Shown piece after piece: positions 1-64,000 of a stretch of DNA of 64,000 nt. Positions within the stretch are counted from its first letter, which is position 1. Every line of letters begins with the position of its first letter. A model generated the notes under the pieces. That model worked only from the letters and a program-made list of their open reading frames with translations. It did not search any database and was not told the DNA's origin. Both the position numbers and the translations under genes were made by a program. The stretch spans positions 8,246,001-8,310,000 of the forward strand of contig NZ_CP085193.1 of the NCBI RefSeq assembly GCF_024298965.1, in the 5' to 3' direction. This stretch comes from Streptomyces rapamycinicus NRRL 5491 (GTDB lineage Bacteria; Actinomycetota; Actinomycetes; Streptomycetales; Streptomycetaceae).

Positions 1-762
1 GCGCTGCTCCACCGCGAGGTACCAGGTGCCGGGGGCCAGTTCGGCGATGGTGCTCGACGAACCGTCCTCCGCGTACAGCGGACGGGCCACCGGCACCGCG
101 AACCAGAACGGGGCGAAGTCCCCGCCACCCGCGGCCGGCGGGGTGGGGGCCGGAGCCTGCTGACCGCCGAAGGACTGGCCGGGCTGCGGCTGGCCGGGCT
201 GACCGGGCTGCGGGGCGCCGTACGGCGCGGGGGCGCCGGGCTGGGCACCGCCCGGGCCCGGGTAGCCGTACCCCGGCTGCGGGCCCTGGGCGCCGTACGG
301 GGCCGGAGCCGGGGCGGAGGCGTTCATCAGCGGGGCCTTGAGAGCCGGGACGCGCTGGGTGAGCAGCGCGACGGCGGCCATCGCCAGGGTGGCGATCAGG
401 CCGAGGATCTGCCCGACGCCCTTGTCGACTCCGTCCGGGCCACCGATGATCGTCCACAGCGAGCTCCAGGCCGCGAACACCGCGAGCGCCGAGCCCCACT
501 GCTCGAGCGAGAGCCCGAAGAGGTTGCGGCCCGCGGGCTGGAAACGCGCGGAGACGATGAGCGCCGCGGCGATCACGCCGGCCAGGAAGATGGATGGCAG
601 TACGGGGAAGAAGTCGGACTTCCATCCGTTCTCACCGGCGTCCTTGCAGAAGCTGCTACCGCCGCAGTCGACGGTGTAGAAGTCGAGGAAGGAGGCGATG
701 AACAGCAACACCGCTGCTCCGATCACCACGCCGTCGCCTCGAGTGAGCGAGCGGATGTTCAA
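1..762 (-). CDS. Membrane protein with Pro/Gly-rich cytoplasmic linker, partial (C-terminus outside window)
   Basis: The reading frame is open for 254 codons from a TTG start at 762 to the window edge and is preceded by AAAGGACC about six bases upstream. Four hydrophobic segments are visible in the first 140 residues (for example VVIGAAVLLFIASFL, LAGVIAAALIVSA, ILGLIATLAMAAVALL). A long PYGAQGPQPGYGYPGPGG-like linker follows, then the start of a folded domain (FAPFWFAVPVARPLY). Actinobacterial membrane proteins with such a linker are common, but I do not recognise the function. The TTG start makes it easy to miss. Confidence is high that it is a gene and low about its role. Confidence 0.75.
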   Translation of the reverse strand, partial: MNIRSLTRGDGVVIGAAVLLFIASFLDFYTVDCGGSSFCKDAGENGWKSDFFPVLPSIFLAGVIAAALIVSARFQPAGRNLFGLSLEQWGSALAVFAAWSSLWTIIGGPDGVDKGVGQILGLIATLAMAAVALLTQRVPALKAPLMNASAPAPAPYGAQGPQPGYGYPGPGGAQPGAPAPYGAPQPGQPGQPQPGQSFGGQQAPAPTPPAAGGGDFAPFWFAVPVARPLYAEDGSSSTIAELAPGTWYLAVEQR

Positions 763-923
763 CGTGAGGTCCTTTGTCGTTTCGTCTGTACGAGCGCTGC
801 CGCCAGGCGCGATAGCGCGAAGGCGTCGGGGGTGGGCCCCATCGTACGGGTGAATCCGCCTGCGGAGACCGGGGGTGTCCCATCGGTATCCCGGTCGTGA
901 CCTCCCGTTCGGTTGTGGCGGCG

Positions 924-1865
924 CTACTCGTTCAAGAAGTCCGTAATGCCCTGTGCGATACCGTGTGCCGCGCGCTCGCGCCACGCCTTGTCGGTCAGTT
1001 CCGCGGCGTCCTGGGAGTCGCGCATATTGCCGCACTCGATGAACACCTTGGGGACGGTGGAGAGGTTGAGCCCGCCCAGGTCGCCCCGGACGTCCAACCC
1101 GCTGCCGTCGCCGATGTACCCCGCGGGCGCGCTGCCGGTGGCCTGGGCGAACTCGCCGCGCAGCCGCTCGCCGAGTTGGCGGGAGGGGGCGGTGATGGCG
1201 GAGGTGTCCGCGCCGCCGCCCCGTACGGACTTGGGCAGGATCACATGGAAGCCGCGCTCCCCGGCGGCCGCGCCGTCCGCGTGCACGGAGACCGCGGCGT
1301 CGGCGTGGGCCTTGTTGCCGATCTCCGCGCGCTCGTCGACGCACGGCCCGTACGGCCGGTCGCCGTCCTGGGTGAACCGCACCGTGGCGCCGCGCGCTTC
1401 GAGCAGGGTGCGGGCGCGGCGCGCCACATCGAGGGTGAAGGACGCCTCGGGGTAGCCGGAGTTGGTGGCCGTGCCCGTGGTGTCGCACTCCTTCGTCTCG
1501 GTGCCGATGTCCACGAGCCGGGCGATCCGCGAGGGGTGGTCGCGGTTGTGCGGATTGTGGCCGGGGTCGAGCACCACGACCTTGCCCTTGAGGGGCTTTC
1601 CGGGCGCTCCGGGCCTTCCGGGCTCCCCGGATGGGGCGGGTGCGGACGGGGCGGACGTGCCGGACGACGGCGGCGGTGGGGAGGACGTCGAGGAGGTCGT
1701 GGGCCCGCTCGCCCCGCCCGCCCCGTCCGCGCCGTCGTCCTTCGAACCGCCCAGGGAACTCCACAGCAGCCAGCCGACGAAGCAGGTCGGTATCAGCGCC
1801 ACCAGAACGATGGCGAGGGTGCCGCCGCGACGACGGGGCTCTGGAAAAAAGCTGCCGTTGGACAC
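924..1865 (-). CDS. N-acetylmuramoyl-L-alanine amidase, membrane-anchored (Amidase_3)
   Basis: This is a predicted zinc amidase that cuts the bond between MurNAc and the stem peptide in peptidoglycan. The 313-residue protein starts at GTG (1865). It has a single N-terminal transmembrane segment (about residues 15-38, LAIVLVALIPTCFVGWLLW) and then a Ser/Pro/Gly-rich linker to about residue 90. The catalytic domain carries the family zinc ligands: His in VVLDPGH, Glu in GYPEASF and His in VSVHADG. The catalytic Glu is in VFIECGN near the C-terminus. The topology puts the enzyme outside the membrane, facing the wall. It is transcribed in the same direction as the methyltransferase upstream, with a 54-base gap, so co-transcription is possible. 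Confidence 0.9.
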   Translation of the reverse strand: MSNGSFFPEPRRRGGTLAIVLVALIPTCFVGWLLWSSLGGSKDDGADGAGGASGPTTSSTSSPPPPSSGTSAPSAPAPSGEPGRPGAPGKPLKGKVVVLDPGHNPHNRDHPSRIARLVDIGTETKECDTTGTATNSGYPEASFTLDVARRARTLLEARGATVRFTQDGDRPYGPCVDERAEIGNKAHADAAVSVHADGAAAGERGFHVILPKSVRGGGADTSAITAPSRQLGERLRGEFAQATGSAPAGYIGDGSGLDVRGDLGGLNLSTVPKVFIECGNMRDSQDAAELTDKAWRERAAHGIAQGITDFLNE

Positions 1866-1919
1866 GCGGGCGATGGTAGCGGCCCGGCCGACGCGCCTGG
1901 GGCGCCGGGCGGCCCCTTC

Positions 1920-2663
<744 letters not shown>

Positions 2664-2927
2664 TCATTCGCATTTGAGCCGGTTCCGCCTAGGGAAATCA
2701 CTTGACATTCCCGATGTGGAGCAGCGGTTCGACCGCGGTCCGGGTATCCAGCCTCCACTGATTCCCGGTGCCGATGCGCCCTGGTGCCGTCCCTCACTCG
2801 ACGTCGTGGCCCCGATGGGCCGGACCGAGCGCGGCTTCGCCGGCCGGCCCGGCACGGTGCCGACGATCCATAGTCCGATGCGGCCGTTCAGGCGCCCGGA
2901 GCGCCGTTGCCCCGTGAAAGGTGGATC

Positions 2928-4337
2928 ATGACCAGTGCGCCGACCGCACGAGCGGAAGAGCGGGATCTCGCCCGGCTGGACCAGCTCATCGAGGCCTCGG
3001 AGAGGCGGCTCGTCGACCGGATGCGGCGGTCGTTCGAGCTGCGGGAGGCCGCGCGTGGCGCCCTGGCCGGGGGCGTCGCCTCGTCCTGGCAGGACGCCGA
3101 GCCCGGTGCGATCTGGATCGAGCGGGGCGAGGGCGGGCGGGTCCGGGACGCCGACGGCACCGAGTACGTCGATCTGCACGGCGGGTTCGGGGCCAATCTG
3201 GCGGGCCACGCCCACCCGGCCATCGTCGGCGCGGTCGAGCGGCGGGTGCGTCTCGGCACCCACTTCGGCCTGCCGACCGAGGATCTGATCGCCGTCTCGC
3301 GGCTGTTGGCGGAACGCTTCGGCCTGCCGCTGTGGAGGTTCGGCAACTCCGGGACCGAGGCCACCATGGACGCCGTCCATCTGATGCGGGTGGCCACCGG
3401 CCGCAAGAAGATCATCAAGGTGGAGGGTGCCTACCACGGACACCACGACTCGGTTCAGGTGTCCACGTTTCCCCTTCCGGAGCAGGGCGACATCGGACCG
3501 GACCGCCGGCCGTGCTCGGTGCCGTCCGGGCCGGCGTACTTACCGGAGTTCGCCGGTCTGACGCTCGCCGTGCCGTTCGGCGACATCGACGCGGTGCGCA
3601 CCGCGCTGGAGGAGAACCCGGATTCCGTCGCCGGAATGATCGTCGAGCCCGTGATGATGAACATCGGCGTGGTCCTCCCGCCCCCGGGCTACCTCGCCGC
3701 ACTGCGCGATCTGTTGCACGCCCACGGTGCGTATCTCGCCTACGACGAGGTGAAGACGGGTCTGGCGGTGGCACCCGGCGGAGCCGCCGAGCTGCTCGGC
3801 GTCACCCCCGACCTCGTATGCCTGGCCAAGGCGCTCGGCGGCGGGCTCCCCTGCGGGGCCATCGGCGGCACCGCCGCACTGATGGAACTGATCGCGGACA
3901 ACACCTATCAGCAGGTCGGCACGTTCAACGGCAACCCGATGACCATGGCGGCGGCCCGCGCGATGCTGACCGAAGTCCTCACCCCCGGGGCATACGCGCA
4001 TCTGGAGGCCCTGCGCACCACCATCGTGACCGGCGTGAGCGAGCTGATATCGCGCTACGGCATCCCGGGCCGGGTCGTCTCCGCCGGGGCCAAGGGCGCG
4101 GTCGTCTTCGCCGACCGGCTGCGCGACTACCGCGACTTTCTCCGCTCCCCCGCCCCGTGGCGGCGCGCCCACTGGCTCTACCAGGTGTGCGGCGGGGTCC
4201 TGCTGCCGTCGTGGGGCAAGTCCGAGCAGTTCACCCTGTCCGTGCAGCACACCCGCGACGATGTGCGACGGTACGTGGCCAACTTCGAGCGGCTGTGCCG
4301 GGACGTGCGCGAGGGCGCCCCGGACGGTGTCCGCTGA
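2928..4337 (+). CDS. Class III PLP-dependent aminotransferase / glutamate-1-semialdehyde aminomutase-like
   Basis: This is a fold-type I PLP enzyme of the class III aminotransferase family, 469 residues. The family hallmarks are GNSGTEATMDAVH (phosphate loop), GAYHGHHDS, AYDEVKTG (cofactor aspartate) and the probable PLP-lysine in LVCLAKALGGGLP. The ATG at 2928 follows AAGGTGG; the open frame extends 21 bases further upstream without a ribosome site. The gene overlaps the next by the tetranucleotide ATGA, which implies translational coupling with the dehydrogenase. It resembles hemL but is probably not the heme gene: it has an N-terminal extension and sits with a hydroxyacyl dehydrogenase. 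The pathway is unknown, perhaps catabolism of an amino or beta-amino acid. Confidence 0.8.
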   Translation: MTSAPTARAEERDLARLDQLIEASERRLVDRMRRSFELREAARGALAGGVASSWQDAEPGAIWIERGEGGRVRDADGTEYVDLHGGFGANLAGHAHPAIVGAVERRVRLGTHFGLPTEDLIAVSRLLAERFGLPLWRFGNSGTEATMDAVHLMRVATGRKKIIKVEGAYHGHHDSVQVSTFPLPEQGDIGPDRRPCSVPSGPAYLPEFAGLTLAVPFGDIDAVRTALEENPDSVAGMIVEPVMMNIGVVLPPPGYLAALRDLLHAHGAYLAYDEVKTGLAVAPGGAAELLGVTPDLVCLAKALGGGLPCGAIGGTAALMELIADNTYQQVGTFNGNPMTMAAARAMLTEVLTPGAYAHLEALRTTIVTGVSELISRYGIPGRVVSAGAKGAVVFADRLRDYRDFLRSPAPWRRAHWLYQVCGGVLLPSWGKSEQFTLSVQHTRDDVRRYVANFERLCRDVREGAPDGVR

Positions 4338-5401
4338 TGGCCGCCGGGGAGTGGGAGACCCCCGCGCGGGACGGCATGCGGGAGCCGGAGTCGGTCCGCA
4401 CCGTGGCCGTCGTCGGCACCGGCCTCATCGGAGGCGGCTGGGCCGCGCACTTCCTGCGGATGGGCTATGACGTCGTCGCCCATGACCCCGCGCCGGACGC
4501 CCCCGACGGGCTGAACGCGCTGGTGGACCGCGCCTGGCCGGCCGTGGAGCGGCTCGGCCTGGCCGACGGGGCACGACGGGACAGGCTGAGCTTCACCGGT
4601 TCCCTCCCCGAGGCGGTGTCCGTGGCCGACTTCGTCCAGGAATCCGTCCCCGAACGGCTGGATACGAAGGTCCGTGTGCTGGCCGCGATTGACGCGGCGG
4701 CACCCCGGGGCGTCGTGGTCGCCTCGAGCACATCCGGCTTCGCCATGACCGATATGCAGACGGCGTGCCGCACCCCCGGACGGTTCGTGGTCGGCCATCC
4801 GTTCAACCCGCCCTATCTCATCCCCCTGGTGGAGGTGGTCGGCGGCCGGGCCACCGACCCGGCCACGGTCGCCTGGGCCGGCCGCTTCTACCGCCACACC
4901 GGGAAGACGCCCCTGACCCTGGACCGGGAGCTGCCCGGGTTCATCGCCAACCGCCTCCAGGAGGCGCTGTGGCGCGAGGTGCTGCACATGGTCGCCGCCG
5001 GTGAGGCCACCGTCGGCCAGGTGGACACCGCGATAGCCCACGGTCCCGGGCTGCGCTGGGCGCTGTTGGGGCCGTGCCTGACCTCCCATCTGGCGGGCGG
5101 CCCCGGCGGGATGGCCCATATGCTCGACCAGTTCGGCCCGGGGCTGCTCGATCCCCTGACCAGGCTCGACGCTCCCGAGCTGACGGACGAGCTGTACGAG
5201 CGGATGGTCACCGGAAGCGCGGAGGCGGCAGGGGGACGGTCCGTGGCCGAACTGGTCGCGGAACGGGACGCCTTTCTGATCGATCTGCTGCTGCTCCTGG
5301 AACGGCATACCCGGCGCTGGGGCCGCCGCGCGGAGCCGACCGCGCCGTCGCCCTACCCGGCGGATGCCCGGCCCGAAGACGCCTTCCCCAAGGAAGCCTG
5401 A
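4337..5401 (+). CDS. 3-hydroxyacyl-CoA dehydrogenase family oxidoreductase (carnitine / L-gulonate dehydrogenase-like)
   Basis: This is a predicted NAD-dependent dehydrogenase, 354 residues. It has an N-terminal Rossmann motif VAVVGTGLIGGGWAAHFL, the family signature GHPFNPPYLIPLVEVV, and the C-terminal helical domain typical of 3-hydroxyacyl-CoA, L-carnitine and lambda-crystallin/L-gulonate dehydrogenases. It starts at the ATG that overlaps the stop codon of the aminotransferase gene (ATGA). A start at the next Met, about 14 codons on, is also possible. It ends 49 bases inside the 3' end of the opposing gene, so the two transcripts converge and overlap. Substrate unknown; likely the same pathway as the aminotransferase. 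Confidence 0.8.
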   Translation: MAAGEWETPARDGMREPESVRTVAVVGTGLIGGGWAAHFLRMGYDVVAHDPAPDAPDGLNALVDRAWPAVERLGLADGARRDRLSFTGSLPEAVSVADFVQESVPERLDTKVRVLAAIDAAAPRGVVVASSTSGFAMTDMQTACRTPGRFVVGHPFNPPYLIPLVEVVGGRATDPATVAWAGRFYRHTGKTPLTLDRELPGFIANRLQEALWREVLHMVAAGEATVGQVDTAIAHGPGLRWALLGPCLTSHLAGGPGGMAHMLDQFGPGLLDPLTRLDAPELTDELYERMVTGSAEAAGGRSVAELVAERDAFLIDLLLLLERHTRRWGRRAEPTAPSPYPADARPEDAFPKEA

Positions 5402-6402
5402 TAGCGGAGCTGTGGCAGCCGGTCGACGGTCACGAGCCCCGGCTCCGCCCGGACCACGTCGGGGATCCGGTTGATGAGCGTGGTGCAGGTGGTGTCCCGG
5501 GTCATCACCCGGTCGTTGCGCAGCCGCAGCGCGGGCCGTCCGGTGGTGCGCCACTCGTTGAAGTCCGCCTCGCCCGCCTCGTACACCTTGCCGGTCGAGC
5601 TGATGACCAGGTCCACGCCCTCCTCGGTGTGCAGGGTGTCCGTGTCGGTGTAGCCGAGCAGCCTGCCCTGGGCGATGTCCTTGCCGAGCGCCGCACAGGG
5701 AATCGTCCTCGCGGCGACGAAGGGCGTGGTCCGGGTCTCCGGCCGTCCCGGTGTCAGCCCGATGGCGGCGGCCAGGGCGTAGAGCGCGGTCCTGCCGAAC
5801 GTGGGTTTCCGGGCGGCGCCCGCGAGCCATGCGCCGAACTCCGCCACCGTGCTGTCGACATGCTGCTGCCGCGCCACGGCCGGCCCGAAGTCGTCCACGT
5901 TCCAGGACAGTTCGCCCTCCACCGTGTGCAGTGTCTGGGCCGAGCCCGCCAGGACGGAGACCAGGCCGACCCAGTAGGCGTCCTGGTGTCCGGTGCCGGT
6001 CACGGTGACCCCGTGCCGCTTGGCGAGCTCGTCCAGCCGCCGTGCCCGCGTCCCGGAGGTCGGGAACGGGTACAGCATCTCCTCGGCCAGCGTGAGCACA
6101 TTGGCGCCCGCCCGGACGATCGTCGCGTAGATGTCGTACATGGCCTGGTTGAGATAGGTGTCGACGGCGACCGCCACGGCGTCCGGCGCGGTCTCCGCGA
6201 GCGTCTCCGCGGCGTCGCAGCGGACCGGGACCCCGAGCGGGGGAAGGCCCGCGAGGGTGCCCAGGTCCTTGCCCGCCTTGTCGGAGCCGGGCCGGGTGAT
6301 CGCGGCGACGATCGGCACTCCGCGCTCGTGCAGCAGCCTGGTGATGTGCAATCCCATGGCCCCTGGACCGTAGATGGCGACTTTGGTGGCGCTGTCGGTC
6401 AT
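5353..6402 (-). CDS. NAD(P)-dependent dehydrogenase, dihydrodipicolinate reductase / 2,4-diaminopentanoate dehydrogenase-like
   Basis: The predicted cytoplasmic oxidoreductase has 349 residues. A Rossmann motif KVAIYGPGAMGLHITRLL opens the protein, and the architecture matches the DapB-like family that includes 2,4-diaminopentanoate dehydrogenase. The ATG at 6402 was chosen because a strong GGAGGAG lies just upstream; the open frame extends 24 codons further without support. It is convergent with the aminotransferase-dehydrogenase pair and divergent from the MFS gene. The setting suggests an amino-acid-derived metabolite, but the substrate is not readable. Confidence 0.7.
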   Translation of the reverse strand: MTDSATKVAIYGPGAMGLHITRLLHERGVPIVAAITRPGSDKAGKDLGTLAGLPPLGVPVRCDAAETLAETAPDAVAVAVDTYLNQAMYDIYATIVRAGANVLTLAEEMLYPFPTSGTRARRLDELAKRHGVTVTGTGHQDAYWVGLVSVLAGSAQTLHTVEGELSWNVDDFGPAVARQQHVDSTVAEFGAWLAGAARKPTFGRTALYALAAAIGLTPGRPETRTTPFVAARTIPCAALGKDIAQGRLLGYTDTDTLHTEEGVDLVISSTGKVYEAGEADFNEWRTTGRPALRLRNDRVMTRDTTCTTLINRIPDVVRAEPGLVTVDRLPQLRYQASLGKASSGRASAG

Positions 6403-6527
6403 GCTCTCCTCCGGTGCTGCCGGCCTCGACGAGGGATTTCCTCGTGGGTCTACTAGGTCTTGCGCCCTACCCAAATGCGCCGAAACGCCGATGCGTATGA
6501 CCGGTTCCGGATGCGAGCATCGCCATC

Positions 6528-7982
6528 ATGTCCACACCAGCGCCCCTCCCCTCGGAAACCGCGGCCACCGCACGGGCCCCGCGCGCCTCGCCCCCGGTCT
6601 GGGCGGTCCTGCTGGCCGCCTGCTCCGGACAGTTCCTGGTGGTGCTCGACATCTCGGTGGTGAACGTCGCGCTGCCGTCGATCCGTACCGACCTGGGGCT
6701 CGGCGGGACCGCGCTGCAGTGGGTGGTGAACGCCTACGCGCTCACCTTCGCCGGGTTCCTGCTGCTCGGCGGGCGCGCGGCCGATCTCTTCGGGCGCAAG
6801 CGGGTCTTCCTCGCCGGGCTCGGGCTGTTCACCGCGGCCAGCCTCGCCGGTGGCGTCGCCCAGGAGCCCTGGCAGCTGATCGCCGCCCGCGCGCTCCAGG
6901 GCATCGGCGCGGCCGTGCTCTCCCCGGCCACCCTCACCATCCTCACCACCACCTTCCCGGCCGGCGCGGCCCGCACCCGGGCCATCGGCACCTGGACGGC
7001 GGTCGGCGCCGGCGGGGGCGCGGCGGGCGGGCTGGTCGGCGGTGTGCTCACCGAGTATCTGTCCTGGCGCTGGGTGCTGCTGGTCAATGTGCCGGTCGGG
7101 GCCATGGTGCTGGTGGCGGCGGCGGTGTGGCTGACCGAGGGCCGCTCCGGAGTGGTACGGCGGCTCGACATACCGGGCGCGGTGCTGGTCACGGCGGGCG
7201 TCGCGACGCTCGCGTACGGCATCGTGCAGACCGAACCGCACGGCTGGACCGCCGCCGCCTCGCTCGGCCCGCTGCTCGCCGGGCTCGTGCTGCTCGCGGT
7301 GTTCGTGGCCGTCGAGGCCCGTACGCGGGAGCCGCTGATGCCGCTGCGGCTGTTCCGCATCCGGGCGGTGTCGGCGGCGAACGCGGTGATGGTGGTGTGC
7401 GGCGGCGGCATGTTCGCCATGTGGTACCTCATGTCGCTCTACCTGCAGAACGTGTTGCACTTCAGCCCGGTCAAGGCCGGGCTCGCCTTCCTCCCGCACA
7501 GCCTGTCGATCGTCCTCGGCTCGAAGCTCGCGCCCCGGCTGATGGCCCGGATGGACGGCAAGCTGCTGGCGATCGCGGGCGGTTCGCTGGCCGTCGTCGG
7601 CTACGCGTGGCAGAGCCGGATGGGCGCCGACGGCACCTACGTGGGAACGGTCCTGGGCCCCGCGATCATCATGTCGCTCGGGAGCGGGCTGATGATGACC
7701 CCGCTCGCCTCCGCCGCCACCTCCGGAGCGGCCCCCTCCGAGGCGGGGCTGGTGTCCGGGCTGGTCAACACCTCGCGGCAGATCGGCGGTGCGCTCGGCC
7801 TGACCGTGCTGGCCACGGTCGCGGCCGAGCGGATCACGGCGCACGGCGGGGCCGGACCGGAGGCGCTCGCGGCCGGGTACGGTCACGCCTTCGTCGTGGC
7901 CACCGGGATCATCGCGACGGCGGTGGTGCTGATGGCCGTCCTGCTGCCGCGGACGCCCGCGGTCACCCGCGGCGGCTCGTAG
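6528..7982 (+). CDS. MFS drug/metabolite exporter, DHA2 (EmrB/QacA) family
   Basis: This is a predicted proton-driven exporter, 484 residues, with about 14 hydrophobic segments, the usual count for DHA2. Family motifs are visible: D1-like LDISVVNVALPSIRTDL in helix 1, motif A GGRAADLFGRKR after helix 2, and the Gly-rich motif C region GAGGGAAGGLVGG in helix 5. The assigned ATG has no clear ribosome site, so the message may be leaderless or the start may lie slightly elsewhere. It is divergent from the dehydrogenase at 6402. The 125-base gap holds the inverted repeat ACGAGG-gattt-CCTCGT, a possible operator for a shared regulator. Confidence 0.88.
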   Translation: MSTPAPLPSETAATARAPRASPPVWAVLLAACSGQFLVVLDISVVNVALPSIRTDLGLGGTALQWVVNAYALTFAGFLLLGGRAADLFGRKRVFLAGLGLFTAASLAGGVAQEPWQLIAARALQGIGAAVLSPATLTILTTTFPAGAARTRAIGTWTAVGAGGGAAGGLVGGVLTEYLSWRWVLLVNVPVGAMVLVAAAVWLTEGRSGVVRRLDIPGAVLVTAGVATLAYGIVQTEPHGWTAAASLGPLLAGLVLLAVFVAVEARTREPLMPLRLFRIRAVSAANAVMVVCGGGMFAMWYLMSLYLQNVLHFSPVKAGLAFLPHSLSIVLGSKLAPRLMARMDGKLLAIAGGSLAVVGYAWQSRMGADGTYVGTVLGPAIIMSLGSGLMMTPLASAATSGAAPSEAGLVSGLVNTSRQIGGALGLTVLATVAAERITAHGGAGPEALAAGYGHAFVVATGIIATAVVLMAVLLPRTPAVTRGGS

Positions 7983-7987
7983 CCGAT

Positions 7988-8638
7988 CTACAGCCAGCCG
8001 TTCTGGCGGGCGGCGCGGACGGCCTCCATGCGGTTGCGGGTCTGGGTCTTGCCGATGGCCGAGGAGAGATAGTTGCGCACGGTGGCGGGGGAGAGGTGCA
8101 CCTTGGCCGCGATGTCCGCGACCGTCGCCCCGTCCACCGCCGCCGAGAGCACATCGCGTTCGCGCTGGGTCAGCGGGTTGGGGCCCGCGCCGAGGGCGGC
8201 GGCGGCCAGGCCCGGGTCGATCACCCGCTCACCGGCCAGCACCCGGCGGATCGCCACGGCCAGTTCCTCCACCGGGCCGTCCTTGACCAGGAACCCGGCC
8301 GCCCCCGCCTCCATCGCCCGGCGCAGATAGCCGGGGCGGCCGAAGGTGGTGAGGATCAGCACCTGGCACTCCGGCAGCGCCTCGCGCAGCGCGGCGGCCG
8401 CGTCCAGTCCGCTGCGGCCGGGCAGCTCGATGTCGAGCAGCGCCACATCGGGCCGGGTCTCCAGGGCCCGGTCCACGATCTCGTCCCCGTTCCCGAGCTG
8501 CGCGACGATCTCGAAGTCGTCCTCGAGCCCGAGCAGCAGGGCGAGCGCGCCCCGCATCATCCCCTGGTCCTCGGCGAGCAGGAGCTTGATCACGCCTGTC
8601 GCGTCCTTCACGCCCTTCGCGTCCTCCGCCTCGTTCAC
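7988..8638 (-). CDS. NarL/DesR-type two-component response regulator
   Basis: This is a predicted DNA-binding transcriptional regulator, 216 residues. The receiver domain shows the acidic pair in LLLAEDQG, phospho-acceptor Asp about 69 in VALLDIELPG, and the conserved Lys in FLVKDGP. A C-terminal LuxR-type helix-turn-helix follows (LTQRERDVL, VADIAAKVHLSPATVRNYL). The GTG at 8638 was chosen because it overlaps the TGA of the kinase gene (GTGA), coupling the two. A GTG 15 codons later would also give a full receiver domain. Its partner is certainly the kinase upstream. The resemblance to DesR suggests a membrane or lipid-related signal, but that is inference. Confidence 0.92.
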   Translation of the reverse strand: MNEAEDAKGVKDATGVIKLLLAEDQGMMRGALALLLGLEDDFEIVAQLGNGDEIVDRALETRPDVALLDIELPGRSGLDAAAALREALPECQVLILTTFGRPGYLRRAMEAGAAGFLVKDGPVEELAVAIRRVLAGERVIDPGLAAAALGAGPNPLTQRERDVLSAAVDGATVADIAAKVHLSPATVRNYLSSAIGKTQTRNRMEAVRAARQNGWL

Positions 8639-9825
8639 GCCGTCCGGGCTCCCTCGACCTCGGCCTCCACCACGTCCTCCGTATCCACCGGCAGTTCGGC
8701 GACGAGCCGGAAGCCCCGGCGCCCGGCGGGGCCGGACTCCAGCGAGCCGCCCGCCGCGGACAGCCGCTCGGCCAGGCCCTTGAGCCCCGTACCGCCGATC
8801 GAGCCGTCCGCGCCCGCCGCGCGCGTACCGGTGGCACGGGAGCCTACGCCGCACCCGTCGTCCGTGATCTCCAGCCGTACCCGGTCCATGCCGCTCCGCA
8901 CCTCGATCTCGCACCGGGACGCCCCGCTGTGCCGCACCACATTGGTGACGCCCTCGCGGACCACCCACCCCAGCAGCGCCTCGGTCTGCGGGGCCAGCGG
9001 TGGCCCCTCGCGGCGGACGGCGGCCTCGATACCGGCGGCGTCCAGCGCCGAGCGGGCCCGGTCCAGCTCGGTGCCCAGGCTGCCCTCGCGATAGCCGGTG
9101 ACGGCCTCGCGGATCTCGGTGAGCGCCTGCCGCCCCACCGCCTCGATGTCCGCGGCCTGTCCCAGCGCGGCCTCCAGGTTCTTCGGGGCGAGCCGGCGCA
9201 CCGCCTCCGCCTTGACCACGACGACCGACATGGTGTGGCCGAGCAGATCGTGCAGATCGCGGGAGAACCGCAGCCGCTCCTTCTCCACCGCCGTACGGGC
9301 CAGCTCCTGACGGGTCGCGCGGAGCTGGGCCACGGTTTCGAAGAGCGACAGGATGGCCGCCGTCACCAGGCCGGACAGCATGGTGCCGTAACTGACCGTG
9401 AGCGAGTCCGAGGGGCCGCCGCGGAGCCCGGCGATGACTCCCGCGGAGGCGGACAGCACGAGGATGACGGGTCCCAGCTTCCGCCTCCCGCCGCGCAGCA
9501 CGATCCCGGAGGCCAGCGACAGCAGCGGGAAGCACAGCAGCCAGTTCCCGGCGTAGCCGATGCCCAGCGCATAGGTGACCGCGGCCAGCCCGGCGAGCGC
9601 CAGCGGCGGGGTCCTGGTGTGGCGGCGGCGCTCGTCGAGGGCGGTGAAGACGGTGGTGAGGTAGAGCGCGATGAAGGCCGCCACCCCCGCACCGCCGAGC
9701 CAGGGCAGCGGCGTCTTCCCCTTGAAGAGCGCCTGTACGTCCCCCGTGAGCATGAAGAGCCAGGGCACGAAGGCCCGGCGGCCCGGTGGCTTGAGGCGCT
9801 CGATGCGCGCGGCGGTGGCATACAT
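8635..9825 (-). CDS. DesK-like sensor histidine kinase (HisKA_3)
   Basis: This is a predicted membrane sensor kinase, 396 residues. Several hydrophobic segments occupy the first half. A HisKA_3 dimerisation domain follows, with phospho-acceptor His in SRDLHDLLGHTMS, and then an HATPase_c domain (REGVTNVVRHSGAS N-box, ITDDGCGVG G1-box, GTGLKGLAERL G2-box). The ATG at 9825 fits the membrane start better than the longer open frame. It overlaps the regulator start by four bases, so kinase and regulator are coupled. The gene is divergent from the MaoC operon, with a 317-base gap. Confidence 0.9.
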   Translation of the reverse strand: MYATAARIERLKPPGRRAFVPWLFMLTGDVQALFKGKTPLPWLGGAGVAAFIALYLTTVFTALDERRRHTRTPPLALAGLAAVTYALGIGYAGNWLLCFPLLSLASGIVLRGGRRKLGPVILVLSASAGVIAGLRGGPSDSLTVSYGTMLSGLVTAAILSLFETVAQLRATRQELARTAVEKERLRFSRDLHDLLGHTMSVVVVKAEAVRRLAPKNLEAALGQAADIEAVGRQALTEIREAVTGYREGSLGTELDRARSALDAAGIEAAVRREGPPLAPQTEALLGWVVREGVTNVVRHSGASRCEIEVRSGMDRVRLEITDDGCGVGSRATGTRAAGADGSIGGTGLKGLAERLSAAGGSLESGPAGRRGFRLVAELPVDTEDVVEAEVEGARTA

Positions 9826-10002
9826 GCGCCTGACCTTACGGATCCCTGGATGAGCTGGGCAGATGCGGATGTCGGGGGATGGCCGTGACATTTGTCCCAG
9901 GCCCTTCGGCACCCCGGCCGCCGTCACCTGACGGGCCGTCAGTGCGCACCGCCCGCACCCTTCCCCCTTCGGGGCGATTGGGTTATACAGGGTGCCATCG
10001 GC

Positions 10003-10016
10003 TAGAACGCGTTCTA
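10003..10016. promoter_or_regulatory. KstR-like operator (palindrome TAGAACGCGTTCTA)
   Basis: This perfect 14-base palindrome matches TnnAACnnGTTnnA, the motif recognised by the TetR-family repressor KstR of sterol catabolism in mycobacteria and relatives. It lies 127 bases before the MaoC gene and just downstream of GGTTATACAGG, a possible -10 region, where a repressor would block transcription. What is seen is the palindrome and its place. That KstR or a homologue binds it is inference. Confidence 0.6.
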
Positions 10017-10142
10017 CATGTCCACGCGGACGACGCGACCCTGCCGACCAGCGACGACCCCGGCACGGCCGACGGTGCGGACGGGCGGGCCGGGGTCTTC
10101 GGACCGTGGACCGGCGAGCGGACCAAGGAGTGGTGTCGCCCT

Positions 10143-10997
10143 ATGCCCATCGATGTCGCGAAGGCCGTCTCGGCCGAACCCCGGAGCACGGCTCTCATCT
10201 GGGGACAGAAGGACATCCAGCTCTACCACCTGGGCATCGGCGCAGGAATCCCCGCCACCGACCCCCAGGAGCTCCGCTACACCCTGGAGAGCAAGCTCCA
10301 TGTGCTCCCCAGCTTCGCGACCGTCGCGGGCGGCGGGATGGCGGTCGCCGGGGGCATGGCCGCACCCGGTATCGACGTCGACCTCGCCGCCGTCCTGCAC
10401 GGCGGCCAGACCGTCGAACTGCACCGCCCCATCCCGCTCGGCGGGGACGCCACGCAGACCTCGAAGGTCGCCGCCGTCTACGACAAGGGCAAGGCGGCGG
10501 TCATCGTGCTGCGCTCCGACGTGGCCGACGCGGACGGCCCGCTGTGGACCTGCGACACCCGGATCTTCGTCCGGGGCGAGGGCGGCTTCGGCGGTGAGCG
10601 CGGCCCCTCCGACCGCCTGGAGCCCCCGGCCCGTGAGCCGGACCGCACCGCGGAGCGGGCCATCCGCGAGGACCAGGCGCTGCTCTACCGGCTCTCCGGG
10701 GACTGGAACCCGCTCCACGCCGACCCCGAGTTCGCCAAGCTGGCCGGGTTCGAACAGCCCATCCTGCACGGACTGTGCTCGTACGGGATGGTGCTCAAGG
10801 CGGTCGTGGACACGGCGCTGGACGGGGAGGTGGCCCGGGTGCGCTCGTACACCACCCGCTTCGCGGGGGTGGCCTACCCGGGCGAGACCCTGCGCGTCCG
10901 GATGTGGCAGGACGAGGGGCGCGTCCAGGTGACGGCGACCGCCGTCGAGCGGGACGACGCACCGGTCCTCACCGACACCGTCGTCGAACACACCTGA
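10143..10997 (+). CDS. MaoC-family enoyl-CoA hydratase (hydratase 2 type)
   Basis: This predicted (R)-specific enoyl-CoA hydratase has 284 residues and two hot-dog repeats. The C-terminal repeat carries the catalytic signature as YRLSGDWNPLHADPEFAK, followed by PILHGLCSYGM. This is the arrangement of eukaryotic-type hydratase 2 and of actinobacterial steroid side-chain hydratases. The start ATG has AAGGAG about 12 bases upstream. It is the first gene of a three-gene operon (hydratase, zinc dehydrogenase, SDR) behind a KstR-like operator, which supports a role in beta-oxidation of a sterol side chain or a branched acyl-CoA. The exact substrate is inference. Confidence 0.85.
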   Translation: MPIDVAKAVSAEPRSTALIWGQKDIQLYHLGIGAGIPATDPQELRYTLESKLHVLPSFATVAGGGMAVAGGMAAPGIDVDLAAVLHGGQTVELHRPIPLGGDATQTSKVAAVYDKGKAAVIVLRSDVADADGPLWTCDTRIFVRGEGGFGGERGPSDRLEPPAREPDRTAERAIREDQALLYRLSGDWNPLHADPEFAKLAGFEQPILHGLCSYGMVLKAVVDTALDGEVARVRSYTTRFAGVAYPGETLRVRMWQDEGRVQVTATAVERDDAPVLTDTVVEHT

Positions 10998-11064
10998 GAT
11001 CGCGCCACACCCGCGATCACGCCACACCTGAGATCACGCACGCTCGACATCACGAGGAGCCGCT

Positions 11065-12150
11065 GTGCGCGCAGCCGTACTTCACGAGACGGGACAGGAC
11101 AAGCTCGAAGTCCTCGACGACATCGAGGCGGTGGGCTTCGGCCCCGGCAAGGTCCGGCTGCGGCTGAGGGCCACCGGGCTGTGCCACTCCGACCTCTCCG
11201 CGATGGCCGGGGTGCTGCCGCAGCCCGCGCCGTTCGTCCCCGGCCACGAGGGCGCGGGCGAGATCCTCGACGTGGGCGACGGGGTGACCGGGCTGAGCGC
11301 CGGCGACCGGGTGCTGGTGTGCTGGCTGCCCGCGTGCGGCGGCTGTCCGGCCTGCCAACGCGGTCAGACCGAGCTGTGCCTGACCGGGTTCATGAACGCG
11401 GGAACCCCCAACTTCCGGCGCCCCGGCGGCAGTCCGGAGGACGTCTTCGGGATGTCCGGGACCGGCACCTTCGCCGAGGAGATCGTCCTGGCCGCGCCCT
11501 GCGCCGTGCCGATCCCCGACGACGTCCCGTACGACATCGCGGCCCTCATCGGCTGCGGGGTGACCACCGGACTCGGGGCCGTCTTCAACACCGCCCGGGT
11601 GGAGGCCGGTTCGTCGGTCGCGGTCATCGGCTGCGGCGGGGTGGGCATCAGCGTCATCCAGGGGGCGAGGGCGTCGGGCGCCGCGCAGATCGTCGCCGTC
11701 GACCCCGTGGAGTCGCGGCGCGAGGCCGCGCTGCGCTTCGGCGCCACCGAGGCGGTGGCCCCGGACGGTCTCGACTCCGCCAAGAACAGCGTCACGGCGG
11801 GCGAGGGCTTCGACTACGTCTTCGAGGTCGTGGGCCGCTCCGCCACCGCCCGCCGGGCGTACGAGATCACCCGGCGCGGCGGCACGCTGTGCGTGGTCGG
11901 CGCCGGGGCGCTGGACGACTTCCTCCAGTTCAACATGTTCGAGCTGTTCTTCGACGAGAAGCGGATCCTGCCCTCGCTGTACGGCGGCGGCGATGTGCTC
12001 CGCTCCTACCGGCGCACCATCGACCTGTGGCGGGCCGGCCGGATCGACCTCGAAGGGCTGATCACCCACCGGGTGCGGCTCGGCGAGATCAACGACGCGA
12101 TCGGCCAGATGCGGACCGGGGAGGCGCTGCGCACATGCATCGAGATGTGA
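11065..12150 (+). CDS. Zinc-dependent alcohol dehydrogenase (MDR family)
   Basis: The predicted zinc and NAD(P)-dependent oxidoreductase has 361 residues. The catalytic zinc ligands are in TGLCHSDLSA and GHEGAGEI. Structural-zinc cysteines are in PACGGCPACQRGQTELC, and the cofactor loop is VIGCGGVGISVIQGA. The GTG start has GAGGAG five bases upstream. It is the second gene of the operon. The next gene starts inside its 3' end, so the two are translationally coupled. Given its neighbours it probably oxidises an alcohol intermediate of lipid or sterol breakdown; this is inference. Confidence 0.88.
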   Translation: MRAAVLHETGQDKLEVLDDIEAVGFGPGKVRLRLRATGLCHSDLSAMAGVLPQPAPFVPGHEGAGEILDVGDGVTGLSAGDRVLVCWLPACGGCPACQRGQTELCLTGFMNAGTPNFRRPGGSPEDVFGMSGTGTFAEEIVLAAPCAVPIPDDVPYDIAALIGCGVTTGLGAVFNTARVEAGSSVAVIGCGGVGISVIQGARASGAAQIVAVDPVESRREAALRFGATEAVAPDGLDSAKNSVTAGEGFDYVFEVVGRSATARRAYEITRRGGTLCVVGAGALDDFLQFNMFELFFDEKRILPSLYGGGDVLRSYRRTIDLWRAGRIDLEGLITHRVRLGEINDAIGQMRTGEALRTCIEM

Positions 12151-13088
12151 CCGGCCCGCTCACCGGGAAGACCGCGATCGTCACCGGCGCCGGGCGCGGC
12201 CTCGGCCGCGTCGAGGCCCTGGAACTGGCGGGGCTGGGCGCCAGTGTCGTCGTCAACGACTACGGACAGGGCGGACGCGACGGCAGCGGCGAGGCATCGG
12301 CGGGCCCCGCCGAACAGGTCGCCGAGGAGATCCGCGCGGCCGGTGGCCGGGCCACGGCCCACGCGGGCGATGTGGCCGACCACACGCAGGCGGGCGAGCT
12401 GGTCCGGCTCGCCATCGACACTTACGGCGCGCTGGACATCCTGGTCAACAACGCGGGCATCCTGCGCGACCGGATGGTCTTCTCGATGAGCGAGGACGAA
12501 TGGGACTCGGTGATCCGGGTCCATCTCAAGGGTCACTTCAACACCATCCGCTTCGCCGCCGCACACTGGCGCGAGCGGTCCAAGGCGGCGGACGGCGGCC
12601 CGGTGCACGGCCGCATCGTCAACACCGCCTCCGAGGCGTTCCTCGCCGGTTCGCCGGGCCAGCCGAACTACGCGGCGGCAAAGGGCGGCATCGTCGCGCT
12701 CACCACCTCCACGGCGGCGGCCCTCGCCAAGTACGGGGTGACGGCCAACGCCATCTGCCCGCGCGCCCGCACCCGGATGACCGAGGACGTCTTCGCCGGC
12801 TTCGAGCGCCCGGAGGACGGCCGCCTCGACGCCCTCGCCCCCGAACACGCGGCCCCGCTGGTCGGCTATCTCGCCTCACCGGCCGCGGCCAAGGTGAACG
12901 GCCAGGTGTTCGTGGTGCACGGCGGCATGCTGGCGATCCTGGAGCGGCCGAAGGTGGCGGCGAAGGTGGACGCGAAGGGGGACGCCTTCGGCTTCGAGGA
13001 GCTGGACGCGGCGCTGACGCCGTACTTCGCGGAGCGGGGCGGGGAGAGCTTCGCGGCGGTGGAGGTGCTGGGGCTCAAGCGGGGGTGA
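12135..13088 (+). CDS. Short-chain dehydrogenase, 3-hydroxyacyl-CoA dehydrogenase type
   Basis: The predicted NAD-dependent SDR has 317 residues. It shows the cofactor motif TGAGRGLGR, the NNAG motif, catalytic Ser in VNTASEAF and the YxxxK pair in NYAAAKGG. Length and the C-terminal tail after the SDR core match the dehydrogenase part of peroxisomal-type multifunctional beta-oxidation enzymes. The ATG at 12135 has GGGGAGG about ten bases upstream. The GTG at 12147, which overlaps the previous stop codon as GTGA, is an alternative. Together with the MaoC hydratase it would catalyse two successive steps of beta-oxidation. Confidence 0.85.
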   Translation: MHRDVTGPLTGKTAIVTGAGRGLGRVEALELAGLGASVVVNDYGQGGRDGSGEASAGPAEQVAEEIRAAGGRATAHAGDVADHTQAGELVRLAIDTYGALDILVNNAGILRDRMVFSMSEDEWDSVIRVHLKGHFNTIRFAAAHWRERSKAADGGPVHGRIVNTASEAFLAGSPGQPNYAAAKGGIVALTTSTAAALAKYGVTANAICPRARTRMTEDVFAGFERPEDGRLDALAPEHAAPLVGYLASPAAAKVNGQVFVVHGGMLAILERPKVAAKVDAKGDAFGFEELDAALTPYFAERGGESFAAVEVLGLKRG

Positions 13089-13140
13089 GGTGCCGTCGGC
13101 CGGGGGGAGGGGGCTGGCCGGGGCACCGGCCGCGATCGCC

Positions 13141-13177
13141 GGACGGGCCGGACTTCCGGAGGAAATCCAGCCCGTCC
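13141..13177. terminator. Hairpin between converging genes
   Basis: GGACGGGC pairs with GCCCGTCC, and an inner CCGGA-ct-TCCGG stem lies in the loop. It sits between the SDR gene (ending 13088, plus) and the small gene (ending 13281, minus), the right place for a two-way terminator. There is no T run, as is usual in Streptomyces. Confidence 0.45.
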
Positions 13178-13280
13178 CGCGATCGGGGACGACCCTGAGA
13201 TGCCTGCGGTTTTGAGCTGCCTGCGGTCTTGCGACGCCTACGGTCCTGAGATGCCCAGGGTCTTGAGGTCTTGACGGTCC

Positions 13281-13442
13281 TCAGGAGCCGTTCTCGTTCG
13301 GGCGACGGTGGCGGCCGTGGGCCGGTGCCTGGGTCTCCTCGGACGCCGCCTGCCCCCGGTGCTTGCCCTGTGAGCCATCGGCCTGGGCCGCGGCGGCGTC
13401 CCGCGGGCGCGCCTGGGTCGTGTCGATGTGGGTTTCGGACAT
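13281..13442 (-). CDS. Small basic conserved-type protein (53 aa), function unknown
   Basis: This short gene runs from ATG 13442 to TGA 13281 and encodes 53 residues. It is Gln/Ala/Arg/His-rich, with GSQGKHRGQAASEE in the middle and GRHRRPNENG at the end. Similar tiny proteins carrying GKHRG and GRHR motifs are familiar from Streptomyces genomes. No domain, signal peptide or membrane segment is visible, and no strong ribosome site precedes the ATG. The codon pattern has GC-rich third positions as expected for a real gene. Function unknown. Confidence 0.5.
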   Translation of the reverse strand: MSETHIDTTQARPRDAAAAQADGSQGKHRGQAASEETQAPAHGRHRRPNENGS

Positions 13443-13579
13443 GGTGGGTACGTCACCCCGTCAGATCGCTTGTACTGTGCGAAAGGGGCTGACCACGATG
13501 TCGCACAACGTTCCATGCGCATCACCCGGGGCGTCCCGCACGCGGACGGAACGCAGGAATGCGCAGCCCCTGCCCGAGT

Positions 13580-15469
13580 CTAACCAATCGGGTGATCCCG
13601 GACCCAGCGGGGTGGCCGGGGCCGGGGTGGCCGCGCGAGCGGCGCCTGCTGCAGCGGTACGGGCCGCAGGGCGGGGGTCAGACCGGTCCCGGGAGCGGGC
13701 TCCGGCTCGGGCCCCATCTCCTGCTCGACCCCGGCCCACGACCCGGTCCCACCCCACGGCTCGACCCCGGACCCGCACTCGGGCTCCGGCACCCGCTCGT
13801 GCACGGGCAGCGGCGTCGGCTCGTGCACGGCCATCGGCACCGGCTGGTGTACGGGCAGCGGCACCGGTTCGCGTACGGGCATCGGCACGGGCTGGTGTAC
13901 GGCCATCGGTGCCCGCTCCCGCGGCGGCATCGGCTCGGGTGGCCGGGACGGCGTCGGCGTCGGCTCGGGCACCGGCCCGGACGCCCGCACGGGGGTGGAC
14001 GCGCCGGGCCCGCCGACCCGGGTCCACGGTGTGATCCTGGTCGCGACCCCCGGCGCGGGCGTCGCCGTCCGCGACGCCTGGACGACCGGCGCTTCGGCCG
14101 GAACCGCGCCGGATGCCCGTGTCGCCCCCGCGATCCGCCGCGCCCCGGCCGCCTCGTCCGACCCCCACGGCGCCGCCGCGTCGTCCCGCTGCCACAGCGC
14201 CTGGGCCGTGGCCGCGCCGGACACCTCCGCCACCTGGCCGGATGGCTCGGTCACCGGTGTCATGCGCGCCATCCGCCGCGCTCCCGTGGCGTCGTCCGGC
14301 TGCCACGGCGCGGCCGTGTCGCCCGGTCTCCAGCGCCCCGCCGTGTCGTCCCGCCGCCACGATCCCGTCCGGTCGTCGGGTCTCCACCGCGCCTCCGCCG
14401 ACCCGGACGACCCCGCCGCCCCGTGTGGGCGCACCCTCGCCAGCCCGCAGGGCACCTGGGGGGTGGCGTACGGCAGGCACAGTTCGCCGTCCCTCGTCCA
14501 CAGGCCCGCGCCCGGGAGCCAGCCCTCCGGGGCCGGGAACTCGCGCAGCCGCCGCTCCGCCGGGCGCCATACGCCCACCCACGGCCGCCCGGCACCGGCC
14601 CCGGCACCGGCCCCGGACCCGCCCCGTCCGTCGATGCGGAAGGCCACCGCGCACACCTCGGGCGTCAGCACCTGCCCCGGCTGCACCGCGAACGGCGTGG
14701 CCTCCGACCACCCCGCGGGCCGCAGACAGTCCGGGAACCGCACCGGCCGGGTGCTGCCCAGCACACCCCACCCCAGCCGCTGCTCGCCGGGCGCGTCGGA
14801 CCGTACGAGCAGCAGACCGCTGTCGGGGTCGGCGAGCAGCAGCCGGTCGTCGCTGCGCTCGGTGATCTGGAGCAGCGGGCTGATCTCGCCGCCGCGCCGC
14901 AAGTCGACCACCACGGTCTTGGTGCGGCCGTCGAGTTCGCGGTCGAGGGCCAGCAGCCGGCCCGTACGGTCCAGCCAACTGCCGCCCGTACAGCGGCCGG
15001 GCACCTCGGCCAGGTGCTGGGGGGCGAGGACGCCGCCGCCGAACAGCAGCCAGACGGAGGTGGACCGCGGCCCGCGCCCCAGCGCGAACGCGCACAGGCC
15101 GCCGGGCGCGGGCGGCAGCAGCGAGACCTCGGCGCGGTCGATGGAGCCGAGCGGGCGCTCACCGGTGCCGGGGCCGGTCGGGTAGAGCAGCGAGAAGGCG
15201 TGGTGGCCGGCCACTCGGCGGTGGATGAGCACCTGCCCATCGGCCAGTGGCAGCAACTCGCTGTCCGGCTCCTCGGGCTGGGCGGCGGGCAGCGGTACGG
15301 CGTAGGGCTCCGGGCCGTCCAGCGTCCAGCGCTCGGGGTACCAGCAGCCCGCCTCCCCGCTGAGCGCGAGCCGCGCGCCGTACGAATGGTCCGAGGCGAT
15401 GGTGAAACCCCCTCGTGGCCGGTCGCCGACGCCCCCGGTGAGGGCGGTGTCGAAGGCACAGGCAGTCAT
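13580..15469 (-). CDS. Large hypothetical protein, propeller-like N-terminus and Pro-rich repeat tail
   Basis: The protein has 629 residues. Residues 1 to about 290 contain regularly spaced hydrophobic beta segments (LLPLADGQVLIHRRV, VSLLPPAPGGLCAFALG, SVWLLFGGGVLAPQHL, DRLLLADPDSGLLLV), suggesting a beta-propeller-like fold. Residues of about 340-420 form Trp/Arg/Asp/Ala repeats (WRPDDRTGSWRRDDTAG). Residues of about 510-580 form Pro-rich repeats such as VPMPVREPVPLPVHQP. No signal peptide or membrane segment is seen. I do not recognise the function. The low-complexity tail could be an interaction region or simply unstable coding sequence. Confidence 0.7.
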   Translation of the reverse strand: MTACAFDTALTGGVGDRPRGGFTIASDHSYGARLALSGEAGCWYPERWTLDGPEPYAVPLPAAQPEEPDSELLPLADGQVLIHRRVAGHHAFSLLYPTGPGTGERPLGSIDRAEVSLLPPAPGGLCAFALGRGPRSTSVWLLFGGGVLAPQHLAEVPGRCTGGSWLDRTGRLLALDRELDGRTKTVVVDLRRGGEISPLLQITERSDDRLLLADPDSGLLLVRSDAPGEQRLGWGVLGSTRPVRFPDCLRPAGWSEATPFAVQPGQVLTPEVCAVAFRIDGRGGSGAGAGAGAGRPWVGVWRPAERRLREFPAPEGWLPGAGLWTRDGELCLPYATPQVPCGLARVRPHGAAGSSGSAEARWRPDDRTGSWRRDDTAGRWRPGDTAAPWQPDDATGARRMARMTPVTEPSGQVAEVSGAATAQALWQRDDAAAPWGSDEAAGARRIAGATRASGAVPAEAPVVQASRTATPAPGVATRITPWTRVGGPGASTPVRASGPVPEPTPTPSRPPEPMPPRERAPMAVHQPVPMPVREPVPLPVHQPVPMAVHEPTPLPVHERVPEPECGSGVEPWGGTGSWAGVEQEMGPEPEPAPGTGLTPALRPVPLQQAPLARPPRPRPPRWVRDHPIG

Positions 15470-15621
15470 CGGTCAGTCACCTCCGGCCACTGAACGTAGT
15501 TTTCGCACTTCCTGCCGAAGGCCGTAATGGGCCCACTCCACCCGTAAGTGTGGCTCTTGCCCGATTCGCCTGAGAGGTCGGGGGTGAATGTGCTGTAAGC
15601 GACGCGGGGATGGTTTGTGAT

Positions 15622-15640
15622 TAAAGTAAGGCACACCTAA
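15622..15640. promoter_or_regulatory. Iron box (DmdR/IdeR-type operator)
   Basis: The 19-base TAAAGTAAGGCACACCTAA closely matches the actinobacterial iron-box consensus (TTAGGTTAGGCTcACCTAA). It lies 56 bases upstream of a siderophore-binding lipoprotein gene, exactly where iron-dependent repression by DmdR would act. Both motif and context are visible; binding is inferred. Confidence 0.75.
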
Positions 15641-15696
15641 GTGCGATCGTCGCGCTCGTGGACACGGGCGTGCCCGGCTATCCCTGGAGCTCCGTC

Positions 15697-16731
15697 ATGT
15701 CCCTGCGCGCCCGCGGCAGCGCCGCCCTCGCCCTCGCCCTGGCCGGGGCGCTCTCCCTCACCGCCTGCGGATCCTCGGACGACGGCGCGGACGGCGGCAA
15801 GCGCAACGGCGGGGGCGGGAAGTCCGTCGCCCAGGGCGGCAAGGACTTCGGCAAGGCGGCCGAGGAGACCGCGAAGCTGGGCACGGACGCCAAGTCGGGC
15901 GCGTTCCCCCGCACCATCACCCACGCGATGGGCAGGACCGAGCTCAAGAGCAAACCGAAGCGGGTCGTGGTGCTCGACGTCGGTGAGCTCGACAACGTGG
16001 TCTCGCTGGGGGTGAAGCCGGTCGGCTACGCCCCCTCCGAGGGCGACCAGGCCATACCCGACTACCTCGAGAAGGACGCCGGGAACCCGAAGAACGTCGG
16101 CACCATCAACAACCTCAACCTCGAGGCCATCAACGCCCTCCACCCCGATCTGATCCTCGGCAGCAAGCTGCGCGCCGAGCCGCTCTACGACGAGCTGAAG
16201 CAGATCGCCCCGACCGTCTTCTCCATCCGCCCCGGCTTCACCTGGAAGGAGAACTACCGCCTCAACGCCGCGGCCCTGGACCGCACCGCCGAGGCCGAGC
16301 GCAACCTCGACGCGTACGAGAAGAAGGCCGAGAAGCTGGGCGAGGACATCGGCGCCGACAAGCCGACGATCACCATGCTGCGCTTCATGCCGCAGGCCAC
16401 CCGGCTCTACGCCAGGGCGTCCTTCATCGGCACCATCCTCCAGGACGTCGGTCTGCCGCGCCCGAAGAACCAGCAGATCAACGATCTCGCCGCGGAGATC
16501 GGCCCGGAGCGGATCGACGAGGCCGACGCCGACTGGATCTTCACCGGTGTCTACGGCGACCCCAAGGCCACCAAGCGGGACCAGGCGCAGTCCAACCCGC
16601 TGTGGAAGAAGCTGAAGGCGGTCAAGGCGGGCCGGGCCCGATCCGTCGACGAGGAGACCTGGTACCTGGGCCTCGGCGTCACCGCCGCCGACCGGGTCCT
16701 GGACGACCTGCGCGGCTACCTCGTCCACTGA
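15697..16731 (+). CDS. Iron-siderophore ABC transporter substrate-binding lipoprotein
   Basis: The predicted extracytoplasmic lipoprotein captures ferric siderophore, 344 residues. The signal peptide ends in the lipobox LTAC, with Cys24 as the lipidated residue, followed by a Gly/Asp/Lys-rich tether. The periplasmic-binding fold of the FecB/FatB type begins at IKS-like strand PKRVVVLDVGELDNVVSLG and includes NLEAINALHPDLILG. The ATG at 15697 was chosen over an upstream GTG because GGAG lies eight bases before it and it starts directly at the signal peptide. The iron box just upstream predicts induction under iron starvation. No permease or ATPase gene is adjacent. The siderophore is unknown. 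Confidence 0.9.
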   Translation: MSLRARGSAALALALAGALSLTACGSSDDGADGGKRNGGGGKSVAQGGKDFGKAAEETAKLGTDAKSGAFPRTITHAMGRTELKSKPKRVVVLDVGELDNVVSLGVKPVGYAPSEGDQAIPDYLEKDAGNPKNVGTINNLNLEAINALHPDLILGSKLRAEPLYDELKQIAPTVFSIRPGFTWKENYRLNAAALDRTAEAERNLDAYEKKAEKLGEDIGADKPTITMLRFMPQATRLYARASFIGTILQDVGLPRPKNQQINDLAAEIGPERIDEADADWIFTGVYGDPKATKRDQAQSNPLWKKLKAVKAGRARSVDEETWYLGLGVTAADRVLDDLRGYLVH

Positions 16732-16831
16732 GCCCGCCCCTTCGGGCCGTCGCGCGGATGGACTCGGGGCCGTCGCGCTGAGTGAAGGCCGGGGCAGGGC
16801 TCAGCCGTGATCCGGGAGGTAGCCTTGCCCC

Positions 16832-17680
16832 GTGCCCGCACTCAACGACGTCCTCGCCGCGCTCGACGCCCTCTGGCCGCCCGAGCGGGCGGAGCAGTGG
16901 GACGCCGTCGGCACGGTGTGCGGTGACCCCGACGCCGAGGTCACCCGCGTGCTGTTCGCCGTCGACCCGGTCCAGGAAGTGGCCGACGAGGCGGTGGACC
17001 TCGGCGCCGATCTGCTGATCACCCACCATCCGCTCTATCTGCGGGGCACGACCACGGTCGCCGCCGCCACCTTCAAGGGCCGGGTGGTGCACACCCTGAT
17101 CAAGCACGACATCGCCCTGCACGTCGCGCACACCAACGCCGACACCGCCGACCCCGGCGTCTCCGACGCCCTCGCCGGCGCGCTCGACCTGCGGATCGTC
17201 GGTCCGCTGGTGCCCGACGCCACCGACCCCGAGGGCCGCCGCGGACTGGGCCGGATCTGCGAACTCGACCACCCCGAGACGCTGCGGGAGTTCGCCGGGC
17301 GCGCCGCCGCCCGGCTGCCCGCCACCGCACAGGGGATCCGCGCCGCGGGCGACCCGGACCGTAACGTCCGCCGGGTGGCCGTCAGCGGCGGCTCCGGCGA
17401 CAGCCTCTTCGAGGCGGTGCGCGCGGCCGGGGCCGACGCGTTCCTCACCGCCGACCTGCGCCACCACCCGTCCTCGGAGGCGCGGGAACACAGCGATCTC
17501 GCCCTGCTGGACGCCGCGCACTGGGCCACCGAATGGCCCTGGACCGAGCAGGCCGCGGCCCAGCTGGACGAGATCTCCGACCGGCACGGCTGGGGTCTGC
17601 GGACGCATGTCTCCCGTATCGTGACCGACCCCTGGACGGCCCACGCGGCGGCCCCCGCCGCCCCTCGCTCGACTCCCTGA
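16832..17680 (+). CDS. Nif3-like dinuclear metal centre protein
   Basis: This 282-residue member of the widespread Nif3/YbgI family binds two metal ions. Metal-ligand motifs are visible: LLITHHPLYL, HVAHTNADTA and, in the C-terminal half, DAAHWATEWPW. The family is sometimes labelled GTP cyclohydrolase I type 2, but its real reaction is unsettled. The GTG start has GGGAGG about 12 bases upstream. It is followed after 39 bases by the zinc-ribbon gene and then the RNase H/phosphatase gene. These three genes are commonly neighbours in Streptomyces, suggesting one transcription unit. Confidence 0.88.
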   Translation: MPALNDVLAALDALWPPERAEQWDAVGTVCGDPDAEVTRVLFAVDPVQEVADEAVDLGADLLITHHPLYLRGTTTVAAATFKGRVVHTLIKHDIALHVAHTNADTADPGVSDALAGALDLRIVGPLVPDATDPEGRRGLGRICELDHPETLREFAGRAAARLPATAQGIRAAGDPDRNVRRVAVSGGSGDSLFEAVRAAGADAFLTADLRHHPSSEAREHSDLALLDAAHWATEWPWTEQAAAQLDEISDRHGWGLRTHVSRIVTDPWTAHAAAPAAPRSTP

Positions 17681-17719
17681 CCTCGTTTCCGTCCCACTCG
17701 ACTCCCCTGGAGCCCCACG

Positions 17720-18463
17720 CTGAATGCCGCGCCCGCCGATCAGATCCGCCTCCTCGACGTCCAGGCGCTCGACGTCCGGCTGTCGCAGCTCGCGCACAAG
17801 CGCAGGACGCTGCCCGAGCACGCCGAGATCGAGAGGCTGAACGCCGATCACACCCAACTGCGCGACCTGCTCATCGCCGCGCAGACCGAGGAGAGCGACA
17901 CCGCCCGCGAGCAGACCAAGGCGGAGCAGGACGTGGAGCAGGTGCGCCAGCGCGCCGCCCGCGACCAGAAGCGCCTGGACTCCGGAGCCGTCACCTCGCC
18001 GAAGGACCTGGAGAACCTCCAGCACGAGATCGCCTCCCTCGCCAAGCGCCAGGGCGACCTGGAGGACGTCGTCCTGGAGGTCATGGAGCGCCGGGAGTCC
18101 GTCCAGGAGCGGGCCGCCGAGCTGACCGAGCGGGTGGAGTCCCTCCAGTCGAAGATCGGCGACGCCACCTCGCGCCGGGACGCGGCGGCCGAGGGGATCG
18201 ACGCCGAGATCGCGACCGCCACCAAGGAGCGCGAGGTGATCTCCGGGGCCGTCCCCGCCGATCTGCTGAAGCTCTACGACAAGCTGCGCCAGCAGCAGGG
18301 CGGCGTCGGCGCGGCCCGGCTCTACCAGCGGAGCTGCGACGGCTGCCGCCAGGAGCTCGCCATCACCGAGCTCAACGAGGTGCGCTCGGCCGCCCCCGAC
18401 ACGGTGCTGCGCTGCGAGAACTGCCGCCGGATCCTGGTCCGTACGCCCGAGTCGGGGCTGTAG
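17720..18463 (+). CDS. Coiled-coil protein with C4 zinc ribbon, probable CTG start
   Basis: The 247-residue protein consists of a long antiparallel coiled coil (about residues 15-190, heptad-rich such as LENLQHEIASLAKRQGDLEDVV) and a C-terminal zinc ribbon with two CxxC pairs (CDGCRQEL and CENCRRIL). In-frame ATG first occurs at 17933, which would cut off 71 residues that are clearly part of the coiled coil. GGAG at 17709-17712 lies eight bases before CTG 17720, and translation from there opens NAAPADQIRLLDVQ, the usual family start, so a CTG start is likely. The gene is followed after four bases by the RNase H/phosphatase gene. Nucleic-acid binding is inferred from the family only. Confidence 0.85.
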   Translation: MNAAPADQIRLLDVQALDVRLSQLAHKRRTLPEHAEIERLNADHTQLRDLLIAAQTEESDTAREQTKAEQDVEQVRQRAARDQKRLDSGAVTSPKDLENLQHEIASLAKRQGDLEDVVLEVMERRESVQERAAELTERVESLQSKIGDATSRRDAAAEGIDAEIATATKEREVISGAVPADLLKLYDKLRQQQGGVGAARLYQRSCDGCRQELAITELNEVRSAAPDTVLRCENCRRILVRTPESGL

Positions 18464-18467
18464 GCCG

Positions 18468-19643
18468 ATGGCGCGGCGCTTCATCGTCGAGGCGGACGGC
18501 GGGTCCCGGGGCAACCCCGGGCCGGCCGGCTACGGCGCCCTCGTGCGCGACGCCGAGACCGGTGAGACGCTCGCCGAGGTGGCCGAGTACCTGGGCACCG
18601 CGACCAACAACGTGGCCGAGTACAAGGGCCTGATCGCCGGGTTGCGGGCGGCCTGCGCCCTGGATCCGGCGGCCGAGGTCCGGGTGCGGATGGACTCCAA
18701 GCTGGTCATCGAGCAGATGTCGGGCCGCTGGAAGATCAAGCACCCGGATATGCGGCCGCTCGCCGCCGAGGCCAAGGGGATCGCCCCGCCCGGCCAGGTG
18801 AGTTACGAGTGGATCCCGCGCGAGAACAACAAGCACGCGGACCGGCTCGCCAACGAGGCGATGGACGCGGGCAAGCGGGGCGAGCAGTGGCGGCCGAAGG
18901 TGCCGCCCGGCGGCACACTGGCGCCGGGCGCGCCGGAGGCCGCCGCACCCGCCGACGACGCCCTCGCCGAGCCCGCCGCCACGGGGGCCCCGGCGGTGGG
19001 CTGGGGTTCGGCGGATCTCGGCACACCCGCCACGTTCGTCCTGCTCCGGCACGGGGAGACCCCGCTCACCCCCGAGAAGCGCTTCTCCGGCAGCGGCGGC
19101 ACCGACCCCGCACTCTCCGACGTGGGCCGCCACCAGGCCGAGCGGGTGGCGGCGGCGCTCGCCGCACGCGGCACCATCCAGGCCGTCGTCGCCTCACCGC
19201 TGCGGCGCTGCCGGGAGACCGCCGAGGTGGTGGCCCGCCGCCTGGGCCTGGACGTCGGCGTCGAAGAGGGGCTGCGCGAGACGGACTTCGGCGCCTGGGA
19301 GGGCCTGACCTTCGCGGAGGTCAAGGAGCGCTACCCGGACGACCTGGACGCCTGGCTGGCCTCCACGGAGGTGGCCCCCACCGGCGGCGGCGAGAGCTTC
19401 GCGACGGTCACCCGCCGGGTCGCGCTCGCCCGCGACAAGCTGATCGCCCGTCACCCGGGCCGTACGGTGCTGCTGGTCACCCATGTGACCCCGATCAAGA
19501 CGCTGGTCCGGCTGGCGCTGGGTGCCCCTCCGGAGTCCCTGTTCCGCATGGAGCTCTCGGCGGCCTCGCTGACGGCGGTGGCGTACTACGGGGACGGGAA
19601 CGCGTCGTTGCGGCTGCTGAACGAGACGGCGCATCTGCGGTAG
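18468..19643 (+). CDS. Bifunctional RNase HI / acid phosphatase (histidine phosphatase)
   Basis: This two-domain enzyme has 391 residues. The N-terminal RNase HI domain (about 1-135) hydrolyses the RNA of RNA-DNA hybrids and shows its acidic residues in VEADGGSRGNPGPAG, NNVAEYKGL and VRMDSKLV, and the late Asp in NNKHADRLAN. After an Ala/Pro linker comes a histidine-phosphatase domain with the phospho-histidine motif VLLRHGETPLT, Arg in ASPLRRCRET and the second catalytic His in LLVTHVTPI. The fusion is characteristic of Streptomyces (homologous to SCO2299 of S. coelicolor, where both activities have been reported). It starts four bases after the zinc-ribbon gene, so translation is probably coupled. 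Confidence 0.92.
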   Translation: MARRFIVEADGGSRGNPGPAGYGALVRDAETGETLAEVAEYLGTATNNVAEYKGLIAGLRAACALDPAAEVRVRMDSKLVIEQMSGRWKIKHPDMRPLAAEAKGIAPPGQVSYEWIPRENNKHADRLANEAMDAGKRGEQWRPKVPPGGTLAPGAPEAAAPADDALAEPAATGAPAVGWGSADLGTPATFVLLRHGETPLTPEKRFSGSGGTDPALSDVGRHQAERVAAALAARGTIQAVVASPLRRCRETAEVVARRLGLDVGVEEGLRETDFGAWEGLTFAEVKERYPDDLDAWLASTEVAPTGGGESFATVTRRVALARDKLIARHPGRTVLLVTHVTPIKTLVRLALGAPPESLFRMELSAASLTAVAYYGDGNASLRLLNETAHLR

Positions 19644-19659
19644 GGGCCGACCGCGGTGG

Positions 19660-19735
19660 CGGTCACGGTGCCGACCGCGGTAGTTGTCACGGTGCCGGTC
19701 GCGGCGGTTCTGTCACGGTGCCGGTCGCGGCCACC
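19660..19735. repeat. Short imperfect tandem repeat between converging genes
   Basis: About four imperfect copies of a unit near GCGGt-gtCACGGTGCCG (roughly 22-26 bases) fill the gap between the converging phosphatase and aldolase genes. No gene is evident in it, and no clear hairpin terminator apart from the repeats themselves. Confidence 0.4.
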
Positions 19736-19736
19736 G

Positions 19737-20396
19737 TCACCGCCGCAGCGCCGCCGCCTCCCGGGCCAGGGACTCGACCCGGGCCCAGTCGCCCGCCTCG
19801 AGCGCGTCCGGCGGCAGCATCCAAGTGCCGCCCACGCAGCCGACGTTGGGGAGGGACAGGTACCCGAGGGCGTTCGAGGCGTTGACCCCGCCCGTCGGGC
19901 AGAAGCGGGCCCGGGGGAGCGGCGAGGCCAGCGCCTTCAGATACGCGGTGCCCCCGGCCGCCTCCGCCGGGAAGAACTTCATCTCCTCGACCCCGCGCTC
20001 CAGCAGCGCCACGACCTCCGAGGTGGTCGAGACCCCCGGCAGATACGGCAGCCCGGACGCGTCCAGCGCCCCCAGCAGCCGGTCCGTCCAGCCGGGCGTG
20101 ACCAGGAAGCGCGACCCGGCGGCGACGGCCGTCTCCACCTGCTCCTGGGTCAGGACCGTACCGGCGCCGACGACCGCGTCCGGGACCTCGTCGGCGATCG
20201 CCCGGATCGCGGCCGCGGCGGCGGGCGTCCGGAAGGTCACCTCGATCGCGGGCAGCCCGCCCGCCACCAGCGCACGGGCCATCGGAACCGCGTGGGCCAC
20301 GTCATGGACGACGACCACGGGGATGACGGGGGCGAGGTCGAGCAGCGAGGAATCCGGGGAACCGGGGGAGGGCGCGGTGCTAGTCACGGCGTCCAT
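19737..20396 (-). CDS. eda: KDPG/KHG aldolase (2-dehydro-3-deoxy-phosphogluconate aldolase)
   Basis: The predicted class I aldolase splits 2-keto-3-deoxy-6-phosphogluconate to pyruvate and glyceraldehyde 3-phosphate, 219 residues. Family landmarks are LPAIEVTFRTPAA (catalytic Glu), VVGAGTVLTQEQV, the Schiff-base Lys in MKFFPAEAAGG, and the phosphate-binding FCPTGGVNASNA. The start is ATG 20396; a GTG four codons later has a slightly better ribosome site. It stands alone, with no Entner-Doudoroff dehydratase beside it, so it may serve uronate or other sugar-acid breakdown. Confidence 0.9.
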   Translation of the reverse strand: MDAVTSTAPSPGSPDSSLLDLAPVIPVVVVHDVAHAVPMARALVAGGLPAIEVTFRTPAAAAAIRAIADEVPDAVVGAGTVLTQEQVETAVAAGSRFLVTPGWTDRLLGALDASGLPYLPGVSTTSEVVALLERGVEEMKFFPAEAAGGTAYLKALASPLPRARFCPTGGVNASNALGYLSLPNVGCVGGTWMLPPDALEAGDWARVESLAREAAALRR

Positions 20397-20554
20397 CCTG
20401 CCTGTGGTGCGGCGCACCGCGCAATGGCGGTTGCGCATGCCGCAACGGACGCGTACGGAGTGGCGGCGGGGCCGGGCCCTCCGCCCAGTCCGGAACGGGC
20501 GGCCCGCCCCGCACCACCGCCCGATCGCGTACCCACCTACACCTCCGTCACTAC

Positions 20555-21358
20555 CTACACCTCCGTCACCACCACATCCAGCCCCCACGCCCGGCCCACC
20601 CGCTCCGGCGGCGCCGACTCCACCACGTACCCCAGCCCGCGCAGCGCGTCCACGAGCTCGCCGGGGCCGTCCGGTTCGGCGCCCGAGGTCAGCAGGTCCC
20701 GTACCATCCGGCCCTTCGTCGCCTTGTTGAAGTGGCTGACGACGGACCGCTTCTCGACCCCGTTCACGGTCTTCGACTGGAGCACCCGCACCGTCGCCGT
20801 CCGCTCCGCGACCGCGCCCTTGGGCTTCCACGCCGCCGCGTACGCCGCCGAGCGCAGGTCCAGCACCAGCCCGTCCCCGGCGGCCTCCGGAAGCACCTCG
20901 GCCATCGGGGTCCGGGTCCGCCAATACGTTCCGAGCGCGCCGAGCCCCGGGAGCCTCACGCCCATCGAGCAGCGGTAGGAGGGGATGCGGTCCTCGATCC
21001 GTACGGCGCCCCACAGCCCGGAGAACACCAGCAGCGACCGCTCCGCCCGGCGGCGGGCGGGAGCGGGCAGTGTGGCCAGCCCGAGCGCGTCGTACAGCAC
21101 ACCGGTGTAGATCTCCCCGGCGGGCCGCGCCGCGGCCTCCCGCAGCGCCGCGTTCTTGGCGATCTCGCCGCGCAGCCCCTCGCTGAGCCCCAGCGCCTCC
21201 GCGGCCTTCCCCTCGTCGCCCGAGCAGAGCGACACCAGCTCATCCAGCACCTCCGCGCGCGCCTCGCCCAGGCCCGGCAGCGACAGCGATCCCAGGTCCA
21301 GCGGGGACCCGGCGCCTCCTGTGGCCTTTCCCTCGGACGGGGGCAGCAGCACGAGCAC
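20555..21358 (-). CDS. yaaA: YaaA family peroxide stress protein (DUF328)
   Basis: This 267-residue cytoplasmic protein of the YaaA family is known in E. coli to limit intracellular iron and oxidative DNA damage. The hallmark N-terminus VLLPPSEGK is present, as are GEIYTGVLYDAL, LLVFSGLWG, YRCSMGVRLPGLG and the C-terminal SHFNKATKGRMVRDLL. The GTG at 21358 was chosen because GAGGAG precedes it and it begins directly at the family start; the open frame runs 90 codons further without conservation. It ends about 160 bases before the aldolase gene on the same strand. Confidence 0.9.
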   Translation of the reverse strand: MLVLLPPSEGKATGGAGSPLDLGSLSLPGLGEARAEVLDELVSLCSGDEGKAAEALGLSEGLRGEIAKNAALREAAARPAGEIYTGVLYDALGLATLPAPARRRAERSLLVFSGLWGAVRIEDRIPSYRCSMGVRLPGLGALGTYWRTRTPMAEVLPEAAGDGLVLDLRSAAYAAAWKPKGAVAERTATVRVLQSKTVNGVEKRSVVSHFNKATKGRMVRDLLTSGAEPDGPGELVDALRGLGYVVESAPPERVGRAWGLDVVVTEV

Positions 21359-21400
21359 GGTCTCTCCTCGAAGGTCGGATGGTCGTCGGCGACGGGGCGC

Positions 21401-21431
21401 GGGGCGGGCCCGGAAAACCCGGGCCCGCCCC
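21401..21431. terminator. Strong GC hairpin
   Basis: A perfect 13-base stem (GGGGCGGGCCCGG with its complement) closes a loop of AAAAC. It lies between yaaA and the upstream glucosidase gene on the same strand and would terminate glucosidase transcripts. Confidence 0.65.
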
Positions 21432-21490
21432 GCCCCGCAGCCTACGGCCTCCGGCCGAGCGGCCTCGCCCCGGAATCCGGTGAGGTTCGG

Positions 21491-21545
21491 GTGCGCCCCG
21501 AAGGGGCGCGGGGAACTGCGCGACCGGCCACGACGCGGCCGCAGA
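21491..21545. repeat. Dispersed Streptomyces-type intergenic repeat
   Basis: GCGCCCC-gaa-GGGGCGC is followed by GGGGAACTGCGCGACC and GGCCACGACG. This sequence type, a hairpin followed by ggggaactgcgcgacc, recurs in intergenic regions of many Streptomyces chromosomes. It has no known function; it may act as a terminator for the glucosidase gene. Confidence 0.6.
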
Positions 21546-21581
21546 CGCACGACGGCCCTTCGCGGCACTTCCCGCAAGCGC

Positions 21582-23237
21582 TCAGCGCAGCCAAACCGTG
21601 GTCCGCACCGGCACCCGCCCCCCATCAAGCGGCCCGCTGGCCAGCACCACTTCCAGCCCCTCCGGCAGCGGCACCGGAACCGCCGAGAGGTTGCTGAGGC
21701 TGTGCCAGCCGGTGGAGCGCCGGAAGTGCAGCACCCCCGCGCTCAGCTCGGCCACCGAGCCGACCCACTCCACGCCCTCGTCGCCGCCCAGCGCGCGGCG
21801 CAGCCGCAGCGCCTCCCGGTACAGCTCCAGCGTGGAGCCCGCCACCCCGTTCTGCGCCTCGACCGAAAGCTCGCCGAAGTACTCCGGCTGCGGCAGCCAG
21901 GAACCCCCCGCGCCGAAGCCGAACGACGGGCCGGACCGGGTCCACGGCAGCGGCACCCGGCAGCCGTCACGGCCCTTGATCCGTCCGCCGCTGCGCTCCC
22001 AGGTCGGGTCCTGGAGCGCATCCCGGGGCAGGTCGGCCACCTCCGGCAGGCCCAGCTCCTCGCCCTGGTACAGATACGACGACCCCGGCAGCGCGAGCAT
22101 CAGCAGCGTCGCGGCGCGGGCCCGGCGCAGCCCCAGCTCCCGGTCGGCCTCCGGCTCCCGGCCGTCGGCGAGCAGCCACGCCTCCCGGCCCGCCCGGCTC
22201 AGCTCGTCGGGGAGCGCCAGCCGGGTGGCGTGCCGGATCACATCGTGGTTGGAGAGCACCCAGGTGGCCGAGGCACCGGCCGTACGGGCGTCGTGCAGCG
22301 CGCTGTCGATGGCGGTGTGCAGCGCGGGCGCGGACAGCGGGGTGTAGAGGAAGTCGAAGTTGAACGCCTGGCCCAGTTCGTCGGGGCCGGCGTACGGCGT
22401 GCGGCGGGAGTTGCGTACCCATGCCTCGGCCACGGCGATCCGCGGCGGGTCGTACTCGTCCAGCACCTTGCGCCACGCGCGGAAGATGCCGTGCACCTCA
22501 TCGCGGTCCCACAGCGGATGGCTGCCGTCCTCGGGCAGTTCGTCCGGGTCGTAGCCCCGTACGTCCCCGATGTCGCGCAGCGGTTCGGCCAGGTCCTTGG
22601 CCAGGCCGTGGGCCACGTCGACGCGGAAGCCCGCCACGCCGCGGTCGGACCAGAAGCGCAGCGTGGTGAGGAAGTCGGCGCGCACCTCCGGGTGGTCCCA
22701 GTTCAGGTCCGGCTGTTCGGGCGCGAACAGGTGCAGATACCACTGCCCGTCGGGCAGCCGGGTCCACGCCGGGCCGCCGAAACAGGAGATCCAGTCGGTG
22801 GGCGGGAGCGAGCCGTCCGGGCCGCGCCCGTCGCGGAACACGTATCGCTCCCGGGCGGCGGAGCCGGGCGCCGAGCGCAGCGCCTCCTGGAACCACGCGT
22901 GGTCGCTGGAGGTGTGGTTGGGCACGATGTCGACCATGACCTTCAGCCCGAGCCGGTCCGCCTCGGCGACCATCCGGTCGAAGTCGTCCAGGGTGCCGAG
23001 GCGCGGGTCGACATCGCGGTAGTCGGCCACGTCGTAGCCGCCGTCGGCGAGCGCGGACGGATAGAACGGGCTCAGCCAGACGCAGTCCACGCCGAGGTCG
23101 GCGAGGTACGGCAGCCGGGAGGTGACACCGGGCAGGTCGCCGATGCCGTCCGCGCCTGAGTCGGCGAAGCTGCGGGGGTAGATCTGGTAGAAGACGGCCT
23201 GCCGCCACCAGTTGGGGTCCGAGGGCTGAAGCGTCAC
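21582..23237 (-). CDS. GH13 alpha-glucosidase / oligo-1,6-glucosidase-like
   Basis: The predicted cytoplasmic glycoside hydrolase acts on alpha-glucosides, 551 residues. The (beta/alpha)8 barrel opens with WWRQAVFYQIYPRSF. GH13 region I is VMVDIVPNHTS, region II GFRVDVAHGL holds the catalytic nucleophile Asp, region III AVAEAWV holds the acid Glu, and region IV is VLSNHDVIR with the transition-state Asp. No signal peptide is seen. The GTG start is preceded by GAGGA. No sugar transporter or regulator is adjacent, so the substrate (maltose, isomaltose or trehalose-type) is uncertain. Confidence 0.92.
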   Translation of the reverse strand: MTLQPSDPNWWRQAVFYQIYPRSFADSGADGIGDLPGVTSRLPYLADLGVDCVWLSPFYPSALADGGYDVADYRDVDPRLGTLDDFDRMVAEADRLGLKVMVDIVPNHTSSDHAWFQEALRSAPGSAARERYVFRDGRGPDGSLPPTDWISCFGGPAWTRLPDGQWYLHLFAPEQPDLNWDHPEVRADFLTTLRFWSDRGVAGFRVDVAHGLAKDLAEPLRDIGDVRGYDPDELPEDGSHPLWDRDEVHGIFRAWRKVLDEYDPPRIAVAEAWVRNSRRTPYAGPDELGQAFNFDFLYTPLSAPALHTAIDSALHDARTAGASATWVLSNHDVIRHATRLALPDELSRAGREAWLLADGREPEADRELGLRRARAATLLMLALPGSSYLYQGEELGLPEVADLPRDALQDPTWERSGGRIKGRDGCRVPLPWTRSGPSFGFGAGGSWLPQPEYFGELSVEAQNGVAGSTLELYREALRLRRALGGDEGVEWVGSVAELSAGVLHFRRSTGWHSLSNLSAVPVPLPEGLEVVLASGPLDGGRVPVRTTVWLR

Positions 23238-23322
23238 GTGGTCCTCGCGGTGATGGGTACGGGCGGGGATGCGGATCCAGAGCGGATACCTGGTCCTCTA
23301 CCCCGTTTCCCGGCACCGCCGC

Positions 23323-23406
23323 GGCAGCCGTCCCCCGGGGCAGCCGTCCCCCGGGGCGGCCGTCCCCCGCGGCAGCCGTCCCCCGGGGCATCCGTCCCCC
23401 GGGGCA
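23323..23406. repeat. Tandem repeat, unit about 16 bases
   Basis: About five copies of GGCAGCCGTCCCCCGG and close variants lie end to end upstream of the glucosidase gene and of rnpB. No gene was found between 23238 and 23535; the repeat is the only structured feature there. Confidence 0.65.
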
Positions 23407-23535
23407 GCAGGGCCCCGCCCACCCCGCCGCGGGCCGGGAACCCGGCGCCCCGGGACCGGCACACCCCACAACCCCTGACGCCGGCCCCCGGCCCCCGACC
23501 CGACCGGTGGCGACCGGGGCGGGCCGCCCTCCGGG

Positions 23536-23541
23536 TATCAT
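23536..23541 (+). promoter_or_regulatory. Probable -10 element of rnpB
   Basis: TATCAT lies ten bases before the predicted 5' end of RNase P RNA, the expected distance for a sigma-70-type (HrdB) promoter. No convincing -35 hexamer is visible. Confidence 0.45.
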
Positions 23542-23550
23542 GGTCAACAC

Positions 23551-23963
23551 GGCGGACGAGCCGGCCGGGCGGTCGCGTCGGGGTCCTCAGGGCCCCGCCG
23601 AGGAACGTCCGGGCTCCACACGGCAAGGTGGTGGGTAACGCCCACCCGGGGTGACCCGCGGGACAGTGCCACAGAAAACAGACCGCCGGACGCCGCGAGG
23701 CGACCGGTAAGGGTGAAACGGTGGTGTAAGAGACCACCAGCGTCCGAGGTGACTCGGACGGCTCGGTAAACCCCACCTGGAGCAAGGTCAAGAGGAGCCG
23801 CCGCACGGCGGCTCTGCGCGGACGACCGAGGGCTGCCCGCCCGAGTCCGCGGGTAGACCGCACGAGACCGGCGGCAACGCCGGTCCTAGATGGATGGCCG
23901 CCTCCCCGAGGGCCGCGAGGCCCCCGGGAGACAGAACCCGGCGTACAGGCCGACTCGTCCGCC
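23551..23963 (+). ncRNA. rnpB: RNase P RNA, bacterial class A
   Basis: This is the catalytic RNA that trims tRNA 5' leaders. The universally conserved blocks appear in order: GAGGAACGTCCGGGCTCC, GACAGTGCCACAGAAAACAG, GGTAAGGGTGAAACGGTG, AAGAGACCACCAGCG, CGGTAAACCCC, GAGCAAGGTCAAG and CGGTCCTAGATGGATGGCC. The ends are set by pairing of GGCGGACGAG at the 5' side with CTCGTCCGCC at the 3' side (helix P1). The length of about 413 nt is normal for Streptomyces. It is the last housekeeping element before the CRISPR-rich island. Confidence 0.95.
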
Positions 23964-24100
23964 GCCATGGCTCTGACCAGGGAGTATGCCCTGCTCGGGG
24001 CCCTCGGGCATACCACTGCACTTCCCTCCTCTACCTGGGAGTTCCCGGGAGTTCCCGCGCGAGTGTGCACGCGTTGTGCACTGGGTCTGCTTGCTTGCAT

Positions 24101-24124
24101 CCTCGCCCAGGCCGCTGGGCGAGG
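24101..24124 (+). terminator. Perfect hairpin downstream of rnpB
   Basis: CCTCGCCCAG and CTGGGCGAGG form a ten-base stem with the tetraloop GCCG. A smaller hairpin (ATGCTC-gga-GAGCAT) follows about ten bases on. It is the best terminator candidate for rnpB. The 23,964-24,516 stretch holds no convincing gene; open frames there have no family resemblance. Confidence 0.6.
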
Positions 24125-24314
24125 GTGTCTGCGCATGCTCGGAGAGCATCGCCGGACCCACGACTCCCCTCGAGCTCCGGACGGCATGCGCGGTATCCGC
24201 ACGCTTCGGCTACGCCGTGAGCTTCTCTGCCTCCACCACCGAACGGGAAGGGGGGCGCTGAGCTGATGGCGATCACTGAACATCGCGGTTCTGCGTCATA
24301 CGTCGGTTTCGGCA

Positions 24315-24337
24315 GTACTGCCTGGCCGAGGCAGTAC
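24315..24337. promoter_or_regulatory. Inverted repeat upstream of DUF2637 gene
   Basis: GTACTGCCT and AGGCAGTAC are perfect complements around the loop GGCCG. It could be a terminator or an operator. It is not present upstream of the second DUF2637 copy, and it lies about 75 bases left of the duplicated segment. Confidence 0.4.
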
Positions 24338-24516
24338 CTGCTGAGCGCCGACGATCACCATGAGCAAGCGAGTGTGCCTCGCCGCGCACGCGCCGCAGGT
24401 TGCAGTACTCGGCAGGGCACCACACAGAAGGATGACCCCACTGACCTGCAGAATCTGATCGGCAGGCTGGGTATCAAGGGAAGCTTTGAACCCGGAGCGT
24501 GGGGCGGAGCAGGCCG

Positions 24517-25347
24517 ATGAATGGCGAGAGGTCGACACACGCCAGCGGCCGGGAGGGGGCTGTTTTCGAGCGGGCGGTCACGCTTCGGGCAGTGACGCTG
24601 ATCATGGCTGCGGTGGTGGGGCTGACGTTTTTGTTCGGCTTCGGCAATGTATGGACCCTGGCGCTGAGGTTGGGCGTGCCGCCGTGGGTGGCGCCCCTGG
24701 TGGCCCCGGCAGTGGATCTTTCTGTGCTGGGATTGCTGCTGGGTACGCGGTTCCTCGCTCTGCAGGGTGCGAGTCGGGAGCAGCTTCGCCCCGCGCGTCG
24801 GTTGTTGGTCTTCTCCAGCCTGATGACCTTGGCGCTGAATGTGACGGATCCGCTGCTGGCCGGTCAGAACGGGAAAGCCGCATTTGACGCGGTCGGACCG
24901 TTGCTGCTGATCGGTTGGGCAGAGGTGGGTCCAGGGCTCCTACAGGCCATCAGCGGTGTCGGGAGCGCGACATCCGTCCAGGAGTGCCCTGTGGAACGCG
25001 CTGCAGAGATAAGCGAGTCGGAGAGAGCCAACGTCGACCAATCGAACGGCCTGAACGACGATGATCAGCAAGGTGAGCTCAGGTATGGCGTGGACGATCT
25101 CTTTGAGCGTGCCCTGGCAGAAGACGCGTGGCATTGGGAGGCGTATCAACGGCCGATCTCGGCTGAGACGCTGCGGAAGCGACTGCACATTGGTGCTGCC
25201 AGGTCCCGGATGCTGGTGGCCGCTGTGCGTTCGACAAGGACCGATCATCTGGCGGTCGAGGCATCATCTGTCGAGGTCGGCCGTTCAAGCGCTCAGCCTC
25301 GCGGCCAGATCGACGGTGCGGGTGAGGAGGGACTGGCGGACGAGTGA
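24517..25347 (+). CDS. DUF2637 membrane protein with C-terminal helix-turn-helix-like region (copy 1, intact)
   Basis: The 276-residue protein has four transmembrane segments in the first half (IMAAVVGLTFLFGFGN, APAVDLSVLGLLLGTRF, LLVFSSLMTLALNVTD, VGPLLLIGWAEVGPGLL). An acidic linker follows, then a C-terminal motif PISAETLRKRLHIGAARSRML that resembles a DNA-binding helix-turn-helix. DUF2637 proteins are frequent in Streptomyces mobile and conjugative elements (SpdB-like). The ATG at 24517 was preferred because GGAG lies nine bases before it. A near-identical but frameshifted copy lies at 37,473-38,314. The two copies share about 100 bases upstream (from about 24,413 here), so the duplicated unit includes the control region. 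Confidence 0.75.
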   Translation: MNGERSTHASGREGAVFERAVTLRAVTLIMAAVVGLTFLFGFGNVWTLALRLGVPPWVAPLVAPAVDLSVLGLLLGTRFLALQGASREQLRPARRLLVFSSLMTLALNVTDPLLAGQNGKAAFDAVGPLLLIGWAEVGPGLLQAISGVGSATSVQECPVERAAEISESERANVDQSNGLNDDDQQGELRYGVDDLFERALAEDAWHWEAYQRPISAETLRKRLHIGAARSRMLVAAVRSTRTDHLAVEASSVEVGRSSAQPRGQIDGAGEEGLADE

Positions 25348-26042
25348 TCCTTCCGCATGATGCAAAGTGAGGAGATCTCCTTGATTAGCTCCGACATTGA
25401 CCGACGCACCACGCGCGCCGGAGGAACTGTGGGTATCTGCTTCGCCCAGAAACTGGCTTGGGGCAACAAGGTCAATAAGGACTTCAACCCACCGATGTCT
25501 TCTGGAGTTCGGACTGCTCACAGCCAGTGGGCGAGGCCTTAACGACATGGCGCAAGCATCTTCATGACCGCGGAGAAGAGCCGGTCGAACCTCCTATGTC
25601 TTGCTGCCATCACCGAGATGAACGGTCTCGGCCTTCAGACCAAGTCCATCAGAAGATCGTCAAGGATCGCGAGCGCGTCTATGTGCGGAACGAGCGCGGA
25701 GCCGCTGTGTCACGGACGCCTCGGAGGGCTGATGCCTCACTGCTCATCCCCGTTCCTGCTGTCACGAGCCGTGACGTGACGTGGGCCGACGCGGGGTCAC
25801 CGGCAGACACGGTCATTGCCTCGTGAACTCGGACAGCAGTAGCAGCGGCGTTCCTGCCGCAGCCGTACCGGTGACGTCTCCGGCTGGACTGTCGCGAAGG
25901 CAGAAGAAGTTGAACTGGGAGGCTGCTGCTGCACTTAACCTCTATGAAGAGGTGCCGGACATGACGGGGCATCGGGCGCTAGGCTGCTCTCTCAGCGGGC
26001 ATAGAGCAAGCCACCGTGCAGCGCTGTGTCCGCACGTGAAAA
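25348..26042. other. Gene-poor stretch with possible gene relics
   Basis: No intact gene is convincing here. A short frame at 25,527-25,826 (beginning GEALTTWRKHLHDRGEE and containing QKIVKDRERVYVRNERGAA) looks coding-like in part and may be a decayed gene, but it matches nothing I recognise. Base composition is lower in GC than in the housekeeping part, which fits acquired DNA. Confidence 0.4.
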
Positions 26043-26092
26043 GCCGGACCCGTCAGTTCCTTCCCGATGGTCGCGGGAGGGGCGGGTCCGGC
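26043..26092. terminator. Ten-base perfect stem hairpin
   Basis: GCCGGACCCG and CGGGTCCGGC are perfect complements separated by 30 bases. It lies before the cas locus and probably insulates it from upstream transcription. Confidence 0.5.
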
Positions 26093-26136
26093 CTGTCTAA
26101 GCCACAGGCAATGACTAAGACTGGAGGATCTTACTC

Positions 26137-26328
26137 TTGATCGTCGAATACGCAGCTGGCAGCTCGCCTGAGCCTTGGGCGCAGCCTCTTTGGCACGGTC
26201 TGCCGGTCGCAGTGATCACTTCCTTCCCATCCACGCCGTCCCCGTACGCGCCGTGGGTGTGGGGTGCCGTGGTGGTGATCGTCGTGCTGTTGCTTCGGCC
26301 CTGGGCCGCCCAGCAGCGCTTGGCCTGA
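26137..26328 (+). CDS. Possible small membrane peptide (63 aa)
   Basis: This TTG-start frame has one hydrophobic helix (VWGAVVVIVVLLLRPWAA) at its C-terminal end, preceded by GGAGGATC. It could be a real single-pass peptide upstream of cas3-cse1, but there is no family match and little to set it apart from chance. Low confidence. Confidence 0.25.
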   Translation: MIVEYAAGSSPEPWAQPLWHGLPVAVITSFPSTPSPYAPWVWGAVVVIVVLLLRPWAAQQRLA

Positions 26329-26482
26329 CGTACATAGCGGGGGCGTCGGCGGCAGTCGTGGCTGGCGTGGGCGCTCCCGACCCAACACGCCCCACGTGTA
26401 CGCCCGTATCGACGGCTCAGTACCACCTCGCCGCCCAGGTCTGGGCAGTTTTGCCGCGTCGCGTGCGCGGGGAGGGGGAGAC

Positions 26483-29400
26483 ATGCCTCATGTGCCTCTG
26501 AGTTCGCATCCGGCTGATGAGAGGGGTCCGTTCACCGAGTTGTCCGCTGCTGCGCGGGTGGTGTGGGCGAAGTACGAGCGAAAAACGGACAGTTGGCTTC
26601 CGTTGTGGCGCCATATGGCGGACAGCGGGGCTGTAGCCGGGATGCTGTGGGAACACTGGGTTCCCCGGTCCATCAAGGAGTCGGTGGCCGAGGCACTGCC
26701 GGCAGGTGAGACAGATGCGCGGATGCTCGTAGGGTTTTTGGCGGCCGTCCACGATGCCGGCAAGGCCACCCCTGCGTTCGCCTGTCAGGTTGAGGCCTTG
26801 GCAGCGCGGATGCGGGATGCCGGGCTGGAGATGCCGCTTGCCCGGGAGTACGGAGAGGACCGGCGGTTGGCGCCGCACGGGCTGGCCGGGCAACTGCTGC
26901 TGCAGGAGTGGATGTCCCAGCGATTCGGCCTTCGCGGCCGGGTATCTGGACAGTTCGCCGTCGTAGCGGGCGGGCACCATGGCACGCCTCCTGATCATCA
27001 GCACATTCACGATCTTCAACTTCGTCCGCACCTGCTGCGGCATCCAGGGTCGAGCGAGAACGTATGGCGCCGAGTGCAGTACGAGCTGATGGACGCCTGT
27101 GCTGCATGGGTTGGTGTGACGGAACGACTGCCGGAGTGGCAGGAGGTTCGGCTGGCTCAGCCGGTGCAGGTGATCCTGACCGCTGTGGTGATCGTTTCGG
27201 ACTGGGTCGCCAGTTCTGCCGAGTTGTTCCCGTATGACCCGGAGACCTGGCAGCCCGCCGGTCCGGTGGGTGAGCAACGCCGGTTGCGGGCTGCCTGGGA
27301 GGGGTTGGATCTGCCGGCGCCGTGGCACCCGGAGGAGCCTTTGGAGGCTGTCGAGCAGTTGTTCGCCCAGCGGTTCCCCCGGCTCAAGGATGCGGCGATC
27401 CGGCCGGTTCAGGCCGAGGCTGTTCGGGTGGCGCGTGCGATGCCGACGCCGGGGATGGTGGTGATCGAGGCGCCTATGGGCGAGGGGAAGACCGAGGCAG
27501 CTTTTGCTGCGGCGGAGGTCTTGGCCGCTCGGTCCGGCGCAGGTGGTGTGCTGGTGGCACTGCCCACCCGGGCCACAGGGGACGCCATGTTTCCCCGGTT
27601 CCTTGATTGGCTGGGCAGGTTGCCTGACGGTGAGGTGGGAGGCGATGGTCGGCGGTCCGTCGTTTTGGCTCATGCCAAGGCAGCGCTCAATGAGTTGTGG
27701 GCGGGGTTGCTACGCCGAGGGCAGCAGGCCATCGTCGCCGTTGATCTCGATGGACAGGAGCAGGACGGCGTAGGTTCTGCCAAACCCTCTGGCCTCCACG
27801 CTCATCAGTGGCTGCGTGGACGTAAGAAGCAACTCCTGGCTTCGTTCGCGGTAACGACCATCGATCAACTGCTGTTTGCCGGCCTGAAAAGCCGGCACCT
27901 GGCGCTGCGGCATCTTGCGGTGGCGGGCAAGGTCGTCATCATCGATGAGGCGCACGCCTATGACGCGTATATGGGACGGTATTTGGACCGGGTGCTGGAG
28001 TGGCTGGCAGCGTACCGGGTGCCGGTCGTTCTGCTGTCTGCCACGTTGCCGTCAGACCGAAGGCGTGCCCTGGTAACGGCCTATGCTGCTTCATCTGGCG
28101 CGGGCGTCGAGACGGGCGTTGACGCCTACCCTCTGATCACTGCTGTCTCCCCGGGGCACCCGGTCCTCACGGCTCGCCCCTCTGCCGCCTCGGGGCGGCT
28201 GCTCCGTGTGGTCTTGGAGCGGCTGGACGATGACGTGAGCGTGCTGGCCGACCGGCTGGAGCGGGAGCTGGCCCTGGGTGGCTGCGCGTTGGTCGTGCGT
28301 AACACCGTGGACCGTGTGTTGGAGGCGGCGGACGTTTTGAGGGAGCGTCTGGGCACGGAAGCGGTCACCGTGGCGCACTCGCGGTTCCTTGCGGCTGACC
28401 GGGCTGCGAAGGATGCCGAGTTGGTTCGGCGGTTTGGGCCGGATCAGCAGGAGCGTCCGTCGCGCCATGTGGTGGTCGCCAGTCAGGTGGCGGAGCAGTC
28501 GCTCGACATCGATTTCGATCTGCTGGTCACGGATCTGGCTCCGGTGGATTTGGTCCTTCAGAGGATGGGGCGGCTGCACCGGCACCGGTGGCGTCGGCCG
28601 CCCCGTCTGGCGCAGCCGCGTTGTCTGGTTACTGGTGTGGACTGGGTGGCCACTCCGCCCTCGCCGGTCAAGGGAACTCGTGCGGTCTATCGGAGCGAAT
28701 ACGCCCTGCTGCGTTCGCTGGCTGTGCTCGGCCCGTACCTGGACGGAGTAGCTCTGGAGTTGCCGGACTGCATCAGCCCGCTGGTGCAGACGGCGTACGG
28801 GGAGCAGCCAGCCGGTCCCAGTGCGTGGTCGCAGCAGATAGCGGAGGCCCGTGTCGCGCACGAGCAACTGCTGGCTGAGAAGAGGGAGAAGGCCGGGGGT
28901 TTTCTGCTCGATTCGGTCGCGCGGGCCGGGCGGCCACTGTATGGGTGGCTAGAGGCTGCCGCCGGTGACGTGGACGACAGTAGTGCGGGACGTGCCCAGG
29001 TGCGGGACAGCGCGGAGACTTTGGAAGTGCTGGTCGTCCAGCGGCAAGCCGATGGACGGCTGACCACCGTGCCGTGGCTGAACAGGGGACGCGGCGGTTT
29101 GGAGTTGCCCACAGATTTCCCGCCGAGTCGGCGTGCGGCCGAGGCGGTGGCCGCCAGTGCGCTCACGCTTCCGGGGCGTTTCAGCACGCCCTGGATGATC
29201 GACCGGGTCATCACGGAGCTGGAGCAGTTCCTGGTTCCTGCCTGGCAGGTGAAGGAGTGCCCGTGGCTGGCAGGAGAGCTGATTTTGGTGCTCGACGCCG
29301 ATTGTCAGACCCGTCTGGCAGGCTTCCTGCTCACCTACAGCCGTGCCGATGGACTGCGGGTGACGGCCCCTGGCGTGCTCATACCCGGTACAGGAGCAGC

Positions 29401-31297
29401 CGGTGAGGGGGTGGGTGCGTACGAGGACGGATGTGTGAGTAAGGAAGGGAACCACAGTGAGCGACGCCAGGGAGCAGGCGCAGTCGACGCCGAGTTCGAC
29501 GCCGCTGCTGTTATCCGGGTACGCACGGAGGGCTCGGAGGGAACTGTGATGAACGAGGGGCCTGCGGAGGCGGTCGGGCCTCCGTCTTTCGATCTGGTCT
29601 CCGCGCCATGGCTACCGGTGCAGCGAGGGGACGGGACGGTAGAGGAGGTCTCCCTGCTCGGTCTGTTCGAACAGGCGGATTCCCTACGGCGGCTGGTAGG
29701 GGATGTTCCCACCCAGGAGATCGCTCTGCTGCGAATGATGCTTGCGATCTTGTACGACGCGTTGGACGGCCCCGCAGAGGTGGAAGACTGGGAGGATCTC
29801 TGGCTGTCGTCTAACGCGTTTTCCGCAGTCCCCGCTTATCTCGAACAGCACCGGGACCGATTCAACCTGTTCGACCCCGAGCGGCCGTTCTATCAGGTCG
29901 CCGGCTTGCGGACGGAAAAAGGCGAGGTCGCGCCGCTCAGCCGGATCGTCGCGGACGTGCCCGTGGGCGAGCCGTTCTTCGCCATGCGGCGGCCCGGCGT
30001 CGCTTCCCTCTCATACGCGGAAGCCGCACGGTGGCTCGTACACGCCCACGCCTACGACACCTCCGGTATCAAGTCCGCCATGGTGAACGACGAGCGGGCG
30101 AAAGCCGGAAAGGTCTACCCCCTGGGCGTAGGGACGTTGGGGAATCTCGGGGGAATCCTCGCCGAGGGAGCCACGCTCCGAGAGACCCTGCTGCTCAACC
30201 TCATCGCTCTGGAGGAGGCAGGGGCCGAGGCTGACAGCAGGGCCGGGGAGGACATGCCGGTCTGGCGGCGATCCGCCCCACTAGGAGCGGGAGAACGCAA
30301 GCACGCGTCCGGGCCCCCGCACCCCGCAGGGCTGCGGGACCTGTACACCTGGCAGTCCCGGAGGATCCGCCTGCATGCGGAAGGCGGCGTGGTCACCGGG
30401 GTGGTGCTCGGCTATGGCGACCCGCTGACGCTGGCCGAGCCCTGGAAACTCGAGCCGATGTCGGGCTGGAGGCGCAATGAGGCCCAGGAGAAGAAGCAGG
30501 GGCGCACTCCGGTGTACACGCCACTGCGGCATGACCCGAGCAGGGCGGCGTGGCGAGGACTGGGTTCCCTGCTCCCGGCCCGTCGGCAGGTAGCGGACGA
30601 AGGGAAAGGCGGTGAGCCGGCCCCCGTCCTGCGCTCCGGAATTGCCCGCTGGTTTACGCGGGTGATCATCGCCAGCGAGATCGACCCTGGAACGTTGGTC
30701 CGGTTGCGTTTCGTCGGTACGGTGTACGGCACCCAGCAGTCAGTGATTGACGAGATCGTGGACGACTCCGTGCTCCTGCCGGTGGTCACCCTGCACGAGG
30801 CGAACCCGGTATTCGGCGCCGCCGCGGTCGACGCCGTCAGCGACGCGGAAGACGCTGTGCGCGCCCTAGGCCAGCTCGCCGGGAATCTGGCCCGCGCCGC
30901 CGGAAGCGCCCCCGCGACGCCCATCGCCACCGCCCGAGACATGGGCTTCGGCGCCTTGGACGGCCCCTACCGGGCATGGCTGAAGGATCTGCTGGCCTTC
31001 CCCGACCTGGAGATCGCCCGCCAGCAGTGGCGGGATACGGTCCGCGAGCGTCTCGAGCGACTCAGCCGACAACTGCTCACCTCAGCGGGGCCAGCAGCCG
31101 ATGAAGGACGACTGATCGACGCCCCAGGGCAGGGCGGCCAGCTGATGGATGCCGGCCGAGCCGAGCTGTGGTTCCGAGCCCGCCTGCACAAGGTCCTGGG
31201 CCCGCCGCCGAGCCGGCGCAAAACGACCGCTCCGGTGCCCGCCCAGCCAGGCGGCACTCGATTCGCCGCCCCCAACCGCGCGAAGAGAGCACGATGA
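26483..31297 (+). CDS. cas3-cas8e: Cas3-Cse1 (Cas8e) natural fusion protein, type I-E (locus 1)
   Basis: One 1604-residue protein joins the interference nuclease-helicase to the large Cascade subunit. Cas3 part: HD nuclease motif AAVHDAGKATPAF (His90-Asp91) and GGHHG, Walker A EAPMGEGKT (about 329-337), DEAH box VIIDEAHAYD (488-491), LLSATLP, and QRMGRLHRH. After a charged, Gly-rich linker (about 965-1022) the Cse1 part begins at FDLVSAPWLPVQ and runs to the end, with the four-helix C-terminal region. Cse1 recognises the PAM and recruits Cas3, so the fusion fixes recruitment. Such fusions are known in Streptomyces. The ATG at 26483 follows GGAGGGGGAG. A good ribosome site occurs inside, before the Cse1 part. 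It is first of a tight operon; the next gene overlaps as ATGA. Confidence 0.95.
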   Translation: MPHVPLSSHPADERGPFTELSAAARVVWAKYERKTDSWLPLWRHMADSGAVAGMLWEHWVPRSIKESVAEALPAGETDARMLVGFLAAVHDAGKATPAFACQVEALAARMRDAGLEMPLAREYGEDRRLAPHGLAGQLLLQEWMSQRFGLRGRVSGQFAVVAGGHHGTPPDHQHIHDLQLRPHLLRHPGSSENVWRRVQYELMDACAAWVGVTERLPEWQEVRLAQPVQVILTAVVIVSDWVASSAELFPYDPETWQPAGPVGEQRRLRAAWEGLDLPAPWHPEEPLEAVEQLFAQRFPRLKDAAIRPVQAEAVRVARAMPTPGMVVIEAPMGEGKTEAAFAAAEVLAARSGAGGVLVALPTRATGDAMFPRFLDWLGRLPDGEVGGDGRRSVVLAHAKAALNELWAGLLRRGQQAIVAVDLDGQEQDGVGSAKPSGLHAHQWLRGRKKQLLASFAVTTIDQLLFAGLKSRHLALRHLAVAGKVVIIDEAHAYDAYMGRYLDRVLEWLAAYRVPVVLLSATLPSDRRRALVTAYAASSGAGVETGVDAYPLITAVSPGHPVLTARPSAASGRLLRVVLERLDDDVSVLADRLERELALGGCALVVRNTVDRVLEAADVLRERLGTEAVTVAHSRFLAADRAAKDAELVRRFGPDQQERPSRHVVVASQVAEQSLDIDFDLLVTDLAPVDLVLQRMGRLHRHRWRRPPRLAQPRCLVTGVDWVATPPSPVKGTRAVYRSEYALLRSLAVLGPYLDGVALELPDCISPLVQTAYGEQPAGPSAWSQQIAEARVAHEQLLAEKREKAGGFLLDSVARAGRPLYGWLEAAAGDVDDSSAGRAQVRDSAETLEVLVVQRQADGRLTTVPWLNRGRGGLELPTDFPPSRRAAEAVAASALTLPGRFSTPWMIDRVITELEQFLVPAWQVKECPWLAGELILVLDADCQTRLAGFLLTYSRADGLRVTAPGVLIPGTGAAGEGVGAYEDGCVSKEGNHSERRQGAGAVDAEFDAAAVIRVRTEGSEGTVMNEGPAEAVGPPSFDLVSAPWLPVQRGDGTVEEVSLLGLFEQADSLRRLVGDVPTQEIALLRMMLAILYDALDGPAEVEDWEDLWLSSNAFSAVPAYLEQHRDRFNLFDPERPFYQVAGLRTEKGEVAPLSRIVADVPVGEPFFAMRRPGVASLSYAEAARWLVHAHAYDTSGIKSAMVNDERAKAGKVYPLGVGTLGNLGGILAEGATLRETLLLNLIALEEAGAEADSRAGEDMPVWRRSAPLGAGERKHASGPPHPAGLRDLYTWQSRRIRLHAEGGVVTGVVLGYGDPLTLAEPWKLEPMSGWRRNEAQEKKQGRTPVYTPLRHDPSRAAWRGLGSLLPARRQVADEGKGGEPAPVLRSGIARWFTRVIIASEIDPGTLVRLRFVGTVYGTQQSVIDEIVDDSVLLPVVTLHEANPVFGAAAVDAVSDAEDAVRALGQLAGNLARAAGSAPATPIATARDMGFGALDGPYRAWLKDLLAFPDLEIARQQWRDTVRERLERLSRQLLTSAGPAADEGRLIDAPGQGGQLMDAGRAELWFRARLHKVLGPPPSRRKTTAPVPAQPGGTRFAAPNRAKRAR
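29536..29551 (+). promoter_or_regulatory. Internal ribosome binding site and ATG at the Cas3/Cse1 junction
   Basis: GGAGGG at 29536-29541 stands seven bases before an in-frame ATG (29549) exactly where the Cse1 part starts (MNEGPAEAVG, then FDLVSAPWLPV). Initiation here would give a separate 582-residue Cse1. This could be a relic of the time before the genes fused or a working second start. Confidence 0.5.
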
Positions 31298-32133
31298 CCA
31301 CAACGACACAAGGGACCAAGCCCGCTTCTGCCGTGCAGGAGCGCGACACCAATGACCCGCATCGCCAATCTGTGCCTCGCTCGGCAGCCCTGCGGACTGT
31401 CAACCGGTTGCAGAGCGGCTACCGCAGGGACAATCCGGCCGCGGTTGCGGCAGTCGCGCGGCTGCGGCGGGAAGCTGGCCGCGATGTCTATGCCTCGCCC
31501 TCGAGCTGGGGTCTCGATGTCCTTGCGGACCTCACCGAGCTTCGAGAACAGCGCAGGCAAGAAGACCAAGAAGGCAACGACCCGTCGCGGTACCTGTCGC
31601 GCGAGATCAGGCGACGGCACGAAACGCGAGAGGAGCGCGAGGACCGCGCGGTCCATCTCGCTGTGACCCTCTGGGCACTTCACCAGCAGTCCCTTCGGGA
31701 TGAACCGATGCACGTCCCCGGCTGGTCTCTGGGCCGCGCCGTACGACGGCTGGCAGATGGCAAGCGGGGCTTGAAGGACCTGACCCGCCCGCCCACCAAC
31801 AGCCCGGCATCTCGACCGGTGGCGGATGTCAATTCACCCATTCGAACCCGCTTTGTGCGCATCGGAACATCGGTCGATTTCGACATGCTTAGCCGTCGGC
31901 TGCGCGAAGTGGTAGTGCTGCTGCGCAACGCTCGCATCCCCCTGGACTACGGGCTGCTTGCCGATCAGCTCAATTACTGGCAGGACGAGGCGAGCCAGGG
32001 CGACGTCAGGCGCTCCTGGGGCCGTGACTTCCACCGCGCCTACATCACCTCTGCGACAGACGGCGACGAAGAGGCCACGCCTGACGCTGCTGTCCAGGCC
32101 CCGGACGCACTGGCCGACGAGGCGGTCGAGTAG
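31294..32133 (+). CDS. cas11e: Cas11e / Cse2 (CasB) small subunit of Cascade (locus 1)
   Basis: This small subunit forms the belly of the type I-E Cascade complex and helps stabilise the R-loop; 279 residues, helical and strongly basic. Recognisable Cse2 features are VHLAVTLWALHQQSL, SLGRAVRRLA, FVRIGTSVDFDMLSRRLREVVVLLRN and the C-terminal LNYWQDEASQGDVRRSWGRDFH. It is longer than many Cse2 proteins because of a charged N-terminal extension of about 60 residues. The start overlaps the previous stop (ATGA), so it is coupled to Cas3-Cse1. Confidence 0.9.
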   Translation: MTTTTQGTKPASAVQERDTNDPHRQSVPRSAALRTVNRLQSGYRRDNPAAVAAVARLRREAGRDVYASPSSWGLDVLADLTELREQRRQEDQEGNDPSRYLSREIRRRHETREEREDRAVHLAVTLWALHQQSLRDEPMHVPGWSLGRAVRRLADGKRGLKDLTRPPTNSPASRPVADVNSPIRTRFVRIGTSVDFDMLSRRLREVVVLLRNARIPLDYGLLADQLNYWQDEASQGDVRRSWGRDFHRAYITSATDGDEEATPDAAVQAPDALADEAVE

Positions 32134-32226
32134 TCCGCGCCCGCCAGCCGCGACGCGGCCGCGACACCGCTCCCCCTGCTGCGCCCCCCAAAAAAAGCAG
32201 TATTGCTTGAAAAGAAACGGACCACG

Positions 32227-33435
32227 ATGACCCGCACCATCCTCGACATCCACATTCTCCAGACCGTTCCGCCGAGCAATCTCAACCGGGACGACACAGG
32301 AACTCCCAAGTCGGCGTACTACGGAGGGGTCCGCCGTGCACGAGTTTCCAGCCAGGCATGGAAGCGCGCGACTCGTAAAGCGTTCAATGACCTGCTGCCC
32401 CCTGAAGAACTCGGTGTCCGTACCAAGAAGGTCGCCGATGCTCTTGCCAAGCGGATCCGCGCCCGGGCTGACTCCCTGCCCGCGGTGGCCATCGAGCTGG
32501 CTACCGAAACGCTGAAGGTGGCCACCGGCACTAAGATCGACGTGCCGAAGCGGAAGGGAAAGAACGACGAGGAGCCGACCGCCTCCCCCACCTCCTCTTA
32601 CCTGATGTTCCTCAGTCAACGGCAGTTGGACGCCCTGGCCGAGCTGGCGATCGAAGGCAGCGGAACAGACGGGGACGTCGACACGCTCACGGAACACTTC
32701 AAGAAGAAGGAGAATAAGGCCAAGGCCCGACAGGCGGTCGACTCCAGGCACTCGGTGGACATCGCTCTCTTCGGGCGCATGGTCGCCGACTCTGCCGACC
32801 TGAACGTCGAAGCGGCCACACAGGTGGCGCACGCCATCAGCGTCCACAAGTCGGAGATCGAGTCCGATTACTACACCGCAGTGGACGACCTGAGTACTGA
32901 CGAGGAATCCGGGGCCGGCATGATCGGCACCGTCGACTTCAACTCCGCCACGCTGTACCGCTACGCCGCCCTGGACGTCGACGAGTTGCAGCACAACCTC
33001 GGCCTCGGACTTCGAGACGATGAATCACCGAGTACCCCAGTAGAGAAAGCGGTCGGCGCGTTCCTGGAGGCGTTTATCACATCACTGCCGACCGGGAAGA
33101 TCAACACCTTCGGCAACCACACGCTGCCCTCCGCAGTGATCGTAAAGCTCCGCGGCCGCCGCCCGGTCAGCTTCGCCGGAGCCTTCGAGGAGCCTGTTCC
33201 GCAGGGGGCAGGTGGCGGATACCTGCGGGAAAGCTGCCGCCGTCTTGCCTCCTACGTGCCGGACCTGGAGAAGCAGTACGGGATCGAAACCAAGGACGAC
33301 CACAGCTGGGTCTTCCGCGTCGGCGACGAGACCGAGGAGCTTTCTCGGCTCGGCGAGCGAGTGTCCCTGGAGGTTCTGATGCGCGACGTGAGTGCGGCGG
33401 TGGCACAGCGGCTCATGCCCGGAGCCGGGGCATGA
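32227..33435 (+). CDS. cas7e: Cas7e / Cse4 (CasC) backbone subunit (locus 1)
   Basis: This protein forms the repeating backbone of Cascade along the crRNA spacer; 402 residues. Diagnostic stretches are LDIHILQTVPPSNLNRDD, AYYGGVRRARVSSQAWKRAT, VDIALFGRMVAD, GAGMIGTVDFNSATLYRY and FGNHTLPSAVIVKLRG. The ATG at 32227 starts at the family N-terminus; the open frame runs only eight codons further. A 93-base gap, the largest in this operon, precedes it. It overlaps cas5e by four bases (ATGA). Confidence 0.95.
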   Translation: MTRTILDIHILQTVPPSNLNRDDTGTPKSAYYGGVRRARVSSQAWKRATRKAFNDLLPPEELGVRTKKVADALAKRIRARADSLPAVAIELATETLKVATGTKIDVPKRKGKNDEEPTASPTSSYLMFLSQRQLDALAELAIEGSGTDGDVDTLTEHFKKKENKAKARQAVDSRHSVDIALFGRMVADSADLNVEAATQVAHAISVHKSEIESDYYTAVDDLSTDEESGAGMIGTVDFNSATLYRYAALDVDELQHNLGLGLRDDESPSTPVEKAVGAFLEAFITSLPTGKINTFGNHTLPSAVIVKLRGRRPVSFAGAFEEPVPQGAGGGYLRESCRRLASYVPDLEKQYGIETKDDHSWVFRVGDETEELSRLGERVSLEVLMRDVSAAVAQRLMPGAGA

Positions 33436-34211
33436 CGGTGATGCTGCTGCGGCTCGCCGGGCCCCTTCAGTCCTGGGGCTCCACTGCCCGCTTCGCCCGC
33501 CGCAGCACGGAAAACGCGCCCACCAAGAGCGGAGTACTGGGCCTCCTCGCCGCCGCCGAGGGCAGGCCTCGCGACGCGGACCTCTCCGACCTTGCCGCGC
33601 TGCGTTTCGGCGTACGGATCGACCAGCCCGGCTCGCGCCTCCGTGACTTCCACACTGCCCACCACGCCGACTCGGACAAAGCCATGCCCCTTTCCGAGCG
33701 GTTCTACCTTGCTGATGCCGTCTTCATCGCCGGCGTCGAAGGAGACAGGGCGTTGCTGCAGCGCCTGTACCAGGCTCTGCGCGCTCCGCGCTTCCTGCCC
33801 TATCTCGGACGGCGCTCCTGCCCTCCTTCCCTCCCCATCGACATGGGCCCACCCTTCGAAGACGCCCTTGAGGATGCTCTGCGCACTGCGAAATGGCAGG
33901 CATCCCGCTGGTACCGGCGGCAGCTGGAGCGCGCCGCCGACATGAGGACTTCGACCGGCCCCGTGGACCTGGACGTACTGATCGACTGTCCACCGGGCGA
34001 GGCGCCGCACCTCTCCCTTCGGGACGCCCCGGTGAGCTTCGATCCACGGCACCGGCAATACACACTGCGGGGCGTCCTCACCGACCACTCCGCCCCACCG
34101 CCGCCTGCGCGGCGCGGTGTGCCAGCGCCGCATGATCCCACCTCCGTGCTCCGCCCCCTCGACTCGCCCAACAGCACCACAACGGCAGAGAACTCCCCGA
34201 GGACCAGCTGA
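33432..34211 (+). CDS. cas5e: Cas5e (CasD) 5'-handle binding subunit (locus 1)
   Basis: This RAMP protein caps the 5' repeat handle of the crRNA in Cascade; 259 residues. Family signatures are LLRLAGPLQSWGSTARFARR, PTKSGVLGLLAAAEG, RIDQPGSRLRDFHTA, RFYLADAVFIAGVEG and FLGRRSCPP-type LPYLGRRSCPPSLP. It overlaps cas7e (ATGA) and its stop overlaps the start of cas6e, so the three are translated in series. The Pro/Ser-rich tail after about residue 220 is variable. Confidence 0.95.
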   Translation: MTVMLLRLAGPLQSWGSTARFARRSTENAPTKSGVLGLLAAAEGRPRDADLSDLAALRFGVRIDQPGSRLRDFHTAHHADSDKAMPLSERFYLADAVFIAGVEGDRALLQRLYQALRAPRFLPYLGRRSCPPSLPIDMGPPFEDALEDALRTAKWQASRWYRRQLERAADMRTSTGPVDLDVLIDCPPGEAPHLSLRDAPVSFDPRHRQYTLRGVLTDHSAPPPPARRGVPAPHDPTSVLRPLDSPNSTTTAENSPRTS

Positions 34212-34936
34212 TGTACCTGACCCGCTTCCGCATCAACACCGCCCGCTCCGGCGCTCGTCGGCTTCTCGGCTCCCCGCACGCCATGCACGGCGCCGTCAAC
34301 ATGGCCTTTCCCAACCCATCAGCCCGCGACGGACAAGGGCCACGGGTGTTGTGGCGCGTGGACCCACAGGCTGCTGGACGCACCGACCTGCTCATCGTCA
34401 GCCCCGGCCGCCCTGACCTGACACACCTCGTCGAACAAGCAGGCTGGCCCGGTTTGGAACAACCGGGATGGACCACCTTCGCTTACAAGGAGTTCCTCGA
34501 CCGCCTCGCCATAGGAGACACCTGGGGCTTCCGGCTCACCGCCAACCCCGTCCACGACATCCACAAACCAGGAGACCCTGAAGGGGCCCGCACCAAACGG
34601 ACGGCACACGTCACCCCACGCCACCAGATCGGCTGGCTCCTCAAACGGCAGGAACAGGCCGGTTTTGAAATCGTGTGCACGCCCCCCGAACGCCAGCTGA
34701 CCCAGCGGGGCCACGAACACCAAGTCATCGTGCACAATCGGATGCCCCTGCAGTTCCGCAAGAGGGATGCAGCCGGTTCCTCCCGGCACAACGTCCGCTT
34801 CACCCGAGTCACCTTCGACGGTCGCCTGCGCATCACCGACGCCGACGCCTTCCGCCGTACTCTCACCCACGGACTCGGCAAAGCCAAGGCATACGGCTGC
34901 GGCCTCATGACTCTGGCTCCCGCGCGGGCATCATGA
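34211..34936 (+). CDS. cas6e: Cas6e / Cse3 (CasE) crRNA endoribonuclease (locus 1)
   Basis: This nuclease cuts the repeat hairpin of the precursor CRISPR RNA and stays on the 3' handle; 241 residues. The family N-terminus MYLTRFRINTAR is present. His26 in HAMHGAV stands at the position of the catalytic His of E. coli Cas6e. The C-terminal glycine-rich loop is GLGKAKAYGCGLMTL. Because the neighbouring array 1 has a different repeat from arrays 2-5, this copy is likely matched to that repeat class (inference). It overlaps cas5e and cas1. Confidence 0.95.
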   Translation: MYLTRFRINTARSGARRLLGSPHAMHGAVNMAFPNPSARDGQGPRVLWRVDPQAAGRTDLLIVSPGRPDLTHLVEQAGWPGLEQPGWTTFAYKEFLDRLAIGDTWGFRLTANPVHDIHKPGDPEGARTKRTAHVTPRHQIGWLLKRQEQAGFEIVCTPPERQLTQRGHEHQVIVHNRMPLQFRKRDAAGSSRHNVRFTRVTFDGRLRITDADAFRRTLTHGLGKAKAYGCGLMTLAPARAS

Positions 34937-36195
34937 GTACCGTCGGTCAACGCAGCGCCTCCTCGCCACAGGAACTCACCCGAGTCGGCGACCGGATCTC
35001 CTTCATCTACCTGGAACGCTGCACGATTCACCGCGAGGACAACGCCATCACAGCCACGGACTCGGACGGAGTTACCCACATCCCCTCCGCCACGATCGGG
35101 ACCCTGCTCCTTGGCCCCGGCACCCGCGTGACCCACCAAGCCATGTCCGTGCTCGGGGAATGCGGAGCCGGCGTGGTATGGGTCGGCGAACAAGGCGTGC
35201 GCTACTACGCAGGCGGCCGGGCCCTCACCCGTTCATCTCGCCTCGTCGAAGCGCAGGCCACAGCCTGGGCAAACCGCCGCACCCGGCTCGAGGTAGCACG
35301 CGCCATGTACCGCCTGCGTTTCCCCGAGGACGACCCCTCGACCCACACCCGCCAGGAACTGCTCAACATGGAGGGGCGCCGGGTCAAGGAGTGCTACCGT
35401 CACGAATCCGCCCGTACCAAAGTCCCCTGGCGTCGACGTGAGTACCATCAAGGCAACTTCGCCGCTGGCGACCCTGCCAACCAAGCCGTTACCGCGGCCG
35501 CCCAGTGCATGTACGGCATCGCCCACGCCGTAGTGACCGCACTCGGTTGCTCACCAGGGCTCGGCTTCGTGCACTCCGGACACGAACGATCCTTCGTCCT
35601 GGACATCGCCGACCTCTACAAAACAGACATCGGCATCCCTGCCGCATTCGACGCAGCAGCTCAAGGCCAAGAAGACGTAGCATCCCGCACCCGTCGAGCG
35701 CTCAGAGATCGCATCAACGAAACAGGCCTCCTCAACCGGTGTGTACGAGACATCAAAAGCCTCCTCCTTGCCCCCGACGGCACCCAGGCACCAGACAACA
35801 CCACAGATCAGGTAACACTCCAATCCGACCGTGACCAACTCGTAGCGAGTGGTCGCAACTACGGCACCCCAGATTCCGGAAACGCCCATGGGAGGAACCG
35901 ATCTGGTGACAGTTATCGTCCTCGCCAACTGCCCCGTAGGACTACGCGGCTTCCTCACCCGCTGGCTCCTGGAAGTCTCCCCCGGCGTCTTCCTGGGCTC
36001 TCCCTCCGCCCGCGTACGGGACATCTTGTGGGAAGAAGTCCGCCAGTACAGAGGCAAAGGCCGGGCCCTACTGGCCTACCAGACCCACAACGAACAAGGC
36101 TTCACCTTCGCCACCCACGAGCACGCCTGGCAACCCACCAATCACGAGGGCCTCACCCTCCTGTATCGACCGACAGTTCAGACCTCCGCGCCTAG
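34933..36195 (+). CDS. cas1e: Cas1e integrase with displaced C-terminal reading frame (locus 1)
   Basis: Cas1 is the integrase of spacer acquisition. The core is intact, with family motifs IPSATIGTLLLGPGTRVTHQ and GAGVVWVGEQGVRYYA. The catalytic Glu is in NMEGRRVKECY, and His and Asp are in GFVHSGHERSFVLDIADLYK. The frame then runs to 420 residues, about 95 longer than the locus 3 homologue. After SGRNY it fails to use the stop that would follow a PWEEPIW-like end (the locus 3 protein ends DSDEVFW). It instead reads through cas2 in another frame, adding an Arg/Pro-rich tail. A small indel near 35,860-35,880 is the likely cause. Activity with this tail is uncertain. Confidence 0.85.
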   Translation: MSTVGQRSASSPQELTRVGDRISFIYLERCTIHREDNAITATDSDGVTHIPSATIGTLLLGPGTRVTHQAMSVLGECGAGVVWVGEQGVRYYAGGRALTRSSRLVEAQATAWANRRTRLEVARAMYRLRFPEDDPSTHTRQELLNMEGRRVKECYRHESARTKVPWRRREYHQGNFAAGDPANQAVTAAAQCMYGIAHAVVTALGCSPGLGFVHSGHERSFVLDIADLYKTDIGIPAAFDAAAQGQEDVASRTRRALRDRINETGLLNRCVRDIKSLLLAPDGTQAPDNTTDQVTLQSDRDQLVASGRNYGTPDSGNAHGRNRSGDSYRPRQLPRRTTRLPHPLAPGSLPRRLPGLSLRPRTGHLVGRSPPVQRQRPGPTGLPDPQRTRLHLRHPRARLATHQSRGPHPPVSTDSSDLRA

Positions 36196-36268
36196 CAGCC
36201 GACCCGCTGACCAGCCACGCCAAGGCTGGAGCAAAGCAGCCAAAAGGCGACGTTTTGGGAATCGGTGA
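35906..36268 (+). CDS. cas2e: Cas2e adaptation protein (locus 1, intact)
   Basis: This partner of Cas1 forms the dimer at the centre of the Cas1-Cas2 spacer integrase; 120 residues. It starts at GTG (35906) with GGAGG about ten bases upstream and reads VTVIVLANCPVGLRGFLTRW. It continues with GVFLGSPSARVRD, LLAYQTHNEQGFTFATH and a basic end KAAKRRRFGNR. Its first 290 bases lie inside the extended cas1 frame. It is the only uninterrupted cas2 in the window. Array 1 begins 117 bases downstream. Confidence 0.92.
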   Translation: MTVIVLANCPVGLRGFLTRWLLEVSPGVFLGSPSARVRDILWEEVRQYRGKGRALLAYQTHNEQGFTFATHEHAWQPTNHEGLTLLYRPTVQTSAPSSRPADQPRQGWSKAAKRRRFGNR

Positions 36269-36385
36269 CACGAACGGACTGAGTACGGTCCTGCGGCAAC
36301 GAGACGACCTGCCAGAGAAATGTCCGTTTCCGTGAGAGTAAGTAAAATCCACTCAGTCACGACGTGAAACAGCAGATCACGACGT
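36269..36385 (+). promoter_or_regulatory. Leader of CRISPR array 1
   Basis: This non-coding stretch is AT-richer than its surroundings (AGTAAGTAAAATCC near the middle) and lies between cas2 and the first repeat of array 1. Its place and composition fit a type I-E leader, with the array promoter and integration site. A TCACGACGTG-type short repeat (TCACGACGTGAAAC and ATCACGACGT) lies next to the first repeat. Confidence 0.65.
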
Positions 36386-36839
36386 GTGGTCCCCGCGCCC
36401 GCGGGGGTGGTCCCTCAACGACCCGGCCCAGCGCCGTCGGGGTACCGTGGTCCCCGCGCCCGCGGGGGTGGTCCCGACTTCGCGCTATCCGTCTCCGTCA
36501 CCAACTGGTGGTCCCCGCGCCCGCAGGGGTGGTCCCCAACCCGCGCAGAACGGCACGTGGGGCCGGACGTGGTCCCCACGCCCGCGGGGGTGGTCCCGAC
36601 CTGATCGACCTCACGATCCGTACGGACGAGTGGTCCCCGCGCCCGCGGGGGTGGTCCCATCCGACCACAGATCCAGCAACGCCAGCGAATGTGGTCCCCG
36701 CGCCCGCGGGGGTGGTCCGCCTCACACCGGATGTGAGCGTCGCCGACATGGTGGTCCCCGCGCTAGCGGGGGTAGTCCCACACACAGCCCCACCACCGCG
36801 CCGAAACCGTGCTGGTCTCCACACCCGCAGCGATGGGAC
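36386..36839 (+). CRISPR. CRISPR array 1 (type I-E, repeat class GTGGTCC...GGTGGTCCC)
   Basis: There are eight 29-base repeats at a 61-base period with 31-32-base spacers. Repeats start at 36386, 36447, 36508, 36569, 36630, 36691 and 36751, and the last is strongly decayed near 36811. The consensus begins GTGGTCCCCGCG and ends CGGGGGTGGTCCC, with a short hairpin CCCGCG-ccc-GCGGGG-like core. Decay increases to the right, so the leader end is on the left, next to cas2. The first base pair of the repeat differs from arrays 2-5 (GTGGT against CTGCT). Confidence 0.95.
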
Positions 36840-36994
36840 AGCTCCCAGCGGGCATCCGTCACGCATTCTGTACTGTCGTGGTTACCAGGCCCGTACTGGT
36901 GGCCCCTGGGATGCCTCAATTTGAGGGATGACCAAAGGGACGCCCACTCGTGCGGCGGTCCCGGCCTCAAAGTCGTGGGTACGCTTCAGGGCGA

Positions 36995-37084
36995 GTAGTC
37001 CCCGTGAGTGCGGGGGTGGCCCCTGGGATGCTGCAGGCGCCGAGGAGCTGAACAAATGGTCCCCGCGCCCGCGGGGATAGGTGA
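36995..37084 (+). CRISPR. Isolated decayed repeats
   Basis: Two repeat-like units (36995-37023 and 37056-37084) are separated by about 32 bases. The first is heavily mutated and the second keeps the core CCCCGCGCCCGCGGGGATAG. A 17-base match, GGTGGCCCCTGGGATGC, occurs both here (about 37,015) and near 36,899, suggesting another decayed repeat-spacer unit. The surrounding 36,840-37,227 has no gene. These are remnants linking arrays 1 and 2. Confidence 0.6.
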
Positions 37085-37227
37085 CCCCGTCACCTGCGCT
37101 CAGTGTGTGACGCGGTTGCGTCCTCGGAAGTGGTGTACGGGTTCCGCCTGATCCAGGCGTTTGTCTGGGCGTCGGAGTGTATGCCTGCATAGAGAGACGG
37201 CCATCGGCTGACCCTGCCGCGACACGA

Positions 37228-37368
37228 CTGCTCCCCGCGCCCGCGGGGATGGTCCCCACATAAAGTCCGCGGGTCTGCTGAACAAGGTCTGCTCCCCGCA
37301 CCCGCGGGGATGGTCCCACCAACTCGTCCGGCAACAAGTCCGGGAAGCGCTGCTCCCCACACCCGCGG
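37228..37368 (+). CRISPR. CRISPR array 2, broken at its third repeat
   Basis: Repeats of the CTGCTCCCCGC...GGGGATGGTCCC class start at 37228, 37289 and 37350, with 32-base spacers. The third stops after 19 bases (CTGCTCCCCACACCCGCGG) and runs straight into the duplicated DUF2637 segment, so that segment entered within a repeat. Array 3 beyond the insertion has the same repeat, so arrays 2 and 3 were probably one. Confidence 0.85.
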
Positions 37369-37472
37369 CAGGGCGCCACGCAGAAGGATGGCGATCCTCA
37401 CCTGCGGAATTTCGTCGGCAGGCTGGTGATCAAGGGCAGTTTCGTACCCGTGTCGTGGGGCGGGGTGGGCCG

Positions 37473-38314
37473 ATGAATGGTAAGGGGTCGACACGCGTCG
37501 GTGGCCGGGCGGGGGCTTCTTTCGAGCGGGCGGTCACTCTTCGGGCGGTGACGGGGATCATGGCGGCGGTGGTGGGGCTGACGTTCTTGTTCGGCTTCGG
37601 CAATGTGTGGACTCTGGCGCTGCGGTTGGGCGTGCCGCCCTGGGTGGCGCCTCTGGTGGCTCCGGCAGTGGATCTTTCTGTTTTGGGGCTGCTGCTGGGT
37701 ACGCGGTATCTCGCGCTGCAGGGTGCGGGTCGGGAGCAGCTCCGGCCGGCGCGCCGGCTGTTGGTCTTCTCCAGCCTGATGACCTTGGCTTTGAACGTGA
37801 CGGACCCCTGCTGGCGGGTCAGAATGGCAAGGCCGCTTTCGATGCGGTCGGGCCGTTGCTGTTGATCGGTTGGGCAGAGGTAGGTCCGGGGCTTTTGCAG
37901 GCCATCAATGGTGCCGGGGGGCGGACGTCACGTGAGTCCGAGAGGGTAGATGTCCCGGAGTGTCCCGAAGGTCATGTTGCGGTGATGGCCGAGCAGGAGA
38001 GTGCCGATGGCGACCAGCGGTATGGCCAGGTCCTGGCGGAAGATGGTCAACTCGGGGCTGATGGGGACGGTCTTCTGGAGCGTGCGGTGGCAGAAGATGC
38101 GTGGCATTGGCAGACGTATCAGCGGCCAATCTCAGCTGAGACGCTACGGAAGCGACTACACGTTGGGGCGGCCAGGTCCCGGATGTTGGTGTCCATGGTG
38201 CGCTCGGCAAGGATCGGTAACGTGACGATGGAGGCGTCGTCTGCCCAAAGTGATTCTTCAACTCCGCAGCTGGGTCACCAAGCTGCCAGTGTGGGCGAGG
38301 AGGGGTCGAGGTAG
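37473..38314 (+). pseudogene. DUF2637 membrane protein, frameshifted second copy
   Basis: This copy is nearly identical to the gene at 24,517-25,347 over the membrane half and less so over the acidic linker. The reading frame starts at ATG 37473 and breaks near 37,801-37,806, where ACGGACCCCTG stands for ACGGATCCGCTG of the intact copy, a one-base loss. The second part continues in the next frame (LAGQNGKAAFDAVGPLLLIGW) to 38,314 and keeps the PISAETLRKRLHVGAARSRML motif. The third transmembrane segment is followed directly by the break, so a functional product is unlikely unless the loss is a sequencing error. It lies inside a CRISPR array. Confidence 0.75.
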
Positions 38315-38539
38315 AAGGGCCCCTGTGGTGCCCTGCGGCGGGGCCTCCGTAGGTGTTGCGGCGGCGTTGCTACTTCGTGTCGTTTCACGCCAAGGCGGGG
38401 GAGCGACTCATGTTCTTGCGAAATGATTTGGACGGTGTCGAAGCCGAAGAATTTGCGGGGTGGATCTCGAAATACATATGCCCGGAATGCCGGGCTTCGT
38501 GAGGGACCTGCTGCCAGATAGACATGCAGGTCACGGAGT
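38315..38539. other. Stretch before array 3, with one tiny possible ORF
   Basis: This region precedes the first repeat of array 3 and could act as its leader, though it does not clearly match the other leaders. A small frame from ATG 38410 to TGA 38502 (30 codons, ending KYICPECRAS) has a CxxC pair and a coding-like look. It may be a gene fragment. Nothing else is seen. Confidence 0.35.
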
Positions 38540-39722
38540 CTGCTCCCCGCGCCCGCGGGGATGGTCCCCCTCCGGCTTTGTCCCAGAGGTTGAAGAAGAG
38601 CTGCTCCCCGCACCCGCGGGGATGGTCCCTCGGCGCCCAGCTCGCCGCGTGAGGGCAGCCGCTGCTCCCCGCACCTGCGGGGATGGTCCCGACCGTGCAT
38701 GGGTGGCCGGTGGCGTACTGGCCTGCTCCCTGCACCCGTGGGGATGGTCCCAAGCCCCGACCACCTTCCGGGTTAGGGGGATGCTGCTCCCCGCGCCCGC
38801 GGGGATGGTCCCCCGCCGGGCCGATGTTCAAGATCAGCGTGGTCTGCTCCCCGCACCTGCGGGGATGGTCCCATCCACGACCACACAGCGATGATCAAGG
38901 CCGCCTGCTCCCCGCACTCGCGGGGATGGTCCCATCCACGACCACACAGCGATGATCAAGGCCGCCTGCTCCCCGCACTCGCGGGGATGGTCCCATGGAG
39001 AACACGGCCATGACCGGCACGAATCCCTGCTCCCCGCACCCGCGAGGATGGTCCCCTTCGTGAACGACAACAGTAGGCCAGCACACCTGCTCCCCGCACC
39101 CGCAGGGATGGTCCCAACCGATGGCCGCCCCTGGACGGCGGCCACAGCTGCTCCCCGCATCCGTGGGGATGGTCCCGCAGGCTTGATGCCGTTCGCCCAC
39201 AGCCATGTGCTGCTCCCCGTACCCGCGGGGATGGTCCCGTCCCGGCGGTGCGCAGCCCGCCCCACAGCATCTGCTCCCCGGGCTTGCGGGGATGATCCCG
39301 GTCCGCCGTAGTACAGCGGGTCGGAGGTGTCCTGCTCCCCCGCATCTGCGGGGATGGTCCCACGTCAGAGTCTGGCTGGTCGACAAGGAAGGCATGCTCC
39401 CCGCATCCGTGGGGATGGTCCCGCCGTGAGGAGGACGCCCGACTTGGCGTCGGTCTGCTCCCCGCACCCGCTGGGATGGTCCCTCCGTTCGCGTGGCCGA
39501 CGCCATCGTCCGCAACTGCTCCCCGCACCTGAGGGGATGGTCCCGGCGCGGCAGGCGTCCGGTCCGGTCCGAACAGCTGCTCCCCGCGCCCGCGGGGATA
39601 GTCCCGAGTACGTCGAGTACACCCCGAAGAAGGCAACTGCTCCCCGCACCCGCGGGGATGGTCCAAGACCACCAAGGACTTTGCGGGCGGGCTGGACTGC
39701 TACCGCACCCCCGGGGGGGCCA
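38540..39722 (+). CRISPR. CRISPR array 3 (type I-E, class CTGCTCC...ATGGTCCC)
   Basis: There are 19 recognisable 29-base repeats from 38540 to 39665 and a decayed twentieth (39697-39722), with spacers of 31-33 bases. The consensus starts CTGCTCCCCGCACCC and ends GCGGGGATGGTCCC. Many repeats carry single changes, more than in array 5. One repeat-spacer unit is duplicated: the 32-base spacers at 38873-38904 and 38934-38965 are identical. The repeat at 39332 has an extra C. The array reads left to right towards cse1 of locus 2. Confidence 0.95.
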
Positions 39723-40170
39723 AGTGATCGCTCTGGAGAAGGTGGCCGCGTCGGCCTGCTTCCCGGGTCTGGGGTGGTGTCGAAAGGGGAGGCACATGGC
39801 CTTGAAGGCTTGCTGCTCCCCGCGTCTGCGGGGTCGTCCCGGGCCCGCCTCTGTCGGATTGGATCCCGTTGGCGCGGGCTCCATATAGCGCACGACGGAT
39901 GCGGCGCCTGGGAATTACTCCGCTGGTCGCAGGGCCAGCCGCCTCTCAGGTTGGCGCCAGCCTGCGGGTAAGCGTTGTACCGAGGGCGGGCGCGGGCCTC
40001 ACCCGAGCTCACCCCCGGTGGTCCCCGCGCTCGCGGGGCCAACCCGCTGTGAAGACGTAGGAACGGAACATCCCCGACCCGCGATGGTGCGCTGGCGAGT
40101 AAGACTGGGGCAGGTGGATTCTGGCATTCATCATGCGGAGCCGTGGGCTGGTGTGCAAGGCTGACGCCAC
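39723..40170. other. Gap between array 3 and locus 2, with stray repeats
   Basis: No gene is supported here. A decayed repeat of the array 3 class lies at 39813-39840 (CTGCTCCCCGCGTCTGCGGG). A solitary repeat of the array 1 class lies at 40018-40046 (GTGGTCCCCGCGCTCGCGGG, then CCAACCCG). They mark an eroded array tail and a second old array that once stood here. The promoter of the locus 2 operon must be within the last 120 bases, but none is clear. Confidence 0.5.
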
Positions 40171-41931
40171 GTGCAAGACGAAGGAAATTGGGAGGGGAGC
40201 CCAATTTTGTTCAGTTTGCTGGATGAGCCGTGGCTGTCTGCGAGGACTGTCGGCACAATTGCAGGGGGAGGGGTGCAGGGCGGGCTTGGTCCGGTCGAGA
40301 AGGCTGGCGTTCGGCGTCTCCTTCTGAGCGCAGATCAGTTCCAGGACATCGTGGTCGACCTGCCCACGCAGAAGCCCGCGATCTTCCGCCAGTTGCTGTT
40401 GCCGATCGTCGTTGACGCTCTCGGTCCGCCTGCGGATGCCGCCGAGTGGTTGGATATGTTCCGTGCGGGGGCCTTCTCGCCTCAGCAGCGTGCAGCCTTG
40501 ACCGCTTACCTGGATAAACACCGCCAGTCCTTCGATCTGCTCGATGCCGTCGATCCCTTCGCTCAGGTGGCGGGGTTGCACACGGCGAAGGGTGAGACCA
40601 AGGGATCAAGCCTGCTGGTCGCCACAGCCGCTACGGGTAATAACGTGCCGTTGTTCTCCTCCCGCACTGAGGGCGATCCGCTGCCGCTCACCCCGGCGCA
40701 GGCAGCCCGCTGGCTGGTCCATACGCACTGCTGGGACACGGCCGCCATCAAAACAGGTGTCGTCGGTGACCCGCAGGTCAAGACAGGCAAGACGACCGGT
40801 AACCCAGTCGGGCCCCTGGGGCAGCTGGGCGTCGTCATGCCGGTGGGGCGCACCATCTTTGAAACTCTCCTGTTGAACATCCCCTTCGGTCAGGCTCCGC
40901 TTTCGGATGACCTGCCGCAATGGCGGCGGCGCGCCGTCGAGGGCAGGGTCGAGGACACGCTGTCGTGTGCCACGCCTGCTTGGCAGATCCGCCCGTCCCG
41001 TGGGCTGCTGGATGTGTGGACGTGGCAGGCACGGCGTATCCGGCTTGTCCCTGAGGAAACTCAGGCGGGAGTGCGGGTCCAGCGAGTCATTGTCGCAGCT
41101 GGTGACCGGCTCGATACCGCGCCCGATCACGAACCGCACACCTCGTGGATTGTCGAGAGCGCAAAAGCCCGGAAGAAGCAGGCTGGAAAGCCTGGGGCGG
41201 CATCCGCTGTACGCCCTCGTCGGCATCAGCCAGGCAGGGCGGCCTGGCGTGGTCTGGAGGCCCTGCTGGCCGTCAGCTATGTCAGCGAACAGCGAGAGGC
41301 GACGGACACTCAGGCTGGTTTCCATACCAGCGTCCTGCTTGATCAGCTCAGTGTGGTGCGGGAAGGATTGCCTCTGGGGTATCCGCTGCGGCTGGAGCTG
41401 ACCGGCATGGTCTACGGCATTCAATCATCGGTTATTGAAGATGTGTTCTTCGATGAGATCCCGCTGCCACTGGCCGCGTTAAACCCGGACGGCATCATCT
41501 TCGGCTGTGTGCTGGAGGCTGTGGCGCAGGCAGAGAAGCTTGCCGGTGCGGTGAACAATCTCTCCTCCGACCTGCGGCGGGCCGCTGGCAGTGAGCCGAT
41601 CCCCTGGGACAAGGGACAGCGCCCGGGTGAGACCCTGCTGCACGCTCTCGATCCGTTGGTGCGCCGCCTGCTGGTCGGGCTGCGTGAGGTCGGTGAGGAT
41701 TTCGACCGGTCCGAGCAAGGGCTCGAGGCGTGGGAGGAGAAAGCCGGGCGGGAGACATGGAAGGTAGCCGAGCAGGTCTTCTCCGCCACGGCTCCCAGTC
41801 TCTTCAGCGGCCGGATCGTGGCCAAAGACGGCAAGGAGCGCGCGTATCGGCTCAGCACTGCCGAGCGCGGATTCCGAGACCGGATGGACGCGATCCTCAC
41901 CCGCCGGGCTGCTCGACGTAAGGCGGCCTGA
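40171..41931 (+). CDS. cas8e: Cse1 / Cas8e (CasA) large Cascade subunit (locus 2)
   Basis: This PAM-recognising large subunit of type I-E Cascade has 586 residues, separate here rather than fused to Cas3. The typical opening FSLLDEPWLSA is followed by FRQLLLPIVVDAL, FDLLDAVDPFAQVAGL, ARWLVHTHCWDTAAIKTG, GLLDVWTWQARRIRL and the C-terminal helical bundle. It starts at GTG 40171. It differs clearly from the Cse1 half of the locus 1 fusion, so the two loci are old paralogues or separate arrivals, not a recent copy. It heads casA-B-C-D-E; a 68-base gap separates it from cas11e. Confidence 0.93.
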   Translation: MQDEGNWEGSPILFSLLDEPWLSARTVGTIAGGGVQGGLGPVEKAGVRRLLLSADQFQDIVVDLPTQKPAIFRQLLLPIVVDALGPPADAAEWLDMFRAGAFSPQQRAALTAYLDKHRQSFDLLDAVDPFAQVAGLHTAKGETKGSSLLVATAATGNNVPLFSSRTEGDPLPLTPAQAARWLVHTHCWDTAAIKTGVVGDPQVKTGKTTGNPVGPLGQLGVVMPVGRTIFETLLLNIPFGQAPLSDDLPQWRRRAVEGRVEDTLSCATPAWQIRPSRGLLDVWTWQARRIRLVPEETQAGVRVQRVIVAAGDRLDTAPDHEPHTSWIVESAKARKKQAGKPGAASAVRPRRHQPGRAAWRGLEALLAVSYVSEQREATDTQAGFHTSVLLDQLSVVREGLPLGYPLRLELTGMVYGIQSSVIEDVFFDEIPLPLAALNPDGIIFGCVLEAVAQAEKLAGAVNNLSSDLRRAAGSEPIPWDKGQRPGETLLHALDPLVRRLLVGLREVGEDFDRSEQGLEAWEEKAGRETWKVAEQVFSATAPSLFSGRIVAKDGKERAYRLSTAERGFRDRMDAILTRRAARRKAA

Positions 41932-41999
41932 GCGCTGGCTGCGGCAGATCGGCGTAGGACACCACCACCATCGAGATCTCCGTAGGAAGGGTGCACGCT

Positions 42000-42614
42000 G
42001 TGCCCACCACCCCTGACCCCACCAGCACCTCGACGACCTCCATTACCCGCTATTGGGCCCAGTACGTCCGAACCGACGGAACCTGGCGCATGGATCCCAG
42101 GAGCAAGGCACCAATGGAGCCCCCTGGGGAAGACCTGGCCGCCTTGCGGTCGGGGCTAGGCCACACCGCGGCTACCGTCCCCGCGCTCTGGCCCTTCTAC
42201 ACCAGTCCTACCGACGGACAGGTCACCCCGGAACTCGAGGCCGAGCACGCGGCACTGTCGCTCTACGGCCTCCATCAGCAAAGCCAGCGTCGCCCCATGC
42301 ACAAGCCCAGAGCGAGTGTGGGGGAGGCCCTGCGCGCCTTGCGCCGCAGCGACCGCTTCAGCGAGGAGGCCGTTGACCGCCGGGTCGCGGCCGCGGTGAA
42401 CGCCACTTCCGTGCCCACCCTGGTGTACCGGCTGCGCGGACTGGTCACACAACTGCGTACCATCGGTCAGCCATTGGACTACGACCGACTGCTGCGTGAC
42501 ATCAAGGACTGGCATTACCCCGAATCGCGCCGGCGTGTCCGCCGCAGCTGGGGACTCGCGTACCACACATGGGGCTCGCGGCCTGACACGGAAGCTCCCG
42601 TGAACGCCTCCTAG
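42000..42614 (+). CDS. cas11e: Cas11e / Cse2 (CasB) small subunit (locus 2)
   Basis: This Cascade small subunit has 204 residues, helical and basic. It shows YWAQYVRTDGTWRMDP, AALSLYGLHQQSQRRPMHKPRASVGEALRAL, VPTLVYRLRGLVTQLRTIGQPLDYDRLLRDI and the end SRRRVRRSWGLAYHTWG, all Cse2 features shared with locus 1. The GTG at 42000 was chosen because GGAAGG ends nine bases before it; the GTG at 41991 abuts that ribosome site. It is shorter than the locus 1 protein and of normal family length. Confidence 0.88.
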   Translation: MPTTPDPTSTSTTSITRYWAQYVRTDGTWRMDPRSKAPMEPPGEDLAALRSGLGHTAATVPALWPFYTSPTDGQVTPELEAEHAALSLYGLHQQSQRRPMHKPRASVGEALRALRRSDRFSEEAVDRRVAAAVNATSVPTLVYRLRGLVTQLRTIGQPLDYDRLLRDIKDWHYPESRRRVRRSWGLAYHTWGSRPDTEAPVNAS

Positions 42615-42752
42615 AGCTCACCGGCAGACCTCTGGGTGCTCGCCTGCTCACGCCGACGTCACACCGCCACCATCCTGGGCGACCTCGCCGTGATCGAAGC
42701 GTGCAAAGGCCGCACCCGCTGCACTTCACCGACCGCTTCACCGGAGGACCTC

Positions 42753-43904
42753 ATGGCACTTCCCCTGCCTCGTACGTACGTCGATGTCCATATCCTGCAG
42801 ACCGTGCCCCCGGCCAACCTCAACCGCGACGACCAGGGCAATCCCAAAGAGGCGTACTACGGCGGCGTCCGCCGATCCCGGGTCTCCTCCCAAGCGTGGA
42901 AGCGTGCCACCCGCGTCCACTTCACCGAGCGGGTACCCGAGCAGGACCTGGCCACCCGCACCCGGCGTATCAACGGGGCCCTCGCCGACAAGATTGCCGA
43001 TCGGACCGGCCTGGACACCGAGGCATCGGCCCGCCTGGCGGGCGCACTGCTGGCACCGCTGAAGATCAGTGCCGGCAAGAAGGAGGGCGACACCGCCTAT
43101 CTGTTCTTCTACGGCCATCGCCAGCTCGACGACGTGGCCGCGCTCATCCACGACCGGGCTGCCGAACTCGCCGCCCTCGACGACACGGAGCTGGCCGCCG
43201 AGATCAAGCAGCTGCCGGTCCAGGAAAAATTCAGCACCAGCCACCCCATGGACGTCGCCTTGTTCGGCCGCATGGTCGCCGACATCCCGGCCTTGAACGT
43301 CGACGCGGCCACACAGGTGGCTCATGCGCTGTCCACCCATGCTGTCGAGCTGGAATTCGACTACTTCACAGCGGTCGACGACGAGACGAAGAAGGGGGAG
43401 GAGACCGGTGCGGGCATGATCGGGACCATCGGCTTCAACTCAGCCACCCTCTACCGCTACGCGTCAGTCGGCTTGCACCAGCTCTCGCGCAACCTCACGG
43501 ATCAGGAGGCGGCCGTTACCGCGGTCGAGGAGTTCGTCACTTCCTTCGCCCGCTCCATGCCCACCGGCTACGGCAATTCCTTCGCCCACCGGACTCTGCC
43601 CAGCCTGGTCGCGGTCGTGGTGCGCGACGACCAGCCGGTGAATCTCGTCTCCGCCTTCGAAGAGCCGGTCGCGACCTCCTCCGGTATCGCAGCGGCCTCC
43701 GCCCGCCGCCTCGCACGCGAGTACGCAACGGCCACCCGGGCCTGGGGAGACGCGCCGGCTTTCACTTCCCTGTGCCACACCTTCACCGACAGCGGACAGA
43801 CCACGGAGCTGCTCTCGGACACCTTCGGTGAGGCCGTCACCTTCCCCCAGCTCCTGGCCGGTCTGCGCACCTACCTCACCGACGCCGTCAAGCAGGCCGC
43901 CTGA
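42753..43904 (+). CDS. cas7e: Cas7e / Cse4 (CasC) backbone subunit (locus 2)
   Basis: This Cascade backbone subunit has 383 residues. Family stretches are VDVHILQTVPPANLNRDD, AYYGGVRRSRVSSQAWKRAT, MDVALFGRMVAD, GAGMIGTIGFNSATLYRY and YGNSFAHRTLPSLVAVVVR. The ATG at 42753 follows GGAGGACCTC; the longer open frame upstream is not conserved. A 138-base gap separates it from cas11e. Its stop overlaps the ATG of cas5e (TGATG). Confidence 0.95.
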   Translation: MALPLPRTYVDVHILQTVPPANLNRDDQGNPKEAYYGGVRRSRVSSQAWKRATRVHFTERVPEQDLATRTRRINGALADKIADRTGLDTEASARLAGALLAPLKISAGKKEGDTAYLFFYGHRQLDDVAALIHDRAAELAALDDTELAAEIKQLPVQEKFSTSHPMDVALFGRMVADIPALNVDAATQVAHALSTHAVELEFDYFTAVDDETKKGEETGAGMIGTIGFNSATLYRYASVGLHQLSRNLTDQEAAVTAVEEFVTSFARSMPTGYGNSFAHRTLPSLVAVVVRDDQPVNLVSAFEEPVATSSGIAAASARRLAREYATATRAWGDAPAFTSLCHTFTDSGQTTELLSDTFGEAVTFPQLLAGLRTYLTDAVKQAA

Positions 43905-44767
43905 TGACACCACCTTCCACCAGCTCACAAGGAGTGCAAAGCAATAGCCAGGCGGTGTTGCTGCTCCGGCTGGCCGGGCCGCTCCAGGCGTGGGGCTCAC
44001 GCAGTGCCTTCAATCGGCGTGAGACTAACGCAGAACCCACTAAATCCGGCGTAATTGGTCTGTTGGCAGCGGCAGCCGGACGTGCCCGCGAGGAACCTCT
44101 CGACGAGTTGCTTCCACTGCGCCTGGGCATCCGCGTCGACCAGCCCGGGACGCTGCTGCGTGATTACCACACTGTCAGCGACTACCGGGGCCGGGCGCTG
44201 CCCCAGGCCGGCGTCTCGGCCAAGGGCCTCCAGAGGCCGACCTCACCGCCCAAACATACCCATGTGACAACCCGCTACTACCTCCAGGACGCGGTCTTCC
44301 TGGCCGCCGTCGGTGGTTCTCGCGAGCTGATGAAGACGCTGGACCACGCCGTCCGTGCCCCCGCGTTCCCACTCGCACTCGGGCGCCGCTCCTGCCCGCC
44401 CACCCAGCCGGTATCCCTCGGGCTCCGTGAGGGAAGCCTCGAGGATGTGCTGGGGGACGAGCCGTGGCAGGCATCTCGGCGAGCCCGCGAACAGTACGCC
44501 GCTCAGTGCGGTCGCGAGCGTGACCTCGACCGTCCCCTGTATCCAGCGCGCATTGACCGCTCGGTCACCATCGAGGACCCCGAGGGCGACGATGTCCTCC
44601 ATGACTCCCCAGTGTCCTTCGACCCCTACGCCCGCAGCTTCACCAGCCGGCGCGTGCGCCACGGCTGGCTTAGCATCCCCACCGGCTTTCCACAGCCCGA
44701 CACCAACGTCACCGACGGCCAGGACGAGGCCGCCGGACATGACCCCTTCGCCCTGCTGGGCTGGTGA
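43904..44767 (+). CDS. cas5e: Cas5e (CasD) 5'-handle binding subunit (locus 2)
   Basis: This crRNA 5'-handle subunit has 287 residues. Signatures are LLLRLAGPLQAWGSRSAFNRR, PTKSGVIGLLAAAAG, IRVDQPGTLLRDYHT, RYYLQDAVFLAAVGG and LGRRSCPPTQP. Compared with loci 1 and 3 it has an insertion of about 25 residues after the RDYHT motif (SDYRGRALPQAGVSAKGLQ) and a 16-residue N-terminal extension. The start overlaps the cas7e stop and its own stop overlaps the start of cas6e. Confidence 0.94.
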   Translation: MTPPSTSSQGVQSNSQAVLLLRLAGPLQAWGSRSAFNRRETNAEPTKSGVIGLLAAAAGRAREEPLDELLPLRLGIRVDQPGTLLRDYHTVSDYRGRALPQAGVSAKGLQRPTSPPKHTHVTTRYYLQDAVFLAAVGGSRELMKTLDHAVRAPAFPLALGRRSCPPTQPVSLGLREGSLEDVLGDEPWQASRRAREQYAAQCGRERDLDRPLYPARIDRSVTIEDPEGDDVLHDSPVSFDPYARSFTSRRVRHGWLSIPTGFPQPDTNVTDGQDEAAGHDPFALLGW

Positions 44768-45579
44768 CCGCCATGACCTACCTCTCCCGGATCCGTATCA
44801 ATCCACTCCGCGCCGAGAGCCGCGTACTGCTGGCCAATCCCCGCGCGATGCACGCCGCCGTCGTGGGCGGCATCCCCGGAAGCCCGGACAGAGAGCGCCT
44901 TCTGTGGCGACTTGACGCTGACAATCCCCACCGGCCATACCTGTTCGTCCTCACCCGGTCCAAGCCCGACTGGACCCACATCGTTGAGAAGGCCGGATGG
45001 CCCGACGCCGAGGGGGAACACGCAGCCGTCCGCGACTACACCGCCCTCCTCGACCAGATCGCCACAGGACGGGAGTTCGCGTTCCGTCTGACCGCCAACC
45101 CGGTGCAGAACACTCAGAATCCGACTAGGCCCACGTCTGCCCAGGCAGCTCGCATTGCTGACGACTCAGAGGGTAAGCGCAGGCGGGGCTTCAGGATGGC
45201 CCATCGCACCGCAGCCGCACAGCTCGACTGGTTTCTCACCCGCGCTGAACGGTGGGGTTTCGAGATTCCCGTATCCCGCACCGATGCTCCTGCCCCCGGT
45301 CTGGCCCAAGCGACGGCCGACAGCGACTCCGGGGTTGAGAAGAGGGCCTGGGATCCGAACCCGGCGCGTGAGGTACGTATCACTGCCCACCGTCGCCACT
45401 CATTCACGAAGAACGGCAAAGGCCCCCGTGTCACCTTCCACAGCGTCACCTTCGAAGGCCGCCTGCGTGTCACCAACCCTGCCGCGTTCACCACCCGGCT
45501 CCTGGAAGGAATCGGCCCAGCCAAGGCCTATGGCTGCGGTCTACTCACCCTCGCCCCACTCCGAGGTCAGAAGGGCTGA
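44764..45579 (+). CDS. cas6e: Cas6e / Cse3 (CasE) crRNA endoribonuclease (locus 2)
   Basis: This repeat-cutting nuclease has 271 residues. The N-terminus TYLSRIRINPLRAESRVLL, the conserved His in RAMHAAV and the C-terminal loop GIGPAKAYGCGLLTL are all present. The GTG start shares four bases with the cas5e stop (GTGA). The ATG at 44773 begins exactly at the family N-terminus and is equally possible. It has an insertion before the final domain compared with loci 1 and 3. In a standard operon cas1 would follow. Here the operon stops and a cas3 gene faces it after 85 bases. Confidence 0.93.
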   Translation: MTAMTYLSRIRINPLRAESRVLLANPRAMHAAVVGGIPGSPDRERLLWRLDADNPHRPYLFVLTRSKPDWTHIVEKAGWPDAEGEHAAVRDYTALLDQIATGREFAFRLTANPVQNTQNPTRPTSAQAARIADDSEGKRRRGFRMAHRTAAAQLDWFLTRAERWGFEIPVSRTDAPAPGLAQATADSDSGVEKRAWDPNPAREVRITAHRRHSFTKNGKGPRVTFHSVTFEGRLRVTNPAAFTTRLLEGIGPAKAYGCGLLTLAPLRGQKG

Positions 45580-45664
45580 TGAGCTGACAATGGGGGAAAG
45601 GGTGGCCTTCAGGTGCTTCTTTGTAACGCCACGTTAAATACGCCGCGTTCCCTTCCACCGCCCC

Positions 45665-48610
45665 TCAGGCAACGGGGCCGTCGTCCATGAGCCCGAGAAC
45701 GGTGTCGAAGCGTAGCCGCCGTCCGGAAAGGACAGAGGTTCCATCGGCCTCGAGAACCAAAGCGCGGCTACGGCCCAGCCAAGGGTGCTTGTCCCAGCCA
45801 GGCGGGACATGGAGGGCTTCGGCCACCCCGCGGCGGCAACTCGCGGGGAGTCTCACCGTGCCTGCGAGAACGTCGTTGACCCATTCTTCATCCGGGAGGG
45901 CGCCGCCCTCCGCCAGAACATTTCCTGAAAAAGTCCGGTATCTCCTGCCATCCCGCCTCAGGAGGACGGCCTCCACGCCCGGATCCCCGTCCCGTACCAA
46001 GGCGGTCAGGCCGCTGTCGCCACTGCTGGGAGGAACGGTCAGGTAATGGAGACCGGCCAGCGTCGGCCCTTCTTTGTCACCGCGTCTTGTCAGAAGGTGA
46101 TGTGAGGCATTCTGTGCTCGTTTACGCTGTTCATCTTCCCAATGCCATCGGGCTGACTGTGCTGCGTCCCGCCACGGTGGCGGAGTCACATCCTCGCTGC
46201 CGTATCCGGCCGCCACGAGCGCGGGAATGTCCTTCGGGACGCTCCACGCGCCCTGTCGTCCGGCAGCCCTGAACACCAAAGCCGCCGTGCGCAGCAGCAG
46301 ATGGCGGTCGTAGAGGGATTCGGTACACGCAAGGAACCGTGGGATGCCACGGCCCCCCGCAGGCGGGTCGATGTCGTCTGCACCAGGGGTGGTGCCCCCG
46401 GAGGCGTATCCCGTGACGATCACGCGTGGCGAGGCAAGCCGAGCAGGGCGGAGCAGTTTGTCACCGCGGTGCAGACGGCCGATTCTCTGCAGCAGCAGGT
46501 CGATCGGGGCCATGTCTGTGATCAGAAGGTCCACGTCGACATCAAATGCCTGTTCAGCCACCTGGGTGGCGACCACGACGAATCGAGTGGGCCGCTCCCG
46601 TCCCGGGCCATCTTGTTGCGGGGCTAGCTGGTGCAGGCAGTGCGCCGTGCGATCGGCGCGTATTCCGAGGGGGAGCTGCTCGTGCAGCAGTACCACTTCG
46701 TCACCGAAGCGCTCACGCAACGCGGTGCAGAGTGTCTGGGCCCGCGCCACGCTGTTGCGGATGACCAGGGCGCATCCGCCGTGTGTCAGTTCCTCCTCGA
46801 GCCGATCGGCGACAGCAGAGTCGGCGGCGTCCTGTGCCATCCGACGCAGAGCAGGATCGGCATGTGGTTGCGGGACCGGCTCCGGCATGAGTTCGACCGT
46901 GAGGGGTAGGTCCGCACGTCGGCTCACACAGGATGGTGCGGTGGAACGGTGTCCGGTGCCTTCCGGCGCTCTCCAGGCCGCAGTGATGGAAGGGTAGCCC
47001 CAAGGGTGGCTGAGATCGTCAGCCGTGTACTCCTCACGTCCTGCGGCCCCCGCGAGATAGGCGTCCACCAGAGCCTGACGCTGCGCGGCCGGCAGCGTCG
47101 CGGACAGCAGTACCACAGGTACGCCTGCCTGGCCGAACCAGCGCAAGCCCTCCAGCAGGAACTGCGAAGAGTAGACGTCGGTGGCGTGGACCTCGTCGAG
47201 CACGACGACTTTGCCCATCAGCCCTGCCATACGGAGCATCACGAACTTGGTGCGGGTCGTGGCGTACAGCAGCTGGTCAAGAGGCGCGACGACGAAGGGG
47301 CACAGAAGCCCGCGCCCGTACCCGAAGAACCACTCGGCAGGTACCTGCGATCCCGATGGTTCAGCGTGTGCCTGCCCACTGCCTCCGGGTACGCACCGAC
47401 CGCCCTCCGCGGGCTCTCCGCATTCGCCGACTGCGCCGAGCCGAGCCTCGGGTGGTTCGCTCAGCAGCGCGCTCCAGTCCTTGTTGAGGATACGTTTTCC
47501 GTGCAGCAGGGAGACGCGCGCGGCCAAGTTCGAGTCAATGCGGCTCACCCACTGTCTGACCTGCCCGAACATGGGATCATGAGTCGCCCATTCCGGCATA
47601 CCGACAAACACGCCGTCCGCGCCGAATTTCGCAGCCAGAACTTCCGCCGCCATCAGCCCGGCCCAGGTCTTGCCGTCTCCCATAGGAGCCTCGACGATCA
47701 ATAGCCCCGGAGCCTCCATCTGCCGTGCCGTCTCCACGGCCAGCACCTGCGATGGACGCGGCTCGCACCCGAACCGCCGCACGAAAGCGTCGGATTCGGG
47801 CTCGGGCAATTCCCCCCAGCCACCCCGCAGGCCGATCTTGGCCCATGCTTTGCTGGCACGATCCCGCGCGCGGGCGAAGCTCACCTCACCCAGAGAGTCG
47901 ACACCGGGGAACTGCTTGGAACCGCTGGCGATCCAGTCCGCCATCACGACAAACCCGCTCAGGTGCAACTGGGCAGCCCGCGTCGGCACCAGCACAGGCG
48001 CGAGGGCCGCAAACGAGCCCAGCTCCAGCTCCTCGGTCAGGCGCTGAACGAGGGCCCGCTGCACTGTCGCCCAGCGCCCGTCGCCCTCCAGCTGGCCACG
48101 CGCTCTGGGGTCCGGCCTCAGGGCACTCGCGACGGGAAAGAAGCCATGATGGCCTGCCACAATCGGCCATACCCAAGCGATCTGCTCGTCCGGCCATTCA
48201 GCATCCCTGAGCAGCCATTGCAGCAGGTGTCCTCCGGCACGCCCGTGATGCCAATCGAACCGCTGGGCGGTCGGCTCATGCCAACGCAGCCCAGCCGCCC
48301 GTACCGCCGCAGCCTCGGCCTGCCACCTCCTCTGGAAGGCTGGAGTGGCCTTCCCGCAGTCGTGCACTCCGCAGAGCCACACGAACAACCCCCGCCCCCT
48401 GCCCGTACCTCCGGCGATCTCGTCAAGCAGTCGCCGGGTGGACGGAGCCAAAAACCGCTCCCACATGACGTCGGCGACGGCCGCGGTGTCCAGCATGTGC
48501 GACAGCAGCAGATTCATTGTCCCGTCGGCATGGCTGGGCGTCTTTCCCACCAAGACACCCAGCGCCGCGAGGACGTCCAGCCCGTCCTGCGGCGTCGAAC
48601 CGTTGGCCAT
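45665..48610 (-). CDS. cas3: Cas3 helicase-nuclease, stand-alone, antisense to locus 2
   Basis: This interference nuclease-helicase unwinds and degrades DNA marked by Cascade; 981 residues. The HD nuclease motif is CGVHDCGKATPAF with WHHGRAGGH and AGHHGFF. Helicase motifs are EAPMGDGKT (Walker A), VVLDEVHATDVYS (a DEVH rather than DEAH box), LLSATLP, VVVATQVAEQAFDVDVDLL and QRIGRLHRG. The ATG at 48610 follows AGAGGGGGAAC; the open frame extends 16 codons further. It is convergent with cas6e, so it is expressed separately from Cascade. Adjacency makes it the likely partner of the locus 2 Cascade, which has no other cas3. Confidence 0.95.
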   Translation of the reverse strand: MANGSTPQDGLDVLAALGVLVGKTPSHADGTMNLLLSHMLDTAAVADVMWERFLAPSTRRLLDEIAGGTGRGRGLFVWLCGVHDCGKATPAFQRRWQAEAAAVRAAGLRWHEPTAQRFDWHHGRAGGHLLQWLLRDAEWPDEQIAWVWPIVAGHHGFFPVASALRPDPRARGQLEGDGRWATVQRALVQRLTEELELGSFAALAPVLVPTRAAQLHLSGFVVMADWIASGSKQFPGVDSLGEVSFARARDRASKAWAKIGLRGGWGELPEPESDAFVRRFGCEPRPSQVLAVETARQMEAPGLLIVEAPMGDGKTWAGLMAAEVLAAKFGADGVFVGMPEWATHDPMFGQVRQWVSRIDSNLAARVSLLHGKRILNKDWSALLSEPPEARLGAVGECGEPAEGGRCVPGGSGQAHAEPSGSQVPAEWFFGYGRGLLCPFVVAPLDQLLYATTRTKFVMLRMAGLMGKVVVLDEVHATDVYSSQFLLEGLRWFGQAGVPVVLLSATLPAAQRQALVDAYLAGAAGREEYTADDLSHPWGYPSITAAWRAPEGTGHRSTAPSCVSRRADLPLTVELMPEPVPQPHADPALRRMAQDAADSAVADRLEEELTHGGCALVIRNSVARAQTLCTALRERFGDEVVLLHEQLPLGIRADRTAHCLHQLAPQQDGPGRERPTRFVVVATQVAEQAFDVDVDLLITDMAPIDLLLQRIGRLHRGDKLLRPARLASPRVIVTGYASGGTTPGADDIDPPAGGRGIPRFLACTESLYDRHLLLRTAALVFRAAGRQGAWSVPKDIPALVAAGYGSEDVTPPPWRDAAQSARWHWEDEQRKRAQNASHHLLTRRGDKEGPTLAGLHYLTVPPSSGDSGLTALVRDGDPGVEAVLLRRDGRRYRTFSGNVLAEGGALPDEEWVNDVLAGTVRLPASCRRGVAEALHVPPGWDKHPWLGRSRALVLEADGTSVLSGRRLRFDTVLGLMDDGPVA

Positions 48611-48724
48611 GTTCCCCCTCTGCGCCGCGCAGTTCCTCTGGCGATACCACATGGGCAATTACCTGCGGGGTGACATCATGCCGCTGTGAGAGGCGACGCC
48701 ACCCCGCCGAACAGGGCGATCAGC

Positions 48725-49930
48725 ATGAGTTTCAGCCACGACCTGATGACGGATTGGATCCCCGACGCTCTCGGCGCCGCCGCCGTCACCCAGGCGCTGG
48801 CCGATGGAACCCTGTCTGCGCCGCCTCAGCTCGACATCGGGTGGCTTCGGGTCCCACTCGCCCGGCGCACGGAAGACATACCCGTCGTGGACTCGACCGC
48901 ACGCGCCCACATGCACCTCCTGGTCGAACGATCCTTACACCACCACCGACCACACCCTGAGGTACTCAGCTACCGCTCAACAGACTGGGACTACCGCCGC
49001 GCCTACCGCGCGAGACGGGACCGAATGCACGCGCTCGGACGCCAGACGGAGCTACCGCTCGTACTGAAACTCGACATCCACCGATTCGGGGAGTCGCTCC
49101 CTCTGCACGTGCTGCTCGATGCGCCCTGGATGACCGACACGCTCGCCCAGCAGCTGACGGAACTGCACCACAAGACCGGCCGCTCGCTCTTTCCCGGGCA
49201 TCGCTGGGCCAATCGGCTCGGCACAGCAGCCTTACACCCGATCGACGCGCGACTCACCGCGATGGCGCCGGATCGGTGGATCCGCTGGGGCGACGACTGG
49301 CATGTCTTCGTTCACGACACCGCCGAAGCTGAGCATGTCCGTGCCGCAGTAAAAGCCGGACTCGAAGCCCTCGGGCTTCGCCTGTCAGCGGAGAAGAGCA
49401 CCACCGAACCGGTGGCCACCGTATTCGCCGGGCCAGCACGCGATGTCGCAGGGAACCCACCAGAGGTGTGGCGCCGCGGCATACAAAACAACGACGCGCG
49501 CGCCCTCAGATACGCCCTGCCCCGCATAGACCCCGAAGCGGAGGTGTCCCGGCGCATCCCCGGAATCGTGCGCGCGCAGCCGACACTGCTGCCGCGTGCC
49601 GTCTACTACCTCGACCGCGCCGTGAACACACCGGCAGGCCATGAGGCCGTGCGGGAACTGTTGGAAGCAGCCCATCCGGATCTGTTTTCGGTCGCCCGAC
49701 TGCTCGCTCTCGCCGGTCGGCACCAAGAAGTAGCCTCGTATGTCCCCGACAGATTGCTGGCCCTGGCCGCCGACTGCGGGATCGCCGCACTGCAGGAACT
49801 GGCAGCGCGCGTCGCCGTCTGTACCGGACGCCGGGATGTGTTGCCTGAACCATCTCAACGCCTGCACCAGTGGATCGCCCAGGGAGCGCATGTCCGGCAT
49901 CATCCGCCCTCTGTGGCTACCCTCCTGTGA
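48725..49930 (+). CDS. Divergent Abi-like reverse transcriptase with helical C-terminal domain
   Basis: The 401-residue protein has a reverse-transcriptase palm. Motif A is LVLKLDIHRFGESL (Asp117). A motif-B-like stretch is FPGHRWANRLGTAALHPID, motif C is RWIRWGDDWHVFV (Asp190-Asp191 in WGDD instead of YADD), and motif D is LGLRLSAEKST. All three catalytic aspartates are kept, so polymerase activity is plausible. Residues of about 275-400 are all-helical, as in abortive-infection (Abi) and other defence reverse transcriptases. No maturase, Cas1 fusion, retron RNA or diversity-generating repeat was seen. The ATG at 48725 is preferred; GTG 48686 would add 13 residues. It is divergent from cas3 and 51 bases before the nucleotidyltransferase gene, probably one transcript. 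Substrate and product unknown. Confidence 0.7.
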   Translation: MSFSHDLMTDWIPDALGAAAVTQALADGTLSAPPQLDIGWLRVPLARRTEDIPVVDSTARAHMHLLVERSLHHHRPHPEVLSYRSTDWDYRRAYRARRDRMHALGRQTELPLVLKLDIHRFGESLPLHVLLDAPWMTDTLAQQLTELHHKTGRSLFPGHRWANRLGTAALHPIDARLTAMAPDRWIRWGDDWHVFVHDTAEAEHVRAAVKAGLEALGLRLSAEKSTTEPVATVFAGPARDVAGNPPEVWRRGIQNNDARALRYALPRIDPEAEVSRRIPGIVRAQPTLLPRAVYYLDRAVNTPAGHEAVRELLEAAHPDLFSVARLLALAGRHQEVASYVPDRLLALAADCGIAALQELAARVAVCTGRRDVLPEPSQRLHQWIAQGAHVRHHPPSVATLL

Positions 49931-49981
49931 CGCTGGCGCTCTACCGAGCCGGGTGCGGACACATAACCAAGGAGGCACCGA

Positions 49982-50887
49982 GTGGACGGTCGACCCGCAC
50001 GATGGGATGGGGCGGGCAAAGACGCGCTTCCCACAAGTGACCGCCAACTGATCCAATCCGTAGCAGCGGTCCTCTCGAGTATCGATCAACTACTGCCACC
50101 GGATGTCTGGCATCTCAAGGGGTCCGCGGCGATCCTGGGCTGGATAGGCCCCACGGCACGCCTGCCGAACGATGTGGACCTGGCCATGTCGGCGAGCGCA
50201 GGGGAGTTGCTGTTGTCCACCTCCGAACTGCCGCCCGGCCCGAAGGGGGAGCGACTTCAGCTACTGCGCTCGGAGCCTGTCGTGTTCAGCTCACCTGACA
50301 AAGCCACGGTGTACCGCGCGTTGGTGAAGATACAGTCGGGGGAGGACCACGAGCAGGTGCTGCTCAACGTCCTGCTGGTACCGGACTCCGAAGTCGCCGA
50401 CGACACACGAACCGCACTGCTGGACTTTCCTGCCTGGCCTTCCCCGGTCACGGTGCCGACGGCGACCCTCAGCCGGTGCCTGGCCCAGAAGCTGTTGCGC
50501 TACACACGACAGCGTGGCGGTGGCAAAATCAACACGCGCTGGACCGACCTCATCGACTTCCTGCTGGCTGCCGAAAGCCCAAGCGCTCCCCAGCTGCTCC
50601 TTGATGCCGTACGCAGTGATGTCGCGCTGGAGTTCACGGCCATGGGGCGCCAATGGCCGACACACCTCCCGCCACCGCCGACGGAATGGCTGGATTTCTG
50701 GGACACGGCAACCTTCCGCTATGGGCTGGCATTCGGCCGCCTGCCCGAGGCGGTAGACCAGCTGGCCCACTTCTGGAGTCCAGTACTGCAGACACCAGTG
50801 GCCGCGTACGGTCCAGTAACCGCCCAGGCAGCGGAGGACGCGCCGCAGCTGTGGTCATGTACCAGATGGCAGTGGGCAACCCCATGA
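49982..50887 (+). CDS. AbiEii-like nucleotidyltransferase
   Basis: The 301-residue protein resembles the DNA-polymerase-beta superfamily nucleotidyltransferases of the AbiEii/AbiGii type, the toxin half of bacterial anti-phage systems. It shows LKGSAAILGWIG (for the family's GGTAL-like helix), the metal-binding NDVDLAM (Asp64 and Asp66 region), and a later LAQKLLRYTRQRGGG plus RWTDLIDFLLA, the place of the family's KLxA and RDLxD elements. The GTG start has AAGGAGG six bases upstream. No AbiEi-type antitoxin is adjacent. It follows the reverse transcriptase, and the opposing operon ends nine bases after it. Role in defence is inference. Confidence 0.65.
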   Translation: MDGRPARWDGAGKDALPTSDRQLIQSVAAVLSSIDQLLPPDVWHLKGSAAILGWIGPTARLPNDVDLAMSASAGELLLSTSELPPGPKGERLQLLRSEPVVFSSPDKATVYRALVKIQSGEDHEQVLLNVLLVPDSEVADDTRTALLDFPAWPSPVTVPTATLSRCLAQKLLRYTRQRGGGKINTRWTDLIDFLLAAESPSAPQLLLDAVRSDVALEFTAMGRQWPTHLPPPPTEWLDFWDTATFRYGLAFGRLPEAVDQLAHFWSPVLQTPVAAYGPVTAQAAEDAPQLWSCTRWQWATP

Positions 50888-50895
50888 CCTGCCCG

Positions 50896-52260
50896 TTACG
50901 TGTCCGCCGCACTCTTGTCGTGCCCGGAGTCGAAGATCAGGGCAAGCCGAGCATGTGCACTGGACGGCAGATGCATATGCCACCAGCCACGCCACCGCAG
51001 GGCATGCGCCAGATGGTGGAAGCCCGGCGTTCCGGGCCCCGCTTTCCAAAGACCGGAGAGGAATTCAACGACCGAGTCGGCAGCATCGATACTGAGCGGT
51101 TCACCGAACACATGCAGGACGCGCTCTCGGTGCACTGTGCCTTTGAGGGTCTTGGTCACATGCAGGCTGAAGTGTGCGTGGCGGCGGGCAGTGCCGAGTC
51201 CTGCTTCGCCCAGCCGCGCCAGACCGGCTCCACTGTGCATCTGGCCGGCGGTCCAATCGTTAGCTGTGGTCACTGCCGTCCTCAGCAGCGCCGCATCCGA
51301 GACGATGCCGGACAGACCATCGCCCAGAGTCGCGAAGAGCGTGCCTCCGGCAGCGGCCGCGTCGCTCATCGTCCGAAGGTGTCCCAGCAGCAACGACTCC
51401 CGGTGAACGCGTAGCTGGTAGGCCCGGCGCAGCACATCCGCCAGCGGCAGGGATCCGTTCAGCCACATCGTGGCCAGGGGAAGCATCTGATGCGCGTTGC
51501 CTTCCGTAAGACGCGCGCCCCACCGCCGTCGGCAGGGGGTGCCCCATTCGATGTCGTGGACATCGCTCACCACGTAGATACCCCATTGCGGGGGTGCCGC
51601 TGAGAAGGCTTCCCAGGCGTCTGCCGACTGCAGTCCAGGAAAACGTGGATCTTCTTCCGGCCCAGCCCCTAAGCCCGTCTCCCGGCTGCCCAGTGGACGG
51701 ACGAGTACACCTGCCAGCAGCGAGGCACCCTGCCTTACGGAGAGGAGCCTCGGGACTTGCCCCAGCACGTCGTCGGCTCGGAACGGTTGCAGGTCCGGCC
51801 AATCCCGGCGCATCCGCGCGGCCATCGATATGCCGTAACAGGCACGCAGTAACCTCTCGCGCCGCGCATCACTGTCCCCGGCAAGCGATATGTGGTCCAA
51901 TGCCCAGCCGTGCCGGACACCACCACCCGCAGGCCCGGATCCCAGCAAATCCTCGAAGACGCCTACCGGAGGGGAATGCTTCCCAGCCCGGACCAGGACC
52001 AGATCCTTGCCGTAATACGAAGGATTCCACTCGGCGCCGAAGTTTCGACCGATGGTGTTCAAGCTGTGACGCACCCGCTCAAGGCCCGCCTCGTGGTCCC
52101 CGCTGTCCTCCACACTGGCTCGCAAGGCGCTCGTGACAACAACCACAGTCGCCTGCCGGCGATCAGCCTGGGCGAAGTGGGCCAGCACATCGCCGGTGTC
52201 CACACACCCGGACGGGTACCCGGGAGCATGCCGCGGTGGCCACGAGAACGCAGGCATCAT
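50896..52260 (-). CDS. Unknown protein, last gene of three-gene cassette operon (454 aa)
   Basis: I do not recognise this 454-residue protein. It is soluble-looking, rich in Ala, Arg and Trp, with possible motifs ATVVVVTSALRASVEDSG, IGRNFGAEWNPSYYGKDLVLVR, WGIYVVSDVHDIEWGTP and FSLHVTKTLKGTVHRER. No transmembrane segment, nucleotide loop or nuclease motif is clear. The ATG at 52260 was chosen because it overlaps the stop of the preceding gene (ATGA); the open frame extends 102 codons further inside that gene. It is thus translationally coupled to the membrane protein. It ends nine bases from the convergent nucleotidyltransferase gene. Confidence 0.65.
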   Translation of the reverse strand: MMPAFSWPPRHAPGYPSGCVDTGDVLAHFAQADRRQATVVVVTSALRASVEDSGDHEAGLERVRHSLNTIGRNFGAEWNPSYYGKDLVLVRAGKHSPPVGVFEDLLGSGPAGGGVRHGWALDHISLAGDSDARRERLLRACYGISMAARMRRDWPDLQPFRADDVLGQVPRLLSVRQGASLLAGVLVRPLGSRETGLGAGPEEDPRFPGLQSADAWEAFSAAPPQWGIYVVSDVHDIEWGTPCRRRWGARLTEGNAHQMLPLATMWLNGSLPLADVLRRAYQLRVHRESLLLGHLRTMSDAAAAGGTLFATLGDGLSGIVSDAALLRTAVTTANDWTAGQMHSGAGLARLGEAGLGTARRHAHFSLHVTKTLKGTVHRERVLHVFGEPLSIDAADSVVEFLSGLWKAGPGTPGFHHLAHALRWRGWWHMHLPSSAHARLALIFDSGHDKSAADT

Positions 52261-53600
52261 CTCCGCCTCCGCCGTCTGCGGCGGAAAAGGTCCACAAACA
52301 GCCTGCGCAGCCCCGGGAAGAACGTCACAAGGACCACCGTGGCCACCATAGTGACGGATAAGGTCCGCCACAGCAGCGACGCTCCCGCTTGGGGCAGTCC
52401 TTGCCAGACAGCAAGTCCCGTGGTCAGCGGCAACCCTACGGCCGCGAGAAGTCCCAGGATGGCGTTGGTCGTCTCCGTCTCTGCGGATTGCACCTGGCGG
52501 GACAGCTCGCCTAGGTCGTTGATCAGGCTCTGCAGTGACTGCTGCAAGCCAGCACTCTGTTGCCAAGCACGCATCATGGCGTCAACGGTGCCTTGCCGAC
52601 CGAAGTCAGCTGTCCAGTAGCTGCGGCGGAAGACAAGCAGATCCCTCTCCAGCTGCGCCACTTTCCGCCGCCGGGGTTCGTGCTCCCCGATCCGCGCCAC
52701 TTCGTGGCCGAATGCGTCCAACACGATCTGCTGCAATCGGGCCAGAGCCAAGGCATCCGCATACAGCGTCGTCAGGTGATAGCTCGTGCCGTCGTAGTAG
52801 TTGAGCGGAACGTCGCGACCCGGGTCCCGCTCGGTGCCCACCAGCGTCAGCCCACGGACTCCCAGCACACCACGCACCTTGGTAGGAAGTGGCAGGCGCA
52901 TACCCTGGAGCTGCTCAAGAGCCTCAGGACCCGGTGGATAAAGCGTCGCGTGGTGCATGTGCCACAGCCACTGGTCGATGGAGTTCCAACCCTGCTGCAA
53001 ACGCCCCGGATGCAGCCGCAGATGACCGCTGCGAGGAGTGACGAGTGTGCAGTGCACCGCCTCACGCTCAGTGACTGCGATCCGGCATCCCGGCGGTAAT
53101 TGTTGTGCCACCCAAGCACGATGGACACCCTGCCCATGATGCTCATCGACATCGGCGCACTCCTGTAGCGTTTTCGGGAGTCGCGCGGGCGCATCTGGAG
53201 GCAGAGCGCCGTGTAGCAGTGCCACGCCGTTCGCCTCCGCCGGTGAATCCATCTCCTTCAAAGCGCCGAGTGTCGCATCGTTGAGGCGAACCAACTCAAC
53301 CGCCGATAGCTGGAATCGGGCGGGTGACTCTGCCGTATCGGGCAATTCCCGATGCCAGCGCACCTGCGGACCCCACAGGAGTGGGCCGAGACGGCGCTGC
53401 GTATACGCCGCACGGCGGGAGGCGCTGGACACCACCTCGTCAGGTCGGCCAACACGCCAGCGCCTTTCCAACGGCCCCGGACGGAAGGGAGCAGCCGGAG
53501 GCTCTGAGATGTGGACAGCCACGATCAGGACCGTATCTCTGCGGATCAGCGCGAGCGGATCGTCACCCCCAGCCAAGCTTGGATGACGCACCCGGCTCAT
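52257..53600 (-). CDS. Protein with C-terminal helical stalk and two transmembrane helices (447 aa)
   Basis: This 447-residue protein has an N-terminal globular part (about 1-290). A long amphipathic helical region follows (about 290-375: RRKVAQLERDLLVFRRSYW, LQQSLQSLINDLGELSRQVQS). Two transmembrane helices come next (about 381-403 GLLAAVGLPLTTGLAVW and 409-431 TLSVTMVATVVLVTFF), and the protein ends in an Arg-rich tail. This layout resembles CorA-type channels and membrane-perforating effectors of defence systems, but the CorA GMN signature is absent and I cannot name a family. It is coupled by four-base overlaps (ATGA) to the genes on both sides. A membrane-targeting effector role is a hypothesis. 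Confidence 0.65.
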   Translation of the reverse strand: MSRVRHPSLAGGDDPLALIRRDTVLIVAVHISEPPAAPFRPGPLERRWRVGRPDEVVSSASRRAAYTQRRLGPLLWGPQVRWHRELPDTAESPARFQLSAVELVRLNDATLGALKEMDSPAEANGVALLHGALPPDAPARLPKTLQECADVDEHHGQGVHRAWVAQQLPPGCRIAVTEREAVHCTLVTPRSGHLRLHPGRLQQGWNSIDQWLWHMHHATLYPPGPEALEQLQGMRLPLPTKVRGVLGVRGLTLVGTERDPGRDVPLNYYDGTSYHLTTLYADALALARLQQIVLDAFGHEVARIGEHEPRRRKVAQLERDLLVFRRSYWTADFGRQGTVDAMMRAWQQSAGLQQSLQSLINDLGELSRQVQSAETETTNAILGLLAAVGLPLTTGLAVWQGLPQAGASLLWRTLSVTMVATVVLVTFFPGLRRLFVDLFRRRRRRRR

Positions 53601-54310
53601 GCGAAGCAGTCCAACGCATCGCGAAGATAGCCAAGCCGCTCAGCCTGACTCACATGCCGCCACCGCTGCCGTTCCTCGGGAACGTCGCCTTGTGTCAGGA
53701 CCCGCGCGTACCGTTTCAACGGTGCACCCCTGGCGACAAGGGTCATCGTCCCGGGCACTGCCCTCGCCTGATGAAACGTGAACGCTGACATTCCATAGCG
53801 CTCTCCAGCCGTCACCACTCTCGTGGGCCGAACCGCCACGTCCACCCGACCCTCATTGCGCGCGTCGAAACGGAAACCTCCCTCGTGGGGTTGGTAACGG
53901 ACCACCCGATGGATCGAAGACTGCGGCGCCGCTGCCGCCTGCCCGTCGTCCGCCTGTGCGACGTCCAGCACGGTGTTGTATAAGGCTCCCCGCAACACGG
54001 TGGACGAGAAGTCCCAACGATGATCGTGAGCCTGTGTGTCCTCAATTCCCGTTAACCAGACATGCAGAAACAACCGTCCCTCACTGTGAGTAACCACCCC
54101 CAAGGGCAGCTTCACAAACCCGTTCGGGTGCGCCACAGCCTGCCTCATCACAGGAGCCCGGAACGTGGCGTCATAGGAGTCGTTCAGTGCGGCTAGGAGC
54201 GCGGCCCGGGCCATCTGACGGTAGACGATCGCCTTGTCAGCTTCGCGGTGATGGGGTGCCAATTCTGTTCGAGAAAAGCAGATCCGGTTTGGCCGCACAG
54301 CGCTCCTCAT
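53597..54310 (-). CDS. Cupin-like protein, first gene of three-gene operon
   Basis: The 237-residue protein has an apparent beta-barrel core. HVWLTGIEDTQAHDHRWDFSS carries a metal-ligand-like HDH, and TVLRGALYNTVLDV and a later YGMSAFTFHQARAVPGTMTLVARG follow in the spacing of cupin motifs 1 and 2. It could be a small-molecule enzyme or a sensor. The C-terminal 30 residues are helical (VSQAERLGYLRDALDCFA). Its stop overlaps the start of the membrane-protein gene (ATGA). A ten-base inverted repeat lies 60-120 bases upstream. The family assignment is tentative. Confidence 0.55.
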   Translation of the reverse strand: MRSAVRPNRICFSRTELAPHHREADKAIVYRQMARAALLAALNDSYDATFRAPVMRQAVAHPNGFVKLPLGVVTHSEGRLFLHVWLTGIEDTQAHDHRWDFSSTVLRGALYNTVLDVAQADDGQAAAAPQSSIHRVVRYQPHEGGFRFDARNEGRVDVAVRPTRVVTAGERYGMSAFTFHQARAVPGTMTLVARGAPLKRYARVLTQGDVPEERQRWRHVSQAERLGYLRDALDCFA

Positions 54311-54369
54311 CTCACAGAAATCACTACCGACATCACCTGCTGCGTGGCAAGGTTACTGAGATTCCACGC

Positions 54370-54430
54370 GTGATGTCGCCCGCGGCATCCGCTTGAACTG
54401 CGACGATCGTCGGCCATGGCGCGACATCAC
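54370..54430. promoter_or_regulatory. Widely spaced inverted repeat GTGATGTCGC / GCGACATCAC
   Basis: These two perfect ten-base complements are 41 bases apart, 60-120 bases upstream of the cupin-like gene on the minus strand. This could be a two-site operator for the cassette operon or the mark of an insertion edge. The rest of 54,311-54,632 shows no gene; a minus-strand frame ending at 54,469 (GIITAADLFAAQRPYTIYSD) may be the end of a lost gene. Confidence 0.4.
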
Positions 54431-54632
54431 ACAAAGACCATCAGTAGCTGCGCCCCAAGCGAGAACAGTCACTCGCCCGCTTCGTCCGAGTAGATAGTGT
54501 ATGGCCGTTGGGCGGCGAACAGGTCTGCGGCAGTGATTATGCCCCTACGGCGGAGTGGCGGCACGAGCGATCCGTATCCTTCCGGCGTCGGCAGTTGTCG
54601 ATCAAGGAAGTGCCCTTGTCGTGGGGCCATAC

Positions 54633-54775
54633 ATTCTGTCGAATGCCGTAGGAGGGGGCAGAGCCGCCGATCCGGACACGGATCGTGTCGTTCTACACAG
54701 CGACGGCGGACGCCCGGTGTCCGCCGGGCGCAACTACGCCGAAGATGAAGGCTCGGACATCGAAGAAGCGCTCTG
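54633..54775 (+). pseudogene. cas1e 3' stub
   Basis: Only the last 47 or so codons of a cas1 gene remain, from ILSNA to RNYAEDEGSDIEEALW. They align with the end of locus 3 Cas1 (LLPNA ... RNYAESDGPDSDEVFW). The stop codon is changed to TGG, so the frame runs on into cas2. Everything upstream, including all catalytic residues, is gone and replaced by the cassette. Confidence 0.85.
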
Positions 54776-54841
54776 GTGGCCGTCATCGTCCTGACCAATT
54801 GTCCGCCAAGTCTTCGCGGCTTCCTCACCCGCTTGCTGGCG
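54776..54841 (+). pseudogene. cas2e 5' stub
   Basis: About 22 codons from a GTG start read VAVIVLTNCPPSLRGFLTRLL, the Cas2 N-terminus. The remaining 95 or so codons and the whole leader are missing: the first repeat of array 4 starts 27 bases later. Together with the cas1 stub it proves that a complete cas1-cas2-leader-array unit once stood here. Confidence 0.85.
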
Positions 54842-54868
54842 AACCGCACTCATCATGGGGGACTGGAA

Positions 54869-57759
54869 TTGCTCCCCGCGCCCGCGGGGGTGGTCCCAGG
54901 TGGCCGAACGCGCCGCGCACCGTCTGGAGCTGCTCCCCGCACACGGGGATGGTCCCGACTCGCCGAGCTCGACGGCCAGGACGTACTGCTGCTCCCCGCA
55001 CCCGCGGGGGTGTTCCGCCGGTGTGGTGGAGAAGGGGACGGACACCGGGGTCCTCCCCACCGACGCGGGAGTGTTCCGCTCAGGACCACCATCGAGTACC
55101 GGGAACAGCCGTGCTTCCCGCCAACGTGGGGGTTCCGATCACGGCATGGGAGACAGGGCGTGTCGTCGCATGCTCCCGGTCGACGTGGGGTGTTCCGGGA
55201 ACCTCGTGCTCGCGGCCCATGATGGCGTAGTCCTCCCCACCGACGTGGGGGTGTTTCCGGTGCTCGTCATCGACGCCGACCCTAAGTCCGGGTCCCTCCC
55301 CGCCGATGTGGGAGTGTTTTCCGACCGGTCCGAGGGGCGCAGCCTGGGCGCCCCTGTCTCCCCGCCGACGTGAGGGTGTTCCGGAGGCCGACGTGGGGTG
55401 TTCCACGCTTCTTTCACGGGCACCACCGGCAACTACCGTGCTCCCCGCCGACGCGGGGGTGTTCCGCTCGCGCCGGTCACCTTCGCGAGCGTCTTCTCGT
55501 GCTCCCCACCGATGTGGGGTGCTCCGCTGCCATCCGGATGGCCCGAGCGGAGAAGACCGTCCTCCCCGCCGACGTCCCCGGGGGTGCGGATCGTCCTCCC
55601 CGCCGGCGCGGGGATGGTCCCCCTCTCTACGGAGCGGCAACGGTCATCACCTTCTGATCCCCGCACCCGCGGGGATGGTCCCGAGACGCTGCTGTGTCCC
55701 GGTCAGGTGGAGGCGCTGCTCCCCGCACCTGCGGGGATGGTCCAGCGGCCAGCGGCCGGGTACGGTGGCGGGCCTGCTGTTCCCCGCACCCGTGGGGATG
55801 GTCCCTCGGTGACGCCGCGGCCGGCGAGCATGTCGTCCTGCTCCCCGCACCCGCGGGGATGGCCCCTGCGCCCCGGACAACCTGCGGGCGATGTGCCACT
55901 GCTCCCCGCACCCGCGGGGATGGTCCCGGCACCGGCTCCGCGTCGATCGGCACGACGTACTGCTCCCCGCGCCCGCGGGGATGGTCCCACCGGGACGAGC
56001 GCCGGGGCGATGGCACCGATCTGCTCCTCGCACCGGCGGGGATGGTCCCCTCCTCGCGACCCGGGTCATGGCCGCCATCCGCTGCTCCCCGCACCCGCGG
56101 GGATGGTCCCGAAGCCGGCGCAAGGCGGTTCGGGGTTCTGTACTGCTCCCCGCACCCGCAGGGGTGGTCCCTACTCAGAGCTGAGGGCGGAGACAGCAGT
56201 CTCCTGCTCCCCGCACCCGCGGGGATGGTCCCCCGACCGATGGGTGTCCGGCCTTCCAGTTGGACTGCTCCCCGCACCACCAGCGGGGATGGTCCCGGCA
56301 AGGTTGTCGAGCGCGGGGACGAACAGGGCTGCTCCCTGCGCCCGCGGGGATGGTCCCTCGGTGTGTGCGGGGGGGTGCGGGCGCTACGAACTGCTCCCTC
56401 GCCCGCGAGGATGGTCCCGATGGCCAGCCAGGTCGATGCCAGTCTCCTCTCTGCTCCCCGCGCCTGCGGGGATGGTCCCCGCCCTTCCTGGCCGCGCGGA
56501 GAGGGGACCTTCTGCTCCCCGCGCCCGCGGGGATGGTCCCGTGAGCACGCTCAGCACCGCGGCGTTGATCGCCTGCTCCCCACACTCGCGGGGATGGTCC
56601 CCAGAAAATGACGGGGTCCCGCGCGATGAGCGATTGGTCCCCGCACCCGCAGGGATGGCCCCGAAGGCCGCGAAGGCGCCGCCTTCTACTTCAACTGCTC
56701 CCTGCACCCGCGGAGATGGTCCCTGCGAGTTCACGTACAACACCTTGTGCCGGTACTGCTCCCCGCAGCTGCGGGGATGGTCCCGACCAGAACAGCGGCA
56801 GCTTCTTGGCGTCGATCTGCTCCCCGCATCCGCGGAGCTGGTCTCCGGTCGTGAGCGTCAGCAGCGGCCTGACGGGCCTGCTCCCCGCACCCGCGGGGAT
56901 GGCCCCGCCATCAAGCCCGCGTTCAACGCGATCGCGGCCTGCTCCCCGCGCCCGCGGGGATGGTCCCACCAACACGCTCCCGGTGACCGCCAGCTACGAC
57001 TGCTCCGCGCACCCGCGGGGATGGTCCCTCCACGGTGTGGCGCAGCGGGACCTCCAGCGCCTGCTCCCCGTACCCGCGGGGATGGTCTCAGCCGCGTGCC
57101 GGGGGAGTGGGTCGCCCGCATCTGCTCCCCGCACCCGCGGGGATGGTCCCTGGAGCAGGCGCGCAAGAAGGCGACCACCGCCCTGCTCCCCGTACCCGCG
57201 GGGATGGTCCCATCTGCCGGATCGCAGACCTGCCCGACCTCTACTGCTCTCCGCACCCGCGGGGATGGTCCCGACCCGGCGGGGCAGAGCGGGGGCAACA
57301 CCGGCTGCTCCCCGCACCCGCGGGGATGGTCCCGGCGGGATCTGACGCTCGACCGGTGGCGGAAACTGCTCCCCGTACCCGCGGGGATGGTCCCCGTCGA
57401 GAAGGTCCAGGAGATGTTCGGCAACGCTGCTCCCCGCACCCGCGGGGATGGTCCCTGCATCCCGGTCGTGCTGAAGGTGGCGCCCAACTGCTCCCCGCAC
57501 CCGCGGGGATGGTCCCGGGCCCGTCTACATTGGAACATGGCTGGCTACTGCTCCCCGCGCCCGCAGGGATGGTCCCACCAAGGCGCAGGGCGAAAAGGTC
57601 GTCCAGGCCTGCTCCCCGCACCCGCGGGGATGGTCCCGCGGCCCTGGGTGATGTCCACTGCGTCGTCGCCTGCTCCCCGCATCCGCGGGGATGGTCCCTG
57701 GTGGCGATGCTCGCCTCGGTCGGCCCCGGCCTGCTCCCCGCACCCGCGGGGATGGTCCC
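54869..57759 (+). CRISPR. CRISPR array 4, leaderless, with a diverged 5' block
   Basis: About 49 repeat units. The first two are of the standard class and the third (54989) is a hybrid whose 3' end reads GGTGTTCCG. From 55050 to 55621 the repeats belong to a diverged form (for example GTGCTCCCCGCC then GACGCGGGGGTGTTCCG at 55438), with uneven length, a partial unit at 55384-55405 and two units almost touching at 55559-55621. From 55654 to 57759 about 35 standard CTGCTCC...ATGGTCCC repeats follow at 61-base period, with scattered point changes and one 32-base repeat near 56269. It reads left to right. With no leader on the left, acquisition and perhaps transcription are likely lost. Confidence 0.93.
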
Positions 57760-57922
57760 GTTCCGTGGGCGTGTACGGAACTTTGTGTAAGTCGCCCTGG
57801 GGGTGACCTGCTCGCGAACGGCGAGGTAGAGCACCTTCAACGCGGCCTGCTCGGAGGGGAAGTGTCCACGGTTGCGGGTGGCTTTCCGCAGCCGTGCGTT
57901 GATCGACTCGATAGCCCGCATG
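57760..57922 (-). mobile_element. IS256 (Mutator)-type transposase fragment
   Basis: About 54 codons of a transposase C-terminal region, reading MRAIESINARLRKATRNRG and then HFPSEQAALKVLYLAVRE, end in TYTKFRTRP against the last repeat of array 4. The RGHFPxEQAAxKVLYL stretch is typical of IS256-family transposases. Its 5' side touches the ATG of cas5e of locus 3. The element is broken at both ends and cannot move. It marks the point where cas3-cse1-cas11e-cas7e of locus 3 were lost. Confidence 0.75.
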
Positions 57923-58657
57923 AGCGTGCTCACCCTCCGGCTCGACGGCCCCTTGCAGGCATGGGGGGCCTCAGCCCGATTCGCCCGGCGTACCACCGAG
58001 TCTGCCCCCACCAAGAGCGGCATCATCGGCATGCTCGCCGCCGCCCGCGGCCTGGACCGCGGCGACGACACCGAACTGGCCCGCCTCGCCGCGCTCCGCT
58101 TCGCCGTCCGCATCGACCAGCCCGGCGCCCGAGTGCGCGATTACCAGACCGCGCGGCACCAGATCACAAAGGTCTCCATGCCCGTCTCGGAACGCTACTA
58201 CCTGGCCGACGCCGTGTTCGTCGCAGCAGTCGAAGGCGAGGACGAACTCGTCGACCTCCTCGACGCCGCACTGCGTGCTCCCATCCACGCTCCCTTCCTC
58301 GGTCGGCGCTCCTGCCCGCCGGCACGCCCCGTGCGGCTCGGCGTGCACCACGAGACAGACCTCACCCAGGCCTTGCGGGACGAGCCGTGGCAGGCAGCCC
58401 CCTGGTACCGCAAAAGGCACGACCGGCAGGCCACCGTCCCACTGACAGTGCAGCGCGAGGTCCGCCCCGGTGAGAACGGCGGGGACTTCCTGCGCGACCA
58501 ACCCCTCAGCTACGCGGCCGAGTTCCGCCGCCATGCCCTGCGCCCTGTGGTCACCGAGACCGTGGAAGTACCCCACCCCGACGTCCAGGCCGCCGCGATG
58601 GCCACGATGCGCGTGCCCGAGCACGACCCTCTCGCCGCACTGGAGGAGAGCAACTGA
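57920..58657 (+). CDS. cas5e: Cas5e (CasD) 5'-handle binding subunit (locus 3)
   Basis: This crRNA 5'-handle subunit has 245 residues and is intact. Signatures are LTLRLDGPLQAWGASARFARR, PTKSGIIGMLAAARG, IRIDQPGARVRDYQTA, RYYLADAVFVAAVEG and FLGRRSCPPARP. The ATG at 57920 starts at the family N-terminus; the open frame continues 16 codons into the transposase fragment. It is closest to the locus 1 copy. With the other Cascade genes lost upstream it can only act with subunits from locus 1 or 2, and its promoter is probably gone or replaced by sequence in the transposase remnant. Confidence 0.92.
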   Translation: MSVLTLRLDGPLQAWGASARFARRTTESAPTKSGIIGMLAAARGLDRGDDTELARLAALRFAVRIDQPGARVRDYQTARHQITKVSMPVSERYYLADAVFVAAVEGEDELVDLLDAALRAPIHAPFLGRRSCPPARPVRLGVHHETDLTQALRDEPWQAAPWYRKRHDRQATVPLTVQREVRPGENGGDFLRDQPLSYAAEFRRHALRPVVTETVEVPHPDVQAAAMATMRVPEHDPLAALEESN

Positions 58658-59457
58658 TGTACCTGTCCCGCTTCCGGTTCAACACCGCGCGACCAGGGGC
58701 CCGGCGTCTGCTCTCCTCCCCGCAATCGCTGCACGCGGCGGTAATGTCCTCGTTCCCCCACCTGCTGCCCACCGGCACCGGCACCGGTAGCGGCGCAGCC
58801 GACGGGTCGCGGGTGCTGTGGAGGCTGGACCGCAACGCGGCCGCCGAGGTCCTGCTGTATGTCGTCAGCCCTGACCGGCCCGACATGACCCACCTCGTGG
58901 AGCAGGCCGGCTGGCCGGCGGCAGCCACCGCGCAAGCCCCCGGCTGGCAGAGCCGCCCCTATACCCCGTTCCTCGACCGGTTGACGGAGGGGAGCGTGTG
59001 GGCGTTCCGCCTCACCGCCAACCCCGTCCACCAGATTCGCCGGAAGGAAGGCGAGCCGACCAAGCGGACCGCGCACCTGACCCCGATCCACCAGATGGAC
59101 TGGCTGCTGAACCCACAACGCCAAGAACGCGGTGGATTCCTCATCTGCGAGAAGCCCGCGGACAAAGGCCTCCTGCCCGGCGGCACTACCCACCACAACA
59201 GGCCGTACCACGGCGACCGGTATGAATTGATGGTCCGCGACCAGCGCAACCTGTCCTTCCCGAAACAGGGTCCGGACAATACCTCCACCCGGCACCGGGT
59301 CACCCTGGTCACTGTCACCTATGACGGCCAGCTCACCGTCACTGACCCCGACCGGCTCAGCGCCACCCTTACCCAGGGGCTCGGCAAGGCCAAGGCATAC
59401 GGCTGCGGCCTGATGACCCTCGTACCCCTTCCCCACGACGGCAAGGTGAGCCGGTGA
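58657..59457 (+). CDS. cas6e: Cas6e / Cse3 (CasE) crRNA endoribonuclease (locus 3)
   Basis: This repeat-cutting nuclease has 266 residues. It opens MYLSRFRFNTARPGARRLL, keeps His26 (SLHAAVM) and ends with the loop GLGKAKAYGCGLMTLVP. It starts inside the cas5e stop (TGATG) and its own stop overlaps the GTG of cas1. It probably processes the CTGCTCC-class repeats of array 5 and, in trans, arrays 3 and 4 (inference). Confidence 0.94.
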   Translation: MYLSRFRFNTARPGARRLLSSPQSLHAAVMSSFPHLLPTGTGTGSGAADGSRVLWRLDRNAAAEVLLYVVSPDRPDMTHLVEQAGWPAAATAQAPGWQSRPYTPFLDRLTEGSVWAFRLTANPVHQIRRKEGEPTKRTAHLTPIHQMDWLLNPQRQERGGFLICEKPADKGLLPGGTTHHNRPYHGDRYELMVRDQRNLSFPKQGPDNTSTRHRVTLVTVTYDGQLTVTDPDRLSATLTQGLGKAKAYGCGLMTLVPLPHDGKVSR

Positions 59458-60431
59458 CCACCGTCGGCCGACGCCCCGCGCTCACCCCCAGGCACCTGAC
59501 CCGCACCGGCGAACGCCTCTCCTTCGTCTACCTGGAACGGTGCCTCGTCCACCGCGACGCCAACGCCATCACAGCCGAAGACGCGGACGGCACGACCCAC
59601 ATCCCCTCCGCCACCATCGGCACACTCCTCCTCGGCCCCGGCACCCGCATCATCCACCAGGCGATGAGCGTCCTCGGCGAGACAGGAGCAGCCGTCGCCT
59701 GGGTCGGCGAGCACGGCGTGCGCTACTACGCCGCTGGCCGCGCCCTGACCCGCTCCGCCGCCCTCGCCGAAGCCCAGGCCGCCAAGTGGGCCAACCCCCG
59801 CACCCGACTCGCGGTCGCACGCGCCATGTACCGGCTGCGCTTCCCCGACGAGGACCCCGCCGGCCTCACCCGGCAGGAACTCCTCGGCCGCGAGGGACGC
59901 CGGGTCAAGGACTGCTACCGCGAGCACGCCGCCCGCACCGGTGTCCCCTGGCGCGGACGCCGATACACCCCCGGCGACTTCACCAGCGGGGATGCCGTCA
60001 ACCAGGCCGTCACGGCAGCCGCACAGTGCATGTACGGCATCGCCCACGCCGTCGTAGCTTCCCTCGCCTGCATCCCGGCACTGGGCTTCGTCCACTCCGG
60101 ACACGAACTGTCCTTCGTCCTCGACATCGCCGACCTGTACAAGACCGAGATCGGCATCCCCGTCGCCTTCGACGTCGCCGCAGAAGACGACCAGGACGTC
60201 GGCGCCCGCACGCGCCGCGCACTGCGGGACCGAATCAACCAGATGTCCCTGCTGGACCGCTGCGTCGACGACATCAAAGCCCTGCTTCTGCCGAATGCCA
60301 CGGCAGGGAGTACGGCCGTCGATCCCGCCACGGACCGCGTCGTCCTCCACAGCGACGGCGGCCGTCAGGTGCACGCGGGCCGCAACTACGCCGAAAGCGA
60401 CGGCCCGGACAGCGACGAGGTGTTCTGGTGA
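59454..60431 (+). CDS. cas1e: Cas1e integrase, intact (locus 3)
   Basis: This spacer integrase has 325 residues, full family length. Motifs are IPSATIGTLLLGPGTRIIHQ, AAVAWVGEHGVRYYA, the catalytic Glu in GREGRRVKDCY, and His and Asp in GFVHSGHELSFVLDIADLYK. It ends DSDEVFW with a stop that overlaps the cas2 start (GTGA). It starts at GTG 59454, overlapping cas6e. It is the only normal-length cas1 in the window. Confidence 0.95.
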   Translation: MTTVGRRPALTPRHLTRTGERLSFVYLERCLVHRDANAITAEDADGTTHIPSATIGTLLLGPGTRIIHQAMSVLGETGAAVAWVGEHGVRYYAAGRALTRSAALAEAQAAKWANPRTRLAVARAMYRLRFPDEDPAGLTRQELLGREGRRVKDCYREHAARTGVPWRGRRYTPGDFTSGDAVNQAVTAAAQCMYGIAHAVVASLACIPALGFVHSGHELSFVLDIADLYKTEIGIPVAFDVAAEDDQDVGARTRRALRDRINQMSLLDRCVDDIKALLLPNATAGSTAVDPATDRVVLHSDGGRQVHAGRNYAESDGPDSDEVFW

Positions 60432-60784
60432 CGGTCATCGTTCTGACCAACTGCCCGCCCGGCCTTCGCGGCTTCCTCACCCGCTGGCTCCTGGAAATCT
60501 AGGCCGGGGTCTTCATCGGCAACCCCTCGGCCCGCGTCCGTGACGCCCTCTGGGATGAGGTTCGCCAATACGCGGGCCAAGGTCGTTCCCTGCTCGCCCA
60601 CACCACCAACAACGAGCAAGGTTTCACCTTCCGCACCCACGAACACGCTTGGCACCCCATCGATCACGAGGGCCTGACCCTCATCCGACGCCACCACCCC
60701 AAAGCACAGCAGACCACCGGCGTACCGAAACCAGGCTGGAGCAAGGCATCCAAGCGCCGCCGCTTCGGTAGGCGAGCCCAATAA
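60428..60784 (+). pseudogene. cas2e: cas2e with amber stop at codon 25 (locus 3)
   Basis: The gene opens VTVIVLTNCPPGLRGFLTRW like the other copies but has TAG at 60500-60502, where locus 1 encodes Ser in LLEVSPGVF. After the stop the frame stays open and conserved (GVFIGNPSARVRD, GFTFRTHEHAW, KRRRFGRRAQ) to TAA 60784. One substitution therefore inactivated it, probably recently. Read-through or a sequencing error cannot be excluded. Locus 1 Cas2 could substitute. Confidence 0.9.
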
Positions 60785-60867
60785 TGAGCCAAATCGCCGA
60801 ATTGTCGGAATCGGTAAAAGTATGGGAAACGGGCCTCTGTGCACGCTGAACCCGCAGGCCACGCAGT
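60785..60867 (+). promoter_or_regulatory. Leader of CRISPR array 5
   Basis: This 83-base AT-richer stretch (CGGTAAAAGTATGGGAAACG near the middle) lies between cas2 and the first repeat. Its position fits a leader with the array promoter and integration site. Confidence 0.65.
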
Positions 60868-63580
60868 CTGCTCCCCGCACCTGCGGGGATGGTCCCGCGC
60901 AGCGGGAGGCCGAGAACGCCCGGCGCACCTGCTCCCCGCACCCGCGGGGATGGTCCCGGGCGGCCGTCGTGCCGCAGACCGATCGCGATCTGCTCCCCGC
61001 ACCCGCGGGGATGGTCCCGTGGGGAGGACGTCCTGGCGGTGCTGCTGCCGCTGCTCCCCGCACCCGCGGGGATGGTCCCCGCGAAACCGCGCCGCTCTCG
61101 CCGTCGCAGGACTGCTCCCCGCACCCGCGGGGATGGTCCCTGGCCTCGGTTCAGTCCCTGGTGGAGACGAAGCTGCTCCCCGCACCCGCGGGGATGGTCC
61201 CGGCAACGACCCGGACAACATTGCCAACCGGACCTGCTCCCCGCACCCGCGGGGATGGTCCCGAGGCGATCACGCAGGCCAACGAGGCAATGAACTGCTT
61301 CCCGCACCCGCGGGGATGGTCCCGACGCCGAACGCCTTGCCCCCGTCAAGACCGGCTGCTCCCCGCACCCGCGGGGATGGTCCCGAGGCCGGGGACCTGG
61401 TCTTCCCGGAGGCTGACTGCTCCCCGCACCCGCGGGGATGGTCCCACAGAGGGGAGTTGCGGGGCGCATCGGAAGGGCTGCTCCCCGCACCCGCGGGGAT
61501 GGTCCCGGCCCTCACCACGGCCAGCGCGATGTTGTCGGCTGCTCCCCGCACCCGCAGGGATGGTCCCGGCACCAAGCCGAAGACGTAGCCGGTGCCGGCC
61601 TGCTCCCCGCACCCGCGGGGATGGTCCCGATGGGCGATAACCGTGCGGCGAATGTCAGTACTGCTCCCCGCACCCGCGGGGGTGGTCCCACCACGGTCAT
61701 GGAGATCAAGGCCAAGTGCCGCTGCTCCCCGCACCCGCGGGGATGGTCCCCGCTCCCCGGTCGGGGTCAGGATGATGAGCTGCTGCTCCCCGCACCCGCG
61801 GGGATGGTCCCCAAGATCGCATCACGGCCGCGCTCCAGCTCGGCTGCTCCCCGCACCCGCGAGGATGGTCCCTGCCCGACGACGAACCGCGCGAGAACTG
61901 GCTCCTGCTCCCCGCACCCGCGGGGATGGTCCCTACGCAATCCGCGAGGAGTGCAGGACCGCCTGCTGCTCCCCGCACCCGCGGGGATGGTCCCCGCAGC
62001 TGACCAGCCGCCTCACGCCGCGTCCGCTGCTCCCCGCACCCGCGGGGATGGTCCCGGCAAGGTCGTCATCCACAACGGCGAGCCCGTCTGCTCCCCGCAC
62101 CCGCGGGGATGGTCCCTCGGGCACGAACGCTTTGCGCTCGGCATCTTCCTGCTCCCCGCACCCGCGGGGATGGTCCCACGGCGCCCCCTGCACCACGCAG
62201 GACGAATCCCTGCTCCCCGCACCCGCGGGGATGGTCCCACCTGGACATGGGGCGGTCCCCGGCGGTTTGCCTGCTCCCCGCACCCGCGGGGATCGTCCCA
62301 GCAGGCGCTGCATGTCACGATGACGCAACCGCTGCTCCCCGCACCCGCGGGGATGGTCCCTCCGCCACGACGAACTCGGGCGCATAGCCTGCCTCTCCCC
62401 GCACCCGCGGGGATGGTCCCTCACGCCCGCCCAGCAGGAAGCGCTGGGGTCGCTGCTCCCCGCACCCGCGGGGATGGTCCCAAGGCGCAACAGGCGGCTG
62501 ATGCCGTCTGCCCCTGCTCCCCGCACCCGCGGGGATGGTCCCAGGCCGCCGCGGGGGCGGCAGGGGCCCGGTACCTGCTCCCCGCACCCGCGGGGATGGT
62601 CCCAGGCCGCCGCGGGGGCGGCAGGGGCCCGGTACCTGCTCCCCGCACCCGCGGGGATGGTCCCGCACGGCGCTCGGCTGGCGGTTCTTCAACGGCCTGC
62701 TCCCCGCACCCGCGGGGATGGTCCCCCCATGGATCACCTGGGTCAGGTCCGGCTCGCACTGCTCCCCGCACCCGCGGGGATGGTCCCCCGAAGGAAGCCC
62801 TGCGCAAGGGCAGCATGGCCTGCTCCCCGCACCCGCGGGGATGGTCCCGGGGTGGTGATCATGCCCTCGGGCATGCGGATCTGCTCCCCGCACCCGCGGG
62901 GATGGTCCCCACCGCAGGTCAGCTGGCGTAGCAGCTATGCCCTGCTCCCCGCACCCGCGGGGATGGTCCCACCTCGACGGACATCGTGCCGGTGGGCAAG
63001 GGCTGCTCCCCGCACCCGCGGGGATGGTCCCGGGAGGAACCATCAATGGCCACCATCAAGATCCTGCTCCCCGCACCCGCGGGGATGGTCCCGCTACGTA
63101 TGGCGTGTCAGTGGGTGTCAGGCGCTGCTCCCCGCACCCGCGGGGATGGTCCCGCCGTGATCAGCGCGGGCAACCCGGCCACATGCTGCTCCCCGCACCC
63201 GCGGGGATGGTCCCTCGGCCTGACGCTTCGCCTCGGCCGGCCGAGCCTGCTCCCCGCACCCGCGGGGATGGTCCCTTGCGCATGTAGGAGACGGCGCCGA
63301 GGGCCGGCTGCTCCCCGCACCCGCGGGGATGGTCCCGAGTGCGACGGATCGTGCAGCCGGTGGGCCGACTGCTCCCCGCACCCGCGGGGATGGTCCCGCC
63401 GCGCCCATCAGCGCGAGCACGTGCTCCTCCTGCTCCCCGCACCCGCGGGGATGGTCCCCAAGATCGCATCACGGCCGCGCTCCAGCTCGGCTGCTCCCCG
63501 CACCCGCGGGGATGGTCCCTGGAGGCCCAGGCCCGCGGCTACGAGGACCTGCTGCTCCCGGCCCCTGCGGGGATGGTCCT
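60868..63580 (+). CRISPR. CRISPR array 5, 45 uniform repeats
   Basis: There are 45 repeats of 29 bases at an almost exact 61-base period (60868 to 63552), with 44 spacers, nearly all 32 bases. Repeats are almost identical (CTGCTCCCCGCACCC then GCGGGGATGGTCCC); only the last is clearly changed. This is the youngest and best-kept array. Two spacer duplications are visible: the neighbours 62543-62574 and 62604-62635 are identical, and the spacer at 61812-61843 recurs at 63459-63490. The array reads left to right away from cas2 of locus 3. Confidence 0.97.
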
Positions 63581-63748
63581 GCCTCGGGGGACCAGTTCTT
63601 GAACCTGGCGCGCTGCGGGGTGGCCCCTGGCGGCCGCGAGCGAGGCGTCGTCCGGAAGGAGTTCCCTACACCTACAGGGGATGGCTCCCGCTACGAGGCG
63701 CGGTGGCTGGAGACGGCCAACTGCTCCTCGCACTCGCGGTGATGAGTG
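63581..63748 (+). CRISPR. Decayed 3' tail of array 5
   Basis: Two or three repeat-like remnants follow at roughly array spacing: CGCGCTGCGGGGTGGCCCC near 63610, ACCTACAGGGGATGGCTCCC near 63671, and CTGCTCCTCGCACTCGCGG at 63720. They confirm the right side as the old, leader-distal end and close the island. Confidence 0.7.
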
Positions 63749-63863
63749 CTACCGTCCGGCAGAAAGTAAGTAGTGGTGACGATGAGCCTGTCGGCCGATC
63801 AGAAGGAGAGCGTATCCGTCGTTCGGTGACTGGAATACGGATGCTTTGGGAACGGGCTTGGCT

Positions 63864-64000
63864 ATGACTTCGCAACTCGCAGAGTGGGCCTGGAAGGCGG
63901 CGAAGACGGAACTGGCGTCAACTTTGCCGCGGCGCTGGGCGCACTCGCTGGGTGTGGCCGCAAGGGCCGTGGAACTGGCTCCCTTGCTTGGTGATTCGGC
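63864..64000 (+). CDS. HD-domain protein, partial (N-terminus only)
   Basis: From ATG 63864 the frame is open to the window edge: MTSQLAEWAWKAAKTELAST, then LPRRWAHSLGVAARAVELAP. The LPRRWAHxxGVAARA stretch is the usual start of actinobacterial HD-domain (metal-dependent phosphohydrolase-like) proteins; the HD pair itself would lie beyond the edge. It is the first gene after the CRISPR island. Function unknown. Confidence 0.65.
   Translation, partial: MTSQLAEWAWKAAKTELASTLPRRWAHSLGVAARAVELAPLLGDS

Follow-up and report, generated by a model that had tools for sequence, protein, structure and literature searches.

Five conserved genes accompany the effector genes and cas3 of a reverse transcriptase-linked type I-E CRISPR variant in Streptomyces

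The locus described here lies in a 64-kb window of the Streptomyces rapamycinicus genome, the whole stretch of DNA that was analysed; gene positions are those of the list of open reading frames (ORFs) used in the earlier note. It contains the effector operon of a reverse transcriptase (RT)-linked type I-E variant (40171..45579, + strand) with relatives in nine other loci, composed of casA (40171-41931), casB (41991-42614), casC (42636-43904), casD (43904-44767) and casE (44764-45579). Whereas casE is recognised by TIGR01907, the identity of casA to casD follows from the earlier note, the gene order and the conserved neighbourhood, without a family-model scan. The casA-E block is inverted in the window with respect to seven of the ten genomes compared. 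It is followed on the minus strand by cas3 (45665..48658), coding for the HD nuclease-helicase, with matches to Pfam Cas3_HD (8e-45), Cas3-like_C_2 and Cas3_C and to PADLOC Cas3e (2.4e-182). Its likely start is the ATG at 48610, about 115 nt upstream of the divergently transcribed RT gene (48686..49930, + strand), for which the ATG at 48725 is the likely start, as the PADLOC profile begins there (residue 14). A gene for an AbiEii/MenT-like nucleotidyltransferase (NT; 49982..50887, + strand) starts 51 nt downstream of RT. Convergent to the RT-NT operon runs a second operon on the minus strand, consisting of c237 (53597..54310), m447 (52257..53600) and u454 (50896..52260), in which neighbouring genes overlap by 4 nt each and which is preceded by a free stretch of approximately 310 nt. 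Next comes a cas1/cas2 remnant (54621..54838, + strand) made up of the last 52 codons of cas1 and the first 22 codons of cas2: positions 54621-54776 match the last 52 Cas1 residues (60%), and 54773-54838 the first 22 Cas2 residues. To the right of this stub, repeats begin at about 54870 and form a degenerate CRISPR array (54870..57759, + strand); a second array with degenerate repeats is located to the left of casA (38540..39665, + strand). Gene content and positions reported in the earlier note for this region of about 9 kb are borne out by the ORF list, its sizes of 454, 447 and 237 aa are correct for the starts used, and the protein matches bear out the cas1 3′/cas2 5′ stub which it had placed at the right edge by the array.

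The window thus carries both casA-E and cas3, and its repeats of 29 nt and spacers of about 32 nt are those of type I-E. Genes cas1-cas2, which also characterise the type, are missing from the locus: only a stub is left in the window and in S. antioxidans, and intact copies beside the module were seen in one genome (G036) alone. Membership in type I-E nevertheless holds because I-E loci without cas1-cas2 are known, according to the accessible text of PMC8730458.

The RT matches the PADLOC model PDLC01135, named 'RT associated with distinct I-E system from Streptomyces', over its full length (model 1-396 of 396, E 1.3e-202) and contains a WGDD motif. In an alignment of the window protein with 35 of 44 clusters (five of the nine clusters dropped were of odd length), the motif A Asp (D130), the first motif C Asp (D203) and the motif D Lys (K237) are present in 36 of 36 sequences, and D204 in 32 of 36. 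Similarity in the palm is common to this enzyme and the DRT and Abi (UG) RTs. However, its matches to RT_UG22, UG36 and UG20 (PADLOC, E 2e-8 to 7e-8) are partial and far weaker than that to PDLC01135, so that its best match is not a named UG or DRT family, and it is found with I-E genes. Assignment to group II introns was rejected in view of the weak match to TIGR04416 (E 6.8e-6, 25 bits vs a cut-off of 300), and so was a plasmid or phage origin, with 0 matches in 72,556 plasmid and 50,697 phage records. RT model matches were obtained in 72 of 392 Streptomyces genomes, 65 of them at E 2.3e-8 or weaker and with partial coverage of the RT. No Cas1 or Cas6 domain was matched in the RT protein (Pfam, NCBIfam, PADLOC). 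The RT-Cas1 fusions of type III CRISPR likewise place an RT inside a CRISPR locus but differ in this respect; moreover, the window locus has a type I effector, and its RT is located beside cas3 and outside the adaptation module. Rfam retron models at gathering scores found no match in the window in a general Rfam scan, and with the cas3 and NT starts so close on either side of RT there is not much space for a separate retron-like RNA gene.

NT resembles nucleotidyltransferase toxins. It scores 27.2 bits against PF08843 (cut-off 22.5), matches PADLOC AbiEii (3.5e-20), and its profile reaches the toxin nucleotidyltransferase structures 6j7n and 6y5u (E 0.004-0.008). Residues G47, S48, D64, D66 and K170 are invariant in seven of seven sequences and are likely catalytic. 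Enzymes of the AbiEii/MenT kind add nucleotides to tRNA or other RNA and thereby stop growth. Although NT corresponds to the AbiEii nucleotidyltransferase of AbiE type IV toxin-antitoxin systems, neither RT nor u454, its two neighbours, matched an AbiEi antitoxin in Pfam or PADLOC; instead of an antitoxin gene, NT adjoins an RT.

The three proteins of the opposing operon are less easily assigned. The reading frame of u454 is open beyond 454 aa, up to 556 aa, and its fold is without assignment: neither the window protein nor the family profile (34 of 48 clusters aligned) matched an entry in Pfam, NCBIfam, PADLOC or the PDB, and in PHROGs only phrog_38863 appeared, at 0.033. Residues 274-432 of m447, i.e. 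its C-terminal part, match PADLOC CorA-like (1.5e-10), and hydropathy reveals two hydrophobic stretches near the C-terminus as in CorA-type effectors, while the N-terminal part had no match. CorA proteins have a GMN motif. None was seen in the m447 alignment, and no CorA family was matched in Pfam, where the sole match was Bestrophin-like and below cut-off (0.0059); the PDB yielded nothing. Plasmid records contained one weak match to m447 (31% over 30% of the length), and weak relatives occur in 40 further genomes among the 392. One distant relative (L075) has as its partner a NACHT plus FGE-sulfatase protein according to Pfam, the one neighbourhood with such an outcome; proteins near two others (L078, L081) had no Pfam match. 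Membership of m447 in the CATRA family was rejected after two distant relatives had been tested, neither with a Pfam or NCBIfam match. The match of its C-terminal part to PADLOC CorA-like models is what m447 has in common with the CorA-like effectors of type III CRISPR (PMC10600005, in the part available), but no cas10 was seen in the window locus. For c237, profile matches are weak but agree on a cupin/cysteine-dioxygenase-like label: Cupin_2 was found in 3 of 38 family members and CDO_I in 1 of 38, in PHROGs an unnamed family (4.9e-9) came ahead of phrog_4786 'cysteine dioxygenase' (4.8e-6), and the PDB gave only a cupin (E 1.8). H95, H97 and H180, possible ligands of a cupin three-His metal site, are invariant in all 38 aligned sequences (the window and 37 of 58 clusters). 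Resemblance of some of the five proteins to defence proteins, as proposed earlier, is upheld by sequence profiles.

Comparison of ten genomes chosen by RT, the window and nine others, revealed the five non-cas genes together with cas3 and the I-E effector genes in all ten, in the same order except for one flip of casA-E. RT, NT, u454, m447, c237, cas3, casA, casC, casD and casE were found, at least in pieces, in nine of nine fetched loci and casB in eight; it was not found in the decayed S. philanthi locus (L041), whose broken genes entered the comparison as individual tblastn fragments without repair. L037, L038 and L042 were left out because their lengths equal those of L031, L035 and L034, so that each pair was taken as one contig. 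In genome-wide searches with RT, u454 and m447 of 392 Streptomyces genomes drawn from a larger group, RT (E<1e-150) and u454 occurred in the same seven genomes and neither in the other 385, and close m447 orthologues (E<1e-240) were confined to these seven RT carriers. Pairwise protein distances for 11 genes in nine loci, without the decayed S. philanthi locus, correlated with r of 0.85-0.99 (permutation p ≤0.0006 for the seven pairs tested). With starts picked to fit those of the window, the 4-nt overlap of c237 and m447 is present in nine of nine loci and that of m447 and u454 in eight. dN/dS of the five genes was 0.19-0.43 between the window and S. antioxidans, a comparison with few changes, and 0.33-0.54 between G031 and G154; the cas genes, all computed except casB, gave 0.13-0.35. 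With 8000 candidates scored per protein search, there were at least 44 RT, 48 u454 and 58 c237 clusters, of which RT and u454 coincided on 21 contigs taken as the same by their equal length, RT and c237 on 23, u454 and c237 on 21, and all three on 16. Since the gene set recurs in nine other genomes, it is more than chance, and the five genes seem to belong permanently to a CRISPR variant that has been little studied, rather than to have been inserted at random. The comparison shows casABCDE, cas3, RT, NT and c237-m447-u454 to be inherited as one unit in a distinct I-E variant found mainly in Streptomyces. Scattering of the five genes in other genomes had been named beforehand as evidence against their belonging together; the comparisons above show that they stay together.

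The earlier note had considered the five genes a separate cassette sitting in place of cas1-cas2. Their co-inheritance with the I-E effectors and cas3 contradicts this, and so does G036, in which intact cas1-cas2 follow just beyond c237. The same genome indicates that the window stub is a remnant of both genes, so that 'in place of' is only partly correct. These assignments rest on the Cas1 of locus 3 and the Cas2 of locus 1 in the locus comparison and, for the stub, on the G036 proteins as well. In four of seven carrier genomes (G064, G213, G031 and G154; G213 is a draft of about 350 contigs), cas1 (TIGR03638, PF01867) and cas2 (TIGR01873) were not found. cas1-cas2 thus appear to be an optional neighbour of the RT-linked I-E unit that has decayed in the window.

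Carriers of this kind suggest that RT-NT, with or without the other three genes, might support adaptation independent of Cas1 and Cas2, the RT copying RNA or DNA into spacers and NT tailing the ends. Such a role would fit an array of 20 repeats with three distinct forms in G064, as well as the small arrays, about 20 per genome, that lie dispersed over the retrieved stretches of G031 and G154. In G154 some of them are uniform, one with 11 of 12 identical cores, those of G031 being less so, and the two genomes have just one doubtful spacer in common although several arrays lie at matching places. The array to the left of the S. antioxidans module is also uniform, with 11 of its 12 cores alike, and has no spacer in common with the left array of the window; this species does, however, have cas1 at another place in its genome. 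For a Streptomycetaceae I-E group with tnsB-tnsC, a non-Cas enzyme has been proposed to have taken over adaptation (PMC8730458, accessible text). That group likewise combines interference genes and arrays without cas1-cas2; in the window locus, however, RT and NT are present, no TnsB or TnsC was recognised among the genes, and one carrier has kept cas1-cas2. The window arrays themselves argue against such a role. The right RT-side array has 27 distinct forms among 39 repeats (54850-57800; 23 of 35 in the stretch 55593-57759) and the left one 16 of 19, whereas the locus 3 array beside intact cas1-cas2 is uniform (9 of 45). The right RT-side array of the window has 4 of its 35 spacers in common with S. 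antioxidans and the cas1-side array 0 of 44, and in the latter species the right RT-side array is again degenerate (15 of 18) and the cas1-side array uniform (1 of 17). Other G064 arrays are degenerate, e.g. 12 distinct forms of 14, G213 has few repeats (14 vs 5 in the control), and G036 has cas1-cas2 beside the module. Moreover, 12 of 61 genomes with at least 20 repeat matches had no cas1 match, nine of which also lack RT, in a hand count with up to six candidates scored per genome, G158, G337 and G359 counted as positive on cas1 fragments only, and G375 55% complete. G031 and G154 could be accounted for if their arrays were once longer and have lost different spacers, or if cas1 disappeared only recently. 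Taken together, we regard Cas1-independent adaptation by RT-NT as unlikely, and a takeover of I-E spacer acquisition by RT, NT and the three-gene operon, with G031, G154 and G064 still renewing their arrays, as very doubtful. A link between RT and dispersed arrays was rejected because genomes without RT, too, often show matches on both strands, so that such arrays are no RT signature. Searched against phages, three array stretches gave only weak matches (best E 2e-3).

Defence roles outside CRISPR are known for enzymes of the AbiEii and DRT types. RT-NT and c237-m447-u454 might therefore be two unrelated, CRISPR-independent defence units in an island by the I-E genes. Their convergent transcription, which could reflect two functional units in one locus, is compatible with this, as is an extra gene between NT and u454 in L035, L036 and L041. 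Against it stand the constant association with the I-E variant in the ten RT-chosen genomes, the identical distribution of RT and u454 and the correlation of distances with the cas genes, which make such an island quite unlikely. A one-off insertion displacing cas1-cas2 in this strain, suggested by the stub at the right edge, can practically be dismissed, as the gene set occurs in nine other genomes with and without adjoining cas1-cas2, and S. antioxidans has the stub too.

Parts of this locus have been described before. In the accessible text of the respective papers, an RT beside Streptomyces I-E effector genes was reported in 2017 and termed unexpected for a DNA-targeting type I CRISPR (PMC5513706), its WGDD motif and its lack of a group II maturase domain in 2018 (PMC6013744), and the adjoining cas3 and AbiEii in 2021 (PMC8934634). 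The window RT belongs to the same family with the same motif, and strain MUSC 164, named in that work, has a near-identical locus (L037). The statement that no system with this gene set was described is therefore too broad for RT, cas3 and AbiEii, for which a PADLOC model also exists, but still applies to c237-m447-u454, of which no description as a conserved part was found in a search covering few subscription papers. Relative to the accessible parts of these reports, our study adds the conserved three-gene operon, the co-inheritance of 11 genes and carriers free of detected cas1/cas2.

We consider the best explanation, to which we give about even chances with its mechanism included, to be that the five genes form an accessory module which obligately belongs to a distinct I-E variant and probably provides it with a backup, either an arrest arm or a membrane effector arm. 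As in an ordinary I-E system, crRNA-guided Cascade and Cas3 would attack the invader. During infection, RT and NT would modify nucleic acids: RT would make DNA, and NT would add nucleotides to tRNA or other RNA, halting growth in the manner of AbiEii/MenT. Probably co-translated, c237, m447 and u454 may form a membrane arm with CorA-like m447 as its pore or anchor and with a trigger that c237 and u454 produce or detect. The outcome would be dormancy or abortive infection once interference fails.

The complete co-inherited set of RT, NT and three further genes represents a testable unit. Either it would equip a type I system with an abortive or membrane effector arm of its own, as found in type III, or it would allow memory to be acquired without Cas1, and carriers without detected cas1/cas2 make the latter directly testable.

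Three I-E loci lie in the window, and the earlier note concerned the second of them (locus 2; the stretch noted spans 45580-54842). Here, casA-E on the plus strand are followed by cas3 on the minus strand, a reverse transcriptase (RT) and an AbiEii-like nucleotidyltransferase (NT) on the plus strand, and u454, m447 and c237 (the trio) on the minus strand. This layout, proposed from the sequence alone, matched our checks of open reading frames, start codons and family models. A remnant comprising the last 52 residues of cas1 and the first 22 residues of cas2 (54621-54838) immediately precedes the right array. The genome measures 12.47 Mb, and the named relatives at locus 2 are all Streptomyces. 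In locus 1, a single continuous ORF of 1633 aa (26396-31297) contains cas3-like and casA-like sequence and, judged by eye, is a possible fusion.

Sequence comparison indicates that casA-E, cas3, RT, NT and the trio have very probably been inherited as one unit. Genome-level searches of 392 Streptomyces genomes covered RT, u454 and m447. The RT profile matched 72 genomes at E 0.001 or better. Seven of these matches were strong (E<1e-150); in the remaining 65 genomes only part of RT was matched, with E no better than 2.3e-8. The same seven carriers contained m447 at E<1e-240, and u454 was present in exactly these seven and in none of the 385 others. We compared the window with the neighbourhoods of the six other carriers and with those of S. 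alboflavus, S. flavofungini and S. philanthi. casA, casC, casD, casE, cas3, RT, NT, u454, m447 and c237 occurred together in all nine fetched loci; casB was not found in the S. philanthi locus (L041). This locus is decaying, with casA, cas3, u454 and c237 in pieces only and RT, NT and m447 each in one piece. The casA-E block has one orientation in three loci (window, S. antioxidans and genome G064) and the opposite one in seven, and this flip accounts for the antisense cas3 seen in the window. With the start codons chosen, c237 and m447 overlap by 4 nt in 9/9 loci, as do m447 and u454 in 8/9. Pairwise distances of the 11 proteins correlate at 0.85-0.99 across nine loci, and in close pairs the dN/dS ratios of the five non-cas genes, some of which rest on few changes, resemble those of cas genes. 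Indirect evidence of linkage comes from protein-database clusters (44 for RT, 48 for u454 and 58 for c237) on contigs of identical size, counted as 21 for RT and u454, 23 for RT and c237, 21 for u454 and c237, and 16 for all three. The suggestion that the five genes belong together was thus borne out in the carriers and in every fetched locus. The accompanying history, in which the cassette replaced cas1-cas2, proved wrong, since the gene set is conserved and intact cas1-cas2 lie beyond c237 in one of the compared loci (G036 only). The stub is present in the window and in S. antioxidans; neither cas1 nor cas2 was found beside the module in the remaining fetched loci, and genome-wide searches with two cas1 models and one cas2 model found neither gene in four of the seven carriers.

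RT matches the PADLOC model 'RT associated with distinct I-E system from Streptomyces' over its whole length (E 1.3e-202), a model that presumably derives from Shmakov and colleagues, 2018. When the window copy was aligned with 35 of the 44 database clusters, all 36 sequences had the Asp of motif A, the Lys of motif D and the first of the two Asp in W-x-D-D; the second of these was Gly in four. NT belongs to the AbiEii-type nucleotidyltransferases: its match to PF08843 exceeds the cut-off, and its profile reaches two toxin NTase structures, 6j7n and 6y5u, with E 0.004-0.008. The cupin-like c237 has three His that are invariant in an alignment of 38 sequences, made up of the window copy and 37 of 58 clusters. 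Hydropathy places two hydrophobic stretches at the C-terminus of m447, which matches PADLOC CorA-like models (1.5e-10); a Pfam scan did not find the CorA domain in it. u454 matched no known family in Pfam, NCBIfam, PADLOC or PDB. When its window copy was aligned with 34 of 48 clusters, numerous His, Asp and Lys positions were the same in all 35 sequences, which suggests that it is an enzyme. In three loci (L035:11485-13446, L036:11485-13470 and L041:12222-14018), NT and u454 are separated by an additional gene encoding about 600-660 aa. It carries a QRTAGNATVTRML-like stretch, which may resemble leaders of contractile-injection cargo.

The window arrays beside the RT module are degenerate: the left one (38540..39665) has 16 different forms among 19 repeats, the right one (54870..57759) 27 among 39. 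The array beside cas1-cas2 of locus 3, by contrast, is uniform, with 9 forms among 45 repeats. Four spacers of the right array are common to S. antioxidans; none were found in common for the left and cas1-side arrays. Together, these observations suggest that the module does not feed its own arrays in the window. Results against this reading come from other carriers. In S. antioxidans, 11/12 cores are alike in the array to the left of the module; this uniformity leaves the balance unchanged because the genome has cas1 elsewhere. G064, with no cas1 or cas2 match, has one array of 20 repeats in only three forms, but degenerate arrays too. G031 (S. buecherae) and G154, likewise without a match, each have about 20 small arrays in the stretches fetched; several occupy matching places, yet only one doubtful spacer is common, and some G154 arrays are uniform, those of G031 less so. 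This pattern could also come from loss of different spacers out of longer ancestral arrays or from recent cas1 loss. By hand count, 61 of the 392 genomes have at least 20 repeat matches; RT occurs in three of the 12 without a cas1 match and in three of the 49 others, so that the association is not decisive. The small arrays of G031 (L107-L118) and G154 (L128-L135) hold 2-12 repeats, are spread chromosome-wide on both strands and have about 75-95 nt of upstream sequence in common; by eye, several are close to genes for helix-turn-helix regulators. Genomes with cas1 also contain repeats dispersed over both strands. In one G154 array, 85 nt (L132:2255-2339) are 73-74% identical to Streptomyces phages (Cumberbatch and relatives); as the match is longer than one spacer, repeat-like phage sequence may be involved.

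Published work describes an RT beside I-E effector genes in several Streptomyces, its function being called unexpected (PMC5513706), and its WGDD motif and distance from group II introns in strains including MUSC 164 (PMC6013744). Among three I-E-linked RTs, cas3 was adjacent in 3/3 and AbiEii in 2/3; the authors question how one more RT, from Streptococcus, had been assigned before (PMC8934634). I-E variants with TnsBC and STAND in Streptomyces (PMC8730458) and the I-E system of S. avermitilis (PMC4762764) are also on record. The literature searched yielded no paper recognisable as a description of the trio together with RT; the probable source of the PADLOC model may contain more.

Comparison established co-inheritance, gene order and conserved residues that are likely catalytic; the membrane stretches come from hydropathy. 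RT would make DNA, NT might modify RNA, and the trio could act as a membrane effector arm, all of them jointly backing up Cascade-Cas3 by growth arrest. Some support for such an arm comes from weak relatives of m447 in 40 genomes besides the carriers, one of which lies beside a NACHT and FGE-sulfatase protein. In four of nine fetched neighbourhoods (L073, L075, L079 and L080), a protein of about 890 aa with a similar N-terminus is encoded near the distant relative; the L075 copy, the one scanned, has both Pfam domains. The two genes may form a conflict system in which the CorA-like protein is the membrane partner. Judged from sequence, the backup-arrest mechanism is tentative and rather doubtful; for the inherited unit and the mechanism combined we see about even chances. 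The five-gene set itself is real, conserved and under-described, and it belongs to a CRISPR variant that is already known yet unexplained.
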